From: Paucidesulfovibrio gracilis DSM 16080
GTDB lineage: Bacteria > Desulfobacterota > Desulfovibrionia > Desulfovibrionales > Desulfovibrionaceae
Direction of reading: 5' to 3'
Assembly: GCF_900167125.1 (NCBI RefSeq)
Contig: NZ_FUYC01000001.1
Span: 124,001-188,000 of the forward strand
Length of the DNA stretch: 64,000 bases
Shown: positions 1-64,000 of the stretch, in pieces
Position numbering within the stretch: the first letter of the stretch is position 1
Layout: each line of letters begins with the position of its first letter
The notes under the pieces: model-generated
What the model saw: only the letters and a program-made list of their open reading frames with translations
What the model was told of the DNA's origin: nothing
The model's database searches: none
Made by a program: the position numbers and the translations under genes

Positions 1-1
1 C

Positions 2-268
2 TGCGGCGTGATGGATGGTCCGTTGCCCTATGACCAGCAGGATGTGCGCAGCGGATGGCTGAACGGCGACATAGCCTTTGCAATCCACGGCAACTACTTC
101 ACCATCCTTTTCAAAGATGAAGAACTGTCTGGAGAATTCGATGGGATCGTCAACCTTGGGATTCTGCGTTCGCCGCTGTCCGTCATGGACTCCCTTCCCG
201 CAGACATTACCGTCGTAATCAAACTGGAAAACCCGGCGGCCATCGACGCACAGCCCACAACACGATAA
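2..268 (+). CDS. Cyclophilin-like fold protein, 5' end outside window
   Basis: The frame is open from the window edge to a TAA at 266-268, giving 88 visible residues; the true start probably lies upstream. The segment GDIAFAIHGNYFTILF and the conserved LGILRSPLSVMDSLP resemble the small bacterial cyclophilin-like family, usually about 110-160 residues, so a third or more may be missing. Such proteins are often encoded beside flavodoxins, cupins and carboxymuconolactone decarboxylases, as here. The next gene starts 17 bp downstream on the same strand, suggesting one operon. Function is unknown; enzymatic prolyl isomerase activity is not implied. An internal ATG at position 8 is unlikely to be the real start. 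Confidence 0.6.
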   Translation, partial: CGVMDGPLPYDQQDVRSGWLNGDIAFAIHGNYFTILFKDEELSGEFDGIVNLGILRSPLSVMDSLPADITVVIKLENPAAIDAQPTTR

Positions 269-285
269 AAGAGGAGATAAAACGT

Positions 286-1017
286 ATGCACAAACACTTT
301 TCCCTTTTGACCGCTGTGGTGCTTGTCATCGGCCTCACAACCATAATGGAGTCACGAGCAATGGGAAACGAACCCCTCCTCGACGCCCGTCAGCAGTCCA
401 TCGTCACCATTTCCGCCTTTACCACAATCGGCGACATTGCACGCCTCAAGTCCGCCCTGCACCAAGGGCTGGACGCGGGGCTGACCGTCAACGAAATCAA
501 GGAAGTTCTCGTCCAGATGTATGCATATGCGGGCTTTCCCCGCAGTCTCGGAGGGATATGGGCCTTCATGGGCGTATTGGACGAACGCAAGGCGCAGGGC
601 ATTCATGACGAGATCGGTCGGGATGCCTCCCCAATTCCCGTTGACCTGGATCGGGACGCCTATGGAGAACGGGTCCGTGCCGACTTGGCCGGGCTGAAAG
701 AAATCCCCTCGACCAAAGCGCCTTATCAGGAATTTTCGCCAATCATCGACACATTCCTTAAGGAGCATTTGTTTGCGGACATCTTCGCCCGCGACATCTT
801 GACGCACCAGGAACGAGAACTGGCGACCATCGCCTGCCTGGCAAGCCTTGGCCGTGCCGAAGGCCCGCTTTCGTTCCACATACACGCGGCCATGAACACC
901 GGTCTGTCCGAGGGGCAGCTGCACGACGTTATCAAGGTGCTCAGAGATCGCGTTGGTACACAGGAAGCCCAAGCCGCCGATGACGTCTTGGCCGGGGTTC
1001 TGGCCGAACGCGACTGA
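286..1017 (+). CDS. Exported carboxymuconolactone decarboxylase (CMD) family protein, two CMD domains
   Basis: A 243-residue protein preceded by AGGAG. Residues 1-26 form a signal peptide (Lys/His start, hydrophobic LLTAVVLVIGLTT, then an Ala-containing cleavage region), so it should act in the periplasm. Two CMD-like helical repeats follow, around residues 40-105 and 160-235; the second has the typical RELATIACLASLG and FHIHAAMNTGLS segments. The AhpD-type CxxC thiol pair is absent, so peroxidase-partner activity is unlikely. Family members range from gamma-carboxymuconolactone decarboxylase to uncharacterised proteins. It lies between a cyclophilin-like gene and a flavodoxin gene, probably in one transcript. 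The substrate cannot be named. Confidence 0.8.
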   Translation: MHKHFSLLTAVVLVIGLTTIMESRAMGNEPLLDARQQSIVTISAFTTIGDIARLKSALHQGLDAGLTVNEIKEVLVQMYAYAGFPRSLGGIWAFMGVLDERKAQGIHDEIGRDASPIPVDLDRDAYGERVRADLAGLKEIPSTKAPYQEFSPIIDTFLKEHLFADIFARDILTHQERELATIACLASLGRAEGPLSFHIHAAMNTGLSEGQLHDVIKVLRDRVGTQEAQAADDVLAGVLAERD

Positions 1018-1116
1018 TGCGGCCAGAAATTCTTTCGCAACACGACGTGCCCGCTCGGAACCGGTACCCATATCCGTTTTCGAGCGGCACGCAAAAAACA
1101 GCAACGGCAACAACGC

Positions 1117-1653
1117 ATGAGCAAAAACATCCTTCTCATTTCATCCAGCCCCCGACAACAGGGCAACTCCGACATCCTCTGCGATGCCTTCATGCAGGGA
1201 GCGGAAAAGGCGGGCCACGCGACTGAAAAAATTCGCTTGGCTGAAAAGCACATCAACTATTGTACGGGATGCTGTTCCTGCATCCGTGGAGGAGGATCCT
1301 GCGTACAAAAGGACGACATGGCCGAACTGCATGCCAAAATACTCGCTGCCGATGTCCTGGTTCTGGCCAGTCCCGTTTATTTTCGAACCTACAACGGACA
1401 GATGAAGACCTTCATCGACAGAATCTGTCCCATCTACAGCATGATCCGCAACAAAGACGTATATTTCATCATTTCAGCAGCCGGTGGCAGACTTCCAGTG
1501 AACAGCACCGTGGAAAGCTTCCGCGTCTTCACGGGGTGTCTGAGCGACATCCGTGAAAAAGGCGTCATAGCTGTCACCGGTGTATGGGACGAAGGCGGCG
1601 TCAGGGGATCAAAAACCGTTCAACAGGCTTACGTCGCGGGCGCAAACGCCTAA
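1117..1653 (+). CDS. Flavodoxin-family NAD(P)H-dependent FMN oxidoreductase, cysteine-rich type
   Basis: A 178-residue protein of the NADPH-dependent FMN reductase / iron-sulfur flavoprotein-like fold. The N-terminal strand and phosphate loop ILLISSSPRQQGNSDIL binds FMN phosphate, and ASPVYF is the second flavin-contacting segment. Between them lies CTGCCSCIRGGGSCVQ, a cysteine cluster like that of the 'SSSPR + CxGCxxC' flavodoxins common in anaerobes. It may bind a cluster or act as a redox thiol; I cannot tell which. Predicted cytoplasmic, no signal peptide. It lies 99 bp after the CMD gene and 53 bp before the cupin gene. Confidence 0.82.
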   Translation: MSKNILLISSSPRQQGNSDILCDAFMQGAEKAGHATEKIRLAEKHINYCTGCCSCIRGGGSCVQKDDMAELHAKILAADVLVLASPVYFRTYNGQMKTFIDRICPIYSMIRNKDVYFIISAAGGRLPVNSTVESFRVFTGCLSDIREKGVIAVTGVWDEGGVRGSKTVQQAYVAGANA

Positions 1654-1706
1654 CGGCGCCCGCCGACCGGCACGGTATTCTGCAAGAATTACAAAAGGAG
1701 ATCATC

Positions 1707-2120
1707 ATGTCCGAGAACTGTACGACCGACGTCTTTGAGCGTGGGGACGAAAACACGGCATATGCGCAATACTTCGTGGGCCAAAGCTACCTGAAGATCC
1801 TCAACACCGAAGGTGTCGTGGTAGCCAACGTCACCTTTGAGCCAACATGCCGCAACAACTGGCACATTCACCAGGCGGACAAGGGCGGAGGGCAGATCCT
1901 GCTGTGTACGTCCGGTCGCGGTTGGTATCAGGAGTGGGATAAGCCGGCCCGTGCGCTTCAACCCGGCGACGTTGTTCACATCCCTGCCGGGGTGAAGCAC
2001 TGGCATGGTGCGGCAAAAGACTGTTGGTTCTCGCATCTGGCCATTGAGGTGCCTGGAGAAGGCGCAAAAAATGTATGGCTTGAGCCGGTTTCCGACCAGG
2101 ATTACGAGGCGCTGGGCTAA
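1707..2120 (+). CDS. Cupin domain protein
   Basis: A 137-residue single-domain cupin. The ATG at 1707 is chosen because AAAAGGAG sits 7-14 bp upstream; an open frame continues further 5' but has no better signal. Cupin motif 1 is visible as NWHIHQADKGGGQILLCTSGRG and motif 2 as PGDVVHIPAGVKHWHGA, with His ligands expected for a divalent metal. Small cupins of this type often sit next to CMD-family genes and flavodoxins, matching the order here. A catalytic role (isomerase, decarboxylase) or a sensor role is possible; the substrate is unknown. It is the last gene of the first + strand group. Confidence 0.82.
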   Translation: MSENCTTDVFERGDENTAYAQYFVGQSYLKILNTEGVVVANVTFEPTCRNNWHIHQADKGGGQILLCTSGRGWYQEWDKPARALQPGDVVHIPAGVKHWHGAAKDCWFSHLAIEVPGEGAKNVWLEPVSDQDYEALG

Positions 2121-2263
2121 ATACCGCTGCGGAATCTCCCCGGATTGGGGCGGGCGTTACCGAACAACAGACACGCGGGAAACGATTTTCCGGCAGGTCT
2201 CACGCCAGCCCGCCCCTGCCGGGGGAGCACTGTCCACACGCTGGAGGGGCAGTGCAATATTTT

Positions 2264-2316
2264 TGAAAATGGTACTCAAACTCGCGGTTTTACGTCAACA
2301 ACAGCCGGGTATACAT
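2264..2316 (+). promoter_or_regulatory. Candidate Fur-type site and promoter for the four-gene + operon
   Basis: Positions 2264-2278 read TGAAAAT-G-GTACTCA, matching 10 of 14 specified positions of the 7-1-7 Fur consensus. Ten bases further on lies a weak -35 (TTTTAC, 2288-2293), a 16-bp spacer and a -10-like TATACA (2310-2315). The centre lies about 100 bp before the ATG at 2371, much like the stronger site of the opposing operon. The match is only moderate. The rest of the 2121-2370 gap holds an 8-bp inverted repeat (2190-2197/2215-2222) without a T-tract, and no gene. Confidence 0.35.
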
Positions 2317-2370
2317 CTTGGATCACTGCAAAGGATGTTTCGGAATAACCCGTTGACCGGAGGATCGCCC

Positions 2371-2610
2371 ATGTCCCTGCAAATCCAGCACAGCCTGCCC
2401 GAACGCGTCCGCATCAGAGCGCCCTTTGTCCGCAACAATGCTGCCGCGGCACACGCCCTGGAACAATACGCAAAAGATATCGAAGGGATTCAATGGATTC
2501 GCGCCAACACCAAATGCGCCACCATTGTTGTCCGCTTCAACCAATCCATGCTTTCCGCCATGGATGTTCTCCACTTGCTGCAACAACAAAGCCGCTGGGG
2601 GACCGCCTGA
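2371..2610 (+). CDS. Small stand-alone HMA_2-like domain protein
   Basis: A 79-residue protein; GGAGG at 2359-2363 supports the ATG at 2371. It begins with HSLPERVRIR (residues 7-16) and ends in an ATIVVRFNQ strand, the same pattern as the N-terminal domain of the 750-residue P-type ATPase at 10843-13095 (HSIPGRVRFS ... SLVVRFAPD). It therefore looks like a free copy of that ferredoxin-like (HMA-type) domain. The classic CxxC metal site is absent; a single Cys in NTKCAT aligns with NVLCGS of the ATPase. First gene of the + operon; its stop overlaps the next start. Likely a cytoplasmic partner or adaptor of the ATPases, by inference. Confidence 0.7.
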   Translation: MSLQIQHSLPERVRIRAPFVRNNAAAAHALEQYAKDIEGIQWIRANTKCATIVVRFNQSMLSAMDVLHLLQQQSRWGTA

Positions 2611-2957
2611 TGGATCTCGACCTCATGCTCGGCCTGCGGGAACACATTCGCGTAACAGATCACGTCCCCGGCAAGTTGACGCTCCGTTTCGGCCTGGGCG
2701 TGATCGCCAACCCCAGGGTCATCCGTTACGTAAAGGAAAACGGTTTTGCTCCGCCCAAAGGGTGCGACATGCCGGGCATCGGTAAAACAACATTTCATGC
2801 GCTGACGCGTTCCATGGTCTTGCAATATGACCGGGACGTAATCATGCCGGAGCTGTTGCACCGCCTGTTTACCTGCGAAAACGCGGTGGAATTCAAATCC
2901 ACGGCCCAGGAATTGGCAGCGACGGTTCATTTTGATCTCACTACATTTTTGAACTAA
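2610..2957 (+). CDS. HMA-like protein, paralog of the 105-residue protein at 10521-10838
   Basis: A 115-residue protein whose ATG overlaps the preceding TGA by one base, implying translational coupling. Its start MDLDLMLGLREHIRV plus DHVPGKLTLRF aligns with MDFGLLMELRDHLTI plus HHVPGRIRLQF of the gene at 10521-10838. Both continue with ANPR/ADPR, then a spaced RSMVLQYD or RMAVIEYD strand and a LHRLF/LHEAL helix. Neither has a CxxC motif. The family has no function I can name. Its position in a ferrosome-like locus and its resemblance to ATPase N-termini suggest a regulator or adaptor for the P1B ATPases. Confidence 0.68.
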   Translation: MDLDLMLGLREHIRVTDHVPGKLTLRFGLGVIANPRVIRYVKENGFAPPKGCDMPGIGKTTFHALTRSMVLQYDRDVIMPELLHRLFTCENAVEFKSTAQELAATVHFDLTTFLN

Positions 2958-2985
2958 CCTACAACGCGAGGAAAGGAGGAGCAAA

Positions 2986-3312
2986 ATGCCCATCGCACAT
3001 CGAGCGCTTCTTCCGGCGGCAGTGGCCGCATCCGGGACCGCTGGCGCGGTCGTAGGCGGCACTCTTGCCGCGGCCAAGGACATACACCGCGTAAGCAATG
3101 GCGAAATGACCCGCGGGCAAGCCCTGGCGGATGTCAGCAAGGAAGCGGCAGGCACCGGCCTGTCCACGGCTGCGGGCATCGCCGTCACGGGAGCCTTGGG
3201 TCTCACCGGCCTGGTGGGGTTGGTCGGCATTGTCGGCGTGGCTACCGGAACAAAATATCTCTGGAACAAGAAATTCGGATTCCGTGCCGCGCCCAAAAGC
3301 ATCCAGGCCTGA
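2986..3312 (+). CDS. MamC/Mms13-like small membrane protein
   Basis: A 108-residue protein after a strong GAGGAAAGGAGGAG ribosome site. It has two Gly/Ala-rich transmembrane segments (about residues 7-30 and 58-85) joined by a charged loop, AAAKDIHRVSNGEMTRGQAL. The pattern GGTLAAAK, then a short helix, then KEAAGTGLSTAAG and a final ATGTKYLW matches, from memory, the layout of the magnetosome protein MamC (ALVGGAAALAK ... KETVGAGLATAL ... AKYAWD). MamC lines the magnetosome membrane and its loop contacts the mineral. A second copy is at 9412-9900. No other magnetosome genes are present, so a role in another iron-containing compartment is more likely. Confidence 0.72.
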   Translation: MPIAHRALLPAAVAASGTAGAVVGGTLAAAKDIHRVSNGEMTRGQALADVSKEAAGTGLSTAAGIAVTGALGLTGLVGLVGIVGVATGTKYLWNKKFGFRAAPKSIQA

Positions 3313-3432
3313 CGGTTCCACGTCATGTAACAACAAACCATTGGACCACACGCGTCAATCGGCACCTTTTGAACACGTTATGACACACCCTCTCAAAGCC
3401 TGCCGAGGCTGGATCGAGGCAAGGAGGATCGT

Positions 3433-3672
3433 ATGAGTTATGGAAAAGTCGCTGTTTTCGCGGCCGGGACCGTTGTCGGTGGAGTGATCGGCTATGCCGC
3501 CACGCGCTCCAAATGCGTCCGCAAAGCCACGAAATCCGCAATCAAAGCCGGAATGAAGACTAAGGATTGGGCTGTAGGGACTTTCCAGAAAGCCACCAAC
3601 GAGGTCAAGGAAATGGCCAAGGACGCCAAGGCTGAAAAGCAGGTGGAAGCCAAAGCCGCACCTGCCAAGTAG
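3433..3672 (+). CDS. Single-TM protein with Lys-rich amphipathic tail (DUF6110/FezA-like)
   Basis: A 79-residue protein with an AAGGAGGATCGT ribosome site. Residues 5-23 form one transmembrane helix with small-xxx-small spacing (AAGTVVGGVIGYAA); the rest is a Lys/Ala/Glu-rich amphipathic helix ending KEMAKDAKAEK. Its C-terminal half resembles the protein at 9009-9401 (ELKEQVQDAKAEL), and both resemble YtxH/DUF6110-type proteins. Small proteins of this kind accompany FezB in ferrosome loci, to my recollection; I do not assign fezA firmly. Last gene of the + operon, followed by a terminator. Confidence 0.65.
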   Translation: MSYGKVAVFAAGTVVGGVIGYAATRSKCVRKATKSAIKAGMKTKDWAVGTFQKATNEVKEMAKDAKAEKQVEAKAAPAK

Positions 3673-3697
3673 CCAGGCTCTCGCGAAACGCCATTAC

Positions 3698-3736
3698 GGG
3701 AGGATGCTCACCCAATTGGGTGAGCGCCTCCCTTTT
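3698..3736 (+). terminator. Rho-independent terminator between the convergent operons
   Basis: GGGAGG (3698-3703) pairs with CCTCCC, enclosing a perfect 20-nt palindrome, GCTCACCCAATTGGGTGAGC, and followed by six T. It ends the + operon and lies 54 bp before the end of the opposing - operon. On the - strand there is no T-tract, so it mainly works for + transcripts. Confidence 0.88.
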
Positions 3737-3789
3737 TTCCATCCACCAGACCACGCCCTGCGGGAGCGGGCATCAGGCGCTCTGGAATT

Positions 3790-5883
3790 TCAGGATGTGA
3801 TTTCCCGGGACGAAGCCCAGGCCGCCAGACCAAGGATGGCGAAGGTGTTGGCATTATGAACACCGGCCGCCACCACAGGCCGCAGCAATCCGGCACCAGC
3901 GGCTCCCAGCAACCCCAGGTTGACGCCCACTCCGGCATTGAAACAATACTGCAGTATGCGCTCCACACGCTGCGCATACAACCGGGCCGTGACCAAACCG
4001 TTCAGGGAGTCACGATCCAGCACGATGTGGGCGGATTCCCGTGCAAGGCCCGTACTTCTGGACATACAAACGCCCACGTCTGCCGCAGTGAACGCCGGAG
4101 CGTCGTTCACGCCATCCCCGACCACGGCCACACGCCACCCCTGGTCTTGGAGCGAACGAACAGCAGCGGCCTTTTGGTCAGGGGTCAGTTCCGCCCGGAC
4201 TTCATCCAATGCAGGCAGTCGTTCGCGCAGCCTTCGCGTCGTGGCGGCATGATCCCCCGTGAGCATGACCATTTTGCGAACGCCGCACGCCCGGAGCGCG
4301 GTCATGACCGCCCCGGCCTCTTCACGAACAGAGTCCTTGAGTGCGGCCACTCCCTGCAATGTTGTGCCGCGGGAAACATAGACCAGGCTCTTGCCCTGGG
4401 ACCGGAGAGCGGCAGTGGCCTCAGCAAGAACGGAACAATCAACCCCGCAATCATCCTGAATAAAATGACGGCTGCCCACGCGCACCTGCTCTCCGTCCAC
4501 CATGCCGCCGACACCATGCGCCACGTTCAAATCCAGGTCCGTGGCCTTCGGCGGGGTCAGGCCGCGCCGCGCCGCCTCTCGGACGATTCCCCGCCCAATT
4601 GGATGGCCGAAGCGATCCTCAACGGCAGCGGCAAGGCGTAACAACGCATCCTCGGATTCGCTTTCCGCCAGCAGAATATCCGTGACAGAGAGTTCTCCCC
4701 GGGTGACGGTGCCGGTCTTATCAAAAACGATGGCGTCCACTTCGGCCAATGCTTCCAGAGCGTTGCCGCTCTTAAAGATCACCCCCTGCCGCGCCGCGGA
4801 ATACATGGATGTCTTGATCACAACCGGAGCAGGAAATTTAACGGCACAGGCAAAATCCACCGTGAGTACGGACAGGGCGCGCTCCATATCTCCGGTAGCC
4901 GCATAGATGGCTGCCCCGAGTCCAAGGGTCAAGGGGGCGAGCGCGTCCGCCAGTCGAGTACTTTTGTTCTCCGCATCGGAACGTTCCGTAACGGCCCGAG
5001 TCATGAACTCGGCAATACGGACCATGCTCGTGTCCCGTCCGGTAGTACGGGCCACAATACCGAGACTCCCCTCCACCACCACGCTGCCGGAAAGCGCCTC
5101 ATCCCCGGCCCGCAACAATCCGGGAGCCGATTCACCGGTTATCCCACTCAGATCCACCATGGCCTCGCCACGGACAACCTGCCCGTCCACCGGGACCAAT
5201 TCCCCTCCTGAACAAAGAACCACATCACCCACGCGCACATCGTCAAAGCCGACGTCCTGTTCCTCGCCGCCACGTTCCACACGCACGTTTTCCACTGGTG
5301 CGGCGATCAAACTCTTGAGCAGCGTGTTGGACCGGTCATCGCTCATACCACGCAGATAATCCCCGACCACCACCATGGCCGCAATGGAGGATGCGGTCAC
5401 ATAGTCCGACCGGAGCAGGCTCGCCCCCACGGTGGTCATATCCAGCACACGGGCCTTGAGTCCCTGGTTCAGCAACGTATCAATCCCCCGCAACATGGGC
5501 GAAATGCCCATGATCCCGGCAACGGTCGCCTGCAGCGCCGGGGGGAAAAACGGCACCATTCCGGCAAGACCGGTGTGAAAGAGGGCATCAATGCCCCGCG
5601 CGTTGGGAACGGTGGAAGCGGTCTGGTCGAAAGCTTGATCCGGCACATGGGAAAATCCATTGCAGATGGCCTGCCTATGCGCGCGAAGCCCGTCGTACTC
5701 CACCACAAGGGTCCGACCGGGAGCATTGACGCGCACCTCCCGAACCCCGGGAAAATTCCCGAACCACGCCCGCAGATATTCAGGGTTCAGATCCGGCGCA
5801 AGCAACCCATTCCAACGAAACCGCAAACGTCGAGGCGTTTCATGCACGACCCGAGCACGAGCGGCAGACGGAAGACGGCTCAT
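3790..5883 (-). CDS. P1B-type ATPase, FezB-like (P1B-6 candidate), distal copy
   Basis: A 697-residue P-type ATPase, last gene of the - operon; its ATG overlaps the stop of the FeoA-repeat gene (ATGA). Seen: an N-terminal module with HETPRRLRFRW (residue 14 on), actuator SGITGES, phosphorylation motif DKTGTVT with D388, HP motif FGHPIGRG, and the hinge GDGVNDAP. The TM4 site where CPC/SPC normally lies reads FACAVKFPAP, so the usual metal-binding Cys-Pro-Cys is replaced. That, and the lack of a CxxC metal-binding domain, fits the P1B-6 group containing FezB of the Desulfovibrio ferrosome. Predicted role: metal (probably iron) transport into a membrane compartment. The ion is inferred, not proven. 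Confidence 0.85.
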   Translation of the reverse strand: MSRLPSAARARVVHETPRRLRFRWNGLLAPDLNPEYLRAWFGNFPGVREVRVNAPGRTLVVEYDGLRAHRQAICNGFSHVPDQAFDQTASTVPNARGIDALFHTGLAGMVPFFPPALQATVAGIMGISPMLRGIDTLLNQGLKARVLDMTTVGASLLRSDYVTASSIAAMVVVGDYLRGMSDDRSNTLLKSLIAAPVENVRVERGGEEQDVGFDDVRVGDVVLCSGGELVPVDGQVVRGEAMVDLSGITGESAPGLLRAGDEALSGSVVVEGSLGIVARTTGRDTSMVRIAEFMTRAVTERSDAENKSTRLADALAPLTLGLGAAIYAATGDMERALSVLTVDFACAVKFPAPVVIKTSMYSAARQGVIFKSGNALEALAEVDAIVFDKTGTVTRGELSVTDILLAESESEDALLRLAAAVEDRFGHPIGRGIVREAARRGLTPPKATDLDLNVAHGVGGMVDGEQVRVGSRHFIQDDCGVDCSVLAEATAALRSQGKSLVYVSRGTTLQGVAALKDSVREEAGAVMTALRACGVRKMVMLTGDHAATTRRLRERLPALDEVRAELTPDQKAAAVRSLQDQGWRVAVVGDGVNDAPAFTAADVGVCMSRSTGLARESAHIVLDRDSLNGLVTARLYAQRVERILQYCFNAGVGVNLGLLGAAGAGLLRPVVAAGVHNANTFAILGLAAWASSREITS

Positions 5884-6617
5884 GCCGCGTCCCCCGACTC
5901 CTCGTCATAGGAAACCACCACCAAGTCCGACTGGTCGTAGCGCAGAAACAGACGCAGGCCTTCATTACTGCTGACCACGCAACGATTGCGGTTGGTCATC
6001 AGATAACTCGACGCCTTTTTCACAGCCTCCAAACGCATGGTCACGCCGGGGTGGATGTCCAGCGAAACAATGGCCCGCTGCGCACGCTTTCCGCCGATAA
6101 TGCGCTCCACCACGAAGTCGGTTCCGGCCTGGGCGTTGGCGAACTGGCAATGCATGTTCCCCATGCGGCCCAAGATTTTGGCGGCCATGCCCTCGGCCAG
6201 ACGAATGCGCCCCCGCCCCGCAACCACGGTGATGAATTCCATAGGCGGTAAAATACGAATCAGCTCAATGGGGTCGTCATCCTGTAAGCCCAGAGCGGCC
6301 ATACCTTCGCGGAGCGGTCCTCCGGCGGCAACACACTCCACGTGTCCGGTTTCACCCGGCTGCATTTCCGTCAACGGAATCATGCGCCCATCATCCAGAT
6401 GCGCCACCACCTTGCCGCCCATGCCGCCGCCGAGAACGACTTCCCCCTTCGGTCCCTTGACGCGAACCGTCTGCATGGCCACGTCTTCGTCGAGCCGGGT
6501 AATCCGGCCGCCCACGAAAAGCCCCATACGCCCCATACGGGATTCCAAATCCTGGTCCGCGATGTTCGAAATGGTCAGGGAAACGCCCGTGGGCGCGTGT
6601 GTCAGACTGGAATACAT
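5880..6617 (-). CDS. Triple FeoA-like domain protein
   Basis: A 245-residue soluble protein with AGGAG before the ATG. I see three tandem SH3-like FeoA units: about residues 8-80 (LESRMGRMGLFVGGRITRL), 82-155 (GMAALGLQDDDPIELIRI) and 160-232 (RAIVSLDIHPGVTMRLE). The repeated 'xxLGLxxGxxIxxx' turn is the FeoA signature. FeoA is normally a single 75-residue cytosolic partner of the ferrous iron permease FeoB, or a C-terminal domain of DtxR regulators. No FeoB is near. Placed between two FezB-like ATPases and translationally linked to both, it may be a cytosolic partner or gate for them. The function is inference. Confidence 0.75.
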   Translation of the reverse strand: MYSSLTHAPTGVSLTISNIADQDLESRMGRMGLFVGGRITRLDEDVAMQTVRVKGPKGEVVLGGGMGGKVVAHLDDGRMIPLTEMQPGETGHVECVAAGGPLREGMAALGLQDDDPIELIRILPPMEFITVVAGRGRIRLAEGMAAKILGRMGNMHCQFANAQAGTDFVVERIIGGKRAQRAIVSLDIHPGVTMRLEAVKKASSYLMTNRNRCVVSSNEGLRLFLRYDQSDLVVVSYDEESGDAA

Positions 6618-6620
6618 GAA

Positions 6621-8759
6621 TCATTTCTCCTGAGAACGGTTCGCGGCATTGCTTCGTGTCTTCGTGGCCTTCGCTCCCCGACCGGCCATGCCTGCGTACC
6701 CCAGAATGCCAAGAGTGCTGGCGTTGTGCAGAAACGCGGAGACAACGGGTGACAGTTTGCCGGTGGATGCGGCCAATAAGATGGCGGAGTTGATGCCCAC
6801 CGCGGCTTGAAACGACCGCGTCAAAACATGCTGCGTGTTCGCGGCCAAGTCCCGGGCCATGGCCAACAGCCGTAAGTCATCCTCCAACAACACCACCTGG
6901 GCCGCCTCCCGTGCCAGGTCCGCGCCACCGGGCATGCAGATGCCCACATCCGCCGAAACCAGGGCGGGCGCATCATTCACCCCATCCCCGGCAAAGGCCA
7001 GAAAGTGACCAGCATCCTGCAATTCCCGCAACAAATCGGCCTTGTCCTCGGGCTTCAATTCCCAATGGATTTCGTCCACGCATCCGAGGTCCGCGGCAAT
7101 GGATTGCGCGGTGTCCTTATGGTCGCCCGTCAGCATGACGATCTTCCGAATACCGCGCTCCTTGAGCATGGACAAGGCCTGCCCAGCTTCGGGTCGCAAT
7201 TCGTCCCGCAGGGCGATGACCCCCGCGAGCTTACCGGATCGGGCCACGTACAGCAGGGACTTGCCTCCACTGCGCAGTTCCCGCCCCAAGGCTTCCACAC
7301 CGGAACAATCCACCCCTTCGTCATCTTCCAGGAAATGGCGGCTGCCCACCAGAACCTGTTCCCCCTCCACATAGGCGGAAACACCATGGGCCACGATGAA
7401 GTCCACCTGACTCATAGGCGGCAGAGGCAATGCCCGGGCCTCGGCCTCGGCCACCACAGCCCGGGCCACGGGATGGGAATAATGCTCCTCGGCCCCGGCG
7501 GCCAGAGCGAGCAATTCCGCGTCCGACCCGCCGCCCAAGGGGAGCACGTCCGTGACCTTGAGGTTGCCACGGGTCAGGGTGCCGGTCTTGTCGAAAACGA
7601 TGGTGTCGATGCGTGCCAGGTTATCCAGCGCCTGCGCGCCTTTGAGCAGCACACCGCAATGCCCGGCCGCATGCATGGCGGTTTTTACGGCCACGGGGGA
7701 GGCCAGCTTGATGGCGCAGGAATAGTCCACGGTGAGTACCGAGGCGGCCCGGGTCACGTCCCGGGTCAGGGCAAAGAGGCCCAACCCCAGGGCAAAAGTC
7801 ACCGGGACCAGCTTGTCGGCCAGCTCATCACTCTTTTTTTGCGACGTGGAACGGGTCCGTAGAGAGTTTTCCAAAAACCTTCCGATCCGGGCCATGCTGG
7901 TTTCGCGGCCCACGTTTTGCGCCGCGATCTTGATGCGCCCGTCTTCCACCACGGCCCCGGAAAGAACGGAATCGCCTTCGCTCACATGCACCGGCAGGGA
8001 TTCGCCGGTAATGGAACTTTGATTCAAGGCCGCGTCTCCGTCCACCACCACACCGTCCACCGGCACCAGCTCACCGCTGCCGCAAATGACCAAATCGCCT
8101 ACCGCCAGATCGGTGAAGTCTACACGAACCTCCCGGGCATCGCGTTCCACAGAGACTTTTTCCACCTGGGGACGCAGCAGACTCTTGAGCAATTCGTCGG
8201 ATTTTTTCTCGGTCCAATTTTCCATGTAGGAGCCGAGTCCCAGCATGGCAACGATGGCATTGGCCGTGAAGTAATCGCGCCGCAACAGGGAAAACGCCAC
8301 GGCCGAAGCGTCGAGAACCTCCACCTTGACCCCGTCGTACAACAGGGTGTGCAGGCCTTCGAGCATGGTGGGCATGCCTAAAAGCCAGCTGGTGGGGGCT
8401 GCGGCTTCCGCCGGCATGAACGGGGTAAGCCCGGCCACCGCACCCTGCGTTCCCACCGTGGGCAGGGAGATGGCTCCCTGCCCGGTTCCGCCGGGCATGT
8501 AGGCGTCCTTTGGGATGTTTTCGAGCAGATTCAAAATCCGCGCCCGGTTAGCGGGATTTCCATCATATTCAATGACGATGCTGGATCCCCATTTGTTGGT
8601 CCGGGCGCGCTGTACCCCGGGCAACGATTCAGCCAATGCCTCCAGATATCGCAAATCCAGGGATGGATCGAATAGGCGGCGACTGCGCAATCTGATTCGC
8701 TTCTCCACCTCATGCGCGATGGTGAAGCCGTGTTTCCGGTTTTCCGCTTTCGCGGCCAT
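6621..8759 (-). CDS. P1B-type ATPase, FezB-like (P1B-6 candidate), proximal copy
   Basis: A 712-residue P-type ATPase with CGGAGAACGAC before the ATG. Seen: N-terminal module beginning HEVEKRIRLRSRRL (residue 16 on) and ending IVIEYDG, actuator SSITGES, DKTGTLT with D390, HP motif YSHPVARAV, and GDGVNDAP. The TM4 site reads DYSCAIKLASP instead of CPC, as in the distal copy (FACAVKFPAP). The two copies share the SVLTVD lead-in and a C-terminal HNASTLGILG / HNANTFAILG segment, so they are paralogs. Predicted to move ferrous iron or another transition metal across a membrane; ferrosome-type storage is the leading hypothesis. Confidence 0.87.
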   Translation of the reverse strand: MAAKAENRKHGFTIAHEVEKRIRLRSRRLFDPSLDLRYLEALAESLPGVQRARTNKWGSSIVIEYDGNPANRARILNLLENIPKDAYMPGGTGQGAISLPTVGTQGAVAGLTPFMPAEAAAPTSWLLGMPTMLEGLHTLLYDGVKVEVLDASAVAFSLLRRDYFTANAIVAMLGLGSYMENWTEKKSDELLKSLLRPQVEKVSVERDAREVRVDFTDLAVGDLVICGSGELVPVDGVVVDGDAALNQSSITGESLPVHVSEGDSVLSGAVVEDGRIKIAAQNVGRETSMARIGRFLENSLRTRSTSQKKSDELADKLVPVTFALGLGLFALTRDVTRAASVLTVDYSCAIKLASPVAVKTAMHAAGHCGVLLKGAQALDNLARIDTIVFDKTGTLTRGNLKVTDVLPLGGGSDAELLALAAGAEEHYSHPVARAVVAEAEARALPLPPMSQVDFIVAHGVSAYVEGEQVLVGSRHFLEDDEGVDCSGVEALGRELRSGGKSLLYVARSGKLAGVIALRDELRPEAGQALSMLKERGIRKIVMLTGDHKDTAQSIAADLGCVDEIHWELKPEDKADLLRELQDAGHFLAFAGDGVNDAPALVSADVGICMPGGADLAREAAQVVLLEDDLRLLAMARDLAANTQHVLTRSFQAAVGINSAILLAASTGKLSPVVSAFLHNASTLGILGYAGMAGRGAKATKTRSNAANRSQEK

Positions 8760-8777
8760 GTCGTTCTCCGATGCGGG

Positions 8778-9005
8778 CTAGGACTTTTTGTACAGGGAGT
8801 AATGCCAATAGGAGAAGCCCACCAGGGCGAATCCGGACCAGAGATGAACCCGCTTCAGGGTCGGCGTCTTGCTGGTTTCCATCAATCCGGTGGCCACCAG
8901 GGTACCGAGTGAAACCGCCATTCCCGCCTTGGCCATGCTTTTTTTGGTTTTGGACGAGACCTCGGGCAGGAGGGAGGACGGTGAGGATGTCTTGGAATCA
9001 GACAT
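8778..9005 (-). CDS. Small two-helix membrane protein with a His-x13-His helix
   Basis: A 75-residue protein; GAGGATTAGGCC precedes the ATG and includes the upstream gene's stop. A Ser/Lys-rich N-terminus is followed by helix one (AGMAVSLGTLVATGLM) and helix two (VHLWSGFALVGFSYWHYSLY). Helix two carries two His 14 positions apart with a Gly between, a spacing seen in diheme four-helix membrane cytochromes and DUF4405-like proteins. Only one such helix is present, so heme binding would need an oligomer. No function is known to me; the position in the ATPase operon suggests a compartment membrane component. Confidence 0.6.
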   Translation of the reverse strand: MSDSKTSSPSSLLPEVSSKTKKSMAKAGMAVSLGTLVATGLMETSKTPTLKRVHLWSGFALVGFSYWHYSLYKKS

Positions 9006-9008
9006 GGC

Positions 9009-9401
9009 CTAATCCTCTTGGCTCAGTTCGGCCTTGGCGTCCTGGACCTGCTCCTTCAGCTCTTCCACACCACCCTGCAAAGCGGCCCACAGCTTGACGG
9101 CACCGGAGACCACGGCCTTTTGCACGGTCGGATTGGTGGCCACAAGCACCACGCCCGCGCCCACGGCCACGCCCTTGAGGTAATCGCCGCTGCTGAAGTT
9201 GACCCAGGAGGTGATTCCCGTGTCCGCGGCAGCCGGAATGCCGGTTCCGGCCTGAGCCGGAGCCTGGGGGCTGGTTACGGCATAGGCTGTACCGTACTGG
9301 TTGTTATCCTTGAAATAGTAGGTCGGTTGCTGGGGCTGCCGGGAATAGGCGCCCTCGTCGGACGAAGCTCCGGGCTGGGGCTGGTTCACATATTCACTCA
9401 T
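9009..9401 (-). CDS. Low-complexity N-terminus plus single TM and amphipathic tail
   Basis: A 130-residue protein with AAGGAG upstream. Residues 1-60 are Gln/Pro/Ser/Tyr-rich and probably disordered. GDYLKGVAVGAGVVLVATNP starts one hydrophobic helix, and the tail ELKEQVQDAKAELSQ is a charged amphipathic helix. The core GDYLKGVAVGA...NPTVQKA aligns with EDFWKGAVVGA...NESVRNA of the protein at 9918-10505, and the tail resembles the 79-residue protein at 3433-3672. The three appear to be one small family. Function unknown; membrane shaping or protein recruitment on a compartment is a reasonable guess. Confidence 0.62.
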   Translation of the reverse strand: MSEYVNQPQPGASSDEGAYSRQPQQPTYYFKDNNQYGTAYAVTSPQAPAQAGTGIPAAADTGITSWVNFSSGDYLKGVAVGAGVVLVATNPTVQKAVVSGAVKLWAALQGGVEELKEQVQDAKAELSQED

Positions 9402-9411
9402 GGCGTACTCC

Positions 9412-9900
9412 TTAGGATTCGGACGCGCCGTCGGCGGCGGCCTTGGTTTCGGCGGACTCTGTTTTGGCAGATTTGGGTGCTGTCTTTTTCGGTTTAGCGG
9501 TTTTCGACTTCACGGCCTTGGGTTTGGCGGGTTCCGAATCCGCGGACTCATCGGGATACGTCAGTGGTGCATGCTCCGGCGCGGCCGAAACCGACGCGGA
9601 AAGCAACAGGGAATCCATGGCGTACTTGGTTCCGGTTGCGACCACGGCCATGCCTGCTGTGGTCAGCACCGGACCAAGGCCGGTCCGACCCATAATCGCC
9701 ACGGCGGTCCCCGCGGCAAGAGCCGTGGTGCCGGTTTCCCTGGCAATGTTCCGCAAGGCCTCCTCGCGGGAAGACTCTCCGTTCTTTACGGCACGAAGCC
9801 CTTTGGCCGCGGCCGCTGTTCCGCCCACCAGGGCGCCGAACACCACCGCGCCCAAGGTCGAGGCTCCAGGCGTTCCGTTACTGCTCGTCTTTTTCGTCAT
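9412..9900 (-). CDS. MamC/Mms13-like membrane protein with charged C-terminal tail
   Basis: A 162-residue protein. Residues 15-100 hold two Gly/Ala-rich transmembrane helices with the pattern GALVGGTAAAAKGLRAVKNG, then RETGTTALAAGTA and ATGTKYAMD. This closely matches the protein at 2986-3312 and the layout of magnetosome MamC. The C-terminal 50 residues are an added Lys/Ala/Pro/Glu-rich tail (KAVKSKTAKPKKTAPKS), absent from the shorter copy and likely disordered. Cotranscribed with the P1B ATPases. A compartment membrane protein whose loop could contact the stored mineral is the working hypothesis. Confidence 0.7.
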   Translation of the reverse strand: MTKKTSSNGTPGASTLGAVVFGALVGGTAAAAKGLRAVKNGESSREEALRNIARETGTTALAAGTAVAIMGRTGLGPVLTTAGMAVVATGTKYAMDSLLLSASVSAAPEHAPLTYPDESADSEPAKPKAVKSKTAKPKKTAPKSAKTESAETKAAADGASES

Positions 9901-9917
9901 ACCATCCGTTCCTTGCT

Positions 9918-10505
9918 TTAGGCTTCGGCCTCTTCGCCCACGGTCACCTGCGGGCCTTCAGGATCCTTTTCCTTGCCGCCGAGCACCGAGCCGAACACAC
10001 CGGCAATGGCATTGCGCACGGACTCATTGCCCAGGATGAACGCGCCAACGGCTCCCACAACAGCTCCCTTCCAAAAATCTTCTCCTGTGTTTTGCAACAG
10101 GGGGGCAATCTTTGCGGGATCGGCTTCGCCGTTCATGAAATCGTTCACCACACCGTACATCTGGCCGATTTTGTTCTGGTCGAATTTAGGCTGCGTCCCT
10201 TCCGGCATTCCCTGGCCGTACATGCCCGACATGGCAGCGTCGGCTCCGGGGGCAGCGGTGCTCATGGCTCCCTGGGCCGCTCCCATGGTTTCCGTCATGC
10301 CCTGGGGCGCTCCCATGGCCTGCCCCGCCTGGGGTGCGGCCTGCACCTGCACAAATCCCGCGCCCGGCACGTATTGGTACAACGCTCCGGCCTGCGGCTG
10401 CGCCATGTTCTGTCCCTGCTGCTGTCCCGCACCGGCGGAACCAGCTCCGGACGGATCTCCATACGCGCCTTCCATGCCCGGCTGGGCTTGCATTTTCTCG
10501 TCCAC
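9918..10505 (-). CDS. Gln/Gly/Met/Ala-rich protein with one C-terminal TM segment
   Basis: A 195-residue protein starting at a GTG preceded by GGAG eight bases upstream; an ATG three codons later is the alternative. Residues 1-105 are low complexity, rich in Gln, Gly, Ala, Met and Pro with many Gln-Ala-Gly steps, predicted disordered. Residues 135-175 hold EDFWKGAVVGAVGAFILG and a Gly-rich end, one membrane helix, paralogous to the protein at 9009-9401. Met/Gln-rich disordered tracts can bind metal weakly or form condensates, but nothing here proves that. Function unknown. Confidence 0.6.
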   Translation of the reverse strand: MDEKMQAQPGMEGAYGDPSGAGSAGAGQQQGQNMAQPQAGALYQYVPGAGFVQVQAAPQAGQAMGAPQGMTETMGAAQGAMSTAAPGADAAMSGMYGQGMPEGTQPKFDQNKIGQMYGVVNDFMNGEADPAKIAPLLQNTGEDFWKGAVVGAVGAFILGNESVRNAIAGVFGSVLGGKEKDPEGPQVTVGEEAEA

Positions 10506-10520
10506 GCCTTGTACTCCTTG

Positions 10521-10838
10521 CTATGCTTCTTCGGTAATAATCGTCTCGAATTCCGAGGCCAATTCCGCAAAACGCTGCGCGTCCCTTGTGGTCAGAGCTT
10601 CGTGCAGTTTTTCCGGCACAACGACCTCTGGATCGTATTCGATGACGGCCATTCGCTGAAATAAATTGAAACTTGTTTTTTTGATGAACGGTGGGGGCGT
10701 TTCCCCTGCCTCACCTTTGAGCCGCCGGGCGCGGGGATCGGCAAGCAGAGCCACGGAAAACTGAAGCCGAATGCGTCCAGGGACATGATGTTTGATGGTT
10801 AGATGGTCCCGAAGTTCCATCAGCAATCCGAAATCCAT
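10521..10838 (-). CDS. HMA-like protein, paralog of the 115-residue protein at 2610-2957
   Basis: A 105-residue protein. The ATG at 10838 lies 4 bp after the stop of the large ATPase gene and has GAGG upstream; it is preferred because the paralog starts at the same point (MDFGLLMELRDHLTI against MDLDLMLGLREHIRV). HHVPGRIRLQF (residue 17 on) and RMAVIEYDPEVVVPEKLHEAL mark a ferredoxin-like fold shared with the ATPase N-termini. No CxxC. The C-terminus is acidic. It probably works with the P1B ATPases encoded on both sides. Confidence 0.68.
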   Translation of the reverse strand: MDFGLLMELRDHLTIKHHVPGRIRLQFSVALLADPRARRLKGEAGETPPPFIKKTSFNLFQRMAVIEYDPEVVVPEKLHEALTTRDAQRFAELASEFETIITEEA

Positions 10839-10842
10839 ATTT

Positions 10843-13095
10843 CTACCGTTCCTCTGTTTTTGTAGCCGATTCCAGGGCCGGAGGCGCATACCGCAACAGA
10901 CGGGCCGAGTTCGCCAGCACCCCCAACGAGTGGCCGATATGAATCATCCCGGCCATGATCGGCGTCAACATCCCCATGGCCCCGAACACCACCCCCGCGA
11001 GGTTGGATCCCGTGGCGATCCAAAAATTCTGGTGCACCACACGAAGCGTCTGCTGGCTCAACGACTGCACGTACACCAGGCCTGCGAGGTCATCGTTCAC
11101 GAGTGCGATGTCCGCGGCCTCGATGGCCACCTCACTGCCGCCCGCGCCCATGGCCACGCCCACGTCAGCCTGGGCCAGCGCCAAAGCGTCGTTCACGCCG
11201 TCACCAACCATGAGCACGGCTGCTCCCTCTTTCTGCAACGCCTTGACGATGTCGGCCTTGTTTTCCGGCATAACCGAGGCATGGACGTTGGCGATTCCCA
11301 AATTCTTCGCCAGATTATTGGCAGTATTGGGTTCGTCGCCAGTGATGAGCACCACATCGTCCGCGCCGCCGCGCCGAAGCCTGCGAACCACCTCCCGACT
11401 TTGCGGCCGGGTCTGATTGTCAAAAGCGAGCAATCCGCGCACGGTTTTCTCCTCGGCCACGAACAGCACGGTCCGGCCTTGACGCCGCAACGGAGCGGCC
11501 TGGGTCACGGAGCCGTTCATCTCCGCCCCATGCCGTTCCATAAGTTTCCGATTGCCCACGAGGATCTCGCGTCCGTCCACTTCGGCACGCATGCCCATAC
11601 CCAGGAAATATTCACAGACCGTATGCGCCTTGGCCTTCAGCTTTCGCTCATCCGCGGCGTTCTTGATGGCCTGGGCAAGGGGATGGTGGTTATGCATTTC
11701 CACGGAAACCGCCATTTGCAGGAGCTGCGCTTCGCTGATGCCCTTCAGGGTCACGATGCGGGCCAAAATCGGTTCATTGGTGGTCAGCGTACCGGTCTTA
11801 TCGAAGCAAACAGTGTCGGTCTTGCCCACCTCTTCCAGATAGCGTCCTCCCTTGATGAGAATATTGCGCCGGGCCGCCGCGCTGATGGCTGCGGAAACCG
11901 CAGTGGAGGCCGCCAGCACCGTGGCGCAAGGGCAGGCCATGACCAACAGCACCGTGAATGCACGGTACAAGCTGCCCGTGAGCAGCCAGGTGCCCGCCGT
12001 GGTAACGAACCCCACGCGAATCAGGTTCGTGGCCAACCTGTCCGCCACGCCCTCAATGGGAGCACGGTTTTCCAGTGAGTCTTCCACCATTTTGAGAACC
12101 CGGGCCAAATATGTGCGGTCGCCCACCTCCCGGGCCTTCACATAAATCACGCCCTGCCGGACAAATGTTCCGGCCAGTACCGCATCGCCCACCCCCTTGG
12201 CCACGTGGTCGGATCGGCCGGTAATGGGCGCTTCGTCCATAAGCGCCTCTCCATCCACAATTTCTCCGTCCACGCAGACCTTTTCACTGGTATGCAGGAC
12301 CACCACGTCGCCCTCTCGCAAATCGCTTACCTCGCGCTCCACTTCCACGCCGTCCACGAGAATGAACGTATGGTGCGAGGTATCGCGCAGTATTTCCCCA
12401 ATGGACTTGCGGGAGCGTTCCGTAATCCAGGCTTTGACCAGTTCGGCTCCGGAATTAATCCAGAGCACTTCAAACGCGGTGAGCGCTTCACCGGCGGCCA
12501 CTGCTGCCACACAACTGGCACCGAGGAACGCCTCAAGGGTAAAGCGTTTGCACCGCAACTGCTCGTATGCCTTACGGAACAGGGGGACAGAAAGCCCTAT
12601 GGCCACCAACCCCAGCGGACTGAGCGCGGTCTCGGCCACCGTTAGTCCCAAAATCGTGGTGCGCACAAAAACCACGCCCATGACCGAACTCACGGCCACA
12701 AAACGGCGCAGGGCCGTTTTCACGGGATTGCATCCGGCCCTGGTACTGGAACACGCCCGGCACTCGCATAATTCCGAAGCGCACGCCGGTGTTTTGACCC
12801 CACAGGATGGGCAATGCCCCCCCACCCCAAGAATGGCTTCCAGCAAGGCCAGCAGCTCTGCCGGTTTCATCTTGTCCGGGGCAAAACGCACCACCAAACT
12901 GCCGCACAAGACGTTGGCGCGCACGCTTTCCACGGTGGCCTGGCGCCCCAGTTCGGCGTCCAGGACATGCGCGAGGCTTTGGTTTTTGTGCAGACTGCGG
13001 ATGGAGAATCGAACTCTGCCGGGAATGGAATGCTTGATGCGAATGTGTTTTTTCACGGTGATCCAGCTATGCAGTTTTCGTGACGTGTTGGGCAA
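10843..13095 (-). CDS. Heavy-metal P1B-type ATPase with CPC site and Cys-rich linker
   Basis: A 750-residue P-type ATPase, first gene of the - operon. Seen: N-terminal HMA_2-like domain with HSIPGRVRFS; a Cys-rich segment (about residues 94-124) containing CPSCG and CECRAC; actuator APITGRSDH, where the usual TGES reads TGRS; TM4 site MACPCATVLA; DKTGTLT with D432; HP motif MHNHHPLAQ; and GDGVNDAL. The CPC motif separates it from the two FezB-like copies and suggests Cu, Zn, Mn or Fe transport. The start is a TTG with only GAGG directly adjacent; a GTG at 13056 is the alternative. TGRS in place of TGES could impair dephosphorylation. Confidence 0.85.
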   Translation of the reverse strand: MPNTSRKLHSWITVKKHIRIKHSIPGRVRFSIRSLHKNQSLAHVLDAELGRQATVESVRANVLCGSLVVRFAPDKMKPAELLALLEAILGVGGHCPSCGVKTPACASELCECRACSSTRAGCNPVKTALRRFVAVSSVMGVVFVRTTILGLTVAETALSPLGLVAIGLSVPLFRKAYEQLRCKRFTLEAFLGASCVAAVAAGEALTAFEVLWINSGAELVKAWITERSRKSIGEILRDTSHHTFILVDGVEVEREVSDLREGDVVVLHTSEKVCVDGEIVDGEALMDEAPITGRSDHVAKGVGDAVLAGTFVRQGVIYVKAREVGDRTYLARVLKMVEDSLENRAPIEGVADRLATNLIRVGFVTTAGTWLLTGSLYRAFTVLLVMACPCATVLAASTAVSAAISAAARRNILIKGGRYLEEVGKTDTVCFDKTGTLTTNEPILARIVTLKGISEAQLLQMAVSVEMHNHHPLAQAIKNAADERKLKAKAHTVCEYFLGMGMRAEVDGREILVGNRKLMERHGAEMNGSVTQAAPLRRQGRTVLFVAEEKTVRGLLAFDNQTRPQSREVVRRLRRGGADDVVLITGDEPNTANNLAKNLGIANVHASVMPENKADIVKALQKEGAAVLMVGDGVNDALALAQADVGVAMGAGGSEVAIEAADIALVNDDLAGLVYVQSLSQQTLRVVHQNFWIATGSNLAGVVFGAMGMLTPIMAGMIHIGHSLGVLANSARLLRYAPPALESATKTEER

Positions 13096-13097
13096 CC

Positions 13098-13180
13098 TCT
13101 GAGATTGACAGCAAATCTCAAAAAAAAGTGGCCGGACGCACTGTTGGCTTCAAAAAGAGTCCCCGCTCGTGTGCGTCCGC
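13098..13180 (-). promoter_or_regulatory. Structured 5' leader of the ferrosome-like operon
   Basis: Between the predicted transcription start and the TTG start codon are two inverted repeats: a 9-bp perfect pair GTGCGTCCG (13171-13179) / CGGACGCAC (13133-13141) with a 29-nt spacer, and GAGATT (13101-13106) / AATCTC (13114-13119) right before the ribosome site, preceded by a run of eight T on the coding strand. They could fold in the mRNA and affect translation of the TTG-started gene; I recognise no known riboswitch class. Confidence 0.35.
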
Positions 13181-13186
13181 CCGTCA

Positions 13187-13215
13187 CTGATAATGAAAAT
13201 CGTCTTCACTGTCAC
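13187..13215 (-). promoter_or_regulatory. Sigma70-type promoter overlapped by a Fur-box-like sequence
   Basis: On the - strand GTGACA (plus 13210-13215) is followed by 17 bp and TATCAG (plus 13187-13192). The + strand stretch 13189-13207, gataatgaaaatcgtcttc, matches 15 of 19 positions of the Fur consensus GATAATGATAATCATTATC and covers the -10 and spacer. A repressor bound here would block transcription. It lies directly downstream of the terminator of the preceding unit and about 92 bp before the TTG start of the ATPase gene. Iron-dependent repression of the operon is the natural reading, but Fur binding is predicted only. Confidence 0.55.
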
Positions 13216-13217
13216 GC

Positions 13218-13257
13218 AAAAAAGAGACGGATATCCCGCATCAACGAGATATCCGTC
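13218..13257 (-). terminator. Rho-independent terminator after panF
   Basis: A perfect 10-bp stem (GACGGATATC / GATATCCGTC, 13226-13235 and 13248-13257), a 12-nt loop, and on the - strand a TCTTTTTT tract. It ends the transcript carrying panF. The rest of the 13258-13412 gap shows nothing recognisable. Confidence 0.85.
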
Positions 13258-13412
13258 CGGCTCCAACCGCCCTTCACATGGCGATCATGGGAACCCAAGA
13301 GTGAGGAGAAGAGATATTCGGCTATGGCATCAACAGGGAGTGATCCGCCAAGGAAGGGATCAGCGCGAGGGATTTCCCTCCGTGGTCGGTCTGGCCCTGC
13401 GGGTTGCGCCGC

Positions 13413-14897
13413 TCAGTTTTTTGCCGAAGCCCGTGCTGCCCTTGGTTCCATGGGACCGCGTGGTCCCAGATACGACCCAAGCACGAATGTTGCCGCGGAA
13501 ACCAAGGCCGTGGGAACAATGGCATGAATGCCGCCCATATCCGGCTTAAGCAGCACCAGGGCCACGAAAATGCCCACACCACAGATCACGGAGCATACCG
13601 CGCCAAAGGATGTCCCCCGTTCCCAATACAATCCCAGCACAATGGGACACAGGAACGCCGCCTCCAGACCGCCAAAAGCGAACAGATTGATCCAGACCAG
13701 CAGATCCGGCGGCTCCATGGCCGCCAGAAAAACCAGCAGGCCGACGACCAGCGTCACCAGGAAACTCGCCCGCCGCAACGTGATGACCGGCAGTTTGGAA
13801 GCATCGCCCTTAAGCCGGTATTGGATATACAAATCCTTGATAATGGCCGCGGAAACCAACAGCAGCATGGAGTCCACCGTGGACATGATGGCGGCCAGCG
13901 GCCCGGCAATGAATACCCCGGCCCAAAACGGCGACAGCAGTTCCACGATCAATGTGGGCATGGCCAGATCCCCGGCCGGAAGCTCCGGGAACACGGCTCG
14001 CCCCATGGCTCCGGCCAAATGCGCGCAAAGGATCATAAAACCGATAAGCAGGGTTCCCACGAGCATGGCGTCATGCATGGCCCGTGAATCCCGGTAGCCC
14101 ATGCACCGCTGCGTTGTCTGGGGCAGGCCAAGCACCCCGATGCCCACGAGCACCCAAAATGAAAGGGTAAACGGTTTGGAAACCGCATTGTCCGGTCCTG
14201 TGGGCGTAATCAGCCCGGGATCCATGTCCTTGAGCGCGCCAATGCATTGGCTCACACCGCCGCCTGCCTCAATAACCGCCAAAAGGACCACCACAACGGC
14301 CACCACCATGATCACACCCTGGATGGCATCCGTGAGCACCACGGCCCGAAAGCCGCCCACCGCCGTATACAGCACCACGCTCACCCCGAAAAGCACCAGG
14401 CCCACGGCGTAGGGATACCCGGTCACGGCCTGGAATAGGCGCGCCCCGCCGATGAACTGGGCCAGCATGGCGGCCATGAAGAACACGACCAGCGCCACAG
14501 AACACAGGATGACCACGGTGTCGCTCTGGAATCGGGCGCGCAGATAATCCGTGATGGTCACGGATCGGGTTTTGCGAGCCACAATAGCGAACCGTTTCCC
14601 CAGCACGCCCAGCGTGAGAAAGGCCGTGGGAACCTGAATCATGGCGAGCAACACCCAGCTCAGACCGAAACGGTACGCCACGCCCGGGCCGCCCACAAAA
14701 CTGCTGGCGCTCGTGTAGCTGGCAATGATGGTCATGGCGAGCACAAATCCGCCCATGGATCGGCCGCCAAGAAAATATTCTTCGAGAAATCCTTGGGAAG
14801 AACCGTCGGAAGCCCGTCTCCGGCCCCAGAGGGCAATACCAAAGGACAACAGTAAATAGACGATGACCGGAAGAATGATCTCCATGGATCCGCTCAT
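13413..14897 (-). CDS. panF: Sodium/pantothenate symporter PanF
   Basis: A 494-residue sodium:solute symporter with about 13 membrane segments. The region NEYFLG-like EEYFLGGRSMGGFVLAM, then SYTSASSFVGGPGVAY and LSWVLLAMIQVPTAF, matches E. coli PanF closely from memory. It imports pantothenate, the vitamin precursor of coenzyme A, with Na+. The gene upstream encodes a DUF997 (YhdT-type) protein that overlaps by four bases, the same pairing as yhdT-panF in enterobacteria, which strengthens the call. The reading frame ends in a Lys/Ala-rich tail and a terminator follows. Confidence 0.9.
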   Translation of the reverse strand: MSGSMEIILPVIVYLLLSFGIALWGRRRASDGSSQGFLEEYFLGGRSMGGFVLAMTIIASYTSASSFVGGPGVAYRFGLSWVLLAMIQVPTAFLTLGVLGKRFAIVARKTRSVTITDYLRARFQSDTVVILCSVALVVFFMAAMLAQFIGGARLFQAVTGYPYAVGLVLFGVSVVLYTAVGGFRAVVLTDAIQGVIMVVAVVVVLLAVIEAGGGVSQCIGALKDMDPGLITPTGPDNAVSKPFTLSFWVLVGIGVLGLPQTTQRCMGYRDSRAMHDAMLVGTLLIGFMILCAHLAGAMGRAVFPELPAGDLAMPTLIVELLSPFWAGVFIAGPLAAIMSTVDSMLLLVSAAIIKDLYIQYRLKGDASKLPVITLRRASFLVTLVVGLLVFLAAMEPPDLLVWINLFAFGGLEAAFLCPIVLGLYWERGTSFGAVCSVICGVGIFVALVLLKPDMGGIHAIVPTALVSAATFVLGSYLGPRGPMEPRAARASAKN

Positions 14898-15271
14898 TTT
14901 TCCGCCTTCCCATGCTGTTGGGCAGGTGAAGGCGCAGCAGCCCTGGATTGCACACTGCAGGGTCCAGGGTTTACGGTCCCGGATCCCCCGTCAACACCGG
15001 AAGCGGATTCCTCCACAGGGTCGGCATCCAAGGGCATGTCCTTAAAAAACAGCCGCACCAGAACCCAGAGCAGCAGCGTGATCAGCGGATACCCCAAAAG
15101 GCAGCTATAGAAGAACCATGCGGGGAAACCGAAAACATACGTATAGTTGTCCGGGTCGGCGTCGCCCAGGCCATACCCGAAGCCATACCACCAGAGAAAA
15201 TAGATGCCGTATGCGGCCAAGGCGAGCAGCGCCTCGCGGTTGGCCTGTCGAAACCGTTTATCCTTCCACAT
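14894..15271 (-). CDS. DUF997 (YhdT-type) membrane protein
   Basis: A 125-residue protein. The ATG at 15271 has GGTGAG upstream and gives the family's usual N-terminus (RFRQANREALLALAAYGIYFLWWY); the longer open frame has no support. Two membrane helices are visible: AAYGIYFLWWYGFGYG and PAWFFYSCLLGYPLITLLLWVLV. The C-terminal 45 residues are Ser/Pro/Gly-rich and look disordered. It overlaps panF by 4 bp and probably forms an accessory unit with that symporter; its molecular role is unknown. Confidence 0.82.
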   Translation of the reverse strand: MWKDKRFRQANREALLALAAYGIYFLWWYGFGYGLGDADPDNYTYVFGFPAWFFYSCLLGYPLITLLLWVLVRLFFKDMPLDADPVEESASGVDGGSGTVNPGPCSVQSRAAAPSPAQQHGKAEK

Positions 15272-15391
15272 GGTCTCACCTACTCTGTTGCGCGATACAC
15301 AAAAAACCGGCGGGTGGCGGCCGGTCAGACGGCTTCCCGTCCACAGCGCACCCTCCCGCCTGTAATTCATTCATGCATCCGGCGTTGCCTG

Positions 15392-16183
15392 TCAACCAAG
15401 TTCTATGCTGCGCTCGTAGGCCTTGCGGATCGCGTCCATGATATTGCCGCGGATGGCGGTCCGCTCAAAGTGGGCCAGAGCCGCGTTGGTCGTCCCGGCC
15501 GGAGCAATGGACATCTCCTTGAGCAGGCTGATGTGCTGCTCGGACTGTTCCGCCATGATCCCGGCTCCCCGGAACAATTTCTTGACCATACGCGAGGCCG
15601 CGGCCCGCTCGATTCCCAATTCCACGCCGGATTCGATCAGGGTTTCCATCAAATGGAACAACAGCGCCGGTCCTGATCCAATAAGCGCGGTGAACACGTC
15701 AAACAGGTTTTCGGCCACGATGTGCACGTCGCCGGACGGGCTGAAGATACGCTGCACCGCGTCCTTTTGCTCTTGGGTGAGGGTCTTGTCGTCCAGGCAA
15801 ACCGCGGTCACGCCTTCCTTGACCAGCACGGGCGTTATGGGCATGACTCGAATAACCGGGCAGGCGTGTCCGATGCTCTGCTGCAGGCTTTCCAATGTCA
15901 GACCGGCAGCGATGGAAATCATGCACTTGTCGCTGCTAAGCGCCGGAACCATGGCAGGCCAGACTTCGCCGACCTGCTGCGGCTTGACCGCAAGCACCAC
16001 AAAATCCGATTTTTCGGTCAATTCCCGCACATCACCACAAGGGATCAGCCCGGTTCGCGCCGCCAACTCCTCCAGCTTGGAACGGGTGCGGTTCACGCCG
16101 TACAGCGTAATGCCTTCCATCCCGGACAGCGCTTCGATGATGGCCGCCCCCATGTTCCCGGTTCCGATAAATCCGATGTTCAT
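15392..16183 (-). CDS. proC: Pyrroline-5-carboxylate reductase
   Basis: A 263-residue enzyme of the usual family length. It reduces 1-pyrroline-5-carboxylate to L-proline with NAD(P)H in the cytoplasm. Seen: N-terminal Rossmann loop IGFIGTGNMGAAI; VLAVKPQQV; VIRVMPITP (usual form RxMPNTP, here Ile for Asn); and the C-terminal P5CR signature region FTALIGSGPALLFHLMETL through LKEMSIAPAGTTNAALAHFE. It overlaps the end of lpxB by four bases, so the two are probably cotranscribed although functionally unrelated. Confidence 0.93.
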   Translation of the reverse strand: MNIGFIGTGNMGAAIIEALSGMEGITLYGVNRTRSKLEELAARTGLIPCGDVRELTEKSDFVVLAVKPQQVGEVWPAMVPALSSDKCMISIAAGLTLESLQQSIGHACPVIRVMPITPVLVKEGVTAVCLDDKTLTQEQKDAVQRIFSPSGDVHIVAENLFDVFTALIGSGPALLFHLMETLIESGVELGIERAAASRMVKKLFRGAGIMAEQSEQHISLLKEMSIAPAGTTNAALAHFERTAIRGNIMDAIRKAYERSIELG

Positions 16184-17304
16184 AGCAAACCTCCATTTGG
16201 TTCCGCCAGGACGGTTTCCGCCGCGACCCGCATCCCTCCAGCGGGGCCGACCACATGCCGAAGCTTACGCAGAGTGTAGCGCACATCCAGCAGTATCCCC
16301 GGGTTGTTCAGCCAGTTCAGCGCCTGGCTGGAAATATTGGCAGGGTTGGCCCGTTCCTGGAGATATTCCGGAAACAGCTCACGCTGCAAAAGGATGTTGG
16401 TCAGGCTGACGAATTTTGAAAATGCCAGTTTTCGAATCAAATACGCTGCGGGTCGATCTATTTTGTACGCCACAATGGTGGGCGTACCGATCAGTCCGGT
16501 TTCCAGGGTGGCGGTTCCGGACGCGGCAAGCACCATGCTGGACTTGCGAATCATCTGGAAACGTTCTTCCGGTTCCACGATGCGCACCGGTACATCCACG
16601 GTCCAGCACCGTCGCAGAAAATCCCGATCAATTCCGGGTGCCCGGGCTATGGTGAAATTCATCCAGGGCAAACGCGCATGGATACGGGCTGCGGCCTCAG
16701 CAAACGTTGGCAGCAGGAAAGCCACTTCCTTTCGGCGACTTCCCGGCATAATGCCGATCCGGCTGGGGTCGGGGATCATCCGGTCCAACCCGCCCAGCGG
16801 CAGCATGTCAAGCAACGGATGCCCCGCATACAAGGGGCGGCAGCCCCGTTCATGGAAATAATCCTGTTCAAAAGGCAGGGCGCAAAGCACCTTGCCCACG
16901 CATTGGCGCATCACGTCGATGCCCCGTTGCTTCCAGGCCCAAAATTGCGGGGCCATAAAATACAACACCGGAATATCCATGGCATGGGCAGCTTTGGCCA
17001 AAGGCAGGTTGAAGTCGGGACAATCCACCATGACCACCACATCGGGCCGATTCCGCTTCCAGAAATGCGTAATCTCCCGATGCAGACGAAACACTCCGGG
17101 CAATCCGCGCAACACGTCCAGAAACCCATTGAAGCACAGACGGCTCATGGGGAAATGCACATCCGCCCCGGCACCGGCAAGGGCATGGCCCCCCATGCCG
17201 CCGACCCGCAGGACGGGTTCCCGACGAAGCAACTCCCCGGCCAAGGCTCCAGCGTACATGTCGCCGGACGCTTCACTACAGTTGATCCAGATGTTGCGTG
17301 TCAT
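16180..17304 (-). CDS. lpxB: Lipid-A-disaccharide synthase
   Basis: A 374-residue glycosyltransferase (GT19) that joins UDP-2,3-diacylglucosamine to lipid X to form the lipid A disaccharide at the inner membrane. Seen: N-terminal NCSEASGDMYAGAL (family form xxGExSGD, here with Ala), GGMGGHALAGAG, VDCPDFNLPLA, and PSRIGIMPGSRRKEV, which is the LPGSR donor-binding motif. Later ASGTATLETGLIGTPTIVAYK is also diagnostic. Presence of LpxB marks a Gram-negative host with lipid A. The ATG lies after GAGGGGAGATGAC. Confidence 0.93.
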   Translation of the reverse strand: MTRNIWINCSEASGDMYAGALAGELLRREPVLRVGGMGGHALAGAGADVHFPMSRLCFNGFLDVLRGLPGVFRLHREITHFWKRNRPDVVVMVDCPDFNLPLAKAAHAMDIPVLYFMAPQFWAWKQRGIDVMRQCVGKVLCALPFEQDYFHERGCRPLYAGHPLLDMLPLGGLDRMIPDPSRIGIMPGSRRKEVAFLLPTFAEAAARIHARLPWMNFTIARAPGIDRDFLRRCWTVDVPVRIVEPEERFQMIRKSSMVLAASGTATLETGLIGTPTIVAYKIDRPAAYLIRKLAFSKFVSLTNILLQRELFPEYLQERANPANISSQALNWLNNPGILLDVRYTLRKLRHVVGPAGGMRVAAETVLAEPNGGLL

Positions 17305-17492
17305 CTCCCCTCCTCACATTTCACCGCCCCCCCCAAACCGGCCCTGAAGGGTCAAAGCGCGGACGGGTCAACAACACTGGGGAGCGAAGAACGAAACATA
17401 TATTTCAGCTCGAAAAGCGCGTCCGGTACGTAAAGTATGCGTTTTTTGAAAGCAACGACCAAAGCCAACCAGGAAACGGTCCGTAAAAGTGG

Positions 17493-17526
17493 GGTGATGC
17501 CCCCCGGGGTACCGGAGGACATCACC
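17493..17526 (-). terminator. Probable terminator after the MFS carrier gene
   Basis: GGTGATG (17493-17499) pairs with CATCACC (17520-17526); on the - strand a short TTTT follows within five bases. It lies 30 bp after the stop of the MFS gene, so it likely ends the 25603-17556 operon. The remaining gap to lpxB (17305-17492) has no gene. Confidence 0.5.
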
Positions 17527-17555
17527 TTTGAGGGGACTACTACGCAGGGTGCGGT

Positions 17556-18911
17556 CTAAACCCTGGCTTGTCCAACCGAGACGGCGGGTGAGGCCTTGCT
17601 GTTGACGTATTTGGGAGACGTTTCCGGAGCGAGCAGCTGGCAGACAACACCACCGATAACGAGGGTGGCGATGCAGCAGGTGAGGGTCACGGTAACACCG
17701 TACTGCTCAGTGATAACCGGAAGCATCCAAGTGCCCATGCCGGCGCCGATACGGCTCGCGGCAATCGTCAGGCCAACGCCGGAACCCCGAAGTTCGGTGG
17801 GGAAGAGCTCCGGCGGATACAGCCACTCAGCAACAATGGAGATGGCCAGGACCGTGGAGAACGCACCAAGCAGGACCAGAGCGATGGTCGGGGGCATGTC
17901 CTGCCAGATGGTCATGACGGCCAGGATGGCACCCGCGCCGTAGAAAGTGAACATAAGGAAAGCGCGGCGGGAAATCTTATCGGCAATCAGAATACCGATG
18001 AACACGCCGACCAGGGTAAAGCCGTTATAGAGCATGCCCGACGCATGCGAGTTGCCCATGTGCAGACCTTCCACAACCACGGGCAGGAAGATGGAGATGG
18101 CGAAGAACGGCAGCACCTGGCAAAGGAAGAAGGTGCAGGACGTGACCGTATTGCGCCACAGTTCCTTACTGAACAGCCGGGAGAAGGAAGCGGAAGCCAC
18201 TTCTTCTTCATCGGTGGGCAGGGCGTAGTTCTGACCGATGCGCTCGCGCACCAAGGCCAGCGCGTCGGCGGCGCGGTCTTTGGCCAGCAACCAGCGCGGA
18301 GATTCGGGAGTGCCGATGCGGATCACGTAGGTGATCAATGCAAACACGGCCGAGGAGGAGATGATCCAGCGCCAGCCGTTGTCGCCCAGGTCGCCCATGG
18401 AGCCGATCAACAAGCCCAGGAAGTAGGAGATGATATAGCCGAAGGTCCAGGCGGCCATAAGCCAGCTCATCATCTTGGTGCGGATGCGCTCCGGGGTCCA
18501 CTCGCTAAGGAGCGACACACCAACGGTGTAGTCCGCGCCCACGCACATGCCTAGAGCGAAACGAACAATCACAAGGGTCAGCGGATCAGACAGGAAGAAC
18601 TGAATCACCGACAACACCAGCGTGACCAATGCCACTAACTTGTAGGCCGACTTTCTTCCGGTGCGGTCGATGATGACGCCCGTCATCAGACTTCCCAGCA
18701 GGATGCCGAAGAGCGCTCCCGCTCCCACAAGGCCCATCCAGAAACCATCCAGATTCAGGATGTCCGTAGCATATGTCAGCGCAATGCCGACAATGCCCAG
18801 AACATATCCATCACAGATCTGGCCCATAAAGGTGCCAACCGCGATTTTTTTATGAATGGGCGAGAACGGAGCCTCTTCAAAACTGATACAATTTTTCGCC
18901 TTTGACGCCAT
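17556..18911 (-). CDS. MFS transporter, sugar-porter/metabolite:H+ symporter type
   Basis: A 451-residue carrier with 12 predicted membrane helices. The ATG at 18911 has GGGGAGG upstream; the longer frame (to 18953) lacks such a signal. Seen: GVIIDRTGRKSAYK between TM2 and TM3, ALGMCVGADYTVGVSLLSEW in TM4, GTPESPRWLLAKDRA after TM6, and PPELFPTELRGSGVG in the second half, the classic SLC22/aromatic-acid-type motifs. Last gene of the catabolic operon. It may import the amino compound degraded by its neighbours or export a product; a BCCT carrier is divergently encoded. Confidence 0.86.
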   Translation of the reverse strand: MASKAKNCISFEEAPFSPIHKKIAVGTFMGQICDGYVLGIVGIALTYATDILNLDGFWMGLVGAGALFGILLGSLMTGVIIDRTGRKSAYKLVALVTLVLSVIQFFLSDPLTLVIVRFALGMCVGADYTVGVSLLSEWTPERIRTKMMSWLMAAWTFGYIISYFLGLLIGSMGDLGDNGWRWIISSSAVFALITYVIRIGTPESPRWLLAKDRAADALALVRERIGQNYALPTDEEEVASASFSRLFSKELWRNTVTSCTFFLCQVLPFFAISIFLPVVVEGLHMGNSHASGMLYNGFTLVGVFIGILIADKISRRAFLMFTFYGAGAILAVMTIWQDMPPTIALVLLGAFSTVLAISIVAEWLYPPELFPTELRGSGVGLTIAASRIGAGMGTWMLPVITEQYGVTVTLTCCIATLVIGGVVCQLLAPETSPKYVNSKASPAVSVGQARV

Positions 18912-18976
18912 CACTACCTCCCCTTTCGGGCAATCGTTTCCCTCTAAAAGCAACTGTATTTCAAGGCAATAGACAA

Positions 18977-19354
18977 CTATTCCTTATAGGCGATCGCATC
19001 CATCTCCAGCAGGCAGCCGTGGGCAAGCTCCTTGGCGGCAAGGCACAAACGTGCCGGACGATGATCACCCATAAACTCGGCATAGACTTCGTTGAACCCT
19101 TCGAAGTCGTCCATGGTGTCCAGGTAGACGTGAGTTTTGGCAATGTTGGAGACATCCAGACCGGCGGAATCCAGAACAGCCTTCAAATTGTACAACGTCT
19201 GGAAGGCCTGTTCCTTGATGGTGATACCGACAACCTTGCCGGAAACGGGGTGGAACGGAACCTGACCGCAAACGTAATACGTGTTGCCGGCTTTGACGCA
19301 ATGACTATACGGGCCAACGGGTTCAGCGGATTGCTTGGAGTTGAAAAATTCCAT
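18977..19354 (-). CDS. RidA/YjgF/YER057c family imine deaminase
   Basis: A 125-residue protein; AAAGGAG lies 7 bp before the ATG at 19354. The family hydrolyses reactive enamines/imines released by amino-acid-oxidising enzymes. Seen: EPVGPYSHCVKAGNTYYVCGQVP and the C-terminal region HRPARLCLAAKELAHGCLLEMDAIAY, which contains the usual carboxylate-binding Arg and the ExxAIAY end. Located right after a DAO-type oxidase gene, whose imine product it would clear to a 2-oxoacid and ammonia. A paralog of canonical RidA cannot be ruled out. Confidence 0.9.
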   Translation of the reverse strand: MEFFNSKQSAEPVGPYSHCVKAGNTYYVCGQVPFHPVSGKVVGITIKEQAFQTLYNLKAVLDSAGLDVSNIAKTHVYLDTMDDFEGFNEVYAEFMGDHRPARLCLAAKELAHGCLLEMDAIAYKE

Positions 19355-19386
19355 TGTCGTCTCCTTTGGGTGTAAGGCTCCTTGGG

Positions 19387-19416
19387 AAGAGTGCCGGGGG
19401 CAAGTCCGGCACCCTT
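19387..19416 (-). other. Intercistronic stem-loop between oxidase and RidA genes
   Basis: GTGCCGG (19391-19397) and CCGGCAC (19406-19412) form a perfect 7-bp stem, extended by AAG/CTT after one mismatch. No proper T-tract follows, so it may adjust relative expression or mRNA stability rather than end transcription. Confidence 0.45.
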
Positions 19417-19448
19417 CCGTTTGGCAGGAGTCAGCTAGGGGTGAGGGG

Positions 19449-20774
19449 TTAAATTTCCGTCTTGGCGTTGAACTCTTCCCACATGAGGCGAAGCTCGGCA
19501 CCCATGGTCAGGAACGGCTCGGGCGGCAGCTTGTTGGGCGTGGCGATCTTCTTCAGGAACTCAAGATTCTCGCTCTGGATGCCGCTGACCCATTCGGCCA
19601 GGTAGTAGCCCATGAGGCTGGTCTTGGCGACGCCCGCGCCCTCGCCACAGGCCGAAGCAAACACCGTGGGGAACTTCTGCATCATCAGGGGGCGGTTGTT
19701 CATGGTCATGTTGATCATGCCGCCGTAGATGAACTCAAAGTTCACGTGCTTCAATTCGGGGTAGCGATTTTCATACGCCTTGCGCAGCTTGGGAATGGAG
19801 CGCTTGATCCGCTGATGCGAGGTCGTCAGATCCGTGGCAAAAGAGAAGCCGTTACGGACGAAGATACGGTTGTCGCGAGTGAAGCGAACCGTGGTTCCAG
19901 CCGGGTGACCGGCCGTAGCACCCCAGGGCTTGACGCCTTCCATGTGCTTCATTTCCTCATCCGTGAACTGGCGGGTGAACGCGCCGTAGGAAAGCACGGG
20001 GCAGAACACGTTCTTGACAATGCCGAATTCCTGAATGAAGGGACCGCCCGTCACGATGACGATCTTGGCCTTCACCTTTTTGCCGTTGCGAAGCACGATG
20101 CCCGAAGGGGCATTCTCTTCAATGCGCATGACCGGGCATTCTTCAAACACGTCCACGTTGTCGGGCATGACGCTGAACAGCGCGCGCAGGACTTCGGCCG
20201 GGTTGATGAGCACAGTGCCTTCGGTGTACAGTGCCTTCTTGTAATACCGTGTTCCGGTACGACGATACAGGTCTTCACCTTCCACCACTTCGTAAGAAAC
20301 GCCCATCTTTTCGAGATCCGAGATTTCATGCTCCATGAGCTTGAAGCTCTTGGTCTCGGCGCAGGCCAGGTACTTACCGCAGTGGTCCCAGTCGATCTCT
20401 TCGATACCCTTATCTTTGATGGTCTGCTCCATCCAATTGATAATAAAGGTGTTCAGTTCGAAGTACTTCTGGTTTTCCTCAAAGGAGGATCCGCCCTGGT
20501 CACCAAAGTCGTGAGGCACGTCGATGATGAATCCGGCATTTTTGCCGCTGTCGTTGTCACCGATGCGAATGGCCTCAAACACGCCGATCTTCGCATCCGG
20601 ATGCAGCTCGGCCAAGTGGCGGGCGGCTCCCTGACCGCCGTAACCGGCACCGACAACGATGTAGTCGTACTCGTCGCGGATTTCAGCATGGTCCTTAAAA
20701 GCGTGGTGCTTGTAAGGCGATAGCTCGATCCAGCTCTGGCCCGTAGTCGTGGGGTACAATTTAACGTCTTGCAT
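19449..20774 (-). CDS. FAD-dependent amine/amino-acid oxidoreductase (DAO family)
   Basis: A 441-residue flavoprotein of the D-amino-acid oxidase/glycine oxidase/PuuB superfamily. The N-terminal dinucleotide loop is YIVVGAGYGGQGAARHLAE; the FAD-contacting NDSGKNAGFI follows, and the C-terminal part has VFASACGEGAGVAKTSLMGY, the second flavin motif. About 35 residues precede the Rossmann fold (YKHHAFKDHAEIRDEYDY), as in gamma-glutamylputrescine oxidoreductase relatives. Its substrate is probably an amine or N-substituted amino acid. In an anaerobe the electrons would not go to oxygen; the acceptor is unknown. RidA follows and an acyl-CoA synthetase precedes. Confidence 0.85.
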   Translation of the reverse strand: MQDVKLYPTTTGQSWIELSPYKHHAFKDHAEIRDEYDYIVVGAGYGGQGAARHLAELHPDAKIGVFEAIRIGDNDSGKNAGFIIDVPHDFGDQGGSSFEENQKYFELNTFIINWMEQTIKDKGIEEIDWDHCGKYLACAETKSFKLMEHEISDLEKMGVSYEVVEGEDLYRRTGTRYYKKALYTEGTVLINPAEVLRALFSVMPDNVDVFEECPVMRIEENAPSGIVLRNGKKVKAKIVIVTGGPFIQEFGIVKNVFCPVLSYGAFTRQFTDEEMKHMEGVKPWGATAGHPAGTTVRFTRDNRIFVRNGFSFATDLTTSHQRIKRSIPKLRKAYENRYPELKHVNFEFIYGGMINMTMNNRPLMMQKFPTVFASACGEGAGVAKTSLMGYYLAEWVSGIQSENLEFLKKIATPNKLPPEPFLTMGAELRLMWEEFNAKTEI

Positions 20775-20811
20775 GGTTTGACCCTTCTGTTGAAATGTTC
20801 AAACAGCGCAC

Positions 20812-22959
20812 TCAGTTGTGCAATATGATTCTCGCATCCGCGATGGACAATCCCTTCTCCTGCGCAAACACAGGGTTGAGATCGACCTCCGCGATATCCT
20901 GCAGTTCAGTGACGAGCTGGGAGATGATGCACGCGGCTTCCGCCAGTGCTTCCAAATCGCAGGGCTTGGTTCCTCGAGCGCCCTGGAGCATCTTCAACCC
21001 GTTGATTTCACGGATCATGCTGCGGCAGGAAGGCATGTTCACCGGAGCGACCCGGAACGAAACGTCCTTCAAGATTTCCACGAAGATACCGCCCAGGCCG
21101 AACATGACCGTGGGACCGAACGTGCTGTCGTAGCTTGAACCAATGATGCACTCCACGCCGGCCGGGAGCATGGCCGTCATCATCACGCCGAAGATGTCTG
21201 CGTCGGAGTTGTAGGTGAGACCGTTTTTGACCAACCGCTCGTAGGCCTCACGCGCCTTTTCCGGGGAATCAATGCTCAGGGCCACGCCCCCGGCATCGGT
21301 TTTGTGCAGAATGTCGGGCGACACGATCTTCATGACCACCTTGCCGCCGATCTTGTTGTAGAACTCCGCAGCCTCATCCGCGCTGGTGGCCAGATAGTCC
21401 TGTGTGAGGTCCAGACCATAGCTGCGCAGAATGTCGCGGGCCTCGGTTTCCACCAGATTGGAGCGACCAGATTCCCTGACCGACGCGATGATCGCGGCAG
21501 CCTTTTCCTTCCGGTCGGCGGGCATTTCCGGCAATTCGCCGTCGGCCTCTTCCGCCAGCGCCTTTTTCACGTCGCTGTACTGGGTGATCAACCCCATGGT
21601 GCGGATGGCAGCATCCACCTCGCCGAAGACGGGCACACCGTTTTCGCTGATGTATTCCAGGCACTCGGGGTGCTGCGGCTGGTAGATGGACTGCATGACC
21701 ACGGGCTTGTCGGCAGCCGCGATTTTTTCGGTCATGCTCTTGGCCACGTCCATTTCCAGGACGCGGAATTCCTCGGACAAATCGGCGTACCCGCCGTAGA
21801 GACCGACAATGACCACGCCATCCACATCCGGATCCTTCAACAGGATATCCAGGCAGCGGTCAAAGACCCACATGTCGGCTTCGGGCGTACCAGCCAGGTC
21901 CACGGGGTTTTTGATGGGGCAGTGCGGCATAAGCACTTCGCGCAGTTTTTCCTGCGTGGCATCGGAGAGCACCGGGGCTTCCAGGTCGAACTTCTCGGCA
22001 AAGTCCGTGGCCATAACGCCGTGACCGCCGCCATCGGTAAGGATGGCGATGCGCTTGCCCTTGGCGGGCTTGCACTTGGAGAAGGCCTCGGCAGCGTCCA
22101 GCAGCTGACCAGGGCTGTCCACGCGGATAACGCCGGCCTGCTTCAGCGCGGCATCAAAGACCTTTTCACTGCCGGCCAGGGAACCGGTATGCGAAGCAGC
22201 GGCACGGGCACCAGCGGCGCTACGGCCGATCTTGATGGCGGCGATGGGAACGCGGGCCGCGGTTTTCTGAGCGGCCTGGATGAATTTGCGTCCGTCTTCC
22301 TCGCTTTCCACGCGAAGCCCTTCCATATAAAGAAGCAGGACTTTGGTATTGTCGTCGGACTCAATGTATTCCACAAAATCATGGAATCGCATGTCCATCT
22401 GGTTGCCGATGGTGGCCCAGCAGCTGTACCCCAGATTCCTGGATTTGGCGTTGAAGTTGATGTCGATGCCGAAGTTGCCGCTCTGCAGAACCAAGCTCAT
22501 GGGACCGGGGGCCAGATCAATGATGCTCGCGTTCATGCTCTTGGCCGAACTGTATGTACCCATGCAGTTCGGACCCTGCACGCGCATATTGCCCTTGCGC
22601 GCGATTTCGAGCATCTGGCGCTCCAGTTCCTTGCCCTCGGGACCGGTTTCACCGAATCCGGTGGACACGACGATGGCGGCTTTGACGCCCTTTTCCACGC
22701 ACTGCTCCATGACGGGCAGGATGAACTTGGGCGCGATGGCGATGATGGCCAGATCGACCTCACCGGGAACGGAAAGGATGTCCGGGTAGGTGGGGTGTCC
22801 GAAAATTTCGCCCCCGGAACGGGAGATAAGATGAATATCCCCTTCGAATCCGTTTTCGATCAGGCTTTTGGCTGTCCAGTACCCGTACTTCTTCGAGTTG
22901 GAAGAAGCGCCGATCAGGGCAACGCTTTTGGGTTGAAACAGGGGAACCAGATCACTCAT
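20812..22959 (-). CDS. ADP-forming acyl-CoA (acetate-CoA) ligase, fused alpha-beta
   Basis: A 715-residue enzyme that makes ATP from ADP and phosphate while releasing a free acid from acyl-CoA. ATG at 22959 chosen for AAGGAG upstream. Domains: N-terminal CoA-binding Rossmann fold (KSVALIGASSNSKKYG), a succinyl-CoA-synthetase-like flavodoxin domain with the phosphohistidine loop region (ILTDGGGHGVMATD), then the C-terminal ATP-grasp domain (KIVSPDILHKTDAGGV, VMFGLGGIFVE). It is downstream of a 2-oxoacid:ferredoxin oxidoreductase, giving substrate-level ATP from the acyl-CoA product, a standard peptide/amino-acid fermentation step in anaerobes. Acyl chain specificity unknown. Confidence 0.9.
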   Translation of the reverse strand: MSDLVPLFQPKSVALIGASSNSKKYGYWTAKSLIENGFEGDIHLISRSGGEIFGHPTYPDILSVPGEVDLAIIAIAPKFILPVMEQCVEKGVKAAIVVSTGFGETGPEGKELERQMLEIARKGNMRVQGPNCMGTYSSAKSMNASIIDLAPGPMSLVLQSGNFGIDINFNAKSRNLGYSCWATIGNQMDMRFHDFVEYIESDDNTKVLLLYMEGLRVESEEDGRKFIQAAQKTAARVPIAAIKIGRSAAGARAAASHTGSLAGSEKVFDAALKQAGVIRVDSPGQLLDAAEAFSKCKPAKGKRIAILTDGGGHGVMATDFAEKFDLEAPVLSDATQEKLREVLMPHCPIKNPVDLAGTPEADMWVFDRCLDILLKDPDVDGVVIVGLYGGYADLSEEFRVLEMDVAKSMTEKIAAADKPVVMQSIYQPQHPECLEYISENGVPVFGEVDAAIRTMGLITQYSDVKKALAEEADGELPEMPADRKEKAAAIIASVRESGRSNLVETEARDILRSYGLDLTQDYLATSADEAAEFYNKIGGKVVMKIVSPDILHKTDAGGVALSIDSPEKAREAYERLVKNGLTYNSDADIFGVMMTAMLPAGVECIIGSSYDSTFGPTVMFGLGGIFVEILKDVSFRVAPVNMPSCRSMIREINGLKMLQGARGTKPCDLEALAEAACIISQLVTELQDIAEVDLNPVFAQEKGLSIADARIILHN

Positions 22960-22977
22960 GGAGAAACTCCTTATTGG

Positions 22978-23007
22978 CTCCATTCCCGACACACGCCGGG
23001 AATGGAG
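22978..23007 (-). other. Intercistronic stem-loop between ferredoxin and acyl-CoA ligase genes
   Basis: A perfect 11-bp stem, CTCCATTCCCG (22978-22988) with CGGGAATGGAG (22997-23007), and an 8-nt loop. No T-tract follows on the - strand and the next ribosome site begins 5-10 bases later, so it is more likely an RNA-processing or stability element than a terminator. Confidence 0.55.
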
Positions 23008-23012
23008 AACTC

Positions 23013-23228
23013 TTAATTATCGACGACGACACCAATGGCCATGTCGGGACACACGATGCCGCAGATGTCACAAAGAACACACTTGTCCGGATTGGCCTGA
23101 TACACATAGTTGTAGCCGCTGGCGTTGATGGCCGTACCCAGGGCGAGAACCCCTTTGGGGCAGTTATCCACGCACAACTCGCAGGACTTGCAACGTTTGG
23201 CGTCAATGATGTGGCGCTTTTCACTCAT
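23013..23228 (-). CDS. 2x[4Fe-4S] ferredoxin subunit of 2-oxoacid oxidoreductase (delta-like)
   Basis: A 71-residue ferredoxin with two clusters: CKSCELCVDNCPKG and CVLCDICGIVCPD. The ATG at 23228 overlaps the end of the gamma-subunit gene by 8 bases (ATGAGTGA), so the two are translated together. In multi-subunit 2-oxoacid:ferredoxin oxidoreductases such a subunit carries electrons from the TPP enzyme to free ferredoxin. No extra domain is present. Confidence 0.9.
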   Translation of the reverse strand: MSEKRHIIDAKRCKSCELCVDNCPKGVLALGTAINASGYNYVYQANPDKCVLCDICGIVCPDMAIGVVVDN

Positions 23229-23778
23229 TTCCCGACTCCTTTTCCACGGCGGCATAGCCGGTGCGCAAGGCATTGATGTTCAGCTCAACCAACTCGGGCT
23301 TTTTCTTGCCCATGGTCTCTTTCACCACCTCTTCCACTGTCTCCAGCTTCAGCAACCCGGATCCGGCGAGAACAGCGCCCAGCATGACCATGTTGGCGCA
23401 ACGCACGGTACCCAGTTCCACGGCAGTGTCGGAAACCGGCAGGCAAACCTGCTCGAATCCTTCGGCCTGCTTGGGGGACTCGATCATGGAAGAGTTCGTG
23501 TAGAGCTTGCCGCCGGGGATGACGCCCTCAAAGCAATTGTCGTAGATGGACTGGCTGAGCGCAACGGCGACGTCGGCGTCATTCTCGACAATGGGGCTGC
23601 CGATAGGCTCGTCGGAAACGATGACGAATGCGGTGGAGTCGCCGCCGCGCTGTTCGATTCCGTAAGTCTGGGTCATGACGACCTTCAGACCTTCCTTGAT
23701 GGCGCCGAGGCAGACCATCTTGGCCATAAGCGCGGACCCCTGTCCGCCCGATCCAGAAAACATGCACTTATGCAACAT
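23221..23778 (-). CDS. 2-oxoacid:ferredoxin oxidoreductase, gamma subunit
   Basis: A 185-residue protein starting at ATG 23778 inside the end of the beta gene (11-base overlap). The N-terminus MFSGSGGQGSALMAKMVCLGA is the gamma-subunit hallmark, followed by TQTYGIEQRGGDSTAFVIVSD. This domain binds CoA in pyruvate- and 2-oxoglutarate-type ferredoxin oxidoreductases. The family name korC/vorA-like cannot be settled from sequence alone, since substrate range depends on the alpha and beta subunits. Confidence 0.9.
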   Translation of the reverse strand: MLHKCMFSGSGGQGSALMAKMVCLGAIKEGLKVVMTQTYGIEQRGGDSTAFVIVSDEPIGSPIVENDADVAVALSQSIYDNCFEGVIPGGKLYTNSSMIESPKQAEGFEQVCLPVSDTAVELGTVRCANMVMLGAVLAGSGLLKLETVEEVVKETMGKKKPELVELNINALRTGYAAVEKESGNE

Positions 23779-24529
23779 CGCCCTGCTCCGTTTCGTCTTT
23801 GAAAACCTGCGGTTTGAAGTACTCCACCATATTCTCGGCACAATGCGTGTAGGAGTCCTTGACCTTCATTTTGAACCCGGTGGGACACGGGACGATGACT
23901 TCCACGAAGGCATAGCCCAAGCCCTTGACCTGGCATTCGAACGCCTTTTGAATGCTCTTCTTGGCGCGGCGGATGCCCCGGGGGTTGGCCACGGTTTCGC
24001 GGGCCAGGTACTTTACGCCTTCCATGGAGCGCATCATCTCGGGTACGAGCAGAGGGTAACCCTGGCGAGGCACTTCACGGCCCTTGACCGTGGTGGTGGT
24101 CACCTGTCCTTCCAAGGTGGTGGGGGACATCTGGCCGCCGGTCATGCCGAACACCGTGTTGTTGACCATGATGGTGGTGATGGGCATGCCCTTGTTGGCG
24201 GCATGCAGCAGGTCGCCGAGACCGATGGCACTGGTGTCGCCGTCACCGGCGTAGGTGAAGACGATATTCTCCGGCATGGCCAGCTTGTAGCCCTCGGCAA
24301 AGGAGGGAGAGCGGCCGTGCGTGGCTTCGATGGCGTCGATATCCATATAATGATGGGAAAATCCGCCGCAGCCGATGCCCACAACGGCGATGGTGCGTTC
24401 CATAATGCCCAGATTCTCAATGGCCTCGGCCACGAGTCGGGTCACGATGCCGTGGCCGCAGCCCGGGCAGTAGCTCGTGAGCTTATCCAGGTTTAATGTC
24501 TTGCCGAATTTCTTACTCAGGTTTTCCAT
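23768..24529 (-). CDS. 2-oxoacid:ferredoxin oxidoreductase, beta (TPP-binding) subunit
   Basis: A 253-residue subunit that binds thiamine diphosphate. Seen: YCPGCGHGIVTRLVAEAIE, the substrate/TPP region HGRSPSFAEGYKLA, and the TPP signature YAGDGDTSAIGLGDLLHA with NNTVFGMTGGQMSPTT. It lacks the extra cysteines of single-chain pyruvate oxidoreductases, so iron-sulfur centres come from the separate ferredoxin subunit. The start lies 3 bp after the alpha gene. The complex converts a 2-oxoacid plus CoA into acyl-CoA, CO2 and reduced ferredoxin. KorB-like. Confidence 0.92.
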   Translation of the reverse strand: MENLSKKFGKTLNLDKLTSYCPGCGHGIVTRLVAEAIENLGIMERTIAVVGIGCGGFSHHYMDIDAIEATHGRSPSFAEGYKLAMPENIVFTYAGDGDTSAIGLGDLLHAANKGMPITTIMVNNTVFGMTGGQMSPTTLEGQVTTTTVKGREVPRQGYPLLVPEMMRSMEGVKYLARETVANPRGIRRAKKSIQKAFECQVKGLGYAFVEVIVPCPTGFKMKVKDSYTHCAENMVEYFKPQVFKDETEQGDVA

Positions 24530-24532
24530 TTG

Positions 24533-25603
24533 TTATTCCCCCATGATCCTGTTTGCTTCGGCAATCATGTCGGCCAGCGTGTGCATAGGCGTATCGCCAC
24601 CGGTCTTACCGAAGAAGTGAACAGGAGTCCGGCCATTGACGGCCAGTTTCACGTCGTCGACCATCTGGCCGAGGTTCATTTCAACAACCAGGATGTTCTT
24701 TACGGAGTCCGGCAGGGCGGCAAAAGCGCGCTCCGGGAAGGGCCACAGGGTGATGGGACGGATAAAGCCGACCTTTTTCCCCTGGGCGCGCATCTTCGCG
24801 ACCATGTCCCGACACATGCGGCCATGGATGCCGAATGCCGCGACCACCAGTTCGGCGTCCTCGACACCATCCTGCTCCCACATCTGTTCGTTTTCACAGA
24901 TGGTCTCGTACTTGGCGCGCAGCTTCTCGTTCATCTCGTAGCCGTCCTGGTGGGAGTAGCTTCCCGTGATGAGCGCACGCTTGGGATGATCCTTGGTGCC
25001 GGTAAAGGCCCATTCGGATGTATCGAATTCCGCGGAATAGTCATGGTACTCGGGCAGCGTGGTGGACTCGGTGGTCTGGGCGCTGACGCCGTCAAGCACG
25101 AACATGACCGGGGTCCGGTAGGTGTAGGCCAGTTTCACACCCTTGGGCATGAGGTCGGCGATTTCCTGCCCGGAGGACGGAGCCAGGACGATGACATGAT
25201 AGTCACCATGAGCGCCGCCGCGAGTGGCCACATAATAGTCGCTCTGGGCACCGAGAATGTCGCCGTCGCCGGGACCGACGCGCATGGAGTCAAACACGAT
25301 GCAGGGCAGTTCCGCGGCACACATGAAACCGATGGCCTCGTGCATGAGGGTCAGTCCCGGGCCGGAGCTGGATGTGGCGATCAGCTTCCCGGTACAGGCG
25401 GCACCGGCAACGGCACTGGAAACGGCCAGCTCACTTTCCATCTGCATCATTTCCCCGCCGTACTTGGGCAGGATCACGGCCATGCGCTTCATCACGTCCG
25501 TGGCGGGAGTGATGGGGTAGGCGAAGTGGTACTTCACGCCACATCTGGCCAAACACTCCGCAAAGGCCTCCGTATTTTTCAAGAACATCGTTTCCTGGGC
25601 CAT
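24533..25603 (-). CDS. 2-oxoacid:ferredoxin oxidoreductase, alpha subunit
   Basis: A 356-residue subunit; GAGGTGAAT precedes the ATG at 25603, preferred to the upstream start because of this signal and family length. Seen: YHFAYPITPATDVMKRMA, MQMESELAVSSAVAGAACTGK with the conserved Glu that activates TPP, TSSSGPGLTLMHEAIGF, and a C-terminal transketolase-like domain ending VVEMNLGQMVDDVKLAV. First gene of the eight-gene catabolic operon. Closest in layout to KorA/VorB-type enzymes for 2-oxoglutarate or branched 2-oxoacids. Confidence 0.91.
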   Translation of the reverse strand: MAQETMFLKNTEAFAECLARCGVKYHFAYPITPATDVMKRMAVILPKYGGEMMQMESELAVSSAVAGAACTGKLIATSSSGPGLTLMHEAIGFMCAAELPCIVFDSMRVGPGDGDILGAQSDYYVATRGGAHGDYHVIVLAPSSGQEIADLMPKGVKLAYTYRTPVMFVLDGVSAQTTESTTLPEYHDYSAEFDTSEWAFTGTKDHPKRALITGSYSHQDGYEMNEKLRAKYETICENEQMWEQDGVEDAELVVAAFGIHGRMCRDMVAKMRAQGKKVGFIRPITLWPFPERAFAALPDSVKNILVVEMNLGQMVDDVKLAVNGRTPVHFFGKTGGDTPMHTLADMIAEANRIMGE

Positions 25604-25665
25604 ATTCACCTCAATGGGATTCGTTGCGGTTAAATTGAACAATCGCACCTTGATGTTTTACATTG

Positions 25666-25680
25666 TGGTACGGCATACCA
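25666..25680. promoter_or_regulatory. Candidate IclR operator 1
   Basis: Perfect 5-5-5 palindrome TGGTACGGCATACCA, about 63 bp before the start of the 2-oxoacid oxidoreductase operon. A near copy lies at 25957-25971 at the other end of the same divergent region, ahead of the BCCT gene. The pair shares TGGTAYGRCATACYA. Assignment to the IclR protein encoded at 27788-28618 is inference from position. Confidence 0.5.
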
Positions 25681-25956
25681 GTAAACCAGACAAAATTTTT
25701 TCACCGCGCGGCCAAACACTTCGTTGTACCAAATAGCGGCATTTCGTTTTGATATGCTGCACGATATCCAAACCATTTCGACCCGTCAACCCCTTTCGAC
25801 ATTTTGACCCTCTATTTTCAAATCCCCTGCGAACCGTGGCTTTCTCAGAATGCAAACCGCAAAATTCATCGTCCTGGCTGAATAAAAATTTCTTTCTTCC
25901 CTCCTGGGCCGGCTTATTGACAGCATGCTTTTTTTCTCTTACACCTTACCACCAAA

Positions 25957-25971
25957 TGGTATGACATACTA
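25957..25971. promoter_or_regulatory. Candidate IclR operator 2
   Basis: TGGTATGACATACTA, one mismatch from a perfect 5-5-5 palindrome, 144 bp upstream of the BCCT start codon. Its bases agree with operator 1 at 12 of 15 positions. The two sites bracket the divergent promoters of the catabolic operon and the carrier. The 25681-25956 interval between them is AT-rich without any gene. Confidence 0.5.
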
Positions 25972-26114
25972 TTTACTGGTTTACTTGTGCTTCAGCATAT
26001 TGGAAACGCTCCGAGAGAATCTCTGCGCCTATGGAGTTGCGAATACAGTCCGTGTGTGACAGGAACGATCGCGGCAAAATAGACAATTCTTCGGGCAAAC
26101 TGGAGGGAGTTACA

Positions 26115-27680
26115 ATGCAAGAGGCCACGATCAATGACGATCGACGAAAACTAAACCATTTTACTTTTTGGCCCGGATTCATACTATTGGTGTCGGGAAT
26201 CACCTTGGGTCTTGTGTATCACGAAGGTCTGGCCGCCATCCTCTGTACCACAATGGACTGGATTCACTTCAATTTCGGTTGGCTCGAAGTTTCCCTGGGC
26301 ATTATCATCGTCATGTTCACGGCGGGAGTCGCCTTCTCCCCCATCGGCGACATTCGGCTCGGCGGTCGGGACGCCAAGCCTGAATTCACCTTCTGGCAAT
26401 GGTTTGCCCTTTCCCTTTGCGGCTGCATCGGCATCGGCATTCTCTTTTGGGCCATGGGCGAACCCATCTACCACATGATGCAGCCGCCCCTGAGCCTGCA
26501 CATCGAACCCGGCTCCAAGGACGCCGGCGTGTTCGCGGTTGCGCAGACGACCCTGCACTGGACCATCGCCCAATACTGTTTCTACACGATCTGCGCCGTG
26601 GCCATCGCGTTGGTGAGCTTCAACCGCAAGTACCCCATGTCCGTGGCTGCCGGGCTGTATTCGCTGTTCCCCAAAAGCTGGCGGCCCGTTGTGGCTCCCA
26701 CGGTCCACGCCATTTGCCTCTTTTCCCTGTGCTGCGCCATCGCCACCAGCATGGGCGCGGGCCTGATGCAGATCGGCAGCGGCACGGGACAGATTTTCGG
26801 TTACACCCCCGGGCCTGGAACCTGGGCCGCAGCCGCCGCAATCATCATCCCCATTTACGTGATCTCCTCCTACTCCGGCCTGAAAAAAGGCATGCGGCTC
26901 CTGTCCACCGGCACAACCAGAGCCTTTCTGTTCTTCATGGGACTCGTTCTTCTTGCCGGTCCCACCCTGTTCATTCTGGGCATCGGCGTGGAGTCCTTCG
27001 GCTACTTCGTGAACAACTTCTTCCGTAACAGCACCCTGCTGAACACCATGCAGGTCAGTGACAAATGGCCCATGCAATGGCTTGTGCCCTACATGGAAAT
27101 CTTCTTTATCTTCGCACCATTGCTCGGTCACTTCCTGGCCCGCATCGGCAAGGGCAGAACAGTACGGCAATTCATACTTGTGAACATCATTCCGCCGACC
27201 ATCTTCTGCCATTTCTGGATCGCCACCTTTGGCGGCACTGCCGTATACTTCCAATGGAGCGGCCTGGTGGACGTCTGGGCAGGTATTCACAACCACGGCA
27301 TGGAGTCCATGGTTTACATCCTGCTTTCCCAGTTCCCGTTTAGCAAAATTCTGATGGGCATCTTCGTGGTGACCATCGTGTTCTCTTTTGCCACCATGAC
27401 CGACTCCCTGGTGGCCACGCTGGCCATCATCTCCACCAAAGGCGTGCAGGCCAGTGAAGAACCGCCCAAGAAACTGAAGATTCTTTGGGGTATTGTCACC
27501 GGCTTGATCGCCTATGTGCTTTGTATTTCAGGAGGTATCGCCCCTGTGCGGGGGCTGATATCCCTTGCGGGATTCCCCATGATGATCTTCACTTTCGGAA
27601 TGTGTATTTCTATTGTAAAGGAGGGTATGTATTTATTAAAGAAACCTGATTGGCTGGACAACGATCCTGAAAATAGCTAA
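26115..27680 (+). CDS. BCCT-family transporter (betaine/choline/carnitine type)
   Basis: A 521-residue carrier with 12 membrane helices; GGAGGGA lies 7 bp before the ATG at 26115. Seen: FTFWPGFILLVSGI, the TM3-4 stretch GIGILFWAMGEPIYHM (usual GxGxxFWGVAEP), TLHWTIAQYCFYT (the HWG/HWT-aromatic box region) and the second-half TDSLVATLA. BCCT carriers import quaternary or N-methylated amino compounds with Na+ or H+, or by exchange. The divergent operon encodes a DAO-type oxidase, so uptake of a methylated or amino substrate for catabolism is likelier than osmoprotection. No C-terminal osmosensing extension is seen. Confidence 0.88.
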   Translation: MQEATINDDRRKLNHFTFWPGFILLVSGITLGLVYHEGLAAILCTTMDWIHFNFGWLEVSLGIIIVMFTAGVAFSPIGDIRLGGRDAKPEFTFWQWFALSLCGCIGIGILFWAMGEPIYHMMQPPLSLHIEPGSKDAGVFAVAQTTLHWTIAQYCFYTICAVAIALVSFNRKYPMSVAAGLYSLFPKSWRPVVAPTVHAICLFSLCCAIATSMGAGLMQIGSGTGQIFGYTPGPGTWAAAAAIIIPIYVISSYSGLKKGMRLLSTGTTRAFLFFMGLVLLAGPTLFILGIGVESFGYFVNNFFRNSTLLNTMQVSDKWPMQWLVPYMEIFFIFAPLLGHFLARIGKGRTVRQFILVNIIPPTIFCHFWIATFGGTAVYFQWSGLVDVWAGIHNHGMESMVYILLSQFPFSKILMGIFVVTIVFSFATMTDSLVATLAIISTKGVQASEEPPKKLKILWGIVTGLIAYVLCISGGIAPVRGLISLAGFPMMIFTFGMCISIVKEGMYLLKKPDWLDNDPENS

Positions 27681-27685
27681 ATGCT

Positions 27686-27716
27686 GAATGCCCTTTACTT
27701 ATGGTGAAGGGCATTC
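27686..27716 (+). other. Stem-loop between BCCT and IclR genes
   Basis: A perfect 10-bp stem, GAATGCCCTT (27686-27695) and AAGGGCATTC (27707-27716), just after the BCCT stop. There is no T-tract, so it is either a weak terminator or a stabilising hairpin that keeps regulator levels below carrier levels. Confidence 0.5.
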
Positions 27717-27787
27717 AACTTCTCAACGGAACTTCAACCCCAAAACCGAACATCCTTTTTTGAGTTTGTTGGAATTTTGAGGAAACC

Positions 27788-28618
27788 ATGTCACAAAACG
27801 ATAAGTATTATATGATGCGATCCTTGGAAAAAGCTCTTTTCGTCGCCGAAACCATGGCAACGGAAACCAGTTGGGAGCTGAAGACGCTCAGTGCGGCCTG
27901 CTCCATTCCCAAGGGGACGTTGCAGCGTATTCTACGCACCTACGAAGATCTCGGCTATGTGCGGCAAGTCCACCGGGGCGGCGCCTATGCCTTGACGCTC
28001 AAGTTCTACAAGCTGGGAAAACAGATCATCTCGCAAAGCAACCTGGTTACCCTCGTGGAGCCGGTTATCCAGAAGCTGCGGGACCAGGTCAACGAAACCG
28101 TGAACCTCAGCACGCTTTCCGGCATCGACATGGTCGTCATCCATCAAAAGGCCTCCAATCACGCGCTTCGTATGGATTCCATCATCGGAACGTCCTTTCC
28201 AGCGTATCTTTCAGCCTCGGGCAAAGTATTTCTCGCATTTTTGTCCGAAGAAAAATTGCGCTGCTTCATCAAGGAACTCCGGCGGCTGGATACCAATATT
28301 GATACGGAAAAAATCAACTTGATCTACAAAGAAATCGAATTTGCCCGCGAACGGGGTATCGGATTGGACTTTGAAGAATTGTTCCAAGGTATTCGATGCA
28401 TTGCGGCTCCGGTTTTCGACGATTCCGGAGAAATCATCGCCACCATCAGTTGCTCCGTCCCCACGGTGCGGCTGGACAGGGCGCTGTCCCAAACCTTGTT
28501 GACCGAGATCCCCCGCGCCGCGGCCGAGGCCTCGCAACTTTTTGAGTCGCCGATCCATTCTTTCCGGTTCAACCTGGAAGAAATCACCGACATGCTTGTG
28601 GCCGTCGAGCCGCGCTAA
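27788..28618 (+). CDS. IclR-family transcriptional regulator
   Basis: A 276-residue regulator. The N-terminal winged helix-turn-helix is LKTLSAACSIPKGTLQRILRTYEDLGYV (about residues 27-55); the C-terminal ligand-binding domain follows with SGIDMVVIHQKAS, SASGKVFLAFL and RGIGLDFEELFQGIRCIAAPVFD, typical IclR GAF-like features. It is 107 bp downstream of the BCCT gene. It probably senses the imported substrate or its 2-oxoacid product and controls the divergent region where two palindromes occur. Activator or repressor action cannot be decided from sequence. Confidence 0.9.
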   Translation: MSQNDKYYMMRSLEKALFVAETMATETSWELKTLSAACSIPKGTLQRILRTYEDLGYVRQVHRGGAYALTLKFYKLGKQIISQSNLVTLVEPVIQKLRDQVNETVNLSTLSGIDMVVIHQKASNHALRMDSIIGTSFPAYLSASGKVFLAFLSEEKLRCFIKELRRLDTNIDTEKINLIYKEIEFARERGIGLDFEELFQGIRCIAAPVFDDSGEIIATISCSVPTVRLDRALSQTLLTEIPRAAAEASQLFESPIHSFRFNLEEITDMLVAVEPR

Positions 28619-28670
28619 GAACGGTTCGCTGCCCGCGCCCTTTTCCGGCGGTCAGATTGTATTGACAACA

Positions 28671-28713
28671 AAACGGCCCGGCTTGCTCCAATGCAAACCG
28701 GGCCGTTTCTTTT
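28671..28713 (+). terminator. Rho-independent terminator after the IclR gene
   Basis: AAACGGCCCGG (28671-28681) pairs perfectly with CCGGGCCGTTT (28698-28708), followed by CTTTT. The opposite strand has TTTTGTTG, so it may also stop the larB transcript arriving from the other side. Confidence 0.9.
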
Positions 28714-28744
28714 GCGGCTGATTCTCGTACCAACTGGATATTTC

Positions 28745-29509
28745 TTATGAATGCGCGTTGTCGATGGCGCGCAATATCTTGCATGCGGCGCAGGCCGCGC
28801 CGAATCCATTATCAATGTTCACAACGGTCACACCGCTGGCGCAGGACGTTAGCATGCCGAGCAATGCCGATAACCCATTAAAATTGGCGCCATACCCCAC
28901 GGAAGTGGGTACCGCGATGAGCGGCTGCTCCACCAGGCCGCCCACAACACTGGACAGCGCGCCCTCCATGCCCGCAATAACGATAAGCACCGAATATTGC
29001 CGGATCTGGTCCAAGGTTCCCAACAGCCGATGCAGCCCGGCCACGCCGAGGTCGGAACAAATGGTTGCGCTGCGGCCGAGCATCTCGCAGGTGACCCGTG
29101 CCTCCTCGGCCACGCCCAGGTCGGATGTCCCTGCCGTAAGGATGCCGACTTCGTTTGCCCGGGGTTCGACCTGTTGTTCCATTGCGGTTAATGTCCGGCC
29201 AAGTGCATTGTATTCCAGACCGGGTATCCGCTCCCGCACGAACACCGCCTTTTCCGGAGAGACACGGGTAGCCAGGACATTGCCCCGCCCTTTCATGTGT
29301 TCAAAAATATCCGTCAATTGTTCCGGCGTCTTTCCCGAACCGTAGATCACTTCGGGAAACCCGTTGCGCAACATCCGATGTCGGTCGATCTTGGTATGCC
29401 CGATATCCTGAAACGGCAGGTCGCGCAGTTGTTCCACCCCCTGCTCCACACTGGTGCGCCCGTCCTGGACGGCTTGCAGCAGGCTTTCCAATTCGGTATT
29501 CGCATTCAT
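28745..29509 (-). CDS. larB: Nickel-pincer cofactor biosynthesis protein LarB
   Basis: A 254-residue protein. LarB carboxylates nicotinic acid adenine dinucleotide at C5 and hydrolyses its phosphoanhydride, the first step of the nickel-pincer nucleotide (NPN) cofactor. Seen: DIGHTKIDRHRMLRNGFPEVIYG in the N-terminal half and a PurE-like C-terminal domain with GTSDLGVAEEA, IAGMEGALSSVVGGL and PTSVGYGANFNG. Gene order larC-larE-larB on the - strand, with 10 bp between larE and larB. Confidence 0.93.
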   Translation of the reverse strand: MNANTELESLLQAVQDGRTSVEQGVEQLRDLPFQDIGHTKIDRHRMLRNGFPEVIYGSGKTPEQLTDIFEHMKGRGNVLATRVSPEKAVFVRERIPGLEYNALGRTLTAMEQQVEPRANEVGILTAGTSDLGVAEEARVTCEMLGRSATICSDLGVAGLHRLLGTLDQIRQYSVLIVIAGMEGALSSVVGGLVEQPLIAVPTSVGYGANFNGLSALLGMLTSCASGVTVVNIDNGFGAACAACKILRAIDNAHS

Positions 29510-29519
29510 CGATGCATCC

Positions 29520-30317
29520 TCAATTGGCCGTCGAATTCAGGCTGCCCATGGAATACCCTCGCAAGTCCAGGGTCACATGCCGGAATCCGAGCTTTTTAAG
29601 CGTATTGGAAATATGTTGATCAACATCAGCATCCAGCAAGTCGGCCAATCTGTTCCGCGGCACTTCAATACGGGCCACGTCCCCATGGTTCCGCACCCGC
29701 ACCACGGGAAAACCGCACTGCACCACAAACGCTTCAGCCCGTTCCACCCGGCGCAAAGCCGCGTCCGTCACCCGCACATGCGCTGGCATGCGCGACAATA
29801 GACAACCGGAGGAAGGCTTATCCCAAGTGGAAAGCCCACGTTGCCGGGACAAGGCCCGAATCTCCGCCTTTGCCAGACCAGCATCAAGCAATGGACTGAC
29901 CACCCCGAGTTCCTGCACTGCCTTGAGTCCCGGGCGGTAGTCGCTCAAATCGTCCACATTGGTCCCATCCAGCACATGTTCCAAGCCCTGTTCTGCGGCC
30001 TGCTCCCGTAGCCGTTGGAACATCCTTTTTTTGCAATGATAGCAATGGTCCGCTGGATTGCTGCGCATGGATTCCGGAAAGTCCAACTCCAACACCAGAT
30101 GTTCTGCACCCACGGCCCGGGCCAAAGCCTTTGCTTCACGCACTTCCCGCTCCGGCACATACGGTGTGGAAACCGTGACCGCCACGAGCTGGTTACCCAT
30201 GACGCGTTGCGCCTCATGCAATAACAACGCGCTGTCCACTCCCCCGGAGAACGCCAGCACCCCCCCGCCAAGCTCTTTCAGCCGGTCCAGGAGCATATCG
30301 TAGCTGTTTCCGGTCAT
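29520..30317 (-). CDS. larE: ATP-dependent sacrificial sulfur transferase LarE
   Basis: A 265-residue PP-loop enzyme that adenylates P2CMN and inserts sulfur to form the thiocarboxylates of the NPN cofactor. Seen: PP-loop AFSGGVDSALLLHEA, a HCYHCKKR motif near residue 90, and WDKPSSGCLLSRMP with C172, which aligns with the sulfur-donating Cys176 of Lactiplantibacillus LarE. Sacrificial single-Cys enzymes and cluster-containing LarE forms both exist; the single Cys in this segment favours the former. Its ATG overlaps the end of larC by four bases. Confidence 0.93.
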   Translation of the reverse strand: MTGNSYDMLLDRLKELGGGVLAFSGGVDSALLLHEAQRVMGNQLVAVTVSTPYVPEREVREAKALARAVGAEHLVLELDFPESMRSNPADHCYHCKKRMFQRLREQAAEQGLEHVLDGTNVDDLSDYRPGLKAVQELGVVSPLLDAGLAKAEIRALSRQRGLSTWDKPSSGCLLSRMPAHVRVTDAALRRVERAEAFVVQCGFPVVRVRNHGDVARIEVPRNRLADLLDADVDQHISNTLKKLGFRHVTLDLRGYSMGSLNSTAN

Positions 30318-31531
30318 GATTCCGCACCTCGGATCCCGGCGTAGATGTCCAACAGCGGCAGACCATGTTTTTCTGCCAACGTCCGACAGTCTTCCAGCTC
30401 CGGCTTTGACCGCAACACCTGGCCATCAAGCAAGGCACGCTTTACGCGCACCGATCCCAGTGGGGTTTTAATCGTTTCGATCCGGCGCTCCAACTCGGTT
30501 TTGTGAACGGGAACGGACTTGATGCCCAGCGTGGTGGTGTGTTGAAACAACAGCCTCTGGAATCGTTCGGTTTCCTCTTCCCGGCAGAGCACCGAAACCA
30601 TGGTCGCGGGACGACTCTTCTTCATGATGATCGGCGTGAAGTGCACGTCCATGGCTCCTTCATCCATAAGCTGATCCAGAACCACCCCAAGCATTTCCGC
30701 GGTCATGTCGTCGATATTGCACTGCAGCAGCGTTGCCGAAACCTGGGTCGTGGAGGGACGATCCTGCTCCACAGTGGCAAGATGCACCCGCAACACGTTG
30801 GGAATGGCATTGTCCCGATGCCCGATACCGTATCCGGTTTGCTGCACGCTCATGGCCGGGCCGGACACAAAGCGGTCCGCAAGCTCGGCTAGAATGGCCG
30901 CGCCCGTGGGCGTGGTGCACTCTTTGTCCACGGCTCCGCGAGTGGTGGGCATGCCATGCAAAATCTCCACGGTTGCCGGTGCCGGAACCGGCATCATGCC
31001 GTGCGCGCACTGCACGAACCCGCCGCCCAACTCCACGGGCGAACACCAGACCGCGTCCACGTCCAGTGCATGAAAACAAATAGCCGCCCCCACGATGTCA
31101 ACAATGGAATCCGTGGCACCGACTTCATGGAAATGCACTTCATCCAAGCGTTTGCCGTGAACCTTGGCCTCGGCCTCGGCCACACGGCGAAAAATCCGCA
31201 AGGCCGTGTCCCGTACAGCTTCATCCAGACCGCTTTGCCCGATGATGGTCTCGATGTCGTGTAAATTTCTGTGATGGTGATGATGATGGTGGTGATGGTG
31301 GTGATGTTCTTGATCCTGTCCATGCTGGTGGCTATGGAGTTCCACGTCCACCCGGGTGCCGCAAATGCCTTTACGCTCACCCGGGGAAACCCGCAGGGAA
31401 AACTCGTCCTGCATGTCGAGCTTGGCAAGCTCCTCCCGCAAATACTCCTGGTCAACGCCCAGGGCGATCATCGCTGCGAGATTCATGTCTCCGCTCAGGC
31501 CGGAAAAGCAATCATAATATAAAATATTCAT
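30314..31531 (-). CDS. larC: Nickel-pincer cofactor nickel insertase LarC, single-frame
   Basis: A 405-residue protein that inserts Ni(II) into the pincer nucleotide in a CTP-dependent way. Start at ATG 31531, giving the family start MNILYYDCFSGLSGDMNLAA. Residues about 76-87 are twelve consecutive histidines within a wider His-rich stretch (HSHQHGQDQEH before it), a probable nickel reservoir. The C-terminal part has ATLLQCNIDDMTAEMLG. In Lactiplantibacillus larC is made by a programmed frameshift; here it is one continuous frame. A terminator separates it from larA. Confidence 0.93.
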   Translation of the reverse strand: MNILYYDCFSGLSGDMNLAAMIALGVDQEYLREELAKLDMQDEFSLRVSPGERKGICGTRVDVELHSHQHGQDQEHHHHHHHHHHHHRNLHDIETIIGQSGLDEAVRDTALRIFRRVAEAEAKVHGKRLDEVHFHEVGATDSIVDIVGAAICFHALDVDAVWCSPVELGGGFVQCAHGMMPVPAPATVEILHGMPTTRGAVDKECTTPTGAAILAELADRFVSGPAMSVQQTGYGIGHRDNAIPNVLRVHLATVEQDRPSTTQVSATLLQCNIDDMTAEMLGVVLDQLMDEGAMDVHFTPIIMKKSRPATMVSVLCREEETERFQRLLFQHTTTLGIKSVPVHKTELERRIETIKTPLGSVRVKRALLDGQVLRSKPELEDCRTLAEKHGLPLLDIYAGIRGAES

Positions 31532-31582
31532 GTCGTTGCCCCGAATGGTTTGCCGTGGGACCCCCCGCCCCGCTCCGAAAGG

Positions 31583-31616
31583 GAATAAAAGGGCCGACAC
31601 CATCCAGTGCCGGCCC
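31583..31616 (-). terminator. Rho-independent terminator between larA homolog and larC
   Basis: GGGCCGACAC (31591-31600) and GTGCCGGCCC (31607-31616) form a 10-bp stem with one wobble pair on the RNA, six-base loop, then TTTTATT on the - strand. It ends or attenuates the carrier-racemase transcript so that larC-larE-larB is made in smaller amounts or from its own promoter. Confidence 0.82.
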
Positions 31617-31639
31617 CATGTGCCATAAGCCGTCAATCG

Positions 31640-32908
31640 TTAATGCGTACTCAGCCGCAGTTCCAGATTCCCTTGGGAATCAAAGGTGACGTCCTGCGGG
31701 GAGCCGACAATCTCGTATCGTTCGTTGCCTTCCAGTTCCGACAACAACCCTTCGCTGACATAGCAGTCGGTCAGGAACAGGGTGTTGGGAACAAAGACCA
31801 TGCGCAGGCTTTCCAGCGGCGTGTTGCGCACGCAATGCATCATGGTCGTGAGCGTTTCCTCTTCCGTGTCCAGGAACAGTGGAAGAAACGCCCGGGCCAC
31901 AAAGGTCGTGGTCAGGCAGTTCAGATACGTTGCCTTGCGGTCGATTTTGTCCACCAGCTTTTGCGTGGTGAAATCCGCCAGCCCGATGCCCGTGGCATTG
32001 CCGTGGGATTCCTCTGAGAGATCGAGCACGGAGATGTAGCGAATAACCGGGCTAGCGGGTTCCGTGCCGCCCTGGATGCGCAGTCTGCCCACAATGTTGG
32101 TGTCCAGACCGGTGCCGCTGTAGTTCTTGCCCATCTCCTCCACCACCAGCGCGTCGATGTGCTCCACAGGCAATGAGGGCATCAAGGTTTTGGAATAGGC
32201 CAGCAGCTCGCGCTCACGCTCGATGATGTTTTCTCCCAGAACTCCCTCGATCCTGGCGGTTTCCTCATACGCATTTTCAATGATGGCCAGTCCGCCGATC
32301 ACGGGCATCTGTGCGATGATGGCCCCGGCCACCTCTTCCAACAGGGGGGAAAGCCGCTCGGACTTGCCCACGGCGTGGAATTGTGTGGCGCCCGGAGGCC
32401 CGCCAAGCCCAACCACCAATTTCTTCGCCAGGCCGCTTTCCACGGTTCCCTTGAAGGAGGTATGCGTTTTCACACGGTTGATGGGCATGATGGCATCCAC
32501 TTCAAAGGCGGATTCCAGCATGAAAACCTTCCAACCGCCGTCCGTGGTCCCCACTTCGCGCCCTTTGGCGCAGGTGATGACCTTGGCGCCGAGGCGCTCT
32601 TCGGTGATACCCAGGCTATCCAGCACTTCCTTTTGACCGGACTCGGATCCGCCCCCGTGGCTGCCCATGGCCGCCAACAAGACCGGGGTCGCTCCCTTGC
32701 CCTTCACGAAGCGCACCGCTACCTCAAGGATGGTCAGGATATTTTGTATACCCCGGCTTCCCGCTGTAATGCCCACGGTCATGCCGGGTTTGATGGCATG
32801 GCCCAATTTCTCCAGTTCGGCTTGAACCGTAGCCGGGACATCCTCAACACGGTCGCGTACGAAATTCTGTCGCACGCGGACCATGCGGGGAAACGCTTGC
32901 TTATCCAT
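31640..32908 (-). CDS. LarA-family nickel-dependent 2-hydroxyacid racemase/epimerase homolog
   Basis: A 422-residue protein of the LarA (lactate racemase, DUF2088) superfamily; CAGGAG lies 6 bp before the ATG at 32908. Seen: VGITAGSRGIQNI, PVLLAAMGSHGGGSESGQKEVLDSLGI, and the segment RVKTHTSFKGTVESGLAKKL, which carries His and Lys residues expected to hold the nickel-pincer cofactor. LarA enzymes racemise or epimerise 2-hydroxyacids by hydride transfer on the cofactor. This branch is not canonical lactate racemase. An adjacent DASS carrier for dicarboxylates suggests malate or tartrate as substrate, by inference only. Confidence 0.85.
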   Translation of the reverse strand: MDKQAFPRMVRVRQNFVRDRVEDVPATVQAELEKLGHAIKPGMTVGITAGSRGIQNILTILEVAVRFVKGKGATPVLLAAMGSHGGGSESGQKEVLDSLGITEERLGAKVITCAKGREVGTTDGGWKVFMLESAFEVDAIMPINRVKTHTSFKGTVESGLAKKLVVGLGGPPGATQFHAVGKSERLSPLLEEVAGAIIAQMPVIGGLAIIENAYEETARIEGVLGENIIERERELLAYSKTLMPSLPVEHIDALVVEEMGKNYSGTGLDTNIVGRLRIQGGTEPASPVIRYISVLDLSEESHGNATGIGLADFTTQKLVDKIDRKATYLNCLTTTFVARAFLPLFLDTEEETLTTMMHCVRNTPLESLRMVFVPNTLFLTDCYVSEGLLSELEGNERYEIVGSPQDVTFDSQGNLELRLSTH

Positions 32909-32926
32909 TTCTGACTCCTGATTCAC

Positions 32927-34393
32927 TTAGTACAGGCCGATCATGGGGAACCAGACCACGGCGGTCACTGCCCACAACGCCCAGGCCATAAGACCGATCA
33001 GCAAGGACGATTTCAGCTGTTCCGTCACGGTGTAATATCCGGCACCAAACATAATGATGTTGCCCATGGTGTTGAAGGGCAGGAACAGGGCATACCCGAT
33101 CAGGATGGCCTGGGGCAGCACAAAGGCCACCACCGGGAAGTTGAAGGCGGAAGCCATGCCGATGTAGATGGGAATCATCACGCCGCCCATGGCCGTGGTC
33201 GTGGACCAGATGATGTGGCTGAAGATGGTAAAGCCCATCAGACCGATCATCAGGGGCAACATTCCCACGCCGTCCAGACCCAGGGACTGCATGCCCGTGG
33301 TGATGACCCAGGCAAAAGCGTCCGTGGCGATGAGGGCTTTGGACAGGGTAATCACACCGCCGAAGTAGACGAACAGTTCCCAAGGGATGGAACGCTCGGT
33401 CTGCTTCCAGGTGAGCACGCCGATGCGCGGAGCCAGGATAAACGCACTGACCAGGAAGGCGATCATGGCGGAGCTGAAGTGGTGCAGCGCGTCAGTGGAC
33501 CAGAGAACCAGGGCCATGACAAAATAGATCAGAGCCTTGATTTCCTGCCTGCTCAGCGGACCCATCTTTTCCAGTTCCGTGTTCACGTATTCCACGCCGC
33601 CGGGGATGGATTTCATTTCCGGCTTGAACATCCGGCAAAGAATGAATGCCGTACCCAACAGCACCAGAATGGTGGTGGGCAGCGCGGCCAGGGTCCAGAA
33701 TCCCCATGTTGTGCCGATGGTGGTGGTTCCCACGGCCGCCGCAATCAGTCCGATGGAAATGGGGTTCGGGATGGTCGCGGTCTGGAATCCGCCCGCGGTG
33801 ATGCTCGAGGCATACGTGTTGGCCAAAAACAGCGCCCGGCCAAAGTTGCTCTTGCCCTTCTCGACTTTGTACGCCTGGGCCACGCCTTCGACGATGGGCA
33901 GCATGGCGGCTGTCCGCGCCGTGTTGGAGGGAGTCAGCGGAGAGATGAGCAAGTTCGCAAACATGGGAGTGATGATCGCACCCAACGGCGTTTTTCCGAA
34001 CCGCTTCATCATCACCAGCGCGACTCGCTTGGCGATGCCTGTTTCCGTCATGGCCGTGGAGATGATGAAACCGGTGACCAACAGCCACAAGGCCGGGGAA
34101 CCAAAGCCGGAAATCGCGAATTTTGCCGAATGAATAAGGCGTCCGGCCTCGTTGACGGCGCCATCGGGGTTCCCCACCCACAAATACAGCAACGGAACCA
34201 GGATCATCGTACTGGTGGCGATACTCATGCTCAACGTCACCCAGACCACCACGGCACCGGAAAAAATAGCCAGCAGCTTATGCTGCGTCAGCGACATGGT
34301 CTCCGGCGTTGGAAGCATCCAGATACACAGTCCTACGACGATCGCGATGATCGTTCCGTATTTTTTTCCAAAATCCTCAAATTTATTCGCCAT
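32927..34393 (-). CDS. DASS-family (SLC13-type) anion:Na+ symporter
   Basis: A 488-residue carrier; GAAGGAATATTGCA precedes the ATG at 34393. The two inverted hairpin motifs of the family are visible: PLTPSNTARTAAMLPIV (SNT motif 1), ANTYASSITAGGF, and in the second half IIWSTTTAMGGVMIPI (STT motif 2) plus LPFNTMGN. These contact Na+ and the substrate carboxylates. Members carry di- and tricarboxylates such as malate, tartrate or citrate, and some carry sulfonates. It is 18 bp upstream of the LarA homolog and probably feeds it. Confidence 0.88.
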   Translation of the reverse strand: MANKFEDFGKKYGTIIAIVVGLCIWMLPTPETMSLTQHKLLAIFSGAVVVWVTLSMSIATSTMILVPLLYLWVGNPDGAVNEAGRLIHSAKFAISGFGSPALWLLVTGFIISTAMTETGIAKRVALVMMKRFGKTPLGAIITPMFANLLISPLTPSNTARTAAMLPIVEGVAQAYKVEKGKSNFGRALFLANTYASSITAGGFQTATIPNPISIGLIAAAVGTTTIGTTWGFWTLAALPTTILVLLGTAFILCRMFKPEMKSIPGGVEYVNTELEKMGPLSRQEIKALIYFVMALVLWSTDALHHFSSAMIAFLVSAFILAPRIGVLTWKQTERSIPWELFVYFGGVITLSKALIATDAFAWVITTGMQSLGLDGVGMLPLMIGLMGFTIFSHIIWSTTTAMGGVMIPIYIGMASAFNFPVVAFVLPQAILIGYALFLPFNTMGNIIMFGAGYYTVTEQLKSSLLIGLMAWALWAVTAVVWFPMIGLY

Positions 34394-35636
34394 TGCAATA
34401 TTCCTTCGTCTTAGGGTGTACAAAAAGCGTTGCAGCCGTCGCATCGTCGGCGCCCTCCCGGACACCTTCAACGAGCGTTGGAGCTACACGTTGTTCCCGA
34501 TCGAATGCATGCATTGGTTAAAGGTTGGCCGGTGACATCCCTTTCGCGACAGAGACGGCCCGGCGTGGACGGCTCCAAACAAAAACCTTACGGTCTCCCT
34601 CCTTGAAGCCGAACGGATAGTCGTCAAAATTTTATGCCTGTAGCGTGGCCTCCACCGGATGCATGCCCACAGGCTCGGCCCGTAATCTTGGGCAACATCG
34701 AATGATTCGCAGCGCATGGCCACGCCTTAGGCCAAGTCGGCGCGGCCTCAGCCAGCCTCGCCGGCAGCATTCACCATATCCCCACGACCTGTCGCGGCAT
34801 GCCGAAGCTTTTTGTGCAGCATGCTTCGTAACACCCTGAAAACGAGACAAGGTGGTTTGATCCCTTATATCGACGCGGAGTGTGGGTTTGTCGCATTTCC
34901 CCGCGCACTGCAACCCATTGCCGGGGAAAAGAGTATGGAAAGGAAAATTGTTTGCGTTGGTAGCAAGATAATAGGCGGAAAGCAGGCGTGACGGATCAAA
35001 ATCAGGTTGGACAACATGAACACTGTTTATCAATTTGTGCAGTGTGGAGTGTGTTTTTTCCTTTGTACTCCACGATGTATGCACATTGATTGGACCCATG
35101 CCACTCTCCACATTCATGCCCCATCAGAGGGATCAATTCGGTTCGTGCAAAACGCTCAAAACGTCAGCCTGTCGCCGTCTGGTTATGAAAAGAACCATCC
35201 CAACCCACCGAATCCAGGAGGACAAAACATACCCGGTCGAATTCTTACCCACTCCAGTTTTGTTTCATCCTGTATTATTGTCTGCTTGTACGACAAACTG
35301 ACTATCATATCAAGTCTGATATGATTTTTTTACTCCACCTTTTTAGAGGATATAATTTCAGATGGTTATAGGGAGAAAGCTGTAGACAGAACGACTGTAA
35401 AGACCATTTTTTGAAATATGCTCTACAAAAAAGAACGGTGCTCCCTTAAACGGGCAACATGCTCAACGGCATCGCGATCAGAAAAAGGGGATCAGCTGAC
35501 GGAGGAGAAAACACGATTCGACAAGGGGCATGTGCCATGCACCCCCAAACTCACACCGGGTGCGATGGCTACACTCCGGCCTGGCTGCATGCACAGGGAA
35601 AGGGCTGGTTGTGACGTATGTGGTGCGCAGTCTATT
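34394..35636. other. 1.24-kb gap without a supported gene
   Basis: I find no convincing protein gene here. Candidate frames (for example 34632-35117 on - and 35007-35324 on +) have no ribosome site and no family pattern. The part near 34394-34700 should hold the promoter of the DASS/larA unit. The stretch 34980-35410 is markedly more AT-rich than the surroundings and ends in a palindrome with a T-tract. A small RNA or remnants of lost genes are possible. Confidence 0.5.
35304..35331 (+). terminator. Terminator-like palindrome with T-tract
   Basis: ATCATATCA (35304-35312), loop AGTC, TGATATGAT (35317-35325), then six or seven T. The perfect 9-bp stem plus T-tract is a + strand terminator by form, although AT-rich. 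No + strand gene precedes it, so it may end a small RNA; it could also be a regulator-binding palindrome. Confidence 0.45.
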
Positions 35637-36752
35637 CTATGGCTTGGCATCCGTGCCTGCGATGCGGCAAAGAGCGTCCCGAAACATGGAAAAAGAAAAT
35701 TTCTCTGCTACGGCACGGCACGCTTCCTTGGTCTGTTCCGCGTCCCAGGAATCCAAGGCACCCACTGCCGCGGCCAATCTCTGTGCCGTGACCTCGTTCG
35801 AAGGCAGGAGGATTCCGGTTTTCCCCGGAACAACGGTCTCGAGCAAGCCTCCCTGGGCCACTCCGACCACAGGCTTCCCCGCAGCCATGGATTCAACGGG
35901 CGTCAGGCCAAAATCTTCATCCTTGGGGATATAGATACCGCCCGTACATTCCCCCAATACCCGGCGATAGGTCGATTCCGTAACCCGTCCGAGGAATCGG
36001 ACATTGGGCATTTTCGCGGCCCGGGCTTCAAGGGCCGGAGATTCCGGTCCATCGGAGATTACGACGAGTTGCTTATCCGGGATAAGGGCAAAGGCGTCCA
36101 GAATCACCCCCACCCGCTTTAATGCATCATGCCGTGCCGCCGAGAGGAAGTATCCCTTAGAGGCCGCCCAGCGGTATTGATCGACTTCGCAAGGGGGATA
36201 CAACACCCGGCTTTGCAGCCCCAGATACTCCCCAATGCGCTCCTGTACGTTGCAGGAGTTGGTAACAATCAAGTCCATGCTACGCATGGCACGCTCATAG
36301 CGCCTCTGATAACGCCGCAGGGCCATTTGATAGATCGGACGCATTGGCGCGACGACCGCAGACAAAAACTGTTTTCGCTGGTCATAAAGAAAGCGCGGGG
36401 GCGTATGGCAATAACAAATATTGCGACAGGCTCGGTGCGCAAGCACGGCCAACGGCGCGTAGGAACCACTGTACAACGCGACCGGTCTGCCTTGTAGCAA
36501 TCTGCCGGAAATATGCAAAAAACGGCGCTGTATTTCCCATTGCCGCACAAGATTGATGGAAAGAGTCCGCCCCAGGGCATGTTCCTGGCCGGGCGGTGCG
36601 TATGACGGCCAATACGGATGATCACTCCGCCGGGCGCCATGACATAGATCCGCACCCAAGGCACGGGCCGCAAGCAATGCAGTACGCCCTCCCCCGTCAG
36701 GAGTTTCAAAGTAGTCATGCAGGACCAATGGGTTGATGCCGTCGGTAGGCAT
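35637..36752 (-). CDS. Glycosyltransferase family 4
   Basis: A 371-residue GT-B enzyme. The ATG at 36752 gives MPTDGINPLVLHDYFETPDGGGR, a normal family start; an upstream frame reaches into the next gene and is not used. Seen: a GT4 N-domain with ICYCHTPPRFLYDQR, and the C-domain signature KDEDFGLTPVESMAAGKPVVGVAQGG with the EX7E glutamates. Retaining transfer of a hexose from a nucleotide sugar is expected; resembles WbaZ-type mannosyltransferases. First of the glycan genes after the gap and next to an oligosaccharyltransferase gene. Confidence 0.85.
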   Translation of the reverse strand: MPTDGINPLVLHDYFETPDGGGRTALLAARALGADLCHGARRSDHPYWPSYAPPGQEHALGRTLSINLVRQWEIQRRFLHISGRLLQGRPVALYSGSYAPLAVLAHRACRNICYCHTPPRFLYDQRKQFLSAVVAPMRPIYQMALRRYQRRYERAMRSMDLIVTNSCNVQERIGEYLGLQSRVLYPPCEVDQYRWAASKGYFLSAARHDALKRVGVILDAFALIPDKQLVVISDGPESPALEARAAKMPNVRFLGRVTESTYRRVLGECTGGIYIPKDEDFGLTPVESMAAGKPVVGVAQGGLLETVVPGKTGILLPSNEVTAQRLAAAVGALDSWDAEQTKEACRAVAEKFSFSMFRDALCRIAGTDAKP

Positions 36753-36921
36753 TGGGGTCACGCCCTGATCGTTTTGGTCTCGTGAAAAAAAAACTGTTCG
36801 CCTCACCAGAATCACTCGGCCTGTTTCCAGGTCACCGCCCACATACCCAACAGCGCGAGAATCGGATAGCATATCAGGTGGATAGCTGGTCCATTTCCTG
36901 CAAAGGAGACCATTGTATCGT

Positions 36922-38934
36922 TCATCCGTCCTGGACTTCCGTTGTATGTCCTCCAACAGGCACGTCAACAACCTCCCACAGACCGCCCGCCATTGGGTCG
37001 AACCAAACTCTCTGAAACCCTGGGGATTGTCCCCGGAAGCCCAGCAGATGAAACATGGTCGTCCTGATGAAGAACCTATCCGTGATAGCCACAAAAGGTT
37101 GCACCGAACTGTGCACCAATATGGGGTCCGGCAGGGACGCAAGCTCCGCATCGGATAAGGGCTGTGCATGAGGGTCGTACACACTGCCGAATTCACGGTA
37201 TCCCTTTTCATACAGTTCCGCAGGAATGCCCACCGAGCCATCCGCAGAGGAAAAATCAAACCCCGCGGCAGAAAACAAATCCAGTCGATTGACCACTTGC
37301 TCTTTCGGCAGTCCAAAGGCGATGGCATACAAATAGCCGCTGGCATTAAACGTGCGACGTGGAAGGTACAGCACAACCCGATGCGCTCCAGAGACCAATG
37401 CCGAAAGCGCACGATGGGACGGAAGGCGCGGCTTTGCACCTTTTCCATAAGGCGATGGAAACGGCCGTCCCTGCCGTTGCGAATAATGACGCAGCCATTG
37501 CGAAGCATACCGCGGATCCGGCTGCATCAAGGGGTACGCCGCAGTAAAAAGACGGTCGGGATCCTGGCTTCCACCGTGGAAAAACACTTTGTTTTTCGTC
37601 AGATACCGAACAAAGTACCCATAGTCCCACCATGTCCATACGAATGCGGAATCTGGGAATTTTTTATTGATCCGCTCGCACATTGCAACGTCAGCCGCTG
37701 AAAAATACGGATCCGGAACGTAGGATATCGCTCCCAACACATTGGGAACGATCGGCAAAATGACGAGCACGGCATAGGTGACCAATCGCACCAAACGGGA
37801 ACCCGCCACCTTCGCGATCCATTGCCACGTCTGCACCCCACCATAAAGCGTGAGCACGGCAATCGCCGGGAGACCAAGGATCAGAAAACGTTCGGAAAGC
37901 AGCCCCAAAAGCCCGAGGGCAGCAATATAAAACAAGTAAAAGGAGTTCATCCGAAAACGCCGCCACCATGCGTATATCCCGACCAACGGCAATGGGAACA
38001 GAAACCATGCTCCCAGGGCGTGTTCAAACCACTGCCGAACCGTCAAGGGCGCCAACTCGATAATGGAGGCCTGCTCCAACGATTGAGAACCGATCCCAAG
38101 GACCAAACAGGCATGGCTCCACACAAATCGAAAAGCGGCTGTCGCATACCCGGCAACAACAAGAAAAACCAATACAAGAACAGCAAAACCCGTTGCCATC
38201 AATGCAAGACGCTTTCGGTTCTTGCCTTTGGCAACATTGAGCAACCATTGCCCTCCCCAAAACAAACAAGGCGGCAGCAGAAAATATGGGCCTGGCTTCC
38301 ACCAAAAATGCAGCAAAACCGCGAAGCCGACAAAGACAACCAGGGCAAGCTGTTTACGGGGCTTTTGCGCGCGACCTGCTACATGCAGACAATAGATGGC
38401 TCCGGTGACAAAAAAAGGTATCAAGATGTCGGTATCCAGCGCCCCCAGCTGCGTCCGCTCGATCCAAAACGGGGCACACAGGCCAAGCAATGCGGAAACC
38501 ATGGCCACATCGTATCGACGGATTTCACAGCCCCATGGGACAATTGCCAACACCATGGACAGGGACAAGATAACAGGGAGCAGCAAGGCCACCCAGGCCA
38601 ATGAAAAAAACGAAGCTAAAAACGCTGTAAGCCGGGGCAGCAGAGAGGCCGCAGGGATCGACACGGCCGGAGACCCGCTCCCCCCGGCCAGAAAAATATC
38701 CCGGGCCGCATCCAGAAAATAGAAGGCATCGGGACGGGTGGGAATGGGAATGGAGCTTCCAGGGAAAAACGCCCCGTGCTGCATCAGATGCGCCAGGCCA
38801 TTGCTGGCCAGATGCCAAACAATCGTCACAGCGGAGGCCAGCAAAAGCCCCCACCAGGCAGCCCTGCCAAACGTACTTGCTGAATCAAAAAAAGCCATCG
38901 GAGCCGCCCCCGAGGTGTCTTGAGTGCGCTTCAT
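36922..38934 (-). CDS. STT3/PglB-type oligosaccharyltransferase
   Basis: A 670-residue membrane enzyme with about 12-13 N-terminal helices and a C-terminal periplasmic domain. The diagnostic WWDYG motif is present (FVWTWWDYGYFVRYLTK), as are the acidic loop motif RPDAFYFLDAARD and ERTQLGALDTDIL, matching the second loop motif of PglB (YDTDML). The family transfers a lipid-linked glycan to Asn in N-x-S/T sites. Desulfovibrio is one of the few non-Campylobacter bacterial groups with such enzymes. It lies among glycosyltransferase genes, so a protein N-glycosylation role is likely. Start at ATG 38934, 7 bp after the DUF2304 stop. Confidence 0.85.
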   Translation of the reverse strand: MKRTQDTSGAAPMAFFDSASTFGRAAWWGLLLASAVTIVWHLASNGLAHLMQHGAFFPGSSIPIPTRPDAFYFLDAARDIFLAGGSGSPAVSIPAASLLPRLTAFLASFFSLAWVALLLPVILSLSMVLAIVPWGCEIRRYDVAMVSALLGLCAPFWIERTQLGALDTDILIPFFVTGAIYCLHVAGRAQKPRKQLALVVFVGFAVLLHFWWKPGPYFLLPPCLFWGGQWLLNVAKGKNRKRLALMATGFAVLVLVFLVVAGYATAAFRFVWSHACLVLGIGSQSLEQASIIELAPLTVRQWFEHALGAWFLFPLPLVGIYAWWRRFRMNSFYLFYIAALGLLGLLSERFLILGLPAIAVLTLYGGVQTWQWIAKVAGSRLVRLVTYAVLVILPIVPNVLGAISYVPDPYFSAADVAMCERINKKFPDSAFVWTWWDYGYFVRYLTKNKVFFHGGSQDPDRLFTAAYPLMQPDPRYASQWLRHYSQRQGRPFPSPYGKGAKPRLPSHRALSALVSGAHRVVLYLPRRTFNASGYLYAIAFGLPKEQVVNRLDLFSAAGFDFSSADGSVGIPAELYEKGYREFGSVYDPHAQPLSDAELASLPDPILVHSSVQPFVAITDRFFIRTTMFHLLGFRGQSPGFQRVWFDPMAGGLWEVVDVPVGGHTTEVQDG

Positions 38935-38941
38935 CAACCGT

Positions 38942-39298
38942 TCATTCGGAAGTATCGTTCTGGCCATGCTGCAGGAGCGCTTCCAACTCAGCTACTTTCT
39001 GCGTCAGAATGCGGAGCTGGTATTCATGTTTCGTCCGCTCAATGTCCATCGTCAGCATCTTGATCATCAACAACAGCACCGCGATGATGATGATCAGTAT
39101 CGGAGGATACCCGATCTGCAAATGGGAACCCAGCCAATCCACAAGGCCGGGAAATATGCCGAAAATCAAAACAAAGAAAAGACAAATCCCCCACCAGAGA
39201 AGATAGTTGTAGCTCAATTTCCCCTTTCGGAGATGGCGAAAAGCAACGTAGCAAAAACAGAGGGCCAACACGGCACCGATGATCCTAATGCTCGTCAT
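38942..39298 (-). CDS. DUF2304 membrane protein
   Basis: A 118-residue protein with three membrane helices (IIGAVLALCFCYVAF, LLWWGICLFFVLIFGIFPGL, ILIIIIAVLLLMIK) and a C-terminal coiled-coil-like helix (YQLRILTQKVAELEALLQ). This is the DUF2304 pattern, almost always encoded beside a GT2 glycosyltransferase in polysaccharide loci. Its start overlaps the end of the GT2 gene by 14 bases. It likely anchors or assists that glycosyltransferase; the exact function is unknown. Confidence 0.82.
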   Translation of the reverse strand: MTSIRIIGAVLALCFCYVAFRHLRKGKLSYNYLLWWGICLFFVLIFGIFPGLVDWLGSHLQIGYPPILIIIIAVLLLMIKMLTMDIERTKHEYQLRILTQKVAELEALLQHGQNDTSE

Positions 39299-39998
39299 AG
39301 ACTCTCCAATCATCTAGCCTCGTTTCGGCGACATCCAAATGGCTGACAAGCGATACGACTACTGTTTTCATAAGATATGTCGCCACCTTCCCCCAGCTGG
39401 AAAACACTCGGGAGCCTCCGTTTTTCCTTGGCCGCATGGTAATGGCGACCTCTTGAAACACCACACCATTTTTCTTCAATAGCATCAGAATGCCGACGTC
39501 CTGGTATTCGCACAATGTGGCTTTTCTACACAAAACGATATCCAACGCACTTTGGTCATAAACCCGATACCCTGACGTCAAGTCAGCGCATGGCAATGCC
39601 GTCAACCAACGAAAAAAAGTCCAGGCCATCTTGCGGCCCACACTGCCCCGGGACACATCGTTTCCGATGATCACGGAATGATTGCTTTGTCTTTCCGCAG
39701 CATTGAGCAGAGAAGGTATATCATCGGGATTGTGTTGTTCGTCCGCATCCAACGTCACAACATACCGGTAAGAAAATCGCTTGGCAAAATGCATTCCGGC
39801 CTGCGTTGCATTCCAAGCTCCCATCCGAAAAGGAAGCCGCAGAACCACGGCGCCGGCCTGCTTCGCCAGCTCTGCCGTAGCGTCCTCGCTGCAGTCGTCA
39901 ACCACGACCACGTCACCGTACCTGCCACACTGGGAGGCAACGTCGAATATGGTGGCCGCTTCATTACAGGCCGGGATAATGCAGACGATATCTTGCAT
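39285..39998 (-). CDS. Glycosyltransferase family 2 (polyprenyl-phosphate sugar synthase-like)
   Basis: A 237-residue GT-A enzyme, ATG at 39998 (a TTG two codons upstream is the alternative). Seen: VCIIPACNEAATIFDVASQ, VVVVDDCSEDAT, VTLDADEQHNPDDIP, where the DxD-type metal site is DAD, and the acceptor region LTSGYRVY. The pattern matches dolichol-phosphate-mannose synthase-like enzymes that load a sugar onto a polyprenyl phosphate carrier. With DUF2304 and the STT3 protein it forms a likely glycan-lipid module. Confidence 0.86.
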   Translation of the reverse strand: MQDIVCIIPACNEAATIFDVASQCGRYGDVVVVDDCSEDATAELAKQAGAVVLRLPFRMGAWNATQAGMHFAKRFSYRYVVTLDADEQHNPDDIPSLLNAAERQSNHSVIIGNDVSRGSVGRKMAWTFFRWLTALPCADLTSGYRVYDQSALDIVLCRKATLCEYQDVGILMLLKKNGVVFQEVAITMRPRKNGGSRVFSSWGKVATYLMKTVVVSLVSHLDVAETRLDDWRVYDEH

Positions 39999-40004
39999 TG
40001 ACAA

Positions 40005-40046
40005 CCAAAGAGAAGGGAGGGGAAGAGTATGCGCTCTTCCCCTCCC
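40005..40046 (-). terminator. Strong terminator after the beta-barrel protein gene
   Basis: A perfect 13-bp stem, GGGAGGGGAAGAG (40015-40027) with CTCTTCCCCTCCC (40034-40046), six-base loop, then TTCTCTTT on the - strand. It is between the outer-membrane protein stop and the GT2 start, so the glycosyltransferase unit needs another promoter or read-through. Confidence 0.8.
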
Positions 40047-40075
40047 TGTTGTAATCGAACGTGTGAGCTATGAGC

Positions 40076-41134
40076 CTAGAACTCGTAGCGGACGGTCAGC
40101 GTGGAGCGATAGCTCTCATACTGACTACGGTCGATGCTGGTACCGAACTCCGCACCGAACTTCCACTGATCAACAGCGAAGCAGTTGACACCAACGATGC
40201 CTTCAAACTCGTCATAGTCACTATTGACGGGACGGGCAGAAGTGACGGTGTCCAGCAGATAGTTCACACCAACATACGGCTGCCAGCCTTCAAAGTTATA
40301 GGCAGCCTTGGCTCCGACGGACAGCTGACCCAGGAAGGAATCAGCGTTGTCGACGTTGGCGCCGTTCCGGTCGTAATCAGACTGGTCGCCGTGGACATAC
40401 AGGTAGCCGACACGACCGCTGAAATCCCACGCATCGTAGGAGAAGTACTGCGACAGGCCGATGCTGGAGACGTAGCGCTCCGAATCGTAATCGCCAGTGG
40501 CAATACCGTTGTCGTCCTCGTACTCCGTGGAGGTGTATCCGAACGCGGCATCAATGACGGTCCCGGGAATGATGGTGTACCCGAGATACGGCATAATGGT
40601 GTAGGAACCATCCGTTTCAAGGCTTCCACCGTTACCGTACTTCTTGTCGAGATCGAGGTACTCGTAGCCAAGCGCCACACCGACGAGCAGGTCGTCGGTC
40701 ACACGCCAGTCACCACCGACCATGGCCGTGTAGAGATCAGCGTCGTACTCGGTCTCTTCGTCGCCGTTGGAGAAGCTCGTGTACATACCGAGTCCCCAAA
40801 CACCGAAGCGGGCACCTTCTTCACCAGCAGACAGACCGTCATCGGTCATACCCGCATTAAAGGCGAAGGCAGGAGCCTTCCCGTCTTTGGGAGCCAGACT
40901 GGCACCTTGGTTGCCGCCGAAGCCGACACCTCCGCCGCCACCACCACCGAAGCCGCCTCCTCCGAAGCCGCCGGCGATGTTGGCAACACGGGCAACGACC
41001 GTGTTGGCCTGGACGGTTGATGTCGCCCGAACGACATCATTGCTGACGACCTGCTCCCCGTTTGCGGCACAGGCAAAGCCCGCAGTCGCAAGCAGGAGCA
41101 AGATGACAGCCCCTCCCGATAAAAATTTCTTCAT
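40076..41134 (-). CDS. Outer-membrane beta-barrel protein (autotransporter-type barrel) with Gly-rich N-terminus
   Basis: A 352-residue exported protein. The ATG at 41134 starts the signal peptide MKKFLSGGAVILLLLATAGFACA. Residues 50-75 are a Gly/Phe-rich stretch (GGFGGGGFGGGGGGGVGFGG). The rest, about 270 residues, shows alternating short beta strands and tyrosine-rich turns and ends in VRYEF, the terminal Phe required for BAM-mediated insertion. A match to the autotransporter beta-domain (12 strands) is likely, but no large passenger is present. Function could be porin or adhesin; unknown. Confidence 0.78.
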   Translation of the reverse strand: MKKFLSGGAVILLLLATAGFACAANGEQVVSNDVVRATSTVQANTVVARVANIAGGFGGGGFGGGGGGGVGFGGNQGASLAPKDGKAPAFAFNAGMTDDGLSAGEEGARFGVWGLGMYTSFSNGDEETEYDADLYTAMVGGDWRVTDDLLVGVALGYEYLDLDKKYGNGGSLETDGSYTIMPYLGYTIIPGTVIDAAFGYTSTEYEDDNGIATGDYDSERYVSSIGLSQYFSYDAWDFSGRVGYLYVHGDQSDYDRNGANVDNADSFLGQLSVGAKAAYNFEGWQPYVGVNYLLDTVTSARPVNSDYDEFEGIVGVNCFAVDQWKFGAEFGTSIDRSQYESYRSTLTVRYEF

Positions 41135-41259
41135 GATTTCCATCCTTCCTTCATGTTTGCAAACGTCCTCAGCCAATATCCTTCTAGAAGCATTTATCTC
41201 GCTATAAAAACAGGTTTAGAAGCTTATTCTTCTACGTTGCACGGCTTTATACAAAAATT

Positions 41260-42126
41260 TTAATTTTTATACTCCTCATCCACAGGAAAGGTCAAGGCTT
41301 GGTCAAACATTTCTAGAACGGCGGGGTATACGTCAATCCACCCTGTCGTGTGCTCGACGCCGTCCAAGACGACAGTCTGCGTCACGTCAGAGGCTCCCCG
41401 GGTCATGTAACTTCGGAGAACCGACACTGGCACGGTGCTGTCCTCGCTTCCGACGACATGGACCTGCGGCACGTCCGCCACTTGCGCGGCAACGCATTTC
41501 GGGTTCAGCGAATCCCGCAACGGTGAAACCCCGTGCAGATCCGTCCACGCCTGATGGTCCAAATTCCCGGCTAAGGTCAATATCCCGGCAACGTCGTTAC
41601 GCCGGGCCGCAACCAGCACCGCCAGTCCTCCACCACCGGAATAGCCCACAAGCTCCACGCTCGTCGCGCCGGTCCGGGCCGCAACCTGATCTATGACCGT
41701 ATTCAGATCCGCGACAACAGGCTCTGCGAACCTGGCCGACGTCCAAAACTGCGGGAGGCAATTGCGACGATGCACGTCGCGTACATATTGACACGGACGG
41801 GCAAGATAAAGAATGAGCGGAAACGGATCCCTGGAAGCCAGCTCAAGGGCAGTCGGGGTTCGGGGGGTCGGATCGGGTGAAACGGTATACCGATCAAGCC
41901 AGGCCAGACCGTCGCCCTCGATATACACGCGCAACCTCTCCCCCTGTCGTCCTTTCAGGATGGTCAGAAGGTCGAAATAGTCTTCTTGGAAAATACGCTC
42001 ATCAGCGCTATAGTTTTGAATAAAGCTGTCGAGCGCATCCGGTCGACGTATTTCGGCTGCACAGCCAGCCATACACCCCAGAAACGTCAGCAAAAGCAAG
42101 AGAACGAGTGCGTTGCGAGGCAGCAT
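41260..42126 (-). CDS. Alpha/beta-hydrolase lipoprotein
   Basis: A 288-residue predicted lipoprotein. ATG at 42126 starts RNALVLLLLLTFLGCMAGCAAE with Cys lipobox choices (LGC or AGC), so the mature protein would be membrane-anchored. Catalytic triad candidates of the alpha/beta-hydrolase fold are visible: nucleophile in VELVGYSGGGGLAVL, Asp in VGSEDSTVP and His in GVEHTTGW. Substrate unknown; esterase, depolymerase or signalling functions are possible. The opposite gene begins 36 bp away on the other strand, so promoters overlap. Confidence 0.75.
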   Translation of the reverse strand: MLPRNALVLLLLLTFLGCMAGCAAEIRRPDALDSFIQNYSADERIFQEDYFDLLTILKGRQGERLRVYIEGDGLAWLDRYTVSPDPTPRTPTALELASRDPFPLILYLARPCQYVRDVHRRNCLPQFWTSARFAEPVVADLNTVIDQVAARTGATSVELVGYSGGGGLAVLVAARRNDVAGILTLAGNLDHQAWTDLHGVSPLRDSLNPKCVAAQVADVPQVHVVGSEDSTVPVSVLRSYMTRGASDVTQTVVLDGVEHTTGWIDVYPAVLEMFDQALTFPVDEEYKN

Positions 42127-42162
42127 GCACAAACATCTTTTACGGAATTGCCTTTTAAGCAA

Positions 42163-43284
42163 ATGAAAATACTGCATGTCGGTAAATATTACCCCCCCGT
42201 TCCCGGCGGTATGGAACGTTTCGTTGCCGATCTTGCACAGCAACAGGTGCATGACGGCCATGATGTTTCCGTGATCTGCCTGCACCCCCGGCCCGGCCTT
42301 GAAAGCCAAACCTCCTGTCTCAACAACGTTACTGTCCACCATAGTAAAATTCAAGCACATTTTGGATTCGTTCCACTTTCTCCAGCCTTTGCGCCAAATC
42401 TGCGCCGCATCGTTCGGCGTACACGTCCCGACGTGCTGCATCTGCACCTGCCCAACCCAATGGTATTCTCACAGCGGATGCTTCCGGACGATGTGCCGCT
42501 CGTGGTCCATTGGCATGCCGATGTGCGTGGTGCCCAAGGACTTATCCTTGGGCTGGGATATCCGGTGTACGCGCTTTTTGAAAAAGCCGTGCTGCGCCGG
42601 GCGGCCAAGATTATTGCGACCTCTCCCCCGTACCTCGCATTCAGCCCCACATTGCGCCCTTTTCGTTCCAAGTGTCATGTCGTTCCTCTGGGGATGGACC
42701 CACAACGTATTCAAACGGACCGTCCCAACGGCTCACCGGGATCCACCATTCTGGCGGTCGGACGCCTGGCACGATACAAAGGATTTGAACATCTGATCCG
42801 GGCCGCGCGCTCCCTGCCCCAGGCCAAAGTGGAGATCATCGGCAACGGTCCCTGCCGCCCTCGGCTGGAAAGAGAAATCCAACGGAACAAACTGGAAAAC
42901 CGCGTCAGGCTTTGCGGCTATCTCCCCGATGCCAAGCTGCTGAATCGTATGGCCCAGGCAGACATTTTCTGTCTTCCCTCCATCCATCGCTCCGAAGCCT
43001 TCGGCGTGGTATTGCTTGAAGCCATGTTCCTCCAAAAACCACTGGTCAGCACGTCGATCCCGGGTTCTGGTACCGGCTGGGTCAATGAAAACGGAAAAAC
43101 CGGGTATGTGGTACCGCCCGGTGATCCGGACGCGCTTGCCAAGGCGCTTGATCGCCTTTTGGATGATCCGGCCGCCCGGACCGCCATGGGCATCGCGGCC
43201 CGCACCCGCTTTGACGAGCACTTTCATATCAAACGCTGCGCACAGGCCGTTGAAACGGTCTATGACGCCGCGTACCGCTCCTGA
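42163..43284 (+). CDS. Glycosyltransferase family 4
   Basis: A 373-residue GT-B enzyme. ATG at 42163 gives the typical start MKILHVGKYYPPVPGGMERF. Seen: LHLHLPNPM, the donor-side ILAVGRLARYKGFEHLI (G[RK]L..KG), PLGMD, and HRSEAFGVVLLEAMFLQKPLV with the EX7E pair. Two glycosyltransferases follow, one in the same and one in the opposite direction. The sugar cannot be predicted. Confidence 0.87.
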   Translation: MKILHVGKYYPPVPGGMERFVADLAQQQVHDGHDVSVICLHPRPGLESQTSCLNNVTVHHSKIQAHFGFVPLSPAFAPNLRRIVRRTRPDVLHLHLPNPMVFSQRMLPDDVPLVVHWHADVRGAQGLILGLGYPVYALFEKAVLRRAAKIIATSPPYLAFSPTLRPFRSKCHVVPLGMDPQRIQTDRPNGSPGSTILAVGRLARYKGFEHLIRAARSLPQAKVEIIGNGPCRPRLEREIQRNKLENRVRLCGYLPDAKLLNRMAQADIFCLPSIHRSEAFGVVLLEAMFLQKPLVSTSIPGSGTGWVNENGKTGYVVPPGDPDALAKALDRLLDDPAARTAMGIAARTRFDEHFHIKRCAQAVETVYDAAYRS

Positions 43285-43316
43285 ACACCATGGTTCCAGC
43301 CCCGGAAAATCAAGCA

Positions 43317-44483
43317 ATGAGCAAGCGGTCCCGCTTTACACAAAACAATGAAAGACCGACGGTCCTTCTCCTTTCGTTTTCTCCCCTGCACAAGGATCCA
43401 CGTGTTCTTCGGCAGGCCGTGTTCTTGAAGGACCACTACGATGTGGCCGCCGCCGGGTTCGGTCCGCCAAGCGCCGTGTATCCCGAACACATTGTGGTGC
43501 AAGGCCATCCCAACTCTTTGGCGTTTAAGGCGATCCAGGCGAGCAGGCTGAAATTGGGTCGCTTTGAAGCCTATTACTGGTCGCAAACTCCGATAAAGGA
43601 TGCCTATCGAAAGCTACACGGCCGAATCTTTCAAACGATCGTAGCCAACGATCTTTCCAGCCTTCCCCTTGCTGTCACACTTGCCGCTGAATCCCATGCC
43701 CGCCTGATACTTGACGTTCACGAATACGAACCCGGGCATTTTGACGGGCATTGGCTGTTCGACTTTTTTTTCAAACCGCTATGGGAATACATCGCCCGAA
43801 AATATCTGCCCGCAGTGGACAGCATGTCCACTGTTTGTGAAGGGATCGCCGCGCTCTACCAAAAAGAATTCTCCGTGCAGCCGAAGGTTATCACCAACGC
43901 TCCATTCCGAAGTCCTCTCCCCCCTTCCGAGGTCCAACCAAAACAAATCCGCATTGTTCACCACGGCATTTGCAACGCCCATAGGCAGCTGGAGGCAATG
44001 GTCAGCATGGCTCGAATGCTGTCCCCCCGTTTTCGGCTGGACCTGATGCTGGTGAAGACGGATGAAGGCTCATACGCCAAGATTCGTAGACAGGCGCGGA
44101 TGGCCGAAAATATTGCCTTGCTTGCCCCTGTTCCCTATGAGGACATCGTCCCCACCCTCAACAGTTACGACATGGGGCTGTGCATGTTCCCGCCCAGCAC
44201 GCCAACGCTTCAATTCGCCCTGCCCAATAAATTTTTTGAATTTCTCCAGGCAGGGCTCGCTGTCTGTTCCTGGCCCTCTCCTGAAATCCGAAACATCATT
44301 GAACGGCACCAATGCGGCATTGTTGCTGAAGCGTATACTGCGGCGGCAATGGCCCAAGCTGTCGAATCGCTTTCGGCTCACGACATTGCCGCCATGAAGC
44401 ATCGCAGCCGAAAAGCCTCGGCCGAGCATTGTGCGGAAAATAACCAGGCAGCCTTTTTACGGATGGTGCGTGGGGAATCCTAA
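43317..44483 (+). CDS. Glycosyltransferase family 4-like
   Basis: A 388-residue protein (start ATG 43317; ATG 43290 also possible). Seen: TVLLLSFSPLHKDPRVLRQAVFL, which is the 'xxKDPRVxRxA' start of many GT4 enzymes in surface-glycan loci, then IVHHGICN, LNSYDMGLCMFPPSTPTLQFALPNKFFEFLQAGLAV and a C-terminal helix. The canonical EX7E is replaced by FALPNKFFEFLQ. The end overlaps, head to head, the last 27 bp of the gene on the opposite strand. Confidence 0.78.
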   Translation: MSKRSRFTQNNERPTVLLLSFSPLHKDPRVLRQAVFLKDHYDVAAAGFGPPSAVYPEHIVVQGHPNSLAFKAIQASRLKLGRFEAYYWSQTPIKDAYRKLHGRIFQTIVANDLSSLPLAVTLAAESHARLILDVHEYEPGHFDGHWLFDFFFKPLWEYIARKYLPAVDSMSTVCEGIAALYQKEFSVQPKVITNAPFRSPLPPSEVQPKQIRIVHHGICNAHRQLEAMVSMARMLSPRFRLDLMLVKTDEGSYAKIRRQARMAENIALLAPVPYEDIVPTLNSYDMGLCMFPPSTPTLQFALPNKFFEFLQAGLAVCSWPSPEIRNIIERHQCGIVAEAYTAAAMAQAVESLSAHDIAAMKHRSRKASAEHCAENNQAAFLRMVRGES

Positions 44484-45608
44484 CGCCTCCAGTGCATTCC
44501 ACATCGCATCCATCCGTGCAGCCCAACTGTTTTGCTCTAGAAACCGCCGCCTCTCATCCGCGCTGACCGCTCCTGCTCGTCCAACGCTTTCCAGCACGGC
44601 CTGGGCAAATTCTTCGGGGTTGCGTCCATAACTCGCCATCTCTCCAAGCCCTTCGCGCAGGCCGCCGACATCCGCTGCGGCCACGCCCAGTCCGCACGCA
44701 TAATACTCATAAAACTTCAGCGGCCGGTGGACATACCGCATATGCTGTGAATCATCCTTATACGGCAACAGCCCCACGGAATAGTTCCGCAAGAGCCTTG
44801 GTACGTCGGCATAATCGACGGGTGCAAGAAACCGAACGTTGTCCGAATCGGCAAACCGCTCATACCCGGCGCCGACAAAATGAAACTCCCAATCAGGGAG
44901 GAGGGCTGCCGCCTTGAGCACCAACGTCGGATCCAGCCAGTCCGAGTAACTCCCCAGGCAAACGGCCCGCTTTACATGCAAGGCTGCCGGCCCAGCGATT
45001 CCGGAAGACTGATCAGGCCCACCATTCGGAATCAGACGGACTCGTGATGGAGAATGGAGTTTTTCATTCACATGCTCGACCAGCGGTGTCGAAACGGCCC
45101 AAATCTCATCATACCATCCCTCTGAAATGCGCTTTTCCAACTCCCTGACCAGGCATATAGGCAAGGTCGCAAAGGCTCTCGGCCCGTCATTGAGCCGGAG
45201 CACAGTTTTTTCAGACTTTATTTTAGGGAGATATGCCATGGTTGGTCCAACATCATGAAGGCACAAGCCGTACTCTTTTTTCTGGAGCCAACGAGGGGCC
45301 AACCCGTGCACGCCGTGCAGCATGAATTGGTGTGGGACAAACAAGGAGTGAATGGGAATCATGGAAAAAAAAGTAAATTCATGTAGACCGGAAGCCGGAC
45401 GCATATTGGGACTGTTGCCCGCGTGCCGCAAATATCTGATCAGCCGCTGCCGCCGTGCCTGACCGATAAGGTCGAACGGCGAAGCGGGAACCGAGAGATA
45501 ATCCACGGAAACCCCACGCTCAGCAAGCCCCATCGCCATATGTTGTATGCCCGTTCTGGAATGCGAAACCGCAAACGGATGCACACCAAGAACAATTGCT
45601 GACTTCAT
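44457..45608 (-). CDS. Glycosyltransferase (GT4-like)
   Basis: A 383-residue GT-B type protein. Seen: N-terminal VLGVHPFAVSHSRTGIQHMAMGL, central KRAVCLGSYSDWLDPTLVLKAAALLPDWEFHFVG, and DDSQHMRYVHRPLKFYEYYACGLGVAA, which is the donor-binding region of TuaH-like or polysaccharide pyruvyl-type GT1/GT4 relatives. Its 3' end overlaps the + strand gene by 27 bp, a tail-to-tail overlap. The start MKSAIV lies 65 bp downstream of the asnB stop, in the same direction. Confidence 0.75.
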   Translation of the reverse strand: MKSAIVLGVHPFAVSHSRTGIQHMAMGLAERGVSVDYLSVPASPFDLIGQARRQRLIRYLRHAGNSPNMRPASGLHEFTFFSMIPIHSLFVPHQFMLHGVHGLAPRWLQKKEYGLCLHDVGPTMAYLPKIKSEKTVLRLNDGPRAFATLPICLVRELEKRISEGWYDEIWAVSTPLVEHVNEKLHSPSRVRLIPNGGPDQSSGIAGPAALHVKRAVCLGSYSDWLDPTLVLKAAALLPDWEFHFVGAGYERFADSDNVRFLAPVDYADVPRLLRNYSVGLLPYKDDSQHMRYVHRPLKFYEYYACGLGVAAADVGGLREGLGEMASYGRNPEEFAQAVLESVGRAGAVSADERRRFLEQNSWAARMDAMWNALEALGFPTHHP

Positions 45609-45673
45609 AGCCCACCCTAAACAGGATCATGTCCCTGGTTGCTCATACGCCAATCACTCCCGGGTAAAAAAGC

Positions 45674-47464
45674 TTAATCAGCAAGTTGCACTTTGTTCTT
45701 CTCCATATAGCGAAGCATGGAATACACGGCAAGGAGCCGCTGGAGATTGTTTACTCCGTGAACATACTGCTCTTCAAGCAACTTCTCCAAGCCGCTCAGT
45801 GAAAAAAAATCCGGATACTGTTGCACGCCTTCCCGGAACACTTCATACATATGTTTTTTTGCTTCTGGAGAACTCAATAAACACTTTTGAAGCTGGGTGC
45901 AAAATCCTTTCTTATCCCTTCTCCAAATCACCTCACGTGGAAGCAGATTCCTTGCATCAACATTTCTGCGCAAAATATATTTATCATGCGTCCACATTTT
46001 GTGGTGAACAGGCATTGACATCCCAAACTCAACAACCCGATGGTCTAAAAACGGATATCGGCCTTCAAGAGAATGGTGCATCTGTAATCGATCGCCTGTA
46101 TGCAGCAGTGATGGCAGGCTATTGCGCAAGGTCATATACTGCTGATCAACATATGGATGCCCGCTCCCAAGCTCCTGTGTGACGCGGCGTACCTTCCGAT
46201 AGCGCTTCCAGTAGTCTTTCCCGAACTCCTCAACTCGTGGAATACTCGACTTGCGTGGTTTGGGAGGCATTTCCATAAGCAATCGTACACCGAGCCGCGC
46301 TTCGTAATGTTCACGAAAGACATTGTACTGCACCCGATAGCCGCCGAAAACCTCGTCCCCACCCTGCCCCTCAAGAATGACCTTGGAGCGCGTTGCGGCC
46401 TGCTGATACAAAAGGTAGCGGGCGACATGATCCGCCGAATGTGTAGGACAATCCTGCGCCTCAATCACCCGGTCGAATATATCGAAGAAATCGTTGTTGC
46501 CGAATTCAATCCGCTCATGATCCGTATCCCAATAGGCGGCAACCTGGCTTGAAAACAATGACTCGTCAGCGGAACTTCCCGGACAGACATACGAGAGGGT
46601 CTTTACCCGTTGCCGCTCCTTGTTCGCCGCAAGAGCGACCAACGTACTGGAATCCAATCCCCCGGACAGCATCAACTGAACCGGGACATCGGCATGTAGG
46701 CGCAACGCCACGGAATCGGCCAGGAGCGCCCCGAATTCCTCGGCGGCCTGTCTGGGATCTTCTGGGACAGCCGAGGTGAGCATATCGGCAGGTGTATAAT
46801 ATGACTCGATGCGGAGCGCCTCTTCGCGCAAAGGAAAAACCAAATTTGTCCCTGGCTCAAGGGGAAGCACACCATCCACCAACGTGCTATCCAGCGGCTC
46901 AATCTGATAAAATTTGATGCATTGCAGCAGACGATCCGCCTTAACCCGAGGCGGAACGCCACTCGCCAGCAAAGCTCGGACCTCAGATGCGAAACACAAC
47001 CTTCCGCCGTCAAGACAATAATAGAGCGGCTTGATTCCAAATCTGTCCCGAGACAGAATTAATTCTTTTTTTCTAACGTCGTATAAGGCAAAAGCCCACT
47101 CGCCATTAAACTGCTTTGTACACTCGGTCCCCCAGCGGTGCCAAGCGGCGAGCACGACCTCCGTATCGCTTTGCGTGCGAAACTCATGAACTTCAGCAAG
47201 CTCTTCACGCAACTCACGATAATTATATATTTCTCCATTAAACACGAGCACATTGCCATGCTCATCCGACATAGGCTGGTTGGCAGCATCGGACAGATCA
47301 AGAATGCTCAGACGCAAATGCCCCAAAGCCACCCCCGGAGCTTCAAAAACGCCTCGCGCATCCGGTCCACGCCAAGGCATCACATCCAGCATCCGGTCCA
47401 CTTGAAACGAAAGTTCCTTCCCGCTGCCGGTCCCTCGGGAAATGATACCGCCTATTCCGCACAT
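45674..47464 (-). CDS. asnB: Asparagine synthase (glutamine-hydrolysing), glycan-locus type
   Basis: A 596-residue enzyme. The ATG at 47464, after AGAGGGATTCGAA, exposes the catalytic N-terminal Cys (MCGIGGIIS). The glutaminase domain has VFNGEIYNYRELREEL and SDTEVVLAAW; the synthetase domain has the PP-loop LMLSGGLDSSTLVALAA and EGQGGDEVFGGY. It transfers ammonia from glutamine to an activated carboxylate. Copies in surface-glycan loci may amidate a uronic acid or another glycan carboxyl instead of making asparagine. It follows the ABC-like gene by 72 bp. Confidence 0.86.
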   Translation of the reverse strand: MCGIGGIISRGTGSGKELSFQVDRMLDVMPWRGPDARGVFEAPGVALGHLRLSILDLSDAANQPMSDEHGNVLVFNGEIYNYRELREELAEVHEFRTQSDTEVVLAAWHRWGTECTKQFNGEWAFALYDVRKKELILSRDRFGIKPLYYCLDGGRLCFASEVRALLASGVPPRVKADRLLQCIKFYQIEPLDSTLVDGVLPLEPGTNLVFPLREEALRIESYYTPADMLTSAVPEDPRQAAEEFGALLADSVALRLHADVPVQLMLSGGLDSSTLVALAANKERQRVKTLSYVCPGSSADESLFSSQVAAYWDTDHERIEFGNNDFFDIFDRVIEAQDCPTHSADHVARYLLYQQAATRSKVILEGQGGDEVFGGYRVQYNVFREHYEARLGVRLLMEMPPKPRKSSIPRVEEFGKDYWKRYRKVRRVTQELGSGHPYVDQQYMTLRNSLPSLLHTGDRLQMHHSLEGRYPFLDHRVVEFGMSMPVHHKMWTHDKYILRRNVDARNLLPREVIWRRDKKGFCTQLQKCLLSSPEAKKHMYEVFREGVQQYPDFFSLSGLEKLLEEQYVHGVNNLQRLLAVYSMLRYMEKNKVQLAD

Positions 47465-47536
47465 TTCGAATCCCTCTGCCGGCCCCCCGAAACAATCAGC
47501 AATTCGTCCCGCCTTCCAGTCCAAAACACCCCGGCA

Positions 47537-49306
47537 TCAAATATCATCCTCCACATCCTCGTCCTGTGCCGACTCGTCGCGCCTTGAACGCAACCGATTC
47601 TCAATTTGTTCCCGAATGGCGGCAAACCATTCCATCCCCCCTACGCCGGTCAACCGCCCCCCCTCCACCAGGGCGATGACATCTTCCCCATATTCCCCGA
47701 CGGTACGCAAGCGACCTCTATGGGTTATGATAACGATTGGATTGCCCATGCTTCCGTTCAACAAAGCAACGCCGTCCGCCTGCAGCGACCGAAGACCACG
47801 CTCCTCGACAAAAAGCCACCGACAACCGGACCGTACACCACAAAGCAGCGCCAGTGTGAATCGCAGATTCGCATCCAGTCTCGACCAGGAACCCGGAGAA
47901 ATTATCTTGGCTGGTCCGTTCGGCAGGGCATTGTCGAGTCGTTCGGCTAGCTGAGCAGGCAATCCGATCGCATCCCATGTAGAGGCTTCCGGCTGGTTGA
48001 TACAATCCACTACCGGTCGATCAGGACACGAGGCTTTCCTTGTGACAAACTGCATGGATCGAATCTCACTCGTCAGTTGTTCCCCCCACAGATTGAGCAT
48101 CCCACCCAGTATGTTCCCCACGGAGTACCGACTTGGAAGTTCTTCACAAATGCAACCGACCCGGCATCCGGGCTTTAACTCAACGGTTTCCCCGGAATTC
48201 GCCGCTGGAACGGCAAGAGGATAGGATGATGGGGAAAAATCGTCATCAGACACATTCCCATTAAAGCCTTGCACAAACCGGGCATAACGGCTCACTTGAG
48301 GATAAAATCGATTGACGCCCGTTAAGCGCCCCAGCACTCCCTGAAGACCGGTCATGGCAACCCGGGCCGCCACCAGATAGACCAGCAACCGCCCCCAGCC
48401 CCCCCCTTCCAAAATGATGCCCCGGCCCATGACCCAGACGACCAGTGCCAAGACCAGCGCCATTACAAGGCCACTGGCAAACCGACTCTCGTCAACACTG
48501 CGAATACGCCCCTCGTAGGCATCCAGCTCCTTTTTGAACGGCCCATGCTCCACCAGGGCGTCCACCTTGCGCATATCCGCAGCCTGACCGATCGGGAGGT
48601 CTCTATATTTATTGATCAACAGGGCAAAGTGTTTACTTGTTTTTGGAGCATACCTTTCATACTGCAAGGAATAATCAGCGGCTCTAAAATTGATTCTTAC
48701 CTGAATCAGCAATCCAAAAGCCAAAATCAACAGTACACTCATCGTGAGAAACGGCTCGATGTAAACTAATCCTGCAAAAGCGATACACAGGCTAAAGAAA
48801 GGAATGGAAACACCAAGAAGCATTCGAAATACGCGCCCACAGAGACGTGCATCACTCCCTGCAAGGCGCAGTAGATATCTTTGCTCTCCGGAATCACAGT
48901 CTGATGGATCTAAAAAAAACGGTGCTCCGCTCGCCAGAAGGCCAAAAACACGTCGAGTACAATACTCATTATACCGGCGCATCATCCGAACTTCGCCCCA
49001 CCGGGACCAATATATTGCGCATGCGGAAAGGAGCAAAGAAAACAGCATGCCGCCGCCCATCACGAGCAACAGCTCCGTGGATGTCCTTGCATCCACGGTG
49101 TAGTCCAAACCAAACCATTGGATGGTGAGTAACTCGCCAGAGGCAAAATGTCGTGCATAGAATACAGCAATGGCAAACGCCTGGAGTTGAAAGGCAACCC
49201 CCAGAGCGCCGGCTCCCAGGACGACCGCCGAGAACAATTTATAGCGCAAGAACGAGTCCGAAACGATCCAACGTAGAAAAAGGAAATATCGCCTTACTGA
49301 ATCCAA
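47537..49306 (-). CDS. ABC-exporter-like membrane protein with degenerate ATPase domain
   Basis: A 589-residue protein with six predicted membrane helices (about residues 20-330) and a cytosolic domain. TTG start with AGGAAG eight bases upstream. The second half retains traces of an ABC ATPase: a SWSRLDANLRFTLALLCGV helix where LSGGQ should be, WLFVEE in place of Walker B, and VIITHRG as an H-loop. The Walker A loop is gone; the matching region reads KPGCRVGCICEELPSRYS. ATP hydrolysis by this chain is therefore doubtful. It may pair with an active half-transporter elsewhere or have lost transport. C-terminal tail is acidic. Confidence 0.72.
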   Translation of the reverse strand: MDSVRRYFLFLRWIVSDSFLRYKLFSAVVLGAGALGVAFQLQAFAIAVFYARHFASGELLTIQWFGLDYTVDARTSTELLLVMGGGMLFSLLLSACAIYWSRWGEVRMMRRYNEYCTRRVFGLLASGAPFFLDPSDCDSGEQRYLLRLAGSDARLCGRVFRMLLGVSIPFFSLCIAFAGLVYIEPFLTMSVLLILAFGLLIQVRINFRAADYSLQYERYAPKTSKHFALLINKYRDLPIGQAADMRKVDALVEHGPFKKELDAYEGRIRSVDESRFASGLVMALVLALVVWVMGRGIILEGGGWGRLLVYLVAARVAMTGLQGVLGRLTGVNRFYPQVSRYARFVQGFNGNVSDDDFSPSSYPLAVPAANSGETVELKPGCRVGCICEELPSRYSVGNILGGMLNLWGEQLTSEIRSMQFVTRKASCPDRPVVDCINQPEASTWDAIGLPAQLAERLDNALPNGPAKIISPGSWSRLDANLRFTLALLCGVRSGCRWLFVEERGLRSLQADGVALLNGSMGNPIVIITHRGRLRTVGEYGEDVIALVEGGRLTGVGGMEWFAAIREQIENRLRSRRDESAQDEDVEDDI

Positions 49307-49516
49307 ATGATCTTCCTATGGATGAGGGCAGGCTAAAAGCTTCCCCGCTAGTTTGGTTTCGGTCCAAAGATACCGCCCCCGGCAGAGCCTGAAATGCAGG
49401 AGCCGATCCTGAGCGCCGGGCAGAGAGGTTGACCAATGCTATGGCGACCCGCCCAAAAGGCTGCCATTCATTGGATGAAAGTGGTGTCCCGAACGCCTAA
49501 AGGCCTCGTTCCTTTC
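49307..49516. other. Short gap between the 998-residue protein gene and the ABC-like gene
   Basis: 210 bp with no convincing gene or terminator. It contains the ribosome site of the ABC-like gene (AGGAAG) near its left end and probably a promoter. Confidence 0.4.
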
Positions 49517-52513
49517 TCACGCACGCCACGCATACGCAAAAGCAGAAGTGGGCGATTCAAACCAATTCAAGGGATAATAATCAAAACGATAGGAAAGAAC
49601 AGATTCCACGATTTCAGCAATATCAGGTATAAAATCGGCCAATTGGATCCACGCCAAAAAATGCCCCGGGTATATCGGCTTCATGACCAGCGACCCGGGA
49701 ACAGCCCGATGCGAAATGCGCGGCAGAAAGCGCTTATCCCCCAGATAAATGTTGCGTGCAAAGCTTCGCGCAAAACGAACCATATCACTCTCATCAAACA
49801 CCACGCCCATGTTGTGGCAATTTCTGGCAAATGCTATATTCAGATGGGCATGAGCAATATCTTCCACCAGCTGGCTCTTTTTCAGCTCTGCCAAACCATG
49901 CCGCCCCTTATAGGCCCAATAGCACGTGTCGCCTTCATCCGCTTGTATATTGGTCTTAAAATACGTTGCGATCCGGGTTCCGATGTCCGTCAACTCCGAG
50001 TCGTTCATCATCTGCCCGACCTTGATCGCAGCTTCAGCATAGCTGTTCTGGTGGTTCAACGGTTCATGCTCACCGCGTTCCACACGCCACAGATATGCTT
50101 GGTCCGGCCCTTCTTCGCGCAAATCATCAACAAACTCGTACAGAGCGTCCCGCGCAATCGCCAGATACTGTTCCCTAGCGTACGACTGATCACATTCAGG
50201 TGATTTGGACAACGCTTCAATCGCGGCAGCCAATGGATAGACGATACGACCTGCAGCTGTGGCATTACAAGTCCAGCGCGGCTTTTCATTCCCATCAGCC
50301 GCAGTATACCCCTTTCCCATGGCGTAGTTATCGTAATACGTAGATCCCCAGCTTTTGAGAACCCGTCCGCGGCATTGATCCACACGGCCGGTCTCACAAT
50401 CCCGGACCTGTGCAATGGGTTCAAAGGTATCAATAATCAACTTTGGGAATCTCGTATCTCCAGTGCGCTTCCAGGCCTCTAACGCGCATCTGGCCGAAGA
50501 ACTCCACGGCCAGGCGAACCCTTGTGTCTGTACACATTCATCCAGCGACTCAAGTCTCGTGCGGGATTGCATCCACTTTTTCAGATAACTGTAGAGCAAA
50601 TCCGGATCCGAGGGCATTCGCACGAATTTTCGATACGCAGCCCCCCCGTACGGTGGTTTGTTCCGTTCGGACGCGGCGATCTCGGCAACCCTCGCCACCC
50701 AGTCAGCCGGGCATCCCCGGTCCAACAGCATATCGGCGTCACTGGATTTGAACCGCCGTGAAAAGAGCACTTGCGCGACATAATGGTGATCATAGGCTGT
50801 TACCTTGCCCGGATCTCCGCTGTTTGGGAACGACTCTCTTGTAAGAGTGTTGAAGGTATGCAGAAAAGTATTGCCCGCAGGTACGTGGACCGATGTCCCT
50901 TCATCGTGTGTGCGATCCATCGGTGCATCGTCAATTATCCACAAGTCCTCACCTGATTTGACAGAGGCCGTCGCCGCATTCGCGACAGAAAAAACATGAT
51001 CCCCGCACCTTAAAACCAATTTTGGACGTTGTTTTTCCAGTTCCCGAATAAGCTTGGTCAGCTTTCTCCTCCAAGAGCATATTTGTGCTGGCAAGCGGAG
51101 GCAAAGGCGAGTTTTGAACGGCAGACCGCACAAAAAAGTGAACAGTCGCTTCACACCGGCAGGGTCGATATCATCGGTATGAAGCAGGCAGACTTCCGCG
51201 TAGGGGACTTCAGACAACGCAAGGTGATGCCAAGGCTTTGCCGCGTAGATCGTATTAAAAAAGCAAAAAAACTGTTCAAGGAACAAGGAATCGATATGCT
51301 TTGGGTCAGCAAAGGAATTGCAATCCGGTTGCACGGGGTGACTTGAGTAAAAGTGATTATTCAGCTTATCGCGCTGCAATTTTTTGCGTTGTTTTGTGTC
51401 AAATTTTTGTGCGACAAGCCGAAACCCTATACATTGGTCGTTAACGGCTAAATGTTGCCGCAGGCACAGTGCGTCATCCGTGAGCAAATAATACTTTTCA
51501 TTTGTCGGCCGGACTGGAAGCAGGGTGAGCAGACGGGGGTCCGCCTCTCGTGCGGCACGGCCCGCCTCGCCTTCCCAATCCTCAACCAAACGGCTCACCC
51601 TCAGCGGCATGTCCGCCACATCGCTCGGATAGACGCCTGTAAACATGACCGTTGTCTTGTCGTGCTGAATAGCATCGCTCCGACTGTACAGTTCGTAGGG
51701 CATGCCTCTGCCGAACCGACCTGGATGCAGGAGCACATGGTGCAAACCGGGACCGGCCAGCCACGCCTTAACATGCAACGCATCCCGCCCGACAACGACC
51801 TTGGCTTTGGGGGCAACAACGACCTTCATGTTTTGCCCTGCGGAATCATTGAAATTTTCCCATTTCAAAATATTCTTATTTTTGGGCCGGCCATTGTACG
51901 CCCAAATCAGTCCCCCCCCGCAATTCTCTATGTCCGCAAGCTGCGTATTCCCTTCTCCTCCGCCATGGGGAATAACCGTTCGAATATGAAAGAGTTCCCG
52001 CAGATCCTGCAGGTCGCGAACAAATATCTCTTGAGCCTGGGCAAGCACGCAGTCGCTTATGACTCCACGATACCGGCAACCAGAAGACCGCATTCGTGCC
52101 TGGCCTACCGCATTATGATGAAACCCAATCTCAAACCCCTCTGCCTCCAATTGACGGTACAGGTCACAATCCAAGTCCTCCACCGCCCAGGAAGTGACCT
52201 TCTGGGATGGATGCGACGCAAGAACCCGGCGAAAAAGATAAATACTTGAGACAACGTCATTGTCGTTTTCCCACCGGGCCATCACTTCCGTTTCAATGGG
52301 GTAGTGATCAATATGATGATCCAGAATCATATTGATCCTCTGCGCGTCAAAACGCCGTTCGTAGGCCTGGCTCATGGTTACGAATCGGACACCCCGCGAC
52401 TTTAAAATACGTATAAAGTCTTTGTAATACCTCCAAGTATTGTTGTAGTACTCTGGAAAGGCGTTCCAAATACGTTGATTGCAGTTGAAGTCAACTCCTG
52501 CTTTGGAACTCAT
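49517..52513 (-). CDS. Large protein: polysaccharide-deacetylase-like modules plus alpha/alpha-toroid domain
   Basis: A 998-residue cytosolic protein; its ATG overlaps the stop of the methyltransferase gene. Residues about 40-260 look like a deacetylase TIM-barrel variant: MILDHHIDHYPIETEVMARW, then GFEIGFHHNAVGQA and VIPHGGGEG, positions equivalent to NodB metal motifs but altered. A second, weaker module lies around 420-520 (VCLLHTDDIDPAGV). Residues about 650-998 are helix-rich with repeated Trp/Tyr (ARCALEAWKRTGDTRFPKLI, RWTCNATAAGRIVYPLAAAIE), like alpha/alpha-toroid lyases, GH88 enzymes or uronyl C5-epimerases. No family name fits fully; a glycan-modifying role is inferred. Confidence 0.6.
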   Translation of the reverse strand: MSSKAGVDFNCNQRIWNAFPEYYNNTWRYYKDFIRILKSRGVRFVTMSQAYERRFDAQRINMILDHHIDHYPIETEVMARWENDNDVVSSIYLFRRVLASHPSQKVTSWAVEDLDCDLYRQLEAEGFEIGFHHNAVGQARMRSSGCRYRGVISDCVLAQAQEIFVRDLQDLRELFHIRTVIPHGGGEGNTQLADIENCGGGLIWAYNGRPKNKNILKWENFNDSAGQNMKVVVAPKAKVVVGRDALHVKAWLAGPGLHHVLLHPGRFGRGMPYELYSRSDAIQHDKTTVMFTGVYPSDVADMPLRVSRLVEDWEGEAGRAAREADPRLLTLLPVRPTNEKYYLLTDDALCLRQHLAVNDQCIGFRLVAQKFDTKQRKKLQRDKLNNHFYSSHPVQPDCNSFADPKHIDSLFLEQFFCFFNTIYAAKPWHHLALSEVPYAEVCLLHTDDIDPAGVKRLFTFLCGLPFKTRLCLRLPAQICSWRRKLTKLIRELEKQRPKLVLRCGDHVFSVANAATASVKSGEDLWIIDDAPMDRTHDEGTSVHVPAGNTFLHTFNTLTRESFPNSGDPGKVTAYDHHYVAQVLFSRRFKSSDADMLLDRGCPADWVARVAEIAASERNKPPYGGAAYRKFVRMPSDPDLLYSYLKKWMQSRTRLESLDECVQTQGFAWPWSSSARCALEAWKRTGDTRFPKLIIDTFEPIAQVRDCETGRVDQCRGRVLKSWGSTYYDNYAMGKGYTAADGNEKPRWTCNATAAGRIVYPLAAAIEALSKSPECDQSYAREQYLAIARDALYEFVDDLREEGPDQAYLWRVERGEHEPLNHQNSYAEAAIKVGQMMNDSELTDIGTRIATYFKTNIQADEGDTCYWAYKGRHGLAELKKSQLVEDIAHAHLNIAFARNCHNMGVVFDESDMVRFARSFARNIYLGDKRFLPRISHRAVPGSLVMKPIYPGHFLAWIQLADFIPDIAEIVESVLSYRFDYYPLNWFESPTSAFAYAWRA

Positions 52514-53220
52514 AAGCGGGGTCCACGTAAGTTACGTAAAAAAATCCACGGCGCCCCCAGCACTTTCAGCCCATAGCGCCCACGATCGTCCTCATGTATC
52601 GGGTATGCCTTCCATCCGGCCTGCTCAAAAGCCCGTCTTTGGGCGATCAATTCGGGAACTTCTTTCAAATCCGTCTCTTCAGGATAACTTTTTACCAGAC
52701 CATTACGCAAAACAACCCACCCCCAGCCATCCGCTCCGAGCAGCCCCTCAAGCATTGCTACAAAGCCAGACAGGCTTTCCGGTCGATAATCTCCTGGATA
52801 TTGAACATTTTTCATCAAGATGCCATTAAATTTCGACGTATTGGTACCATGTATACTCATGACATCGTCTTCAATGACCTGAAACCCCAAGTGCCTGCCG
52901 AGCATGGCATGAACCGGACTGCGCTCAATGGCGACAACCTCGGAACCCAACTGGCGGGCAAGCATTGCAAAGCTGTAATGCCCCGGGCCGACCTCAAGAC
53001 ATCGCTTGTCCACGAAATGGGTATATTTGAAGAAGTCATTTATTACGTTGACGGTCTTTATGGCCCGATGATCACGAGCAACACGGTATCCCTTCATCGG
53101 CGATTGGCTGATGATCTCAAGTGAACGTTCATCCAACTTACAAACGCTTACGGCTCCCGCCCGGGACATCACCACTTCCCCACAGAGCGTCTGTTCGATT
53201 TTTTTTTGTTTTTTATTCAT
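52510..53220 (-). CDS. Class I SAM-dependent methyltransferase-like protein
   Basis: A 236-residue protein. KRCLEVGPGHYSFAMLARQLG is a motif I (ExGxG-type) SAM-binding loop, VVAIERSP is motif II with the acidic residue, and IEDDVMSI follows. The SAM-binding fold is recognisable, but the remaining catalytic residues are not, so O-methylation of a glycan is only likely. N-terminal 15 residues are Lys-rich. It overlaps the 998-residue protein gene by four bases and belongs to the same transcript. Confidence 0.68.
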   Translation of the reverse strand: MNKKQKKIEQTLCGEVVMSRAGAVSVCKLDERSLEIISQSPMKGYRVARDHRAIKTVNVINDFFKYTHFVDKRCLEVGPGHYSFAMLARQLGSEVVAIERSPVHAMLGRHLGFQVIEDDVMSIHGTNTSKFNGILMKNVQYPGDYRPESLSGFVAMLEGLLGADGWGWVVLRNGLVKSYPEETDLKEVPELIAQRRAFEQAGWKAYPIHEDDRGRYGLKVLGAPWIFLRNLRGPRL

Positions 53221-53283
53221 ACAATCTCATTCACCAAAGTGAACATCTGATGTGGTCCGACCCATTATGGCCGGGGCGATTTC

Positions 53284-55755
53284 CTATTGGACGGCCTTAA
53301 CGTGGAAACTTTCCAGAATGGCTTCAAGCATTGCTCGGTTAAGCGAATCACCCCTCGGTTCCCCATTTACCCCCAAACTCGTGCCAACATCCTTAAGCTC
53401 TCCAGCCTTCAAAATCTCCCGTATCGGCTCCTGCACCGAAGCCGCATAGGTCCGGGCATATTGCCGCAAACGGTTATTCAGCCCGCCGGCCACTTCCGTA
53501 CGGCGTTCGAGCAACGAAGCCAGGGAAACCTTACCGGACCCCAAGGATACCATCTTTGCTGCAAGATACTCATTCCACGCAGCATCGGCCACATGAAATT
53601 TAGCCTGCACCGCACTAGCCCTCGAGGCCAACCGAACCAACTCATTGTCCAACAGGGTCTTGGCGGTATCAAAAAACCCTTCAGCCAACGTCTCAGCAAG
53701 TGCGTCATCCAGATTCACTGACCAGCTGGTTTCCTTGATCTGGTTCTTATTATTTTTAAAGTATACCTTCAGAACCTTGGTTATATTCTTGATCAATCGT
53801 TCGTCATTGGCCGCCCGTTTCTCTATTGTGTTCGTGTAGCATCCATTCAGCTTACCCACCAAGCTGGCGTCCACTGCATCCCATGGGTAATCGACACGAA
53901 TCATTTGCTCTTTTGCGTTGTTCCCCGAACGTATCCACTCATTGGACACAAGGATCGATGCCGATAAAGCATTCCACAAGAAACGCGAAATATTCTTTTT
54001 ATAAATTGCTGCTTCCCCGAACAGCGACTCTACTTTCCGCCTATCCAGTACGTTGAACAAGGCATCGGCCTTAGGGTTATGTAAAATCATATCGTAAAAA
54101 ACATCACGCAACTCGCGACCAACCATATACCGCCAATCTCCCCAAACACGCCCTCCCTTCGCACGCGACAACGGTTCTCGCCTTTTCCAGCCTGCAAGGC
54201 CTCCCGGTGACAGCGGGGAAACGCCTTTTTGCTCAAAATTCCAGCGTTTATCTTTGAAGGGCAAATCCAACAGCGCCTGGGGCGCAATGCGCTTCATCAT
54301 TTCAAATATCAATTCTTCCGACACCCTTTTCTCAACGGGAACGGATCGTGCCACTTTTACAAAGGCAGCGTCAGCATACGGCCAGTACTTACTTCGGCCG
54401 TTGACGGTAGCTGATTTGTAAATTCCACATGCATAGCGACCAAAACCAAACAGCAAATGGGCACGGTCAAGCACATCATAACAATTCTTTCCAATGGTAC
54501 CCTGCATCCATTGATCAATGTATTTCTGTTGGTAGTCTTCCCTATGCGCCGAGCGGATGTACTCTGCGCGACTCAGGTATCGATGTCGCAAATAATTCCG
54601 AACCTGCTCCGCATCATCGGTTTCCGGATCCATGAAAAGAGCATAACCGCCTCTGATCAACTCATCCCCCCCGCCTCCGCTTAAATGTGCATATTGTGAA
54701 GGAACGAAACGGTCGTTGAAAGCAAAATCCGGGACAACAAATCCGCGCAACACACCGCCGGAAACAAGAAGGGCATTGACATTGACTGCTACGGGGTCGG
54801 CGCTCACCACCGGATTCTTCAACTCTGAGGATGTGGGCAGGTACTCATTGTCGATATCCAATACGTCAGCAACTTTTTTGGCGAGTATCACGTTGGGATC
54901 GTCAGGCAACCCATGGGTGCTGGTCATAAAATCGGCCCCAACGTATTTCAGGGCCGCGGCCACCAGGCGACTGTCCCGCCCGCCGGAAAGCCCCAATTTA
55001 ATGGGCTTCCCAAGGTCACCAAAGCTTCTAATATTATCAAGGAAAATTGCCGTAAGCTCGTCGTAAAAGGCTTCGTCCGGCTCTCTACACACAGGGTTTG
55101 TCCAATTGGTATAGTCATCGATTCTCTCTACACTGCACTGCTCCTCCGGGGAAATCCGCAGTATGGAGTTTGCGGGGAGAATATTGAGACCGGCAAACGG
55201 CATTTTGTCATGGGCGAAAATTCCTGCCGTCAAAAACGGCATAAAGGTGCTCAGATCATATTCCGGCATTGTTTTTTGTGTCGCCGCCAAATGCACCAAT
55301 ACCGGATGATTGCCTACACAAACACAGCCTTCTCCCTTGGCCCAATACACCTGATCCACGTTGACAATGGTATTCCAGGCCGTAACAGCCCCCCTGTCAA
55401 CATCGGCCAGCAGCAACGAATAAATTCCGCCGAAACGCTGGGCAGTGCTGTTGTCCACAATTTCCGCGTGGAGAATCTCATCGACATTTTCCTTCAGCGA
55501 GGATCCATCGCGAATGTACCCGGAAGAAACCACTACCTTCCCGTCATGAGCCTGAAATAATCTTTTTTCGGTATCCGCAGTGGTGTCGTTGTCCCATACG
55601 AAAACACTGAGGTGGTCGTTCTCCGCATGCTGTACAGCAGTGCTGTAATCGTGAATACGAAACGGCAGGACATTTTCCGCACAAGAGTGGATATGTGGGG
55701 CAAAATCGTGAGTTACGTTCCGCTCATGACTCAAAAGAGCAAGATATACACGCAT
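53284..55755 (-). CDS. Asparagine-synthetase-like protein lacking the N-terminal Cys nucleophile
   Basis: An 823-residue protein; AGAAGGAGATGGA precedes the ATG at 55755. The N-terminal 200 residues resemble the Ntn glutaminase domain (QRFGGIYSLLLADVDRG) but start MRVYLAL, so no catalytic Cys2 is present. The synthetase domain has the PP-loop KLGLSGGRDSRLVAAAL, an Arg instead of the usual Leu/Val, and HLSGGGGDELIRGGYALF. A C-terminal extension of about 270 residues is not recognised. Ammonia, free or from another subunit, would be the nitrogen source if it acts as an amidotransferase; other ATP-dependent ligations are equally possible. Confidence 0.7.
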   Translation of the reverse strand: MRVYLALLSHERNVTHDFAPHIHSCAENVLPFRIHDYSTAVQHAENDHLSVFVWDNDTTADTEKRLFQAHDGKVVVSSGYIRDGSSLKENVDEILHAEIVDNSTAQRFGGIYSLLLADVDRGAVTAWNTIVNVDQVYWAKGEGCVCVGNHPVLVHLAATQKTMPEYDLSTFMPFLTAGIFAHDKMPFAGLNILPANSILRISPEEQCSVERIDDYTNWTNPVCREPDEAFYDELTAIFLDNIRSFGDLGKPIKLGLSGGRDSRLVAAALKYVGADFMTSTHGLPDDPNVILAKKVADVLDIDNEYLPTSSELKNPVVSADPVAVNVNALLVSGGVLRGFVVPDFAFNDRFVPSQYAHLSGGGGDELIRGGYALFMDPETDDAEQVRNYLRHRYLSRAEYIRSAHREDYQQKYIDQWMQGTIGKNCYDVLDRAHLLFGFGRYACGIYKSATVNGRSKYWPYADAAFVKVARSVPVEKRVSEELIFEMMKRIAPQALLDLPFKDKRWNFEQKGVSPLSPGGLAGWKRREPLSRAKGGRVWGDWRYMVGRELRDVFYDMILHNPKADALFNVLDRRKVESLFGEAAIYKKNISRFLWNALSASILVSNEWIRSGNNAKEQMIRVDYPWDAVDASLVGKLNGCYTNTIEKRAANDERLIKNITKVLKVYFKNNKNQIKETSWSVNLDDALAETLAEGFFDTAKTLLDNELVRLASRASAVQAKFHVADAAWNEYLAAKMVSLGSGKVSLASLLERRTEVAGGLNNRLRQYARTYAASVQEPIREILKAGELKDVGTSLGVNGEPRGDSLNRAMLEAILESFHVKAVQ

Positions 55756-56215
55756 TCCATCTCCTTCTGTTTGCGAAAAGATACAAATTGCGGGATGCAG
55801 TAACGGATCACGACAATGCATATCCAAGCATTCTGAACAGCATTTTTTCCCTGCTGGACCTTCCGCAACTCTACTGCAGGATCGACCACAAAAAATGTAC
55901 TGAGTTTATAGCTCGAATACCTTTCCGTAGTCAAAGTCATTCACACACAAAGGATGCAGCATGTAGGATTAGATTCTCAACCGATGCCCTTCAGCCCAAT
56001 GAAATAAGCCAGGACACCGCCAGGGGGGGATTACTGCTCTGCGATCATGAAAAATACATGTTGGGGCAAAAAGCATAGCCAAGCCAGCCTTTTCATCCCA
56101 GAATGCTTCTTAGGCACAACATCTCAGCACAAAGCACGTTGTTTTCATGCTGGGAAGCCGCAAAATTCAAACGAAGGGTGCCAGCACCCTGCAGCCTGCT
56201 GCAAAATCCAGCAAA
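55756..56215. other. 460-bp intergenic region
   Basis: No gene recognised. AT-rich, presumably containing the promoter of the 823-residue protein gene. GGGTG-CACCC (56178-56191, 4-nt loop) followed on the - strand by TTCGTTT is a weak terminator candidate for the sulfotransferase unit arriving from the right. Confidence 0.4.
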
Positions 56216-57997
56216 TCAAAATCCCCACCAAATCGGATGCGTGAGAACCCCAACGACCTGGCATTCTGTTCCCGCCACGCGCTTGATGGCTCGTCGGCCT
56301 CTCGCATTCTTCCGCACACGGAGATTTCCACCGGAATCTGTGTGATAAATATTCCTTAACGCGTCATAGGCCTCATATTCGAGACCGAAATCACGCATGG
56401 AGTGCTTCCCCAGAGACATTTCAAGGATTCTATCCCCCGAATCATACGCTAGGGTTCGTGGTCCGCCGAACCGTTCATCACAACATTCTGCAAACAACTC
56501 CCAATTTCGGAAGTTCAATGTTCTGCACAAGCCGTCTCCATGGGTGGACGTACCTTTGATCTCAACACCATTCTCCCTGAAGTATGCAAGCTCCTGTTTT
56601 AGGAGTGCTACAGGATCGGCCGCATGTTTCAGAGCTGTCGCCACCAAGTTGTTATGGAAATTGATTTCATGGCCGAGGCTGCTCAAATACCGTGCTGTTT
56701 CAATCAAATCGGAAGTATGCCGCATTTTACCGTCAACAAGTTTGCCATAGTACCAGGCCGTATGCAGCAAGCAATACGTTGCACGTATTCCGCGTTTATG
56801 CTCCCATTCTGCAATCTTCCTGGCCGTAACATGGTCGTGATCCACATCATGCCGGATCACCAATACATCTTTTTCAAGCTTTGGCCCGTCACTGTATAAC
56901 TCTTGCAACGTCATCAATTCATACGCACCACCAAGGTATGGTGCGAGTAGTTCTTCATAATCTTCGGGCCAGTATTTCCGCTTGTTGGAAAGCCATTTCT
57001 GTTTGGCCTTGAACTCATCGGCCGGGATGTCGTAGGTCAAAAGCGAGTCCAAGTCAGCGGCGGAATAGCTCAATGCATGCATCAACTCTCCGCAACGCGA
57101 CTCAATCCCCTGCACTTCGGACCGTGTGAGATCACGAACATATCGTCCAACACTGTTACCGAAGAATCCCTTTTTCAAATTAGCAGCGTTGGGATGGGAG
57201 GAATCCAGAATTCTGGCTTTGGAATCCTGAAACGCAAGAACGGTCTCTTCCATTTCCAATCCCACCATGCCGAAGACCTCGGAAAGAGCCGCCCCAGGAT
57301 CCTGCACCAGATCCTCATATCGAAGGATCCGGCACTGATCCGGATGCTGGGCTTGAAATGCCTGGAACGCTTCAATTCCTTTTACCCATCGCTGGGCCGC
57401 TGCCCTAAGTCCCACGCCGAAATCCGCAGCCATGAGCGATGCATATACATCACGAGGATCTCGTACGATATAGACAAAATACGAATTTGGATACAAAGCA
57501 AGATAGGTTTCGTACGCGGTATCTGTGACCTTAAAGCCCAAATGCGATGCCCCGTTCCGCACTCCGGGTTCATTCAGGACAGACGACAAAAGCGCCAGCC
57601 GCAGCGAAAGAGAATCGAGACGGTCGCCATTGGACACGGCGTGTTTTTCCAGCACATTCAAAAACTCATCAATCCCAAGCCCCAGTCGATGGCAACGGGA
57701 AACCCATTTTCCAAGCTCCACTTGTCCACTTTGCCGCAGGAGCGAACCAGCCTTCTTCAAGTTTGTGGCGTCAGGTTGCACACTTCGAACCTGGTCGACC
57801 ATATATTGAATGCCAGGCTGTTCCTTGAACAACAACTCATACCCCATGCACACCCGGCTGTGTGCGTCCAAGGCGGCGGAAAGCAGCGTCGTGCCGGAGC
57901 GTGAGACACCACAAGGGAATAGCATGGGCGTCCGGTCAATTGAGACGGTGTCCTTGCTTTTATGAAATCCTAACCGTTTTATGAACTGAGCAAACAT
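56216..57997 (-). CDS. Sulfotransferase-deacetylase-like fusion (sulfotransferase first)
   Basis: A 593-residue two-domain protein. Residues about 20-330 are a PAPS-dependent sulfotransferase: MLFPCGVSRSGTTLLSAALDAHS is the 5'-phosphosulfate loop and YIVRDPRDVYASLMA the 3'-phosphate region. Residues about 380-593 are a polysaccharide-deacetylase-like module with VLVIRHDVDHDHVTA, LGHEINFHNNLVAT and KGTSTHGDGLCR, where the NodB TFDDG and HxxxH motifs are altered. The domain set recalls, in a different order, animal heparan N-deacetylase/N-sulfotransferase. Coupled by a one-base overlap to the sulfotransferase gene upstream. Substrate unknown. Confidence 0.72.
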   Translation of the reverse strand: MFAQFIKRLGFHKSKDTVSIDRTPMLFPCGVSRSGTTLLSAALDAHSRVCMGYELLFKEQPGIQYMVDQVRSVQPDATNLKKAGSLLRQSGQVELGKWVSRCHRLGLGIDEFLNVLEKHAVSNGDRLDSLSLRLALLSSVLNEPGVRNGASHLGFKVTDTAYETYLALYPNSYFVYIVRDPRDVYASLMAADFGVGLRAAAQRWVKGIEAFQAFQAQHPDQCRILRYEDLVQDPGAALSEVFGMVGLEMEETVLAFQDSKARILDSSHPNAANLKKGFFGNSVGRYVRDLTRSEVQGIESRCGELMHALSYSAADLDSLLTYDIPADEFKAKQKWLSNKRKYWPEDYEELLAPYLGGAYELMTLQELYSDGPKLEKDVLVIRHDVDHDHVTARKIAEWEHKRGIRATYCLLHTAWYYGKLVDGKMRHTSDLIETARYLSSLGHEINFHNNLVATALKHAADPVALLKQELAYFRENGVEIKGTSTHGDGLCRTLNFRNWELFAECCDERFGGPRTLAYDSGDRILEMSLGKHSMRDFGLEYEAYDALRNIYHTDSGGNLRVRKNARGRRAIKRVAGTECQVVGVLTHPIWWGF

Positions 57998-58908
57998 TAC
58001 ACGCCAACTCCCAGATACCCGTGGGTTTTCATATGGTCACAACAAAGCTCTTCAATCTGCTCTACCTGCTCCGGTGCCAACTCTTTTTTCCAACGCCCGA
58101 TACTCGACGTAAAAAACGGTTTCTTCAGGTTCTCCGCATTCGGATGCCCAAACGTATGCACGCCGGCTTTGGAACGATAAAATTCGTACACGCCCGCCTC
58201 GGGGTCTAATTGGAGAAACTCGAGGATACCTGCAATCTCTGCATGAGCGTTGCGGACCAAATCTTCATAACGGAGCACTCGTCCCCGACCCGGAACATGC
58301 TCGCAAAACAGTTCAAAGGATTGGATATAATTGTTCCAGGCATGGCAGACATCCGGTATGGTCCGATTGAACTTCCGCTGAAGGTGCGAGGCAACAACGT
58401 CCCGAGGATCGCGCAGGATATAGATCAGGCGCCCGTGAGGAAAAAACGTGTACGCCTTCTCAACAGAGGAAATGTTCAGCTTAAAGCCATAACGGTCGGC
58501 TTTTCTTTTGGTCGCGCCCACGCGGGAAGCAATCCAGGCAGTGAACAAACGGTCCTGAAACGTGGCGATCTCCTTCATCCCCGCCCTGGCCATCTCTTCC
58601 AAGACCTGCAACATTTCATCTTCTTCAAGGCCAGCCCGGTAACACCGTGTAAAGAAAAGCCCCTCCTGAGCGTATCCGCTCCTACGCAAGAGTTTCCCGG
58701 TATTCGAAAAATCTCCCCCGCTAAGAGCCGTACCCTGCCGCAATATCTCCACTAATTGTTCGGGACCGGGCATCACAGCCGGAATCAACTCATATCCCAT
58801 TGAAACGTTGCTATGGGAATCAAAAATGGTTGTGAGCAGCGTTGTGCCGGACCGGGACATGCCGCATGGAAACAGCATTGGATCATGCGAAATGATCATC
58901 ACTCGCAT
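57997..58908 (-). CDS. PAPS-dependent sulfotransferase
   Basis: A 303-residue sulfotransferase. The 5'-PSB loop MLFPCGMSRSGTTLLTTIFD is nearly the same as in the fusion at 56216-57997, and LIYILRDPRDVVASHL is the 3'-phosphate-binding region. Residues 260-290 (FHTFGHPNAENLKKPFF) match the end of the fusion's sulfotransferase domain (HPNAANLKKGFF), so the two are paralogs. The gene overlaps the methyltransferase gene by 10 bases. A cytosolic enzyme that sulfates a glycan precursor is the likely role; PAPS-making cys genes are not in this window. Confidence 0.85.
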   Translation of the reverse strand: MRVMIISHDPMLFPCGMSRSGTTLLTTIFDSHSNVSMGYELIPAVMPGPEQLVEILRQGTALSGGDFSNTGKLLRRSGYAQEGLFFTRCYRAGLEEDEMLQVLEEMARAGMKEIATFQDRLFTAWIASRVGATKRKADRYGFKLNISSVEKAYTFFPHGRLIYILRDPRDVVASHLQRKFNRTIPDVCHAWNNYIQSFELFCEHVPGRGRVLRYEDLVRNAHAEIAGILEFLQLDPEAGVYEFYRSKAGVHTFGHPNAENLKKPFFTSSIGRWKKELAPEQVEQIEELCCDHMKTHGYLGVGV

Positions 58909-59597
58909 TCCCTTTTTTTTGTCACCAATACATGATTGTTTTTAATGAAAAAATATTCCACAACATCAATGGACTCCGCCCGCCAGAATGGAGCGAGAAA
59001 GGACTGTATCGTATGATGGAATTTACCGCCTTTGAAATCCACGGCGTTGCTTTTTCGCGGACAGCGGTTGTAGGGTAGCTTCACGTTCTCCATTGCCGTA
59101 TACGTCCCCATTTGTAACGGCGTAGAGGCAAAAATCGAATAAAAACGTCCCCGGGTTGAAAGCTTTGTGTGCCAGTGCTCAATCACATCCACGGTTTCAG
59201 GCCGATCCATTTCATGCTGATTGTACAGCCCCGGCCCTCTGGCAAAAATCAAATCAAAAAACGCATCGGGATACGGAAGTTTCTCTTCCACGTCGCCTAC
59301 GATAAAATTTCCGGCGTCCCCGCTCTGCGCCATCAAGGTCCGAGCCTTGTCGATCCCACCGCTTGAAACATCAATGCCAAACAGCTCAAGACGAGGCTTC
59401 AGGCATTTCATCCCATAAGCCCATATTCCGTCCCCACAACAAAGATCGAGCACCCGGCCCGTTTCAGGAAGGTTCACGTACCGGGTCAGCCAATTTCGAA
59501 CCAGTTCCTCCGTGTATTGAAACCCCTCCTGGCTTTCATAAAACCTGTCCGTGGCGCATAAGGCATCGTCCGGTGTTTCGTATATTTTTTGTCCCAT
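58899..59597 (-). CDS. Class I SAM-dependent methyltransferase
   Basis: A 232-residue protein with a clear SAM fold: VLDLCCGDGIWAYGMKC (motif I), FGIDVSSGGIDKAR (motif II, Asp), FIVGDVEEKLPYPDAFFDLIFARG (motifs III-IV). Methylation of a sugar or glycan terminus is the probable role. Its end overlaps the sulfotransferase start by 10 bases, making a translation-coupled chain from 61643 to 56216. Confidence 0.82.
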   Translation of the reverse strand: MGQKIYETPDDALCATDRFYESQEGFQYTEELVRNWLTRYVNLPETGRVLDLCCGDGIWAYGMKCLKPRLELFGIDVSSGGIDKARTLMAQSGDAGNFIVGDVEEKLPYPDAFFDLIFARGPGLYNQHEMDRPETVDVIEHWHTKLSTRGRFYSIFASTPLQMGTYTAMENVKLPYNRCPRKSNAVDFKGGKFHHTIQSFLAPFWRAESIDVVEYFFIKNNHVLVTKKRECE

Positions 59598-59615
59598 TCT
59601 GACCTTGCTTTTTTC

Positions 59616-61643
59616 TCACCATTCTACATGGGTCAACGGTAATTTGTGCAATGTAAACGAGCGGACAACCACGCTCGCGGGCAAGGCTGTCGCAGACATA
59701 TACACCGCGAGGTTGAACCGAACGGCCTCGCTCCCCGGACGAAACGAAAAGACATATTCGCTCTTGTCCGAACGAAGACGAACAAGCCCCCGCTGCTCCA
59801 GCTGATTGCCCTCTGCATCATAGAGTAAACAGATAACCCGCGCCGTGTCCCCTGCCGCAATGGACGCACACAGCTCTGCCCGATAATAATGTGCCAACTC
59901 GGACGGCCATCCGGCATCATTGGTTGTGCGGTGCCACGCGCCGCCGCCAAGTAGAACATGGGCATGCCGCCCGCCGTGGGGAACGATTTCAAGCACTCCT
60001 GACGCATGCCGCACGGTGCACCCTGGCGAAGCAGAAGAAGCTGCAATGTCCACCGGCAATGGTTCTGGAGGGTTCGGCTGGGCAGTGCTTCGCTGGGACT
60101 TGGGAGGCTTTTGAAACAACAACGCCATCTGACTCAGCCAAATGAGCAGTCTGCCGGAAATATGATACCCAAGCTCTTTTTTCAATGGATCGCAAATCGC
60201 ATGGTATCGTGCCTTTTGCTTCCGTGACCATCGGCGATAGGCAGGGAATATCCCTTTTTCCCCAGCATTGATCGTTTTGGAAAAATACGGTTTTGCAAGT
60301 CGAGGATAAAAACCAATCCCAAGCTGCGAAAGGACGATTTCCAACTCCTTTGGACCGCGAATCATCCTATCAAAGCGTAAAGAAAGAGCACACGCCTGCA
60401 TAAGCCGCTCGTTCACAAGTCGAACATACCAACACGCCTTTTCAAATGGTCCCATTTCTTCCCAGTGCTCAACCTCCATCACGGGATGCCGATCGTCTTC
60501 GGGCGTATCGTACCAACGGCGGTTCAACAGTGATGAAACGACATCAGCCGGTCGCCGATGCAGATGAATCAACGTTGATTCGGGATAACACGCTGTAAGC
60601 TCCGGCAAAAATTCTTCCAAATAGACATTGACCTCGGCATAGTCGCGTTTGAGGCGTTCCACCCAGGGCCGAACGTCCAGCAACAGCTTTTTCACGCTGT
60701 GGGGGTCAGTCTGTAGCTCCAGAAAGCCGTCGGCCGTGCGCTTGTCCTCCACAAGTTCGCCCTGGACCAACCGATGGTTGAGCATGCACTCATGCCGACT
60801 CGTCACGGAAGACGCCGCATCCAACACCGTGGACAACCACTTGGAACCGGAACGAGCCGTTGACAAGAAAAAAAATATCTTCTGGCTGCCCTTCCAATGT
60901 TCCGGATGACACAACACCTGATGCCGCCCCGTGTCCATGGAAACACTGCAGGGGTCCGGACTGCGGGTCCACTCCCCGCCGCTGTCCGTATAATAATGAT
61001 CAAACGGTACATGCATGGCATCGTATTCAAGGCCCAACTCCGCCATAGAAGTAGACCAAAGTGCAAACCCGGCCCCATCGGGCCGCGTAAGCACGTGATC
61101 CAGGGGATATTGCAGTCCACCTTGTCCGTCGGGACCGGGTACCCCTTCTGGGGTCAACCCATTTTCCGACTCCTGTGGGGATGCGGGACGAAGCTCCCGA
61201 AACTGCCAGTAGTTGATAAACTGCCCATCGTAACAGGATTTGTCGCCATGTGCGGACATTCCCTTGATCCGGATCCCGTTCCCACGCAACCAGTCAAGCA
61301 TCCGCTTGAGATAGGCTGCAGGGTCAGACGTCGCCCCGGTGTACCACTGGGCCAAAGCGTTGCAATGCAGTCCGACTTCGTGACCAAAATCCTGAAGCTG
61401 CAAGCATTTTTCAATAATATTTGCGTCATTCCAATACGGTGCATCAGGCAGGATATAATATGTCGAACGTGTATTGCGTCGATATTCAAAACAAGCCATC
61501 TCCAGCGCCATATCGATACTATGATCAACATCATGCCGTAAGGCTACAGCATGACTCCCTGGTTCTGCCAAACGCAGAAAGGAGACAGGAACGGTAACGC
61601 CCAGGTGGTCAAGATACGTTTCATAGCGATGGGATAAGGCCAT
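59616..61643 (-). CDS. Deacetylase-like-sulfotransferase fusion (deacetylase first) with C-terminal beta domain
   Basis: A 675-residue three-part protein. Residues about 25-230 are deacetylase-like (ALRHDVDHSIDMALEM, FGHEVGLHCNALAQW, IKGMSAHGDKSCY), the same pattern as the C-terminal half of the fusion at 56216. Residues about 255-520 are a sulfotransferase: IFFFLSTARSGSKWLSTVLDAAS and TLIHLHRRPADVVSSLL. The last 130 residues are a beta-rich domain (HARVICLLYDAEGNQLEQRG), possibly carbohydrate binding. Domain order is opposite to the other fusion. The GT4 gene on the right overlaps by one base. Confidence 0.72.
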   Translation of the reverse strand: MALSHRYETYLDHLGVTVPVSFLRLAEPGSHAVALRHDVDHSIDMALEMACFEYRRNTRSTYYILPDAPYWNDANIIEKCLQLQDFGHEVGLHCNALAQWYTGATSDPAAYLKRMLDWLRGNGIRIKGMSAHGDKSCYDGQFINYWQFRELRPASPQESENGLTPEGVPGPDGQGGLQYPLDHVLTRPDGAGFALWSTSMAELGLEYDAMHVPFDHYYTDSGGEWTRSPDPCSVSMDTGRHQVLCHPEHWKGSQKIFFFLSTARSGSKWLSTVLDAASSVTSRHECMLNHRLVQGELVEDKRTADGFLELQTDPHSVKKLLLDVRPWVERLKRDYAEVNVYLEEFLPELTACYPESTLIHLHRRPADVVSSLLNRRWYDTPEDDRHPVMEVEHWEEMGPFEKACWYVRLVNERLMQACALSLRFDRMIRGPKELEIVLSQLGIGFYPRLAKPYFSKTINAGEKGIFPAYRRWSRKQKARYHAICDPLKKELGYHISGRLLIWLSQMALLFQKPPKSQRSTAQPNPPEPLPVDIAASSASPGCTVRHASGVLEIVPHGGRHAHVLLGGGAWHRTTNDAGWPSELAHYYRAELCASIAAGDTARVICLLYDAEGNQLEQRGLVRLRSDKSEYVFSFRPGSEAVRFNLAVYMSATALPASVVVRSFTLHKLPLTHVEW

Positions 61644-63421
61644 CAGTTGACGTACAACCCCTTATATATATTTAGTAATTTTTCGGCTTCATTTCCCCAA
61701 TGAAACTTTCCGGCAGCATTGACCGTATTCGCACGCATCTGCCTTGCTGCCTCCGGATTCTCTTTGATGTCCGTGATGGCACGGGCGATATCGGATGGAT
61801 TCTCCGGATCAAAAACACCTCCCACGGAAAACTCTTCGATTACCCGTCGCATTTCCGGGAAGTCACTGGCAACAACCGGCAGCCCGGCATTGAGGTATTC
61901 AAAAACCTTGTTCGGCGAGCAATAATAGTAGCTGAGGCAAACATTTTCTATCGGTGCGATGCCGAGATCGGCACACGAAGCATACGTCGTCACCATATCG
62001 GACGGCACAGGACCAAAAAAATCAAAACGTTCGTGAACACCATGCTCTTCGGCAATACGCAACAGCGATTCCGTGTACTCTGCGGTTCCATACCCCATGA
62101 AAACCAAATGGCAATCCGGCAACAGCGCCATGCTTTGGATCACCTTCTCCAACCCTCTGTTAAAGGTAATACCGCCACAATACAGTATCAAAAATCGCTG
62201 CTGCGGGATACCAAGTTCCCGCCGAAGCGCTTCCGACTCAACGGCTGCTTCGGTGGACTTGGACAAAGGAGCATTCATGATGACATGCGGCGTGGGAATC
62301 CGATACCGCACTGCAAGCTCCTTTGCGATGGTGTCGTTTACCGTTATAGCCGCATGGCAGCGCCGTATGAGAAATTTTTCCATGCTGGCAAGCAGGAAAT
62401 CATTGATCCGGCCTCGGGGTTTGGTCCTGTTTCTGTTCAGATACAACTCATGGGAGTCATATACAAGCTTGGCCTTGTGCTTGCGGGCCAGCCACCACGC
62501 GACAGGCAGCGTGTTCAAGTCATGGGCCTGATAGATATCCGCAGGTTCGTCCGCAACGGCCTGCATACCGTTTGCATAAAAATTCTGGAAGCAAAGCGGG
62601 CGATGATACCGCAAAACGAATTGCTTGATGTGCTCATAGGACCAGTTCTGAAATTGGTTGCCACGCCTAACGCGCCATTGTCGAATTTGGGCGTACCGAC
62701 GCTGTACGACTCTTTTGCATAGCACTATGCCGCCTTCCAGTCTCCCTCGCAATGTTTTACAATACCTATTCACTCTTCTCTGTAGAGCTATCCCTGCTCG
62801 GGAAAAAGCAGTGGTCAATCGATGCCAGTACAACTTCGAAGTCTGTCCTCGCAATGCCGATTGCATTACGAAAGCATCTCCTGCCCCCCCTCTGCCGACA
62901 GCCAGTCGCAGCACAAAGAGTAACGACCCGACAAAATTAACCCCTGCCCCAAAAGCGAGATAGAGAAACTTCAGGACAACCCAACGCAATACGGCAGCAA
63001 TCCGGGCTATGGCAACCTTCAAAAACGAGAACATTGTACTCATGGCATGCGAAACCAGCCTGACAATCTTGCTGAAACCGGATAAGAAAAAATTCCAAAA
63101 CGATGTCAACAGGTTTGCAAACGCGGCAAGAAAAGATGTCGAACCACGACGCCTGAGTCGCGCCAGCATTCTCAGGTGCGGTGGGTCAAGAACAACTCGG
63201 ATAACCCGAAAACCTTCCACGATTTCACGCGACGCAGTCGTTTTATCCTTGAATGCCACGACGCGCACGTCGTACCCCTGCTCCGTCAGCGTCTTGGCCT
63301 CTTTGAGCACCCGGGAATCGTGCGTAAAATTGTTGAAAACGAACATGCACACACGCCGTCCACAGCCAAGACTGGACCGCTCTGCCTCAGGCTCTTCTCC
63401 TGTCCGACGCTTACTAACCAT
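61643..63421 (-). CDS. Glycosyltransferase family 4 with a ~170-residue insertion
   Basis: A 592-residue protein. GT-B halves are at residues 20-85 (RVCMFVFNNFTHDSRVLKEAKTLTEQGYD) and 285-592 (YQAHDLNTLPVAWWLA, VYDSHELYL, LYCGGITFNRGLEKVIQ, CSPNKVFEYLNAGLPVVASDF). Between them an insertion of about 170 residues contains hydrophobic helices and an Arg/Gln-rich part (RRRYAQIRQWRVRRG), perhaps a membrane anchor. The enzyme resembles WsaF/CapM-like sugar transferases. It ends at the start of the fusion gene. Confidence 0.78.
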   Translation of the reverse strand: MVSKRRTGEEPEAERSSLGCGRRVCMFVFNNFTHDSRVLKEAKTLTEQGYDVRVVAFKDKTTASREIVEGFRVIRVVLDPPHLRMLARLRRRGSTSFLAAFANLLTSFWNFFLSGFSKIVRLVSHAMSTMFSFLKVAIARIAAVLRWVVLKFLYLAFGAGVNFVGSLLFVLRLAVGRGGAGDAFVMQSALRGQTSKLYWHRLTTAFSRAGIALQRRVNRYCKTLRGRLEGGIVLCKRVVQRRYAQIRQWRVRRGNQFQNWSYEHIKQFVLRYHRPLCFQNFYANGMQAVADEPADIYQAHDLNTLPVAWWLARKHKAKLVYDSHELYLNRNRTKPRGRINDFLLASMEKFLIRRCHAAITVNDTIAKELAVRYRIPTPHVIMNAPLSKSTEAAVESEALRRELGIPQQRFLILYCGGITFNRGLEKVIQSMALLPDCHLVFMGYGTAEYTESLLRIAEEHGVHERFDFFGPVPSDMVTTYASCADLGIAPIENVCLSYYYCSPNKVFEYLNAGLPVVASDFPEMRRVIEEFSVGGVFDPENPSDIARAITDIKENPEAARQMRANTVNAAGKFHWGNEAEKLLNIYKGLYVN

Positions 63422-63475
63422 TCACACAACCCTGGGTACCAAACATTTGTGAGGCATGAACTGCGCCCCGCGCCG

Positions 63476-64000
63476 CTACATGGGCTTCAGGCCAGTGCCC
63501 GCCTTGGCATACGCGGCCCCGCAAACGGCACAGGTGAGATCGTCTTCCAGCTTTTCGCCGCAAGCGCAAACCCAGCCGGCCCTTTTTCCGGGATTTCCCA
63601 TCACCAGTGCATGATCCGGAACATCCCGAGTTACCACAGCGCCTGCCCCGACAAAGGCGTACCGACCAATGGTGTTGCCGCAAACGATCGTGCAGTTCGC
63701 TCCCAACGTCGCGCCTTTCTTCACCAAGGTCGGACGTACCTGGTCCATGCGGCGAATATGCGCGCGCGGATTGAAAACATTCGTGAACACCATCGACGGG
63801 CCGCAAAACACGTCATCTTCCAGGGTGACACCCTTGAAAACAGAAATATTATTCTGAATTTTACACCCGTTGCCCACAGAGACATCCGGTCCGATCACCA
63901 CGTTTTGCCCGATATTGCAGCGCTCCCCGACACGGCTCCCTGGCAGGATGCGCGAAAAATGCCAGACCTTGCTTTCGGCTCCGAGATCGGCTCCTTCATC
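63476..64000 (-). CDS. WbpD-like left-handed beta-helix N-acetyltransferase, cut by window edge
   Basis: The coding frame runs off the right edge; at least 174 residues are present. Hexapeptide repeats form a left-handed beta helix (NIGQNVVIGPDVSVGNGCKIQNN), followed by DDVFCGPSMVFTNVFNPRAHI, as in WbpD/WlbB enzymes that N-acetylate UDP-3-amino-3-deoxy-GlcNAcA-type sugars. A zinc-ribbon-like end CACGEKL...CAVCGAAY is present. The start codon is outside the window; the GTG at 63899 is only an in-frame codon. It suggests the glycan contains an amino-sugar uronic acid. Confidence 0.75.
   Translation of the reverse strand, partial: DEGADLGAESKVWHFSRILPGSRVGERCNIGQNVVIGPDVSVGNGCKIQNNISVFKGVTLEDDVFCGPSMVFTNVFNPRAHIRRMDQVRPTLVKKGATLGANCTIVCGNTIGRYAFVGAGAVVTRDVPDHALVMGNPGKRAGWVCACGEKLEDDLTCAVCGAAYAKAGTGLKPM

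Follow-up and report, generated by a model that had tools for sequence, protein, structure and literature searches.

Glycan N-sulfation is textbook animal chemistry, and NDST, with which heparan sulfate formation begins in animals, carries a deacetylase and a PAPS-sulfotransferase in one chain. Among bacteria, the exopolysaccharide of Pontiella (Verrucomicrobiota) has been reported to be 75-80% N-sulfated, PF13469 genes being suspected of producing it (PMC7356697). An artificial NDST fusion for E. coli has been engineered from other domains by joining a deacetylase to an N-sulfotransferase; the introduction and screening sections of that paper name no natural bacterial deacetylase/sulfotransferase fusion, and active bacterial expression of NDST is stated there to be a bottleneck for heparin-type synthesis (PMC13353177).

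The window analysed here, i.e. the whole stretch of 64,000 nucleotides from Paucidesulfovibrio gracilis DSM 16080, which is related to the sulfate-reducing Desulfovibrio, contains two proteins in which a sulfotransferase and a deacetylase-like domain are combined, once in each order. Both had been predicted from the sequence, together with a stand-alone sulfotransferase and a methyltransferase, and all four were found, in closely packed genes, the latter two between the fusions. The gene series is as follows.

47537..49306, minus strand: P589, a membrane protein (relatives in L037/L039 and, by alignment at 18%, in L044)
49517..52513, minus strand: P998, a deacetylase-like domain (about residues 40-300) followed by a long C-terminal part (relatives L042:3609-6944 and L044:13187-14110)
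52510..53220, minus strand: MT7, a putative methyltransferase, overlapping P998 by 4 nt
53284..55755, minus strand: asparagine-synthase-like protein of the same gene series (Asn_synthase, 1.3e-8)
56216..57997, minus strand: ST_DA, sulfotransferase then deacetylase-like domain, 593 aa
57997..58908, minus strand: ST, stand-alone sulfotransferase (Sulfotransfer_3), 303 aa (50% identical relative in L037/L039)
58899..59597, minus strand: MT, class I methyltransferase, 232 aa (52% identical relative adjoining DA_ST in L044)
59616..61643, minus strand: DA_ST, deacetylase-like domain, sulfotransferase and CBM-like C-terminus, 675 aa
61643..63421, minus strand: GT4-type glycosyltransferase (GT), upstream of DA_ST (relatives near DA_ST in L039 and L043)
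63476..64000, minus strand: WlbA-WlbB-like fusion (3-dehydrogenase and hexapeptide acetyltransferase), truncated at the end of the window and complete in L096:1477-3051

GT and DA_ST overlap at 61643 (TGATG), DA_ST and MT are separated by 18 nt, and the overlaps are 10 nt for MT/ST and 1 nt for ST/ST_DA. Two features had escaped the original prediction, i.e. the CBM-like third domain of DA_ST and a third deacetylase-like domain at the start of the 998-aa protein P998. A heparan-like C5-epimerase was considered for the C-terminal half of P998 and rejected, as neither Pfam nor the PDB gave a match for this half and a search of 246 further genomes of the order turned up no relative. P589 gave no Pfam match above the cut-off and nothing useful in a PDB profile search; judging by its sequence, it is a putative degenerate ABC half-transporter.

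In other phyla, too, each of the two architectures occurs within one polypeptide. A single protein of Halochromatium glycolicum that is built like ST_DA (L042:1425-3449) shares 43% identity with it over 584 aa. For DA_ST, single-chain relatives in L037/L039, L042, L043 and L045 show 34-46% identity over 678-713 aa; the DA_ST architecture occurs in these and in L044. Because both fusions recur in this way, a frameshift or a chimeric assembly is ruled out as their source. ST, the two methyltransferases, the third deacetylase-like protein and the putative ABC-like membrane protein form, together with the fusions, a recurring module, which is present in genomes of Desulfovibrionaceae, Chromatiaceae, Methylophilaceae and the PVC group. 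In Halochromatium the MT7-type and P998-type domains are themselves fused, and WlbA-WlbB-like relatives (51-58% identity) are found in 6 of the 7 genomes with the module or a close family member. The deacetylase-like domain is repeatedly fused or adjacent to sulfotransferases, and the partners differ; judging by the domain trees, the two would have been joined independently at least twice and probably three times. Searches with DA_ST gave no match in phage records and only short archaeal matches in plasmid records; of two scans of viral records, the first gave no match and the second unfused copies only.

We consider it probable that both fusions act in the cytoplasm as bifunctional enzymes, taking N-acyl groups off a surface glycan and sulfating it, and that they evolved apart from NDST. 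A divergent CE4-clan amidohydrolase domain would strip an N-acyl group (most likely N-acetyl) off an amino sugar while the surface glycan is still being made, probably on a lipid carrier, and the joined PAPS-dependent sulfotransferase would then sulfate that sugar or a neighbour. The acceptor would preferably be the amine set free in this way, the product then being an N-sulfated sugar, as it is with NDST in animals; N-sulfation is the leading hypothesis for the product of the fusions, although a tentative one. The CBM-like domain of DA_ST may hold the glycan chain, ST, the two methyltransferases and the third deacetylase-like protein may add further decoration, and the putative ABC-like membrane protein may move the product. 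A cytoplasmic site is suggested since no signal peptide was seen and PAPS is cytosolic. PAPS can be made by the host, because an APS kinase is encoded in the genome. The original prediction spoke of a sulfated-glycan modification system; it is borne out in part, namely by the two-domain proteins of both orders and their conserved glycan-modification module, a sulfated glycan being the putative product.

The sulfotransferase and CBM-like domains of the fusions are located as follows.

57053..57940, minus strand: ST_DA sulfotransferase domain, residues 20-315, motifs SRSGTTLL and RDPRDVYAS
60159..60884, minus strand: DA_ST sulfotransferase domain, residues 254-495, PAPS motifs TARSGSKWL and RRPADVVSS
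59634..60077, minus strand: DA_ST C-terminal CBM-like beta-sandwich, residues 523-670

Pfam Sulfotransfer_3 matches ST_DA (residues 24-251, 2.2e-21), ST (2.7e-21) and DA_ST (residues 258-442, 4.5e-7), with 77.6, 77.3 and 30.8 bits against the PF13469 cut-off of 27, and the PAPS-binding motifs are present. The nearest structures to the ST_DA sulfotransferase are TPST2 (Z 21.6) and the curacin sulfotransferase (Z 20.7), the NDST1 sulfotransferase domain (1nst) following at Z 12.3; the DA_ST sulfotransferase matches TPST1/2 with Z about 12. These domains resemble the Sulfotransfer_3/tyrosylprotein sulfotransferase family (PF13469) in fold and PAPS motifs, and differ from it in the joined deacetylase-like domain and in the glycosyltransferases that surround them. 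The C-terminus of DA_ST resembles CBM29, CBM16, CBM22 and CBM4 structures (Foldseek E about 1e-5, Z about 11).

This sulfotransferase type cannot tell N- from O-sulfation. Deacetylation might leave a free charged amine, a hydroxyl being sulfated on the same or a neighbouring sugar to give a zwitterionic glycan, which differs from our main reading in the last step only. We regard this as possible, though less likely than not. That the nearest sulfotransferase structures are O-sulfotransferases (TPST, curacin and olefin-synthase sulfotransferases) speaks for it, as does L044, where a stand-alone ST occurs without an ST_DA protein; however, the deacetylase-like domain is fused repeatedly with sulfotransferases, and its relatives with a formyltransferase that acts on amines, which suggests that the amine is the next substrate.

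The deacetylase-like regions of DA_ST and ST_DA are 34% identical (E about 1e-21). Both carry the motifs RHDVDH, GHExxxH, (T/A)HGD and L(T/C)HP.

60891..61643, minus strand: DA_ST deacetylase-like domain, residues 1-251 (from alignments and hhalign to CE4)
61521..61538, minus strand: RHDVDH, residues 36-41, H37 and D40 invariant, end of strand E33-39
61365..61385, minus strand: GHEVGLH, residues 87-93, G87 and H93 invariant, strand E89-94
61242..61253, minus strand: AHGD, residues 131-134, H132 invariant, just past strand E126-131
60903..60914, minus strand: LCHP, residues 244-247, counterpart of CE4 motif 5 in global hhalign
56219..56980, minus strand: ST_DA deacetylase-like domain, residues 340-593
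56837..56854, minus strand: RHDVDH, residues 382-387, H383 and D386 invariant, end of strand E377-385
56654..56674, minus strand: GHEINFH, residues 442-448, G442 and H448 invariant, strand E444-449
56534..56545, minus strand: THGD, residues 485-488, H486 invariant, just past strand E480-485
56234..56245, minus strand: LTHP, residues 585-588

The domain has no Pfam or NCBIfam entry and represents a wide family outside the coverage of both. None of 17 domain members scored above the PF01522 cut-off (best E 0.2, one member), and the CE4 motifs TFDDG and H(S/T)xxH are absent from the family members. PDB sequence searches with single and profile queries returned only noise, with the polysaccharide deacetylase 4m1b among the weak rows. 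The fold searches used whole fusions, and the sulfotransferase and CBM parts filled the match lists, so the deacetylase-like domain was barely probed by structure. Profile alignment with hhalign gave a probability of 88% against CE4 and of 94.7% for the unfused group, whereas reversed CE4 profiles reached 0.0-0.3% and a sulfotransferase profile 0.2%. By profile, the domain thus lies near the CE4 (NodB) deacetylases, but its active site has been recast. D386 and H448 align with CE4 metal ligands and H587 with the motif-5 His, i.e. the second Asp of motif 1, the first His of motif 2 and the motif-5 His have counterparts. The differences are that RHDVD replaces TFDDG, motif 2 is short of its second His, HGD contributes an invariant His that is new, and similarity lies below Pfam detection here. 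Moreover, the position of the catalytic-base Asp is Val/Ile, and since the second motif-2 His is also missing, CE4 catalysis is not transferable to this domain.

The lack of a metal site had been named as grounds for abandoning the original prediction. Judged by sequence, these grounds do not apply: the four polar residues H, D, H, H (H383, D386, H448 and H486 in ST_DA) are kept without change in 36 of 36 members. In both predicted structures they fall at the end of a strand or directly after it; these structures are metal-free models built from 7 (DA_ST) and 10 (ST_DA) sequences, with pLDDT about 90 over residues 10-130 of DA_ST. The missing base Asp and second motif-2 His would also fit catalytically dead domains that bind the glycan and place it for the sulfotransferase. 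This is very unlikely, as the four residues are strictly kept in diverse members, stand-alone relatives occur in glycan-degradation loci, and DA_ST already has a CBM-like domain for binding.

Some relatives are fused to an ArnA-type amino-sugar formyltransferase, and others are secreted and adjoin GH20, GH123-like and acetyl-esterase genes; together this points to a domain that uncovers the amine of amino sugars. O-acetyl esterases and the ArnD deformylase are also found among CE4 relatives, and the domain could instead be an O-deacetylase or an ArnD-like deformylase, the pair then swapping an ester or formyl group for sulfate. The formyltransferase-fused relative and the AXE1 acetyl esterase adjoining one relative fit this reading, which we nevertheless find unlikely: GH20 and GH123-like families act on N-acetylhexosamines, and a WlbB-like N-acetyltransferase heads the gene series of the window.

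De-N-acylation coupled to sulfation, which we prefer, makes the fusions candidate genes for bacterial N-sulfation, reported so far without known enzymes (PMC7356697), and it comes with a conserved gene set and a named cultured species, Halochromatium glycolicum, that carries it. If active, the proteins would also lend themselves to heparin-type synthesis as parts of prokaryotic origin, active expression of NDST in bacteria being a stated bottleneck there (PMC13353177). The Pontiella glycan, reported as N-sulfated, is a bacterial counterpart of the product proposed here (PMC7356697).

DA_ST and ST_DA are not members of the NDST family. No match to HSNSD, the Pfam family of the NDST deacetylase, was seen at E up to 1 for the whole proteins or up to 10 for the 17 domains. 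Foldseek aligned both domains of DA_ST with human NDST1 (8chs) in the same order (E 3.9e-4), a weak match with TM 0.20 and rmsd 22.6 over 643 columns. The proposed evolution apart from NDST is upheld by the TPST-like sulfotransferases, the different active-site pattern and the separate joins in the domain trees. With some reserve, we suggest that these may be natural bacterial N-deacetylase/N-sulfotransferases, joined two or three times apart from animal NDST and in both orders, which N-sulfate amino sugars of surface glycans and whose module has spread between phyla. The likeness to NDST lies in the two activities expected of one chain, in the NDST order in DA_ST (its first domain being deacetylase-like) and reversed in ST_DA. 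The metal and base residues of NDST1 are two neighbouring Asp (D319, D320) and two His at a spacing of four (H389, H393), whereas the fusions have RHDVD and a single motif-2 His; they are without the N-terminal NDST domain and a membrane anchor visible in the sequence, and are set apart further by their Sulfotransfer_3/TPST-like sulfotransferase, the CBM-like domain and the second protein in reverse order.

Two proteins in the window combine a sulfotransferase with a deacetylase-like domain in opposite orders, as the original prediction held, i.e. Pfam finds Sulfotransfer_3 at one end of the first and mid-protein in the second, and the remaining domains are 34% identical. The tightly overlapped series with a stand-alone sulfotransferase and a methyltransferase is likewise confirmed by Pfam and by the gene coordinates:

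49517-52513: P998, 998 aa; third, more distant deacetylase-like copy at its start
56216-57997, minus strand: ST_DA; Sulfotransfer_3 at the N-terminus (Pfam), remainder deacetylase-like
57997-58908: ST, stand-alone sulfotransferase; Sulfotransfer_3 (Pfam)
58899-59597: MT, methyltransferase (Pfam)
59616-61643, minus strand: DA_ST; Sulfotransfer_3 mid-protein (Pfam), deacetylase-like part besides

Adjoining genes of the series overlap or almost overlap; the glycosyltransferase gene overlaps DA_ST at TGATG, and the P998 gene shares 4 nt with the gene of a putative methyltransferase (MT7). A structure search of the DA_ST model places a CBM-like sandwich at its C-terminal end. An asparagine-synthase-like protein (53284-55755), whose N-terminus by eye lacks the usual glutaminase Cys, is a possible candidate for an amide-forming glycan enzyme. 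About 10 kb from the module lies an STT3/PglB-type oligosaccharyltransferase (36922-38967, STT3-PglB_core 4.2e-8), so the glycan might be protein-linked. The window also encodes a Sodium:sulfate symporter family protein (32927-34471, PF00939, 2e-82), for which dicarboxylates may be an alternative cargo.

The fusions are real and not artefacts, since single-protein relatives of both architectures recur elsewhere in the genome search for further fusions that had been proposed as a check. A GTDB genome scan gave eleven loci. In Halochromatium glycolicum one protein matches ST_DA at 43% identity over 584 aa and another matches DA_ST at 37% over 684 aa. Relatives that share the DA_ST architecture are also encoded on a Methylophilaceae chromosome (L044; 36% over 489 aa, C-terminus without clear similarity), in two Planctomycetota loci (L043, L045) and in two PVC-group MAGs (L037, L039; casp series). 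The module contigs of these MAGs are near-identical yet filed under Verrucomicrobia and Planctomycetota, so we counted them once and doubt one bin (a probable mis-binning); here the two halves of ST_DA are separate neighbouring genes. In L038 the sulfotransferase part of a 398-aa DA_ST appears cut short. Other combinations were seen as well: a 970-aa protein of TPR repeats, methyltransferase, deacetylase-like domain and second methyltransferase (L040:4961-7873), and, adjoining a deacetylase-like gene, a 1220-aa protein whose sequence reads as an ABC-transporter ATPase joined to sulfotransferase and methyltransferase parts (L046:4075-7737). Five IMG/VR viral contigs (L097-L101) carry unfused deacetylase-like proteins, one (L098) with a tape-measure-like gene. 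The family is sparse: in the order 14 genomes out of 347 carry it at E 1e-4, in the phylum 14 out of 395 at 1e-6, and in the phylum to which the L037 genome belongs 11 out of 388 at 1e-8; most of the copies are unfused.

The neighbours recur too. L044 holds DA_ST, MT, ST, a P589-like protein (matched at 18% identity and by gene position), MT7 and a P998-type domain within ~6 kb; L039 unites DA_ST, sulfotransferases, a deacetylase-like protein, P589 and a relative of the glycosyltransferase GT4a; in H. glycolicum one protein comprises MT7, a P998-type domain and an FkbM methyltransferase. The membrane protein P589, to which Pfam and PDB profile searches gave no family name, reads to us as a degenerate ABC half-transporter. 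A WlbA-WlbB-like dehydrogenase-acetyltransferase fusion heads the series, and its relatives occur in 6/7 searched genomes holding the module or a close family member, a link that is no more than suggestive, since surface-glycan loci often contain WlbB-like genes.

No Pfam or NCBIfam family covers the deacetylase-like domain, and its weak matches in PDB, Pfam and NCBIfam searches include several polysaccharide deacetylases. Against a profile of CE4 sequences from related genomes, hhalign gave a probability of 88% (94.7% for the unfused group, 80-83% for DA_ST, 12-65% for ST_DA, 17-20% for P998-type); controls gave 0.0-0.3% (reversed CE4 profiles) and 0.2% (sulfotransferase profile). RHDVD aligns on TFDDG, with D386 (ST_DA numbering) at the metal-binding second Asp, H448 on the first His of motif 2 and, in the global alignment, the terminal LxHP His on motif 5. 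H383, D386, H448 and H486 are invariant (36/36 sequences). The expected metal site found partial support: in both AlphaFold models the conserved residues follow one another from strand to strand, each at the strand's C-terminal end or immediately beyond it, a putative site placed as in a barrel active site, but the second motif-2 His is absent and Val replaces the catalytic base.

The domain probably acts on amino sugars, a prediction drawn from two independent contexts. In two Desulfovibrionaceae its relatives are fused to an ArnA-type formyltransferase, an enzyme type that acts on amines, and in Verrucomicrobiota (L134-L138) its relatives, several of them with apparent signal peptides, stand in glycan-degradation loci beside GH20, GH123-like, GH127 and AXE1 genes; these relatives would form a catabolic branch. 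In the sulfotransferases the PAPS motifs are intact, and the genome has an APS kinase.

In the domain tree every sulfotransferase-fused copy falls into one clade (99/99) with three subgroups: ST_DA, DA_ST and an ST-DA set from Desulfovibrionaceae, the last of which clusters with unfused and methyltransferase-fused copies. In the sulfotransferase tree the DA_ST domains stand by themselves in a long clade (100/100), and the Desulfovibrionaceae set does not fall with ST_DA, although the deep forks are weak. Two independent joins are well supported by these trees and three are likely.

An N-sulfated exopolysaccharide is reported from Pontiella, enzymes unknown (PMC7356697). A 2026 paper describes an NDST engineered for E. 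coli (PMC13353177); a natural bacterial fusion is mentioned neither in its introduction nor in its screening section. Among the titles and abstract beginnings listed by searches of the open full-text literature on related terms, none describes the present fusion. We predict with moderate confidence that the proteins work like NDST, and rather more tentatively, at a little under even chances, that N-sulfation is the product. For the sulfotransferase domain of ST_DA the nearest structures are TPST (Z 21.6) and bacterial polyketide sulfotransferases; the sulfotransferase domain of NDST1 scores Z 12.3. Searched as a whole, the DA_ST model finds NDST1 with the domains in matching order (E 3.9e-4), but TM is 0.20 and rmsd 22.6. 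The fusions fall outside the NDST family and represent a new NDST-like arrangement, apparently built by convergence.
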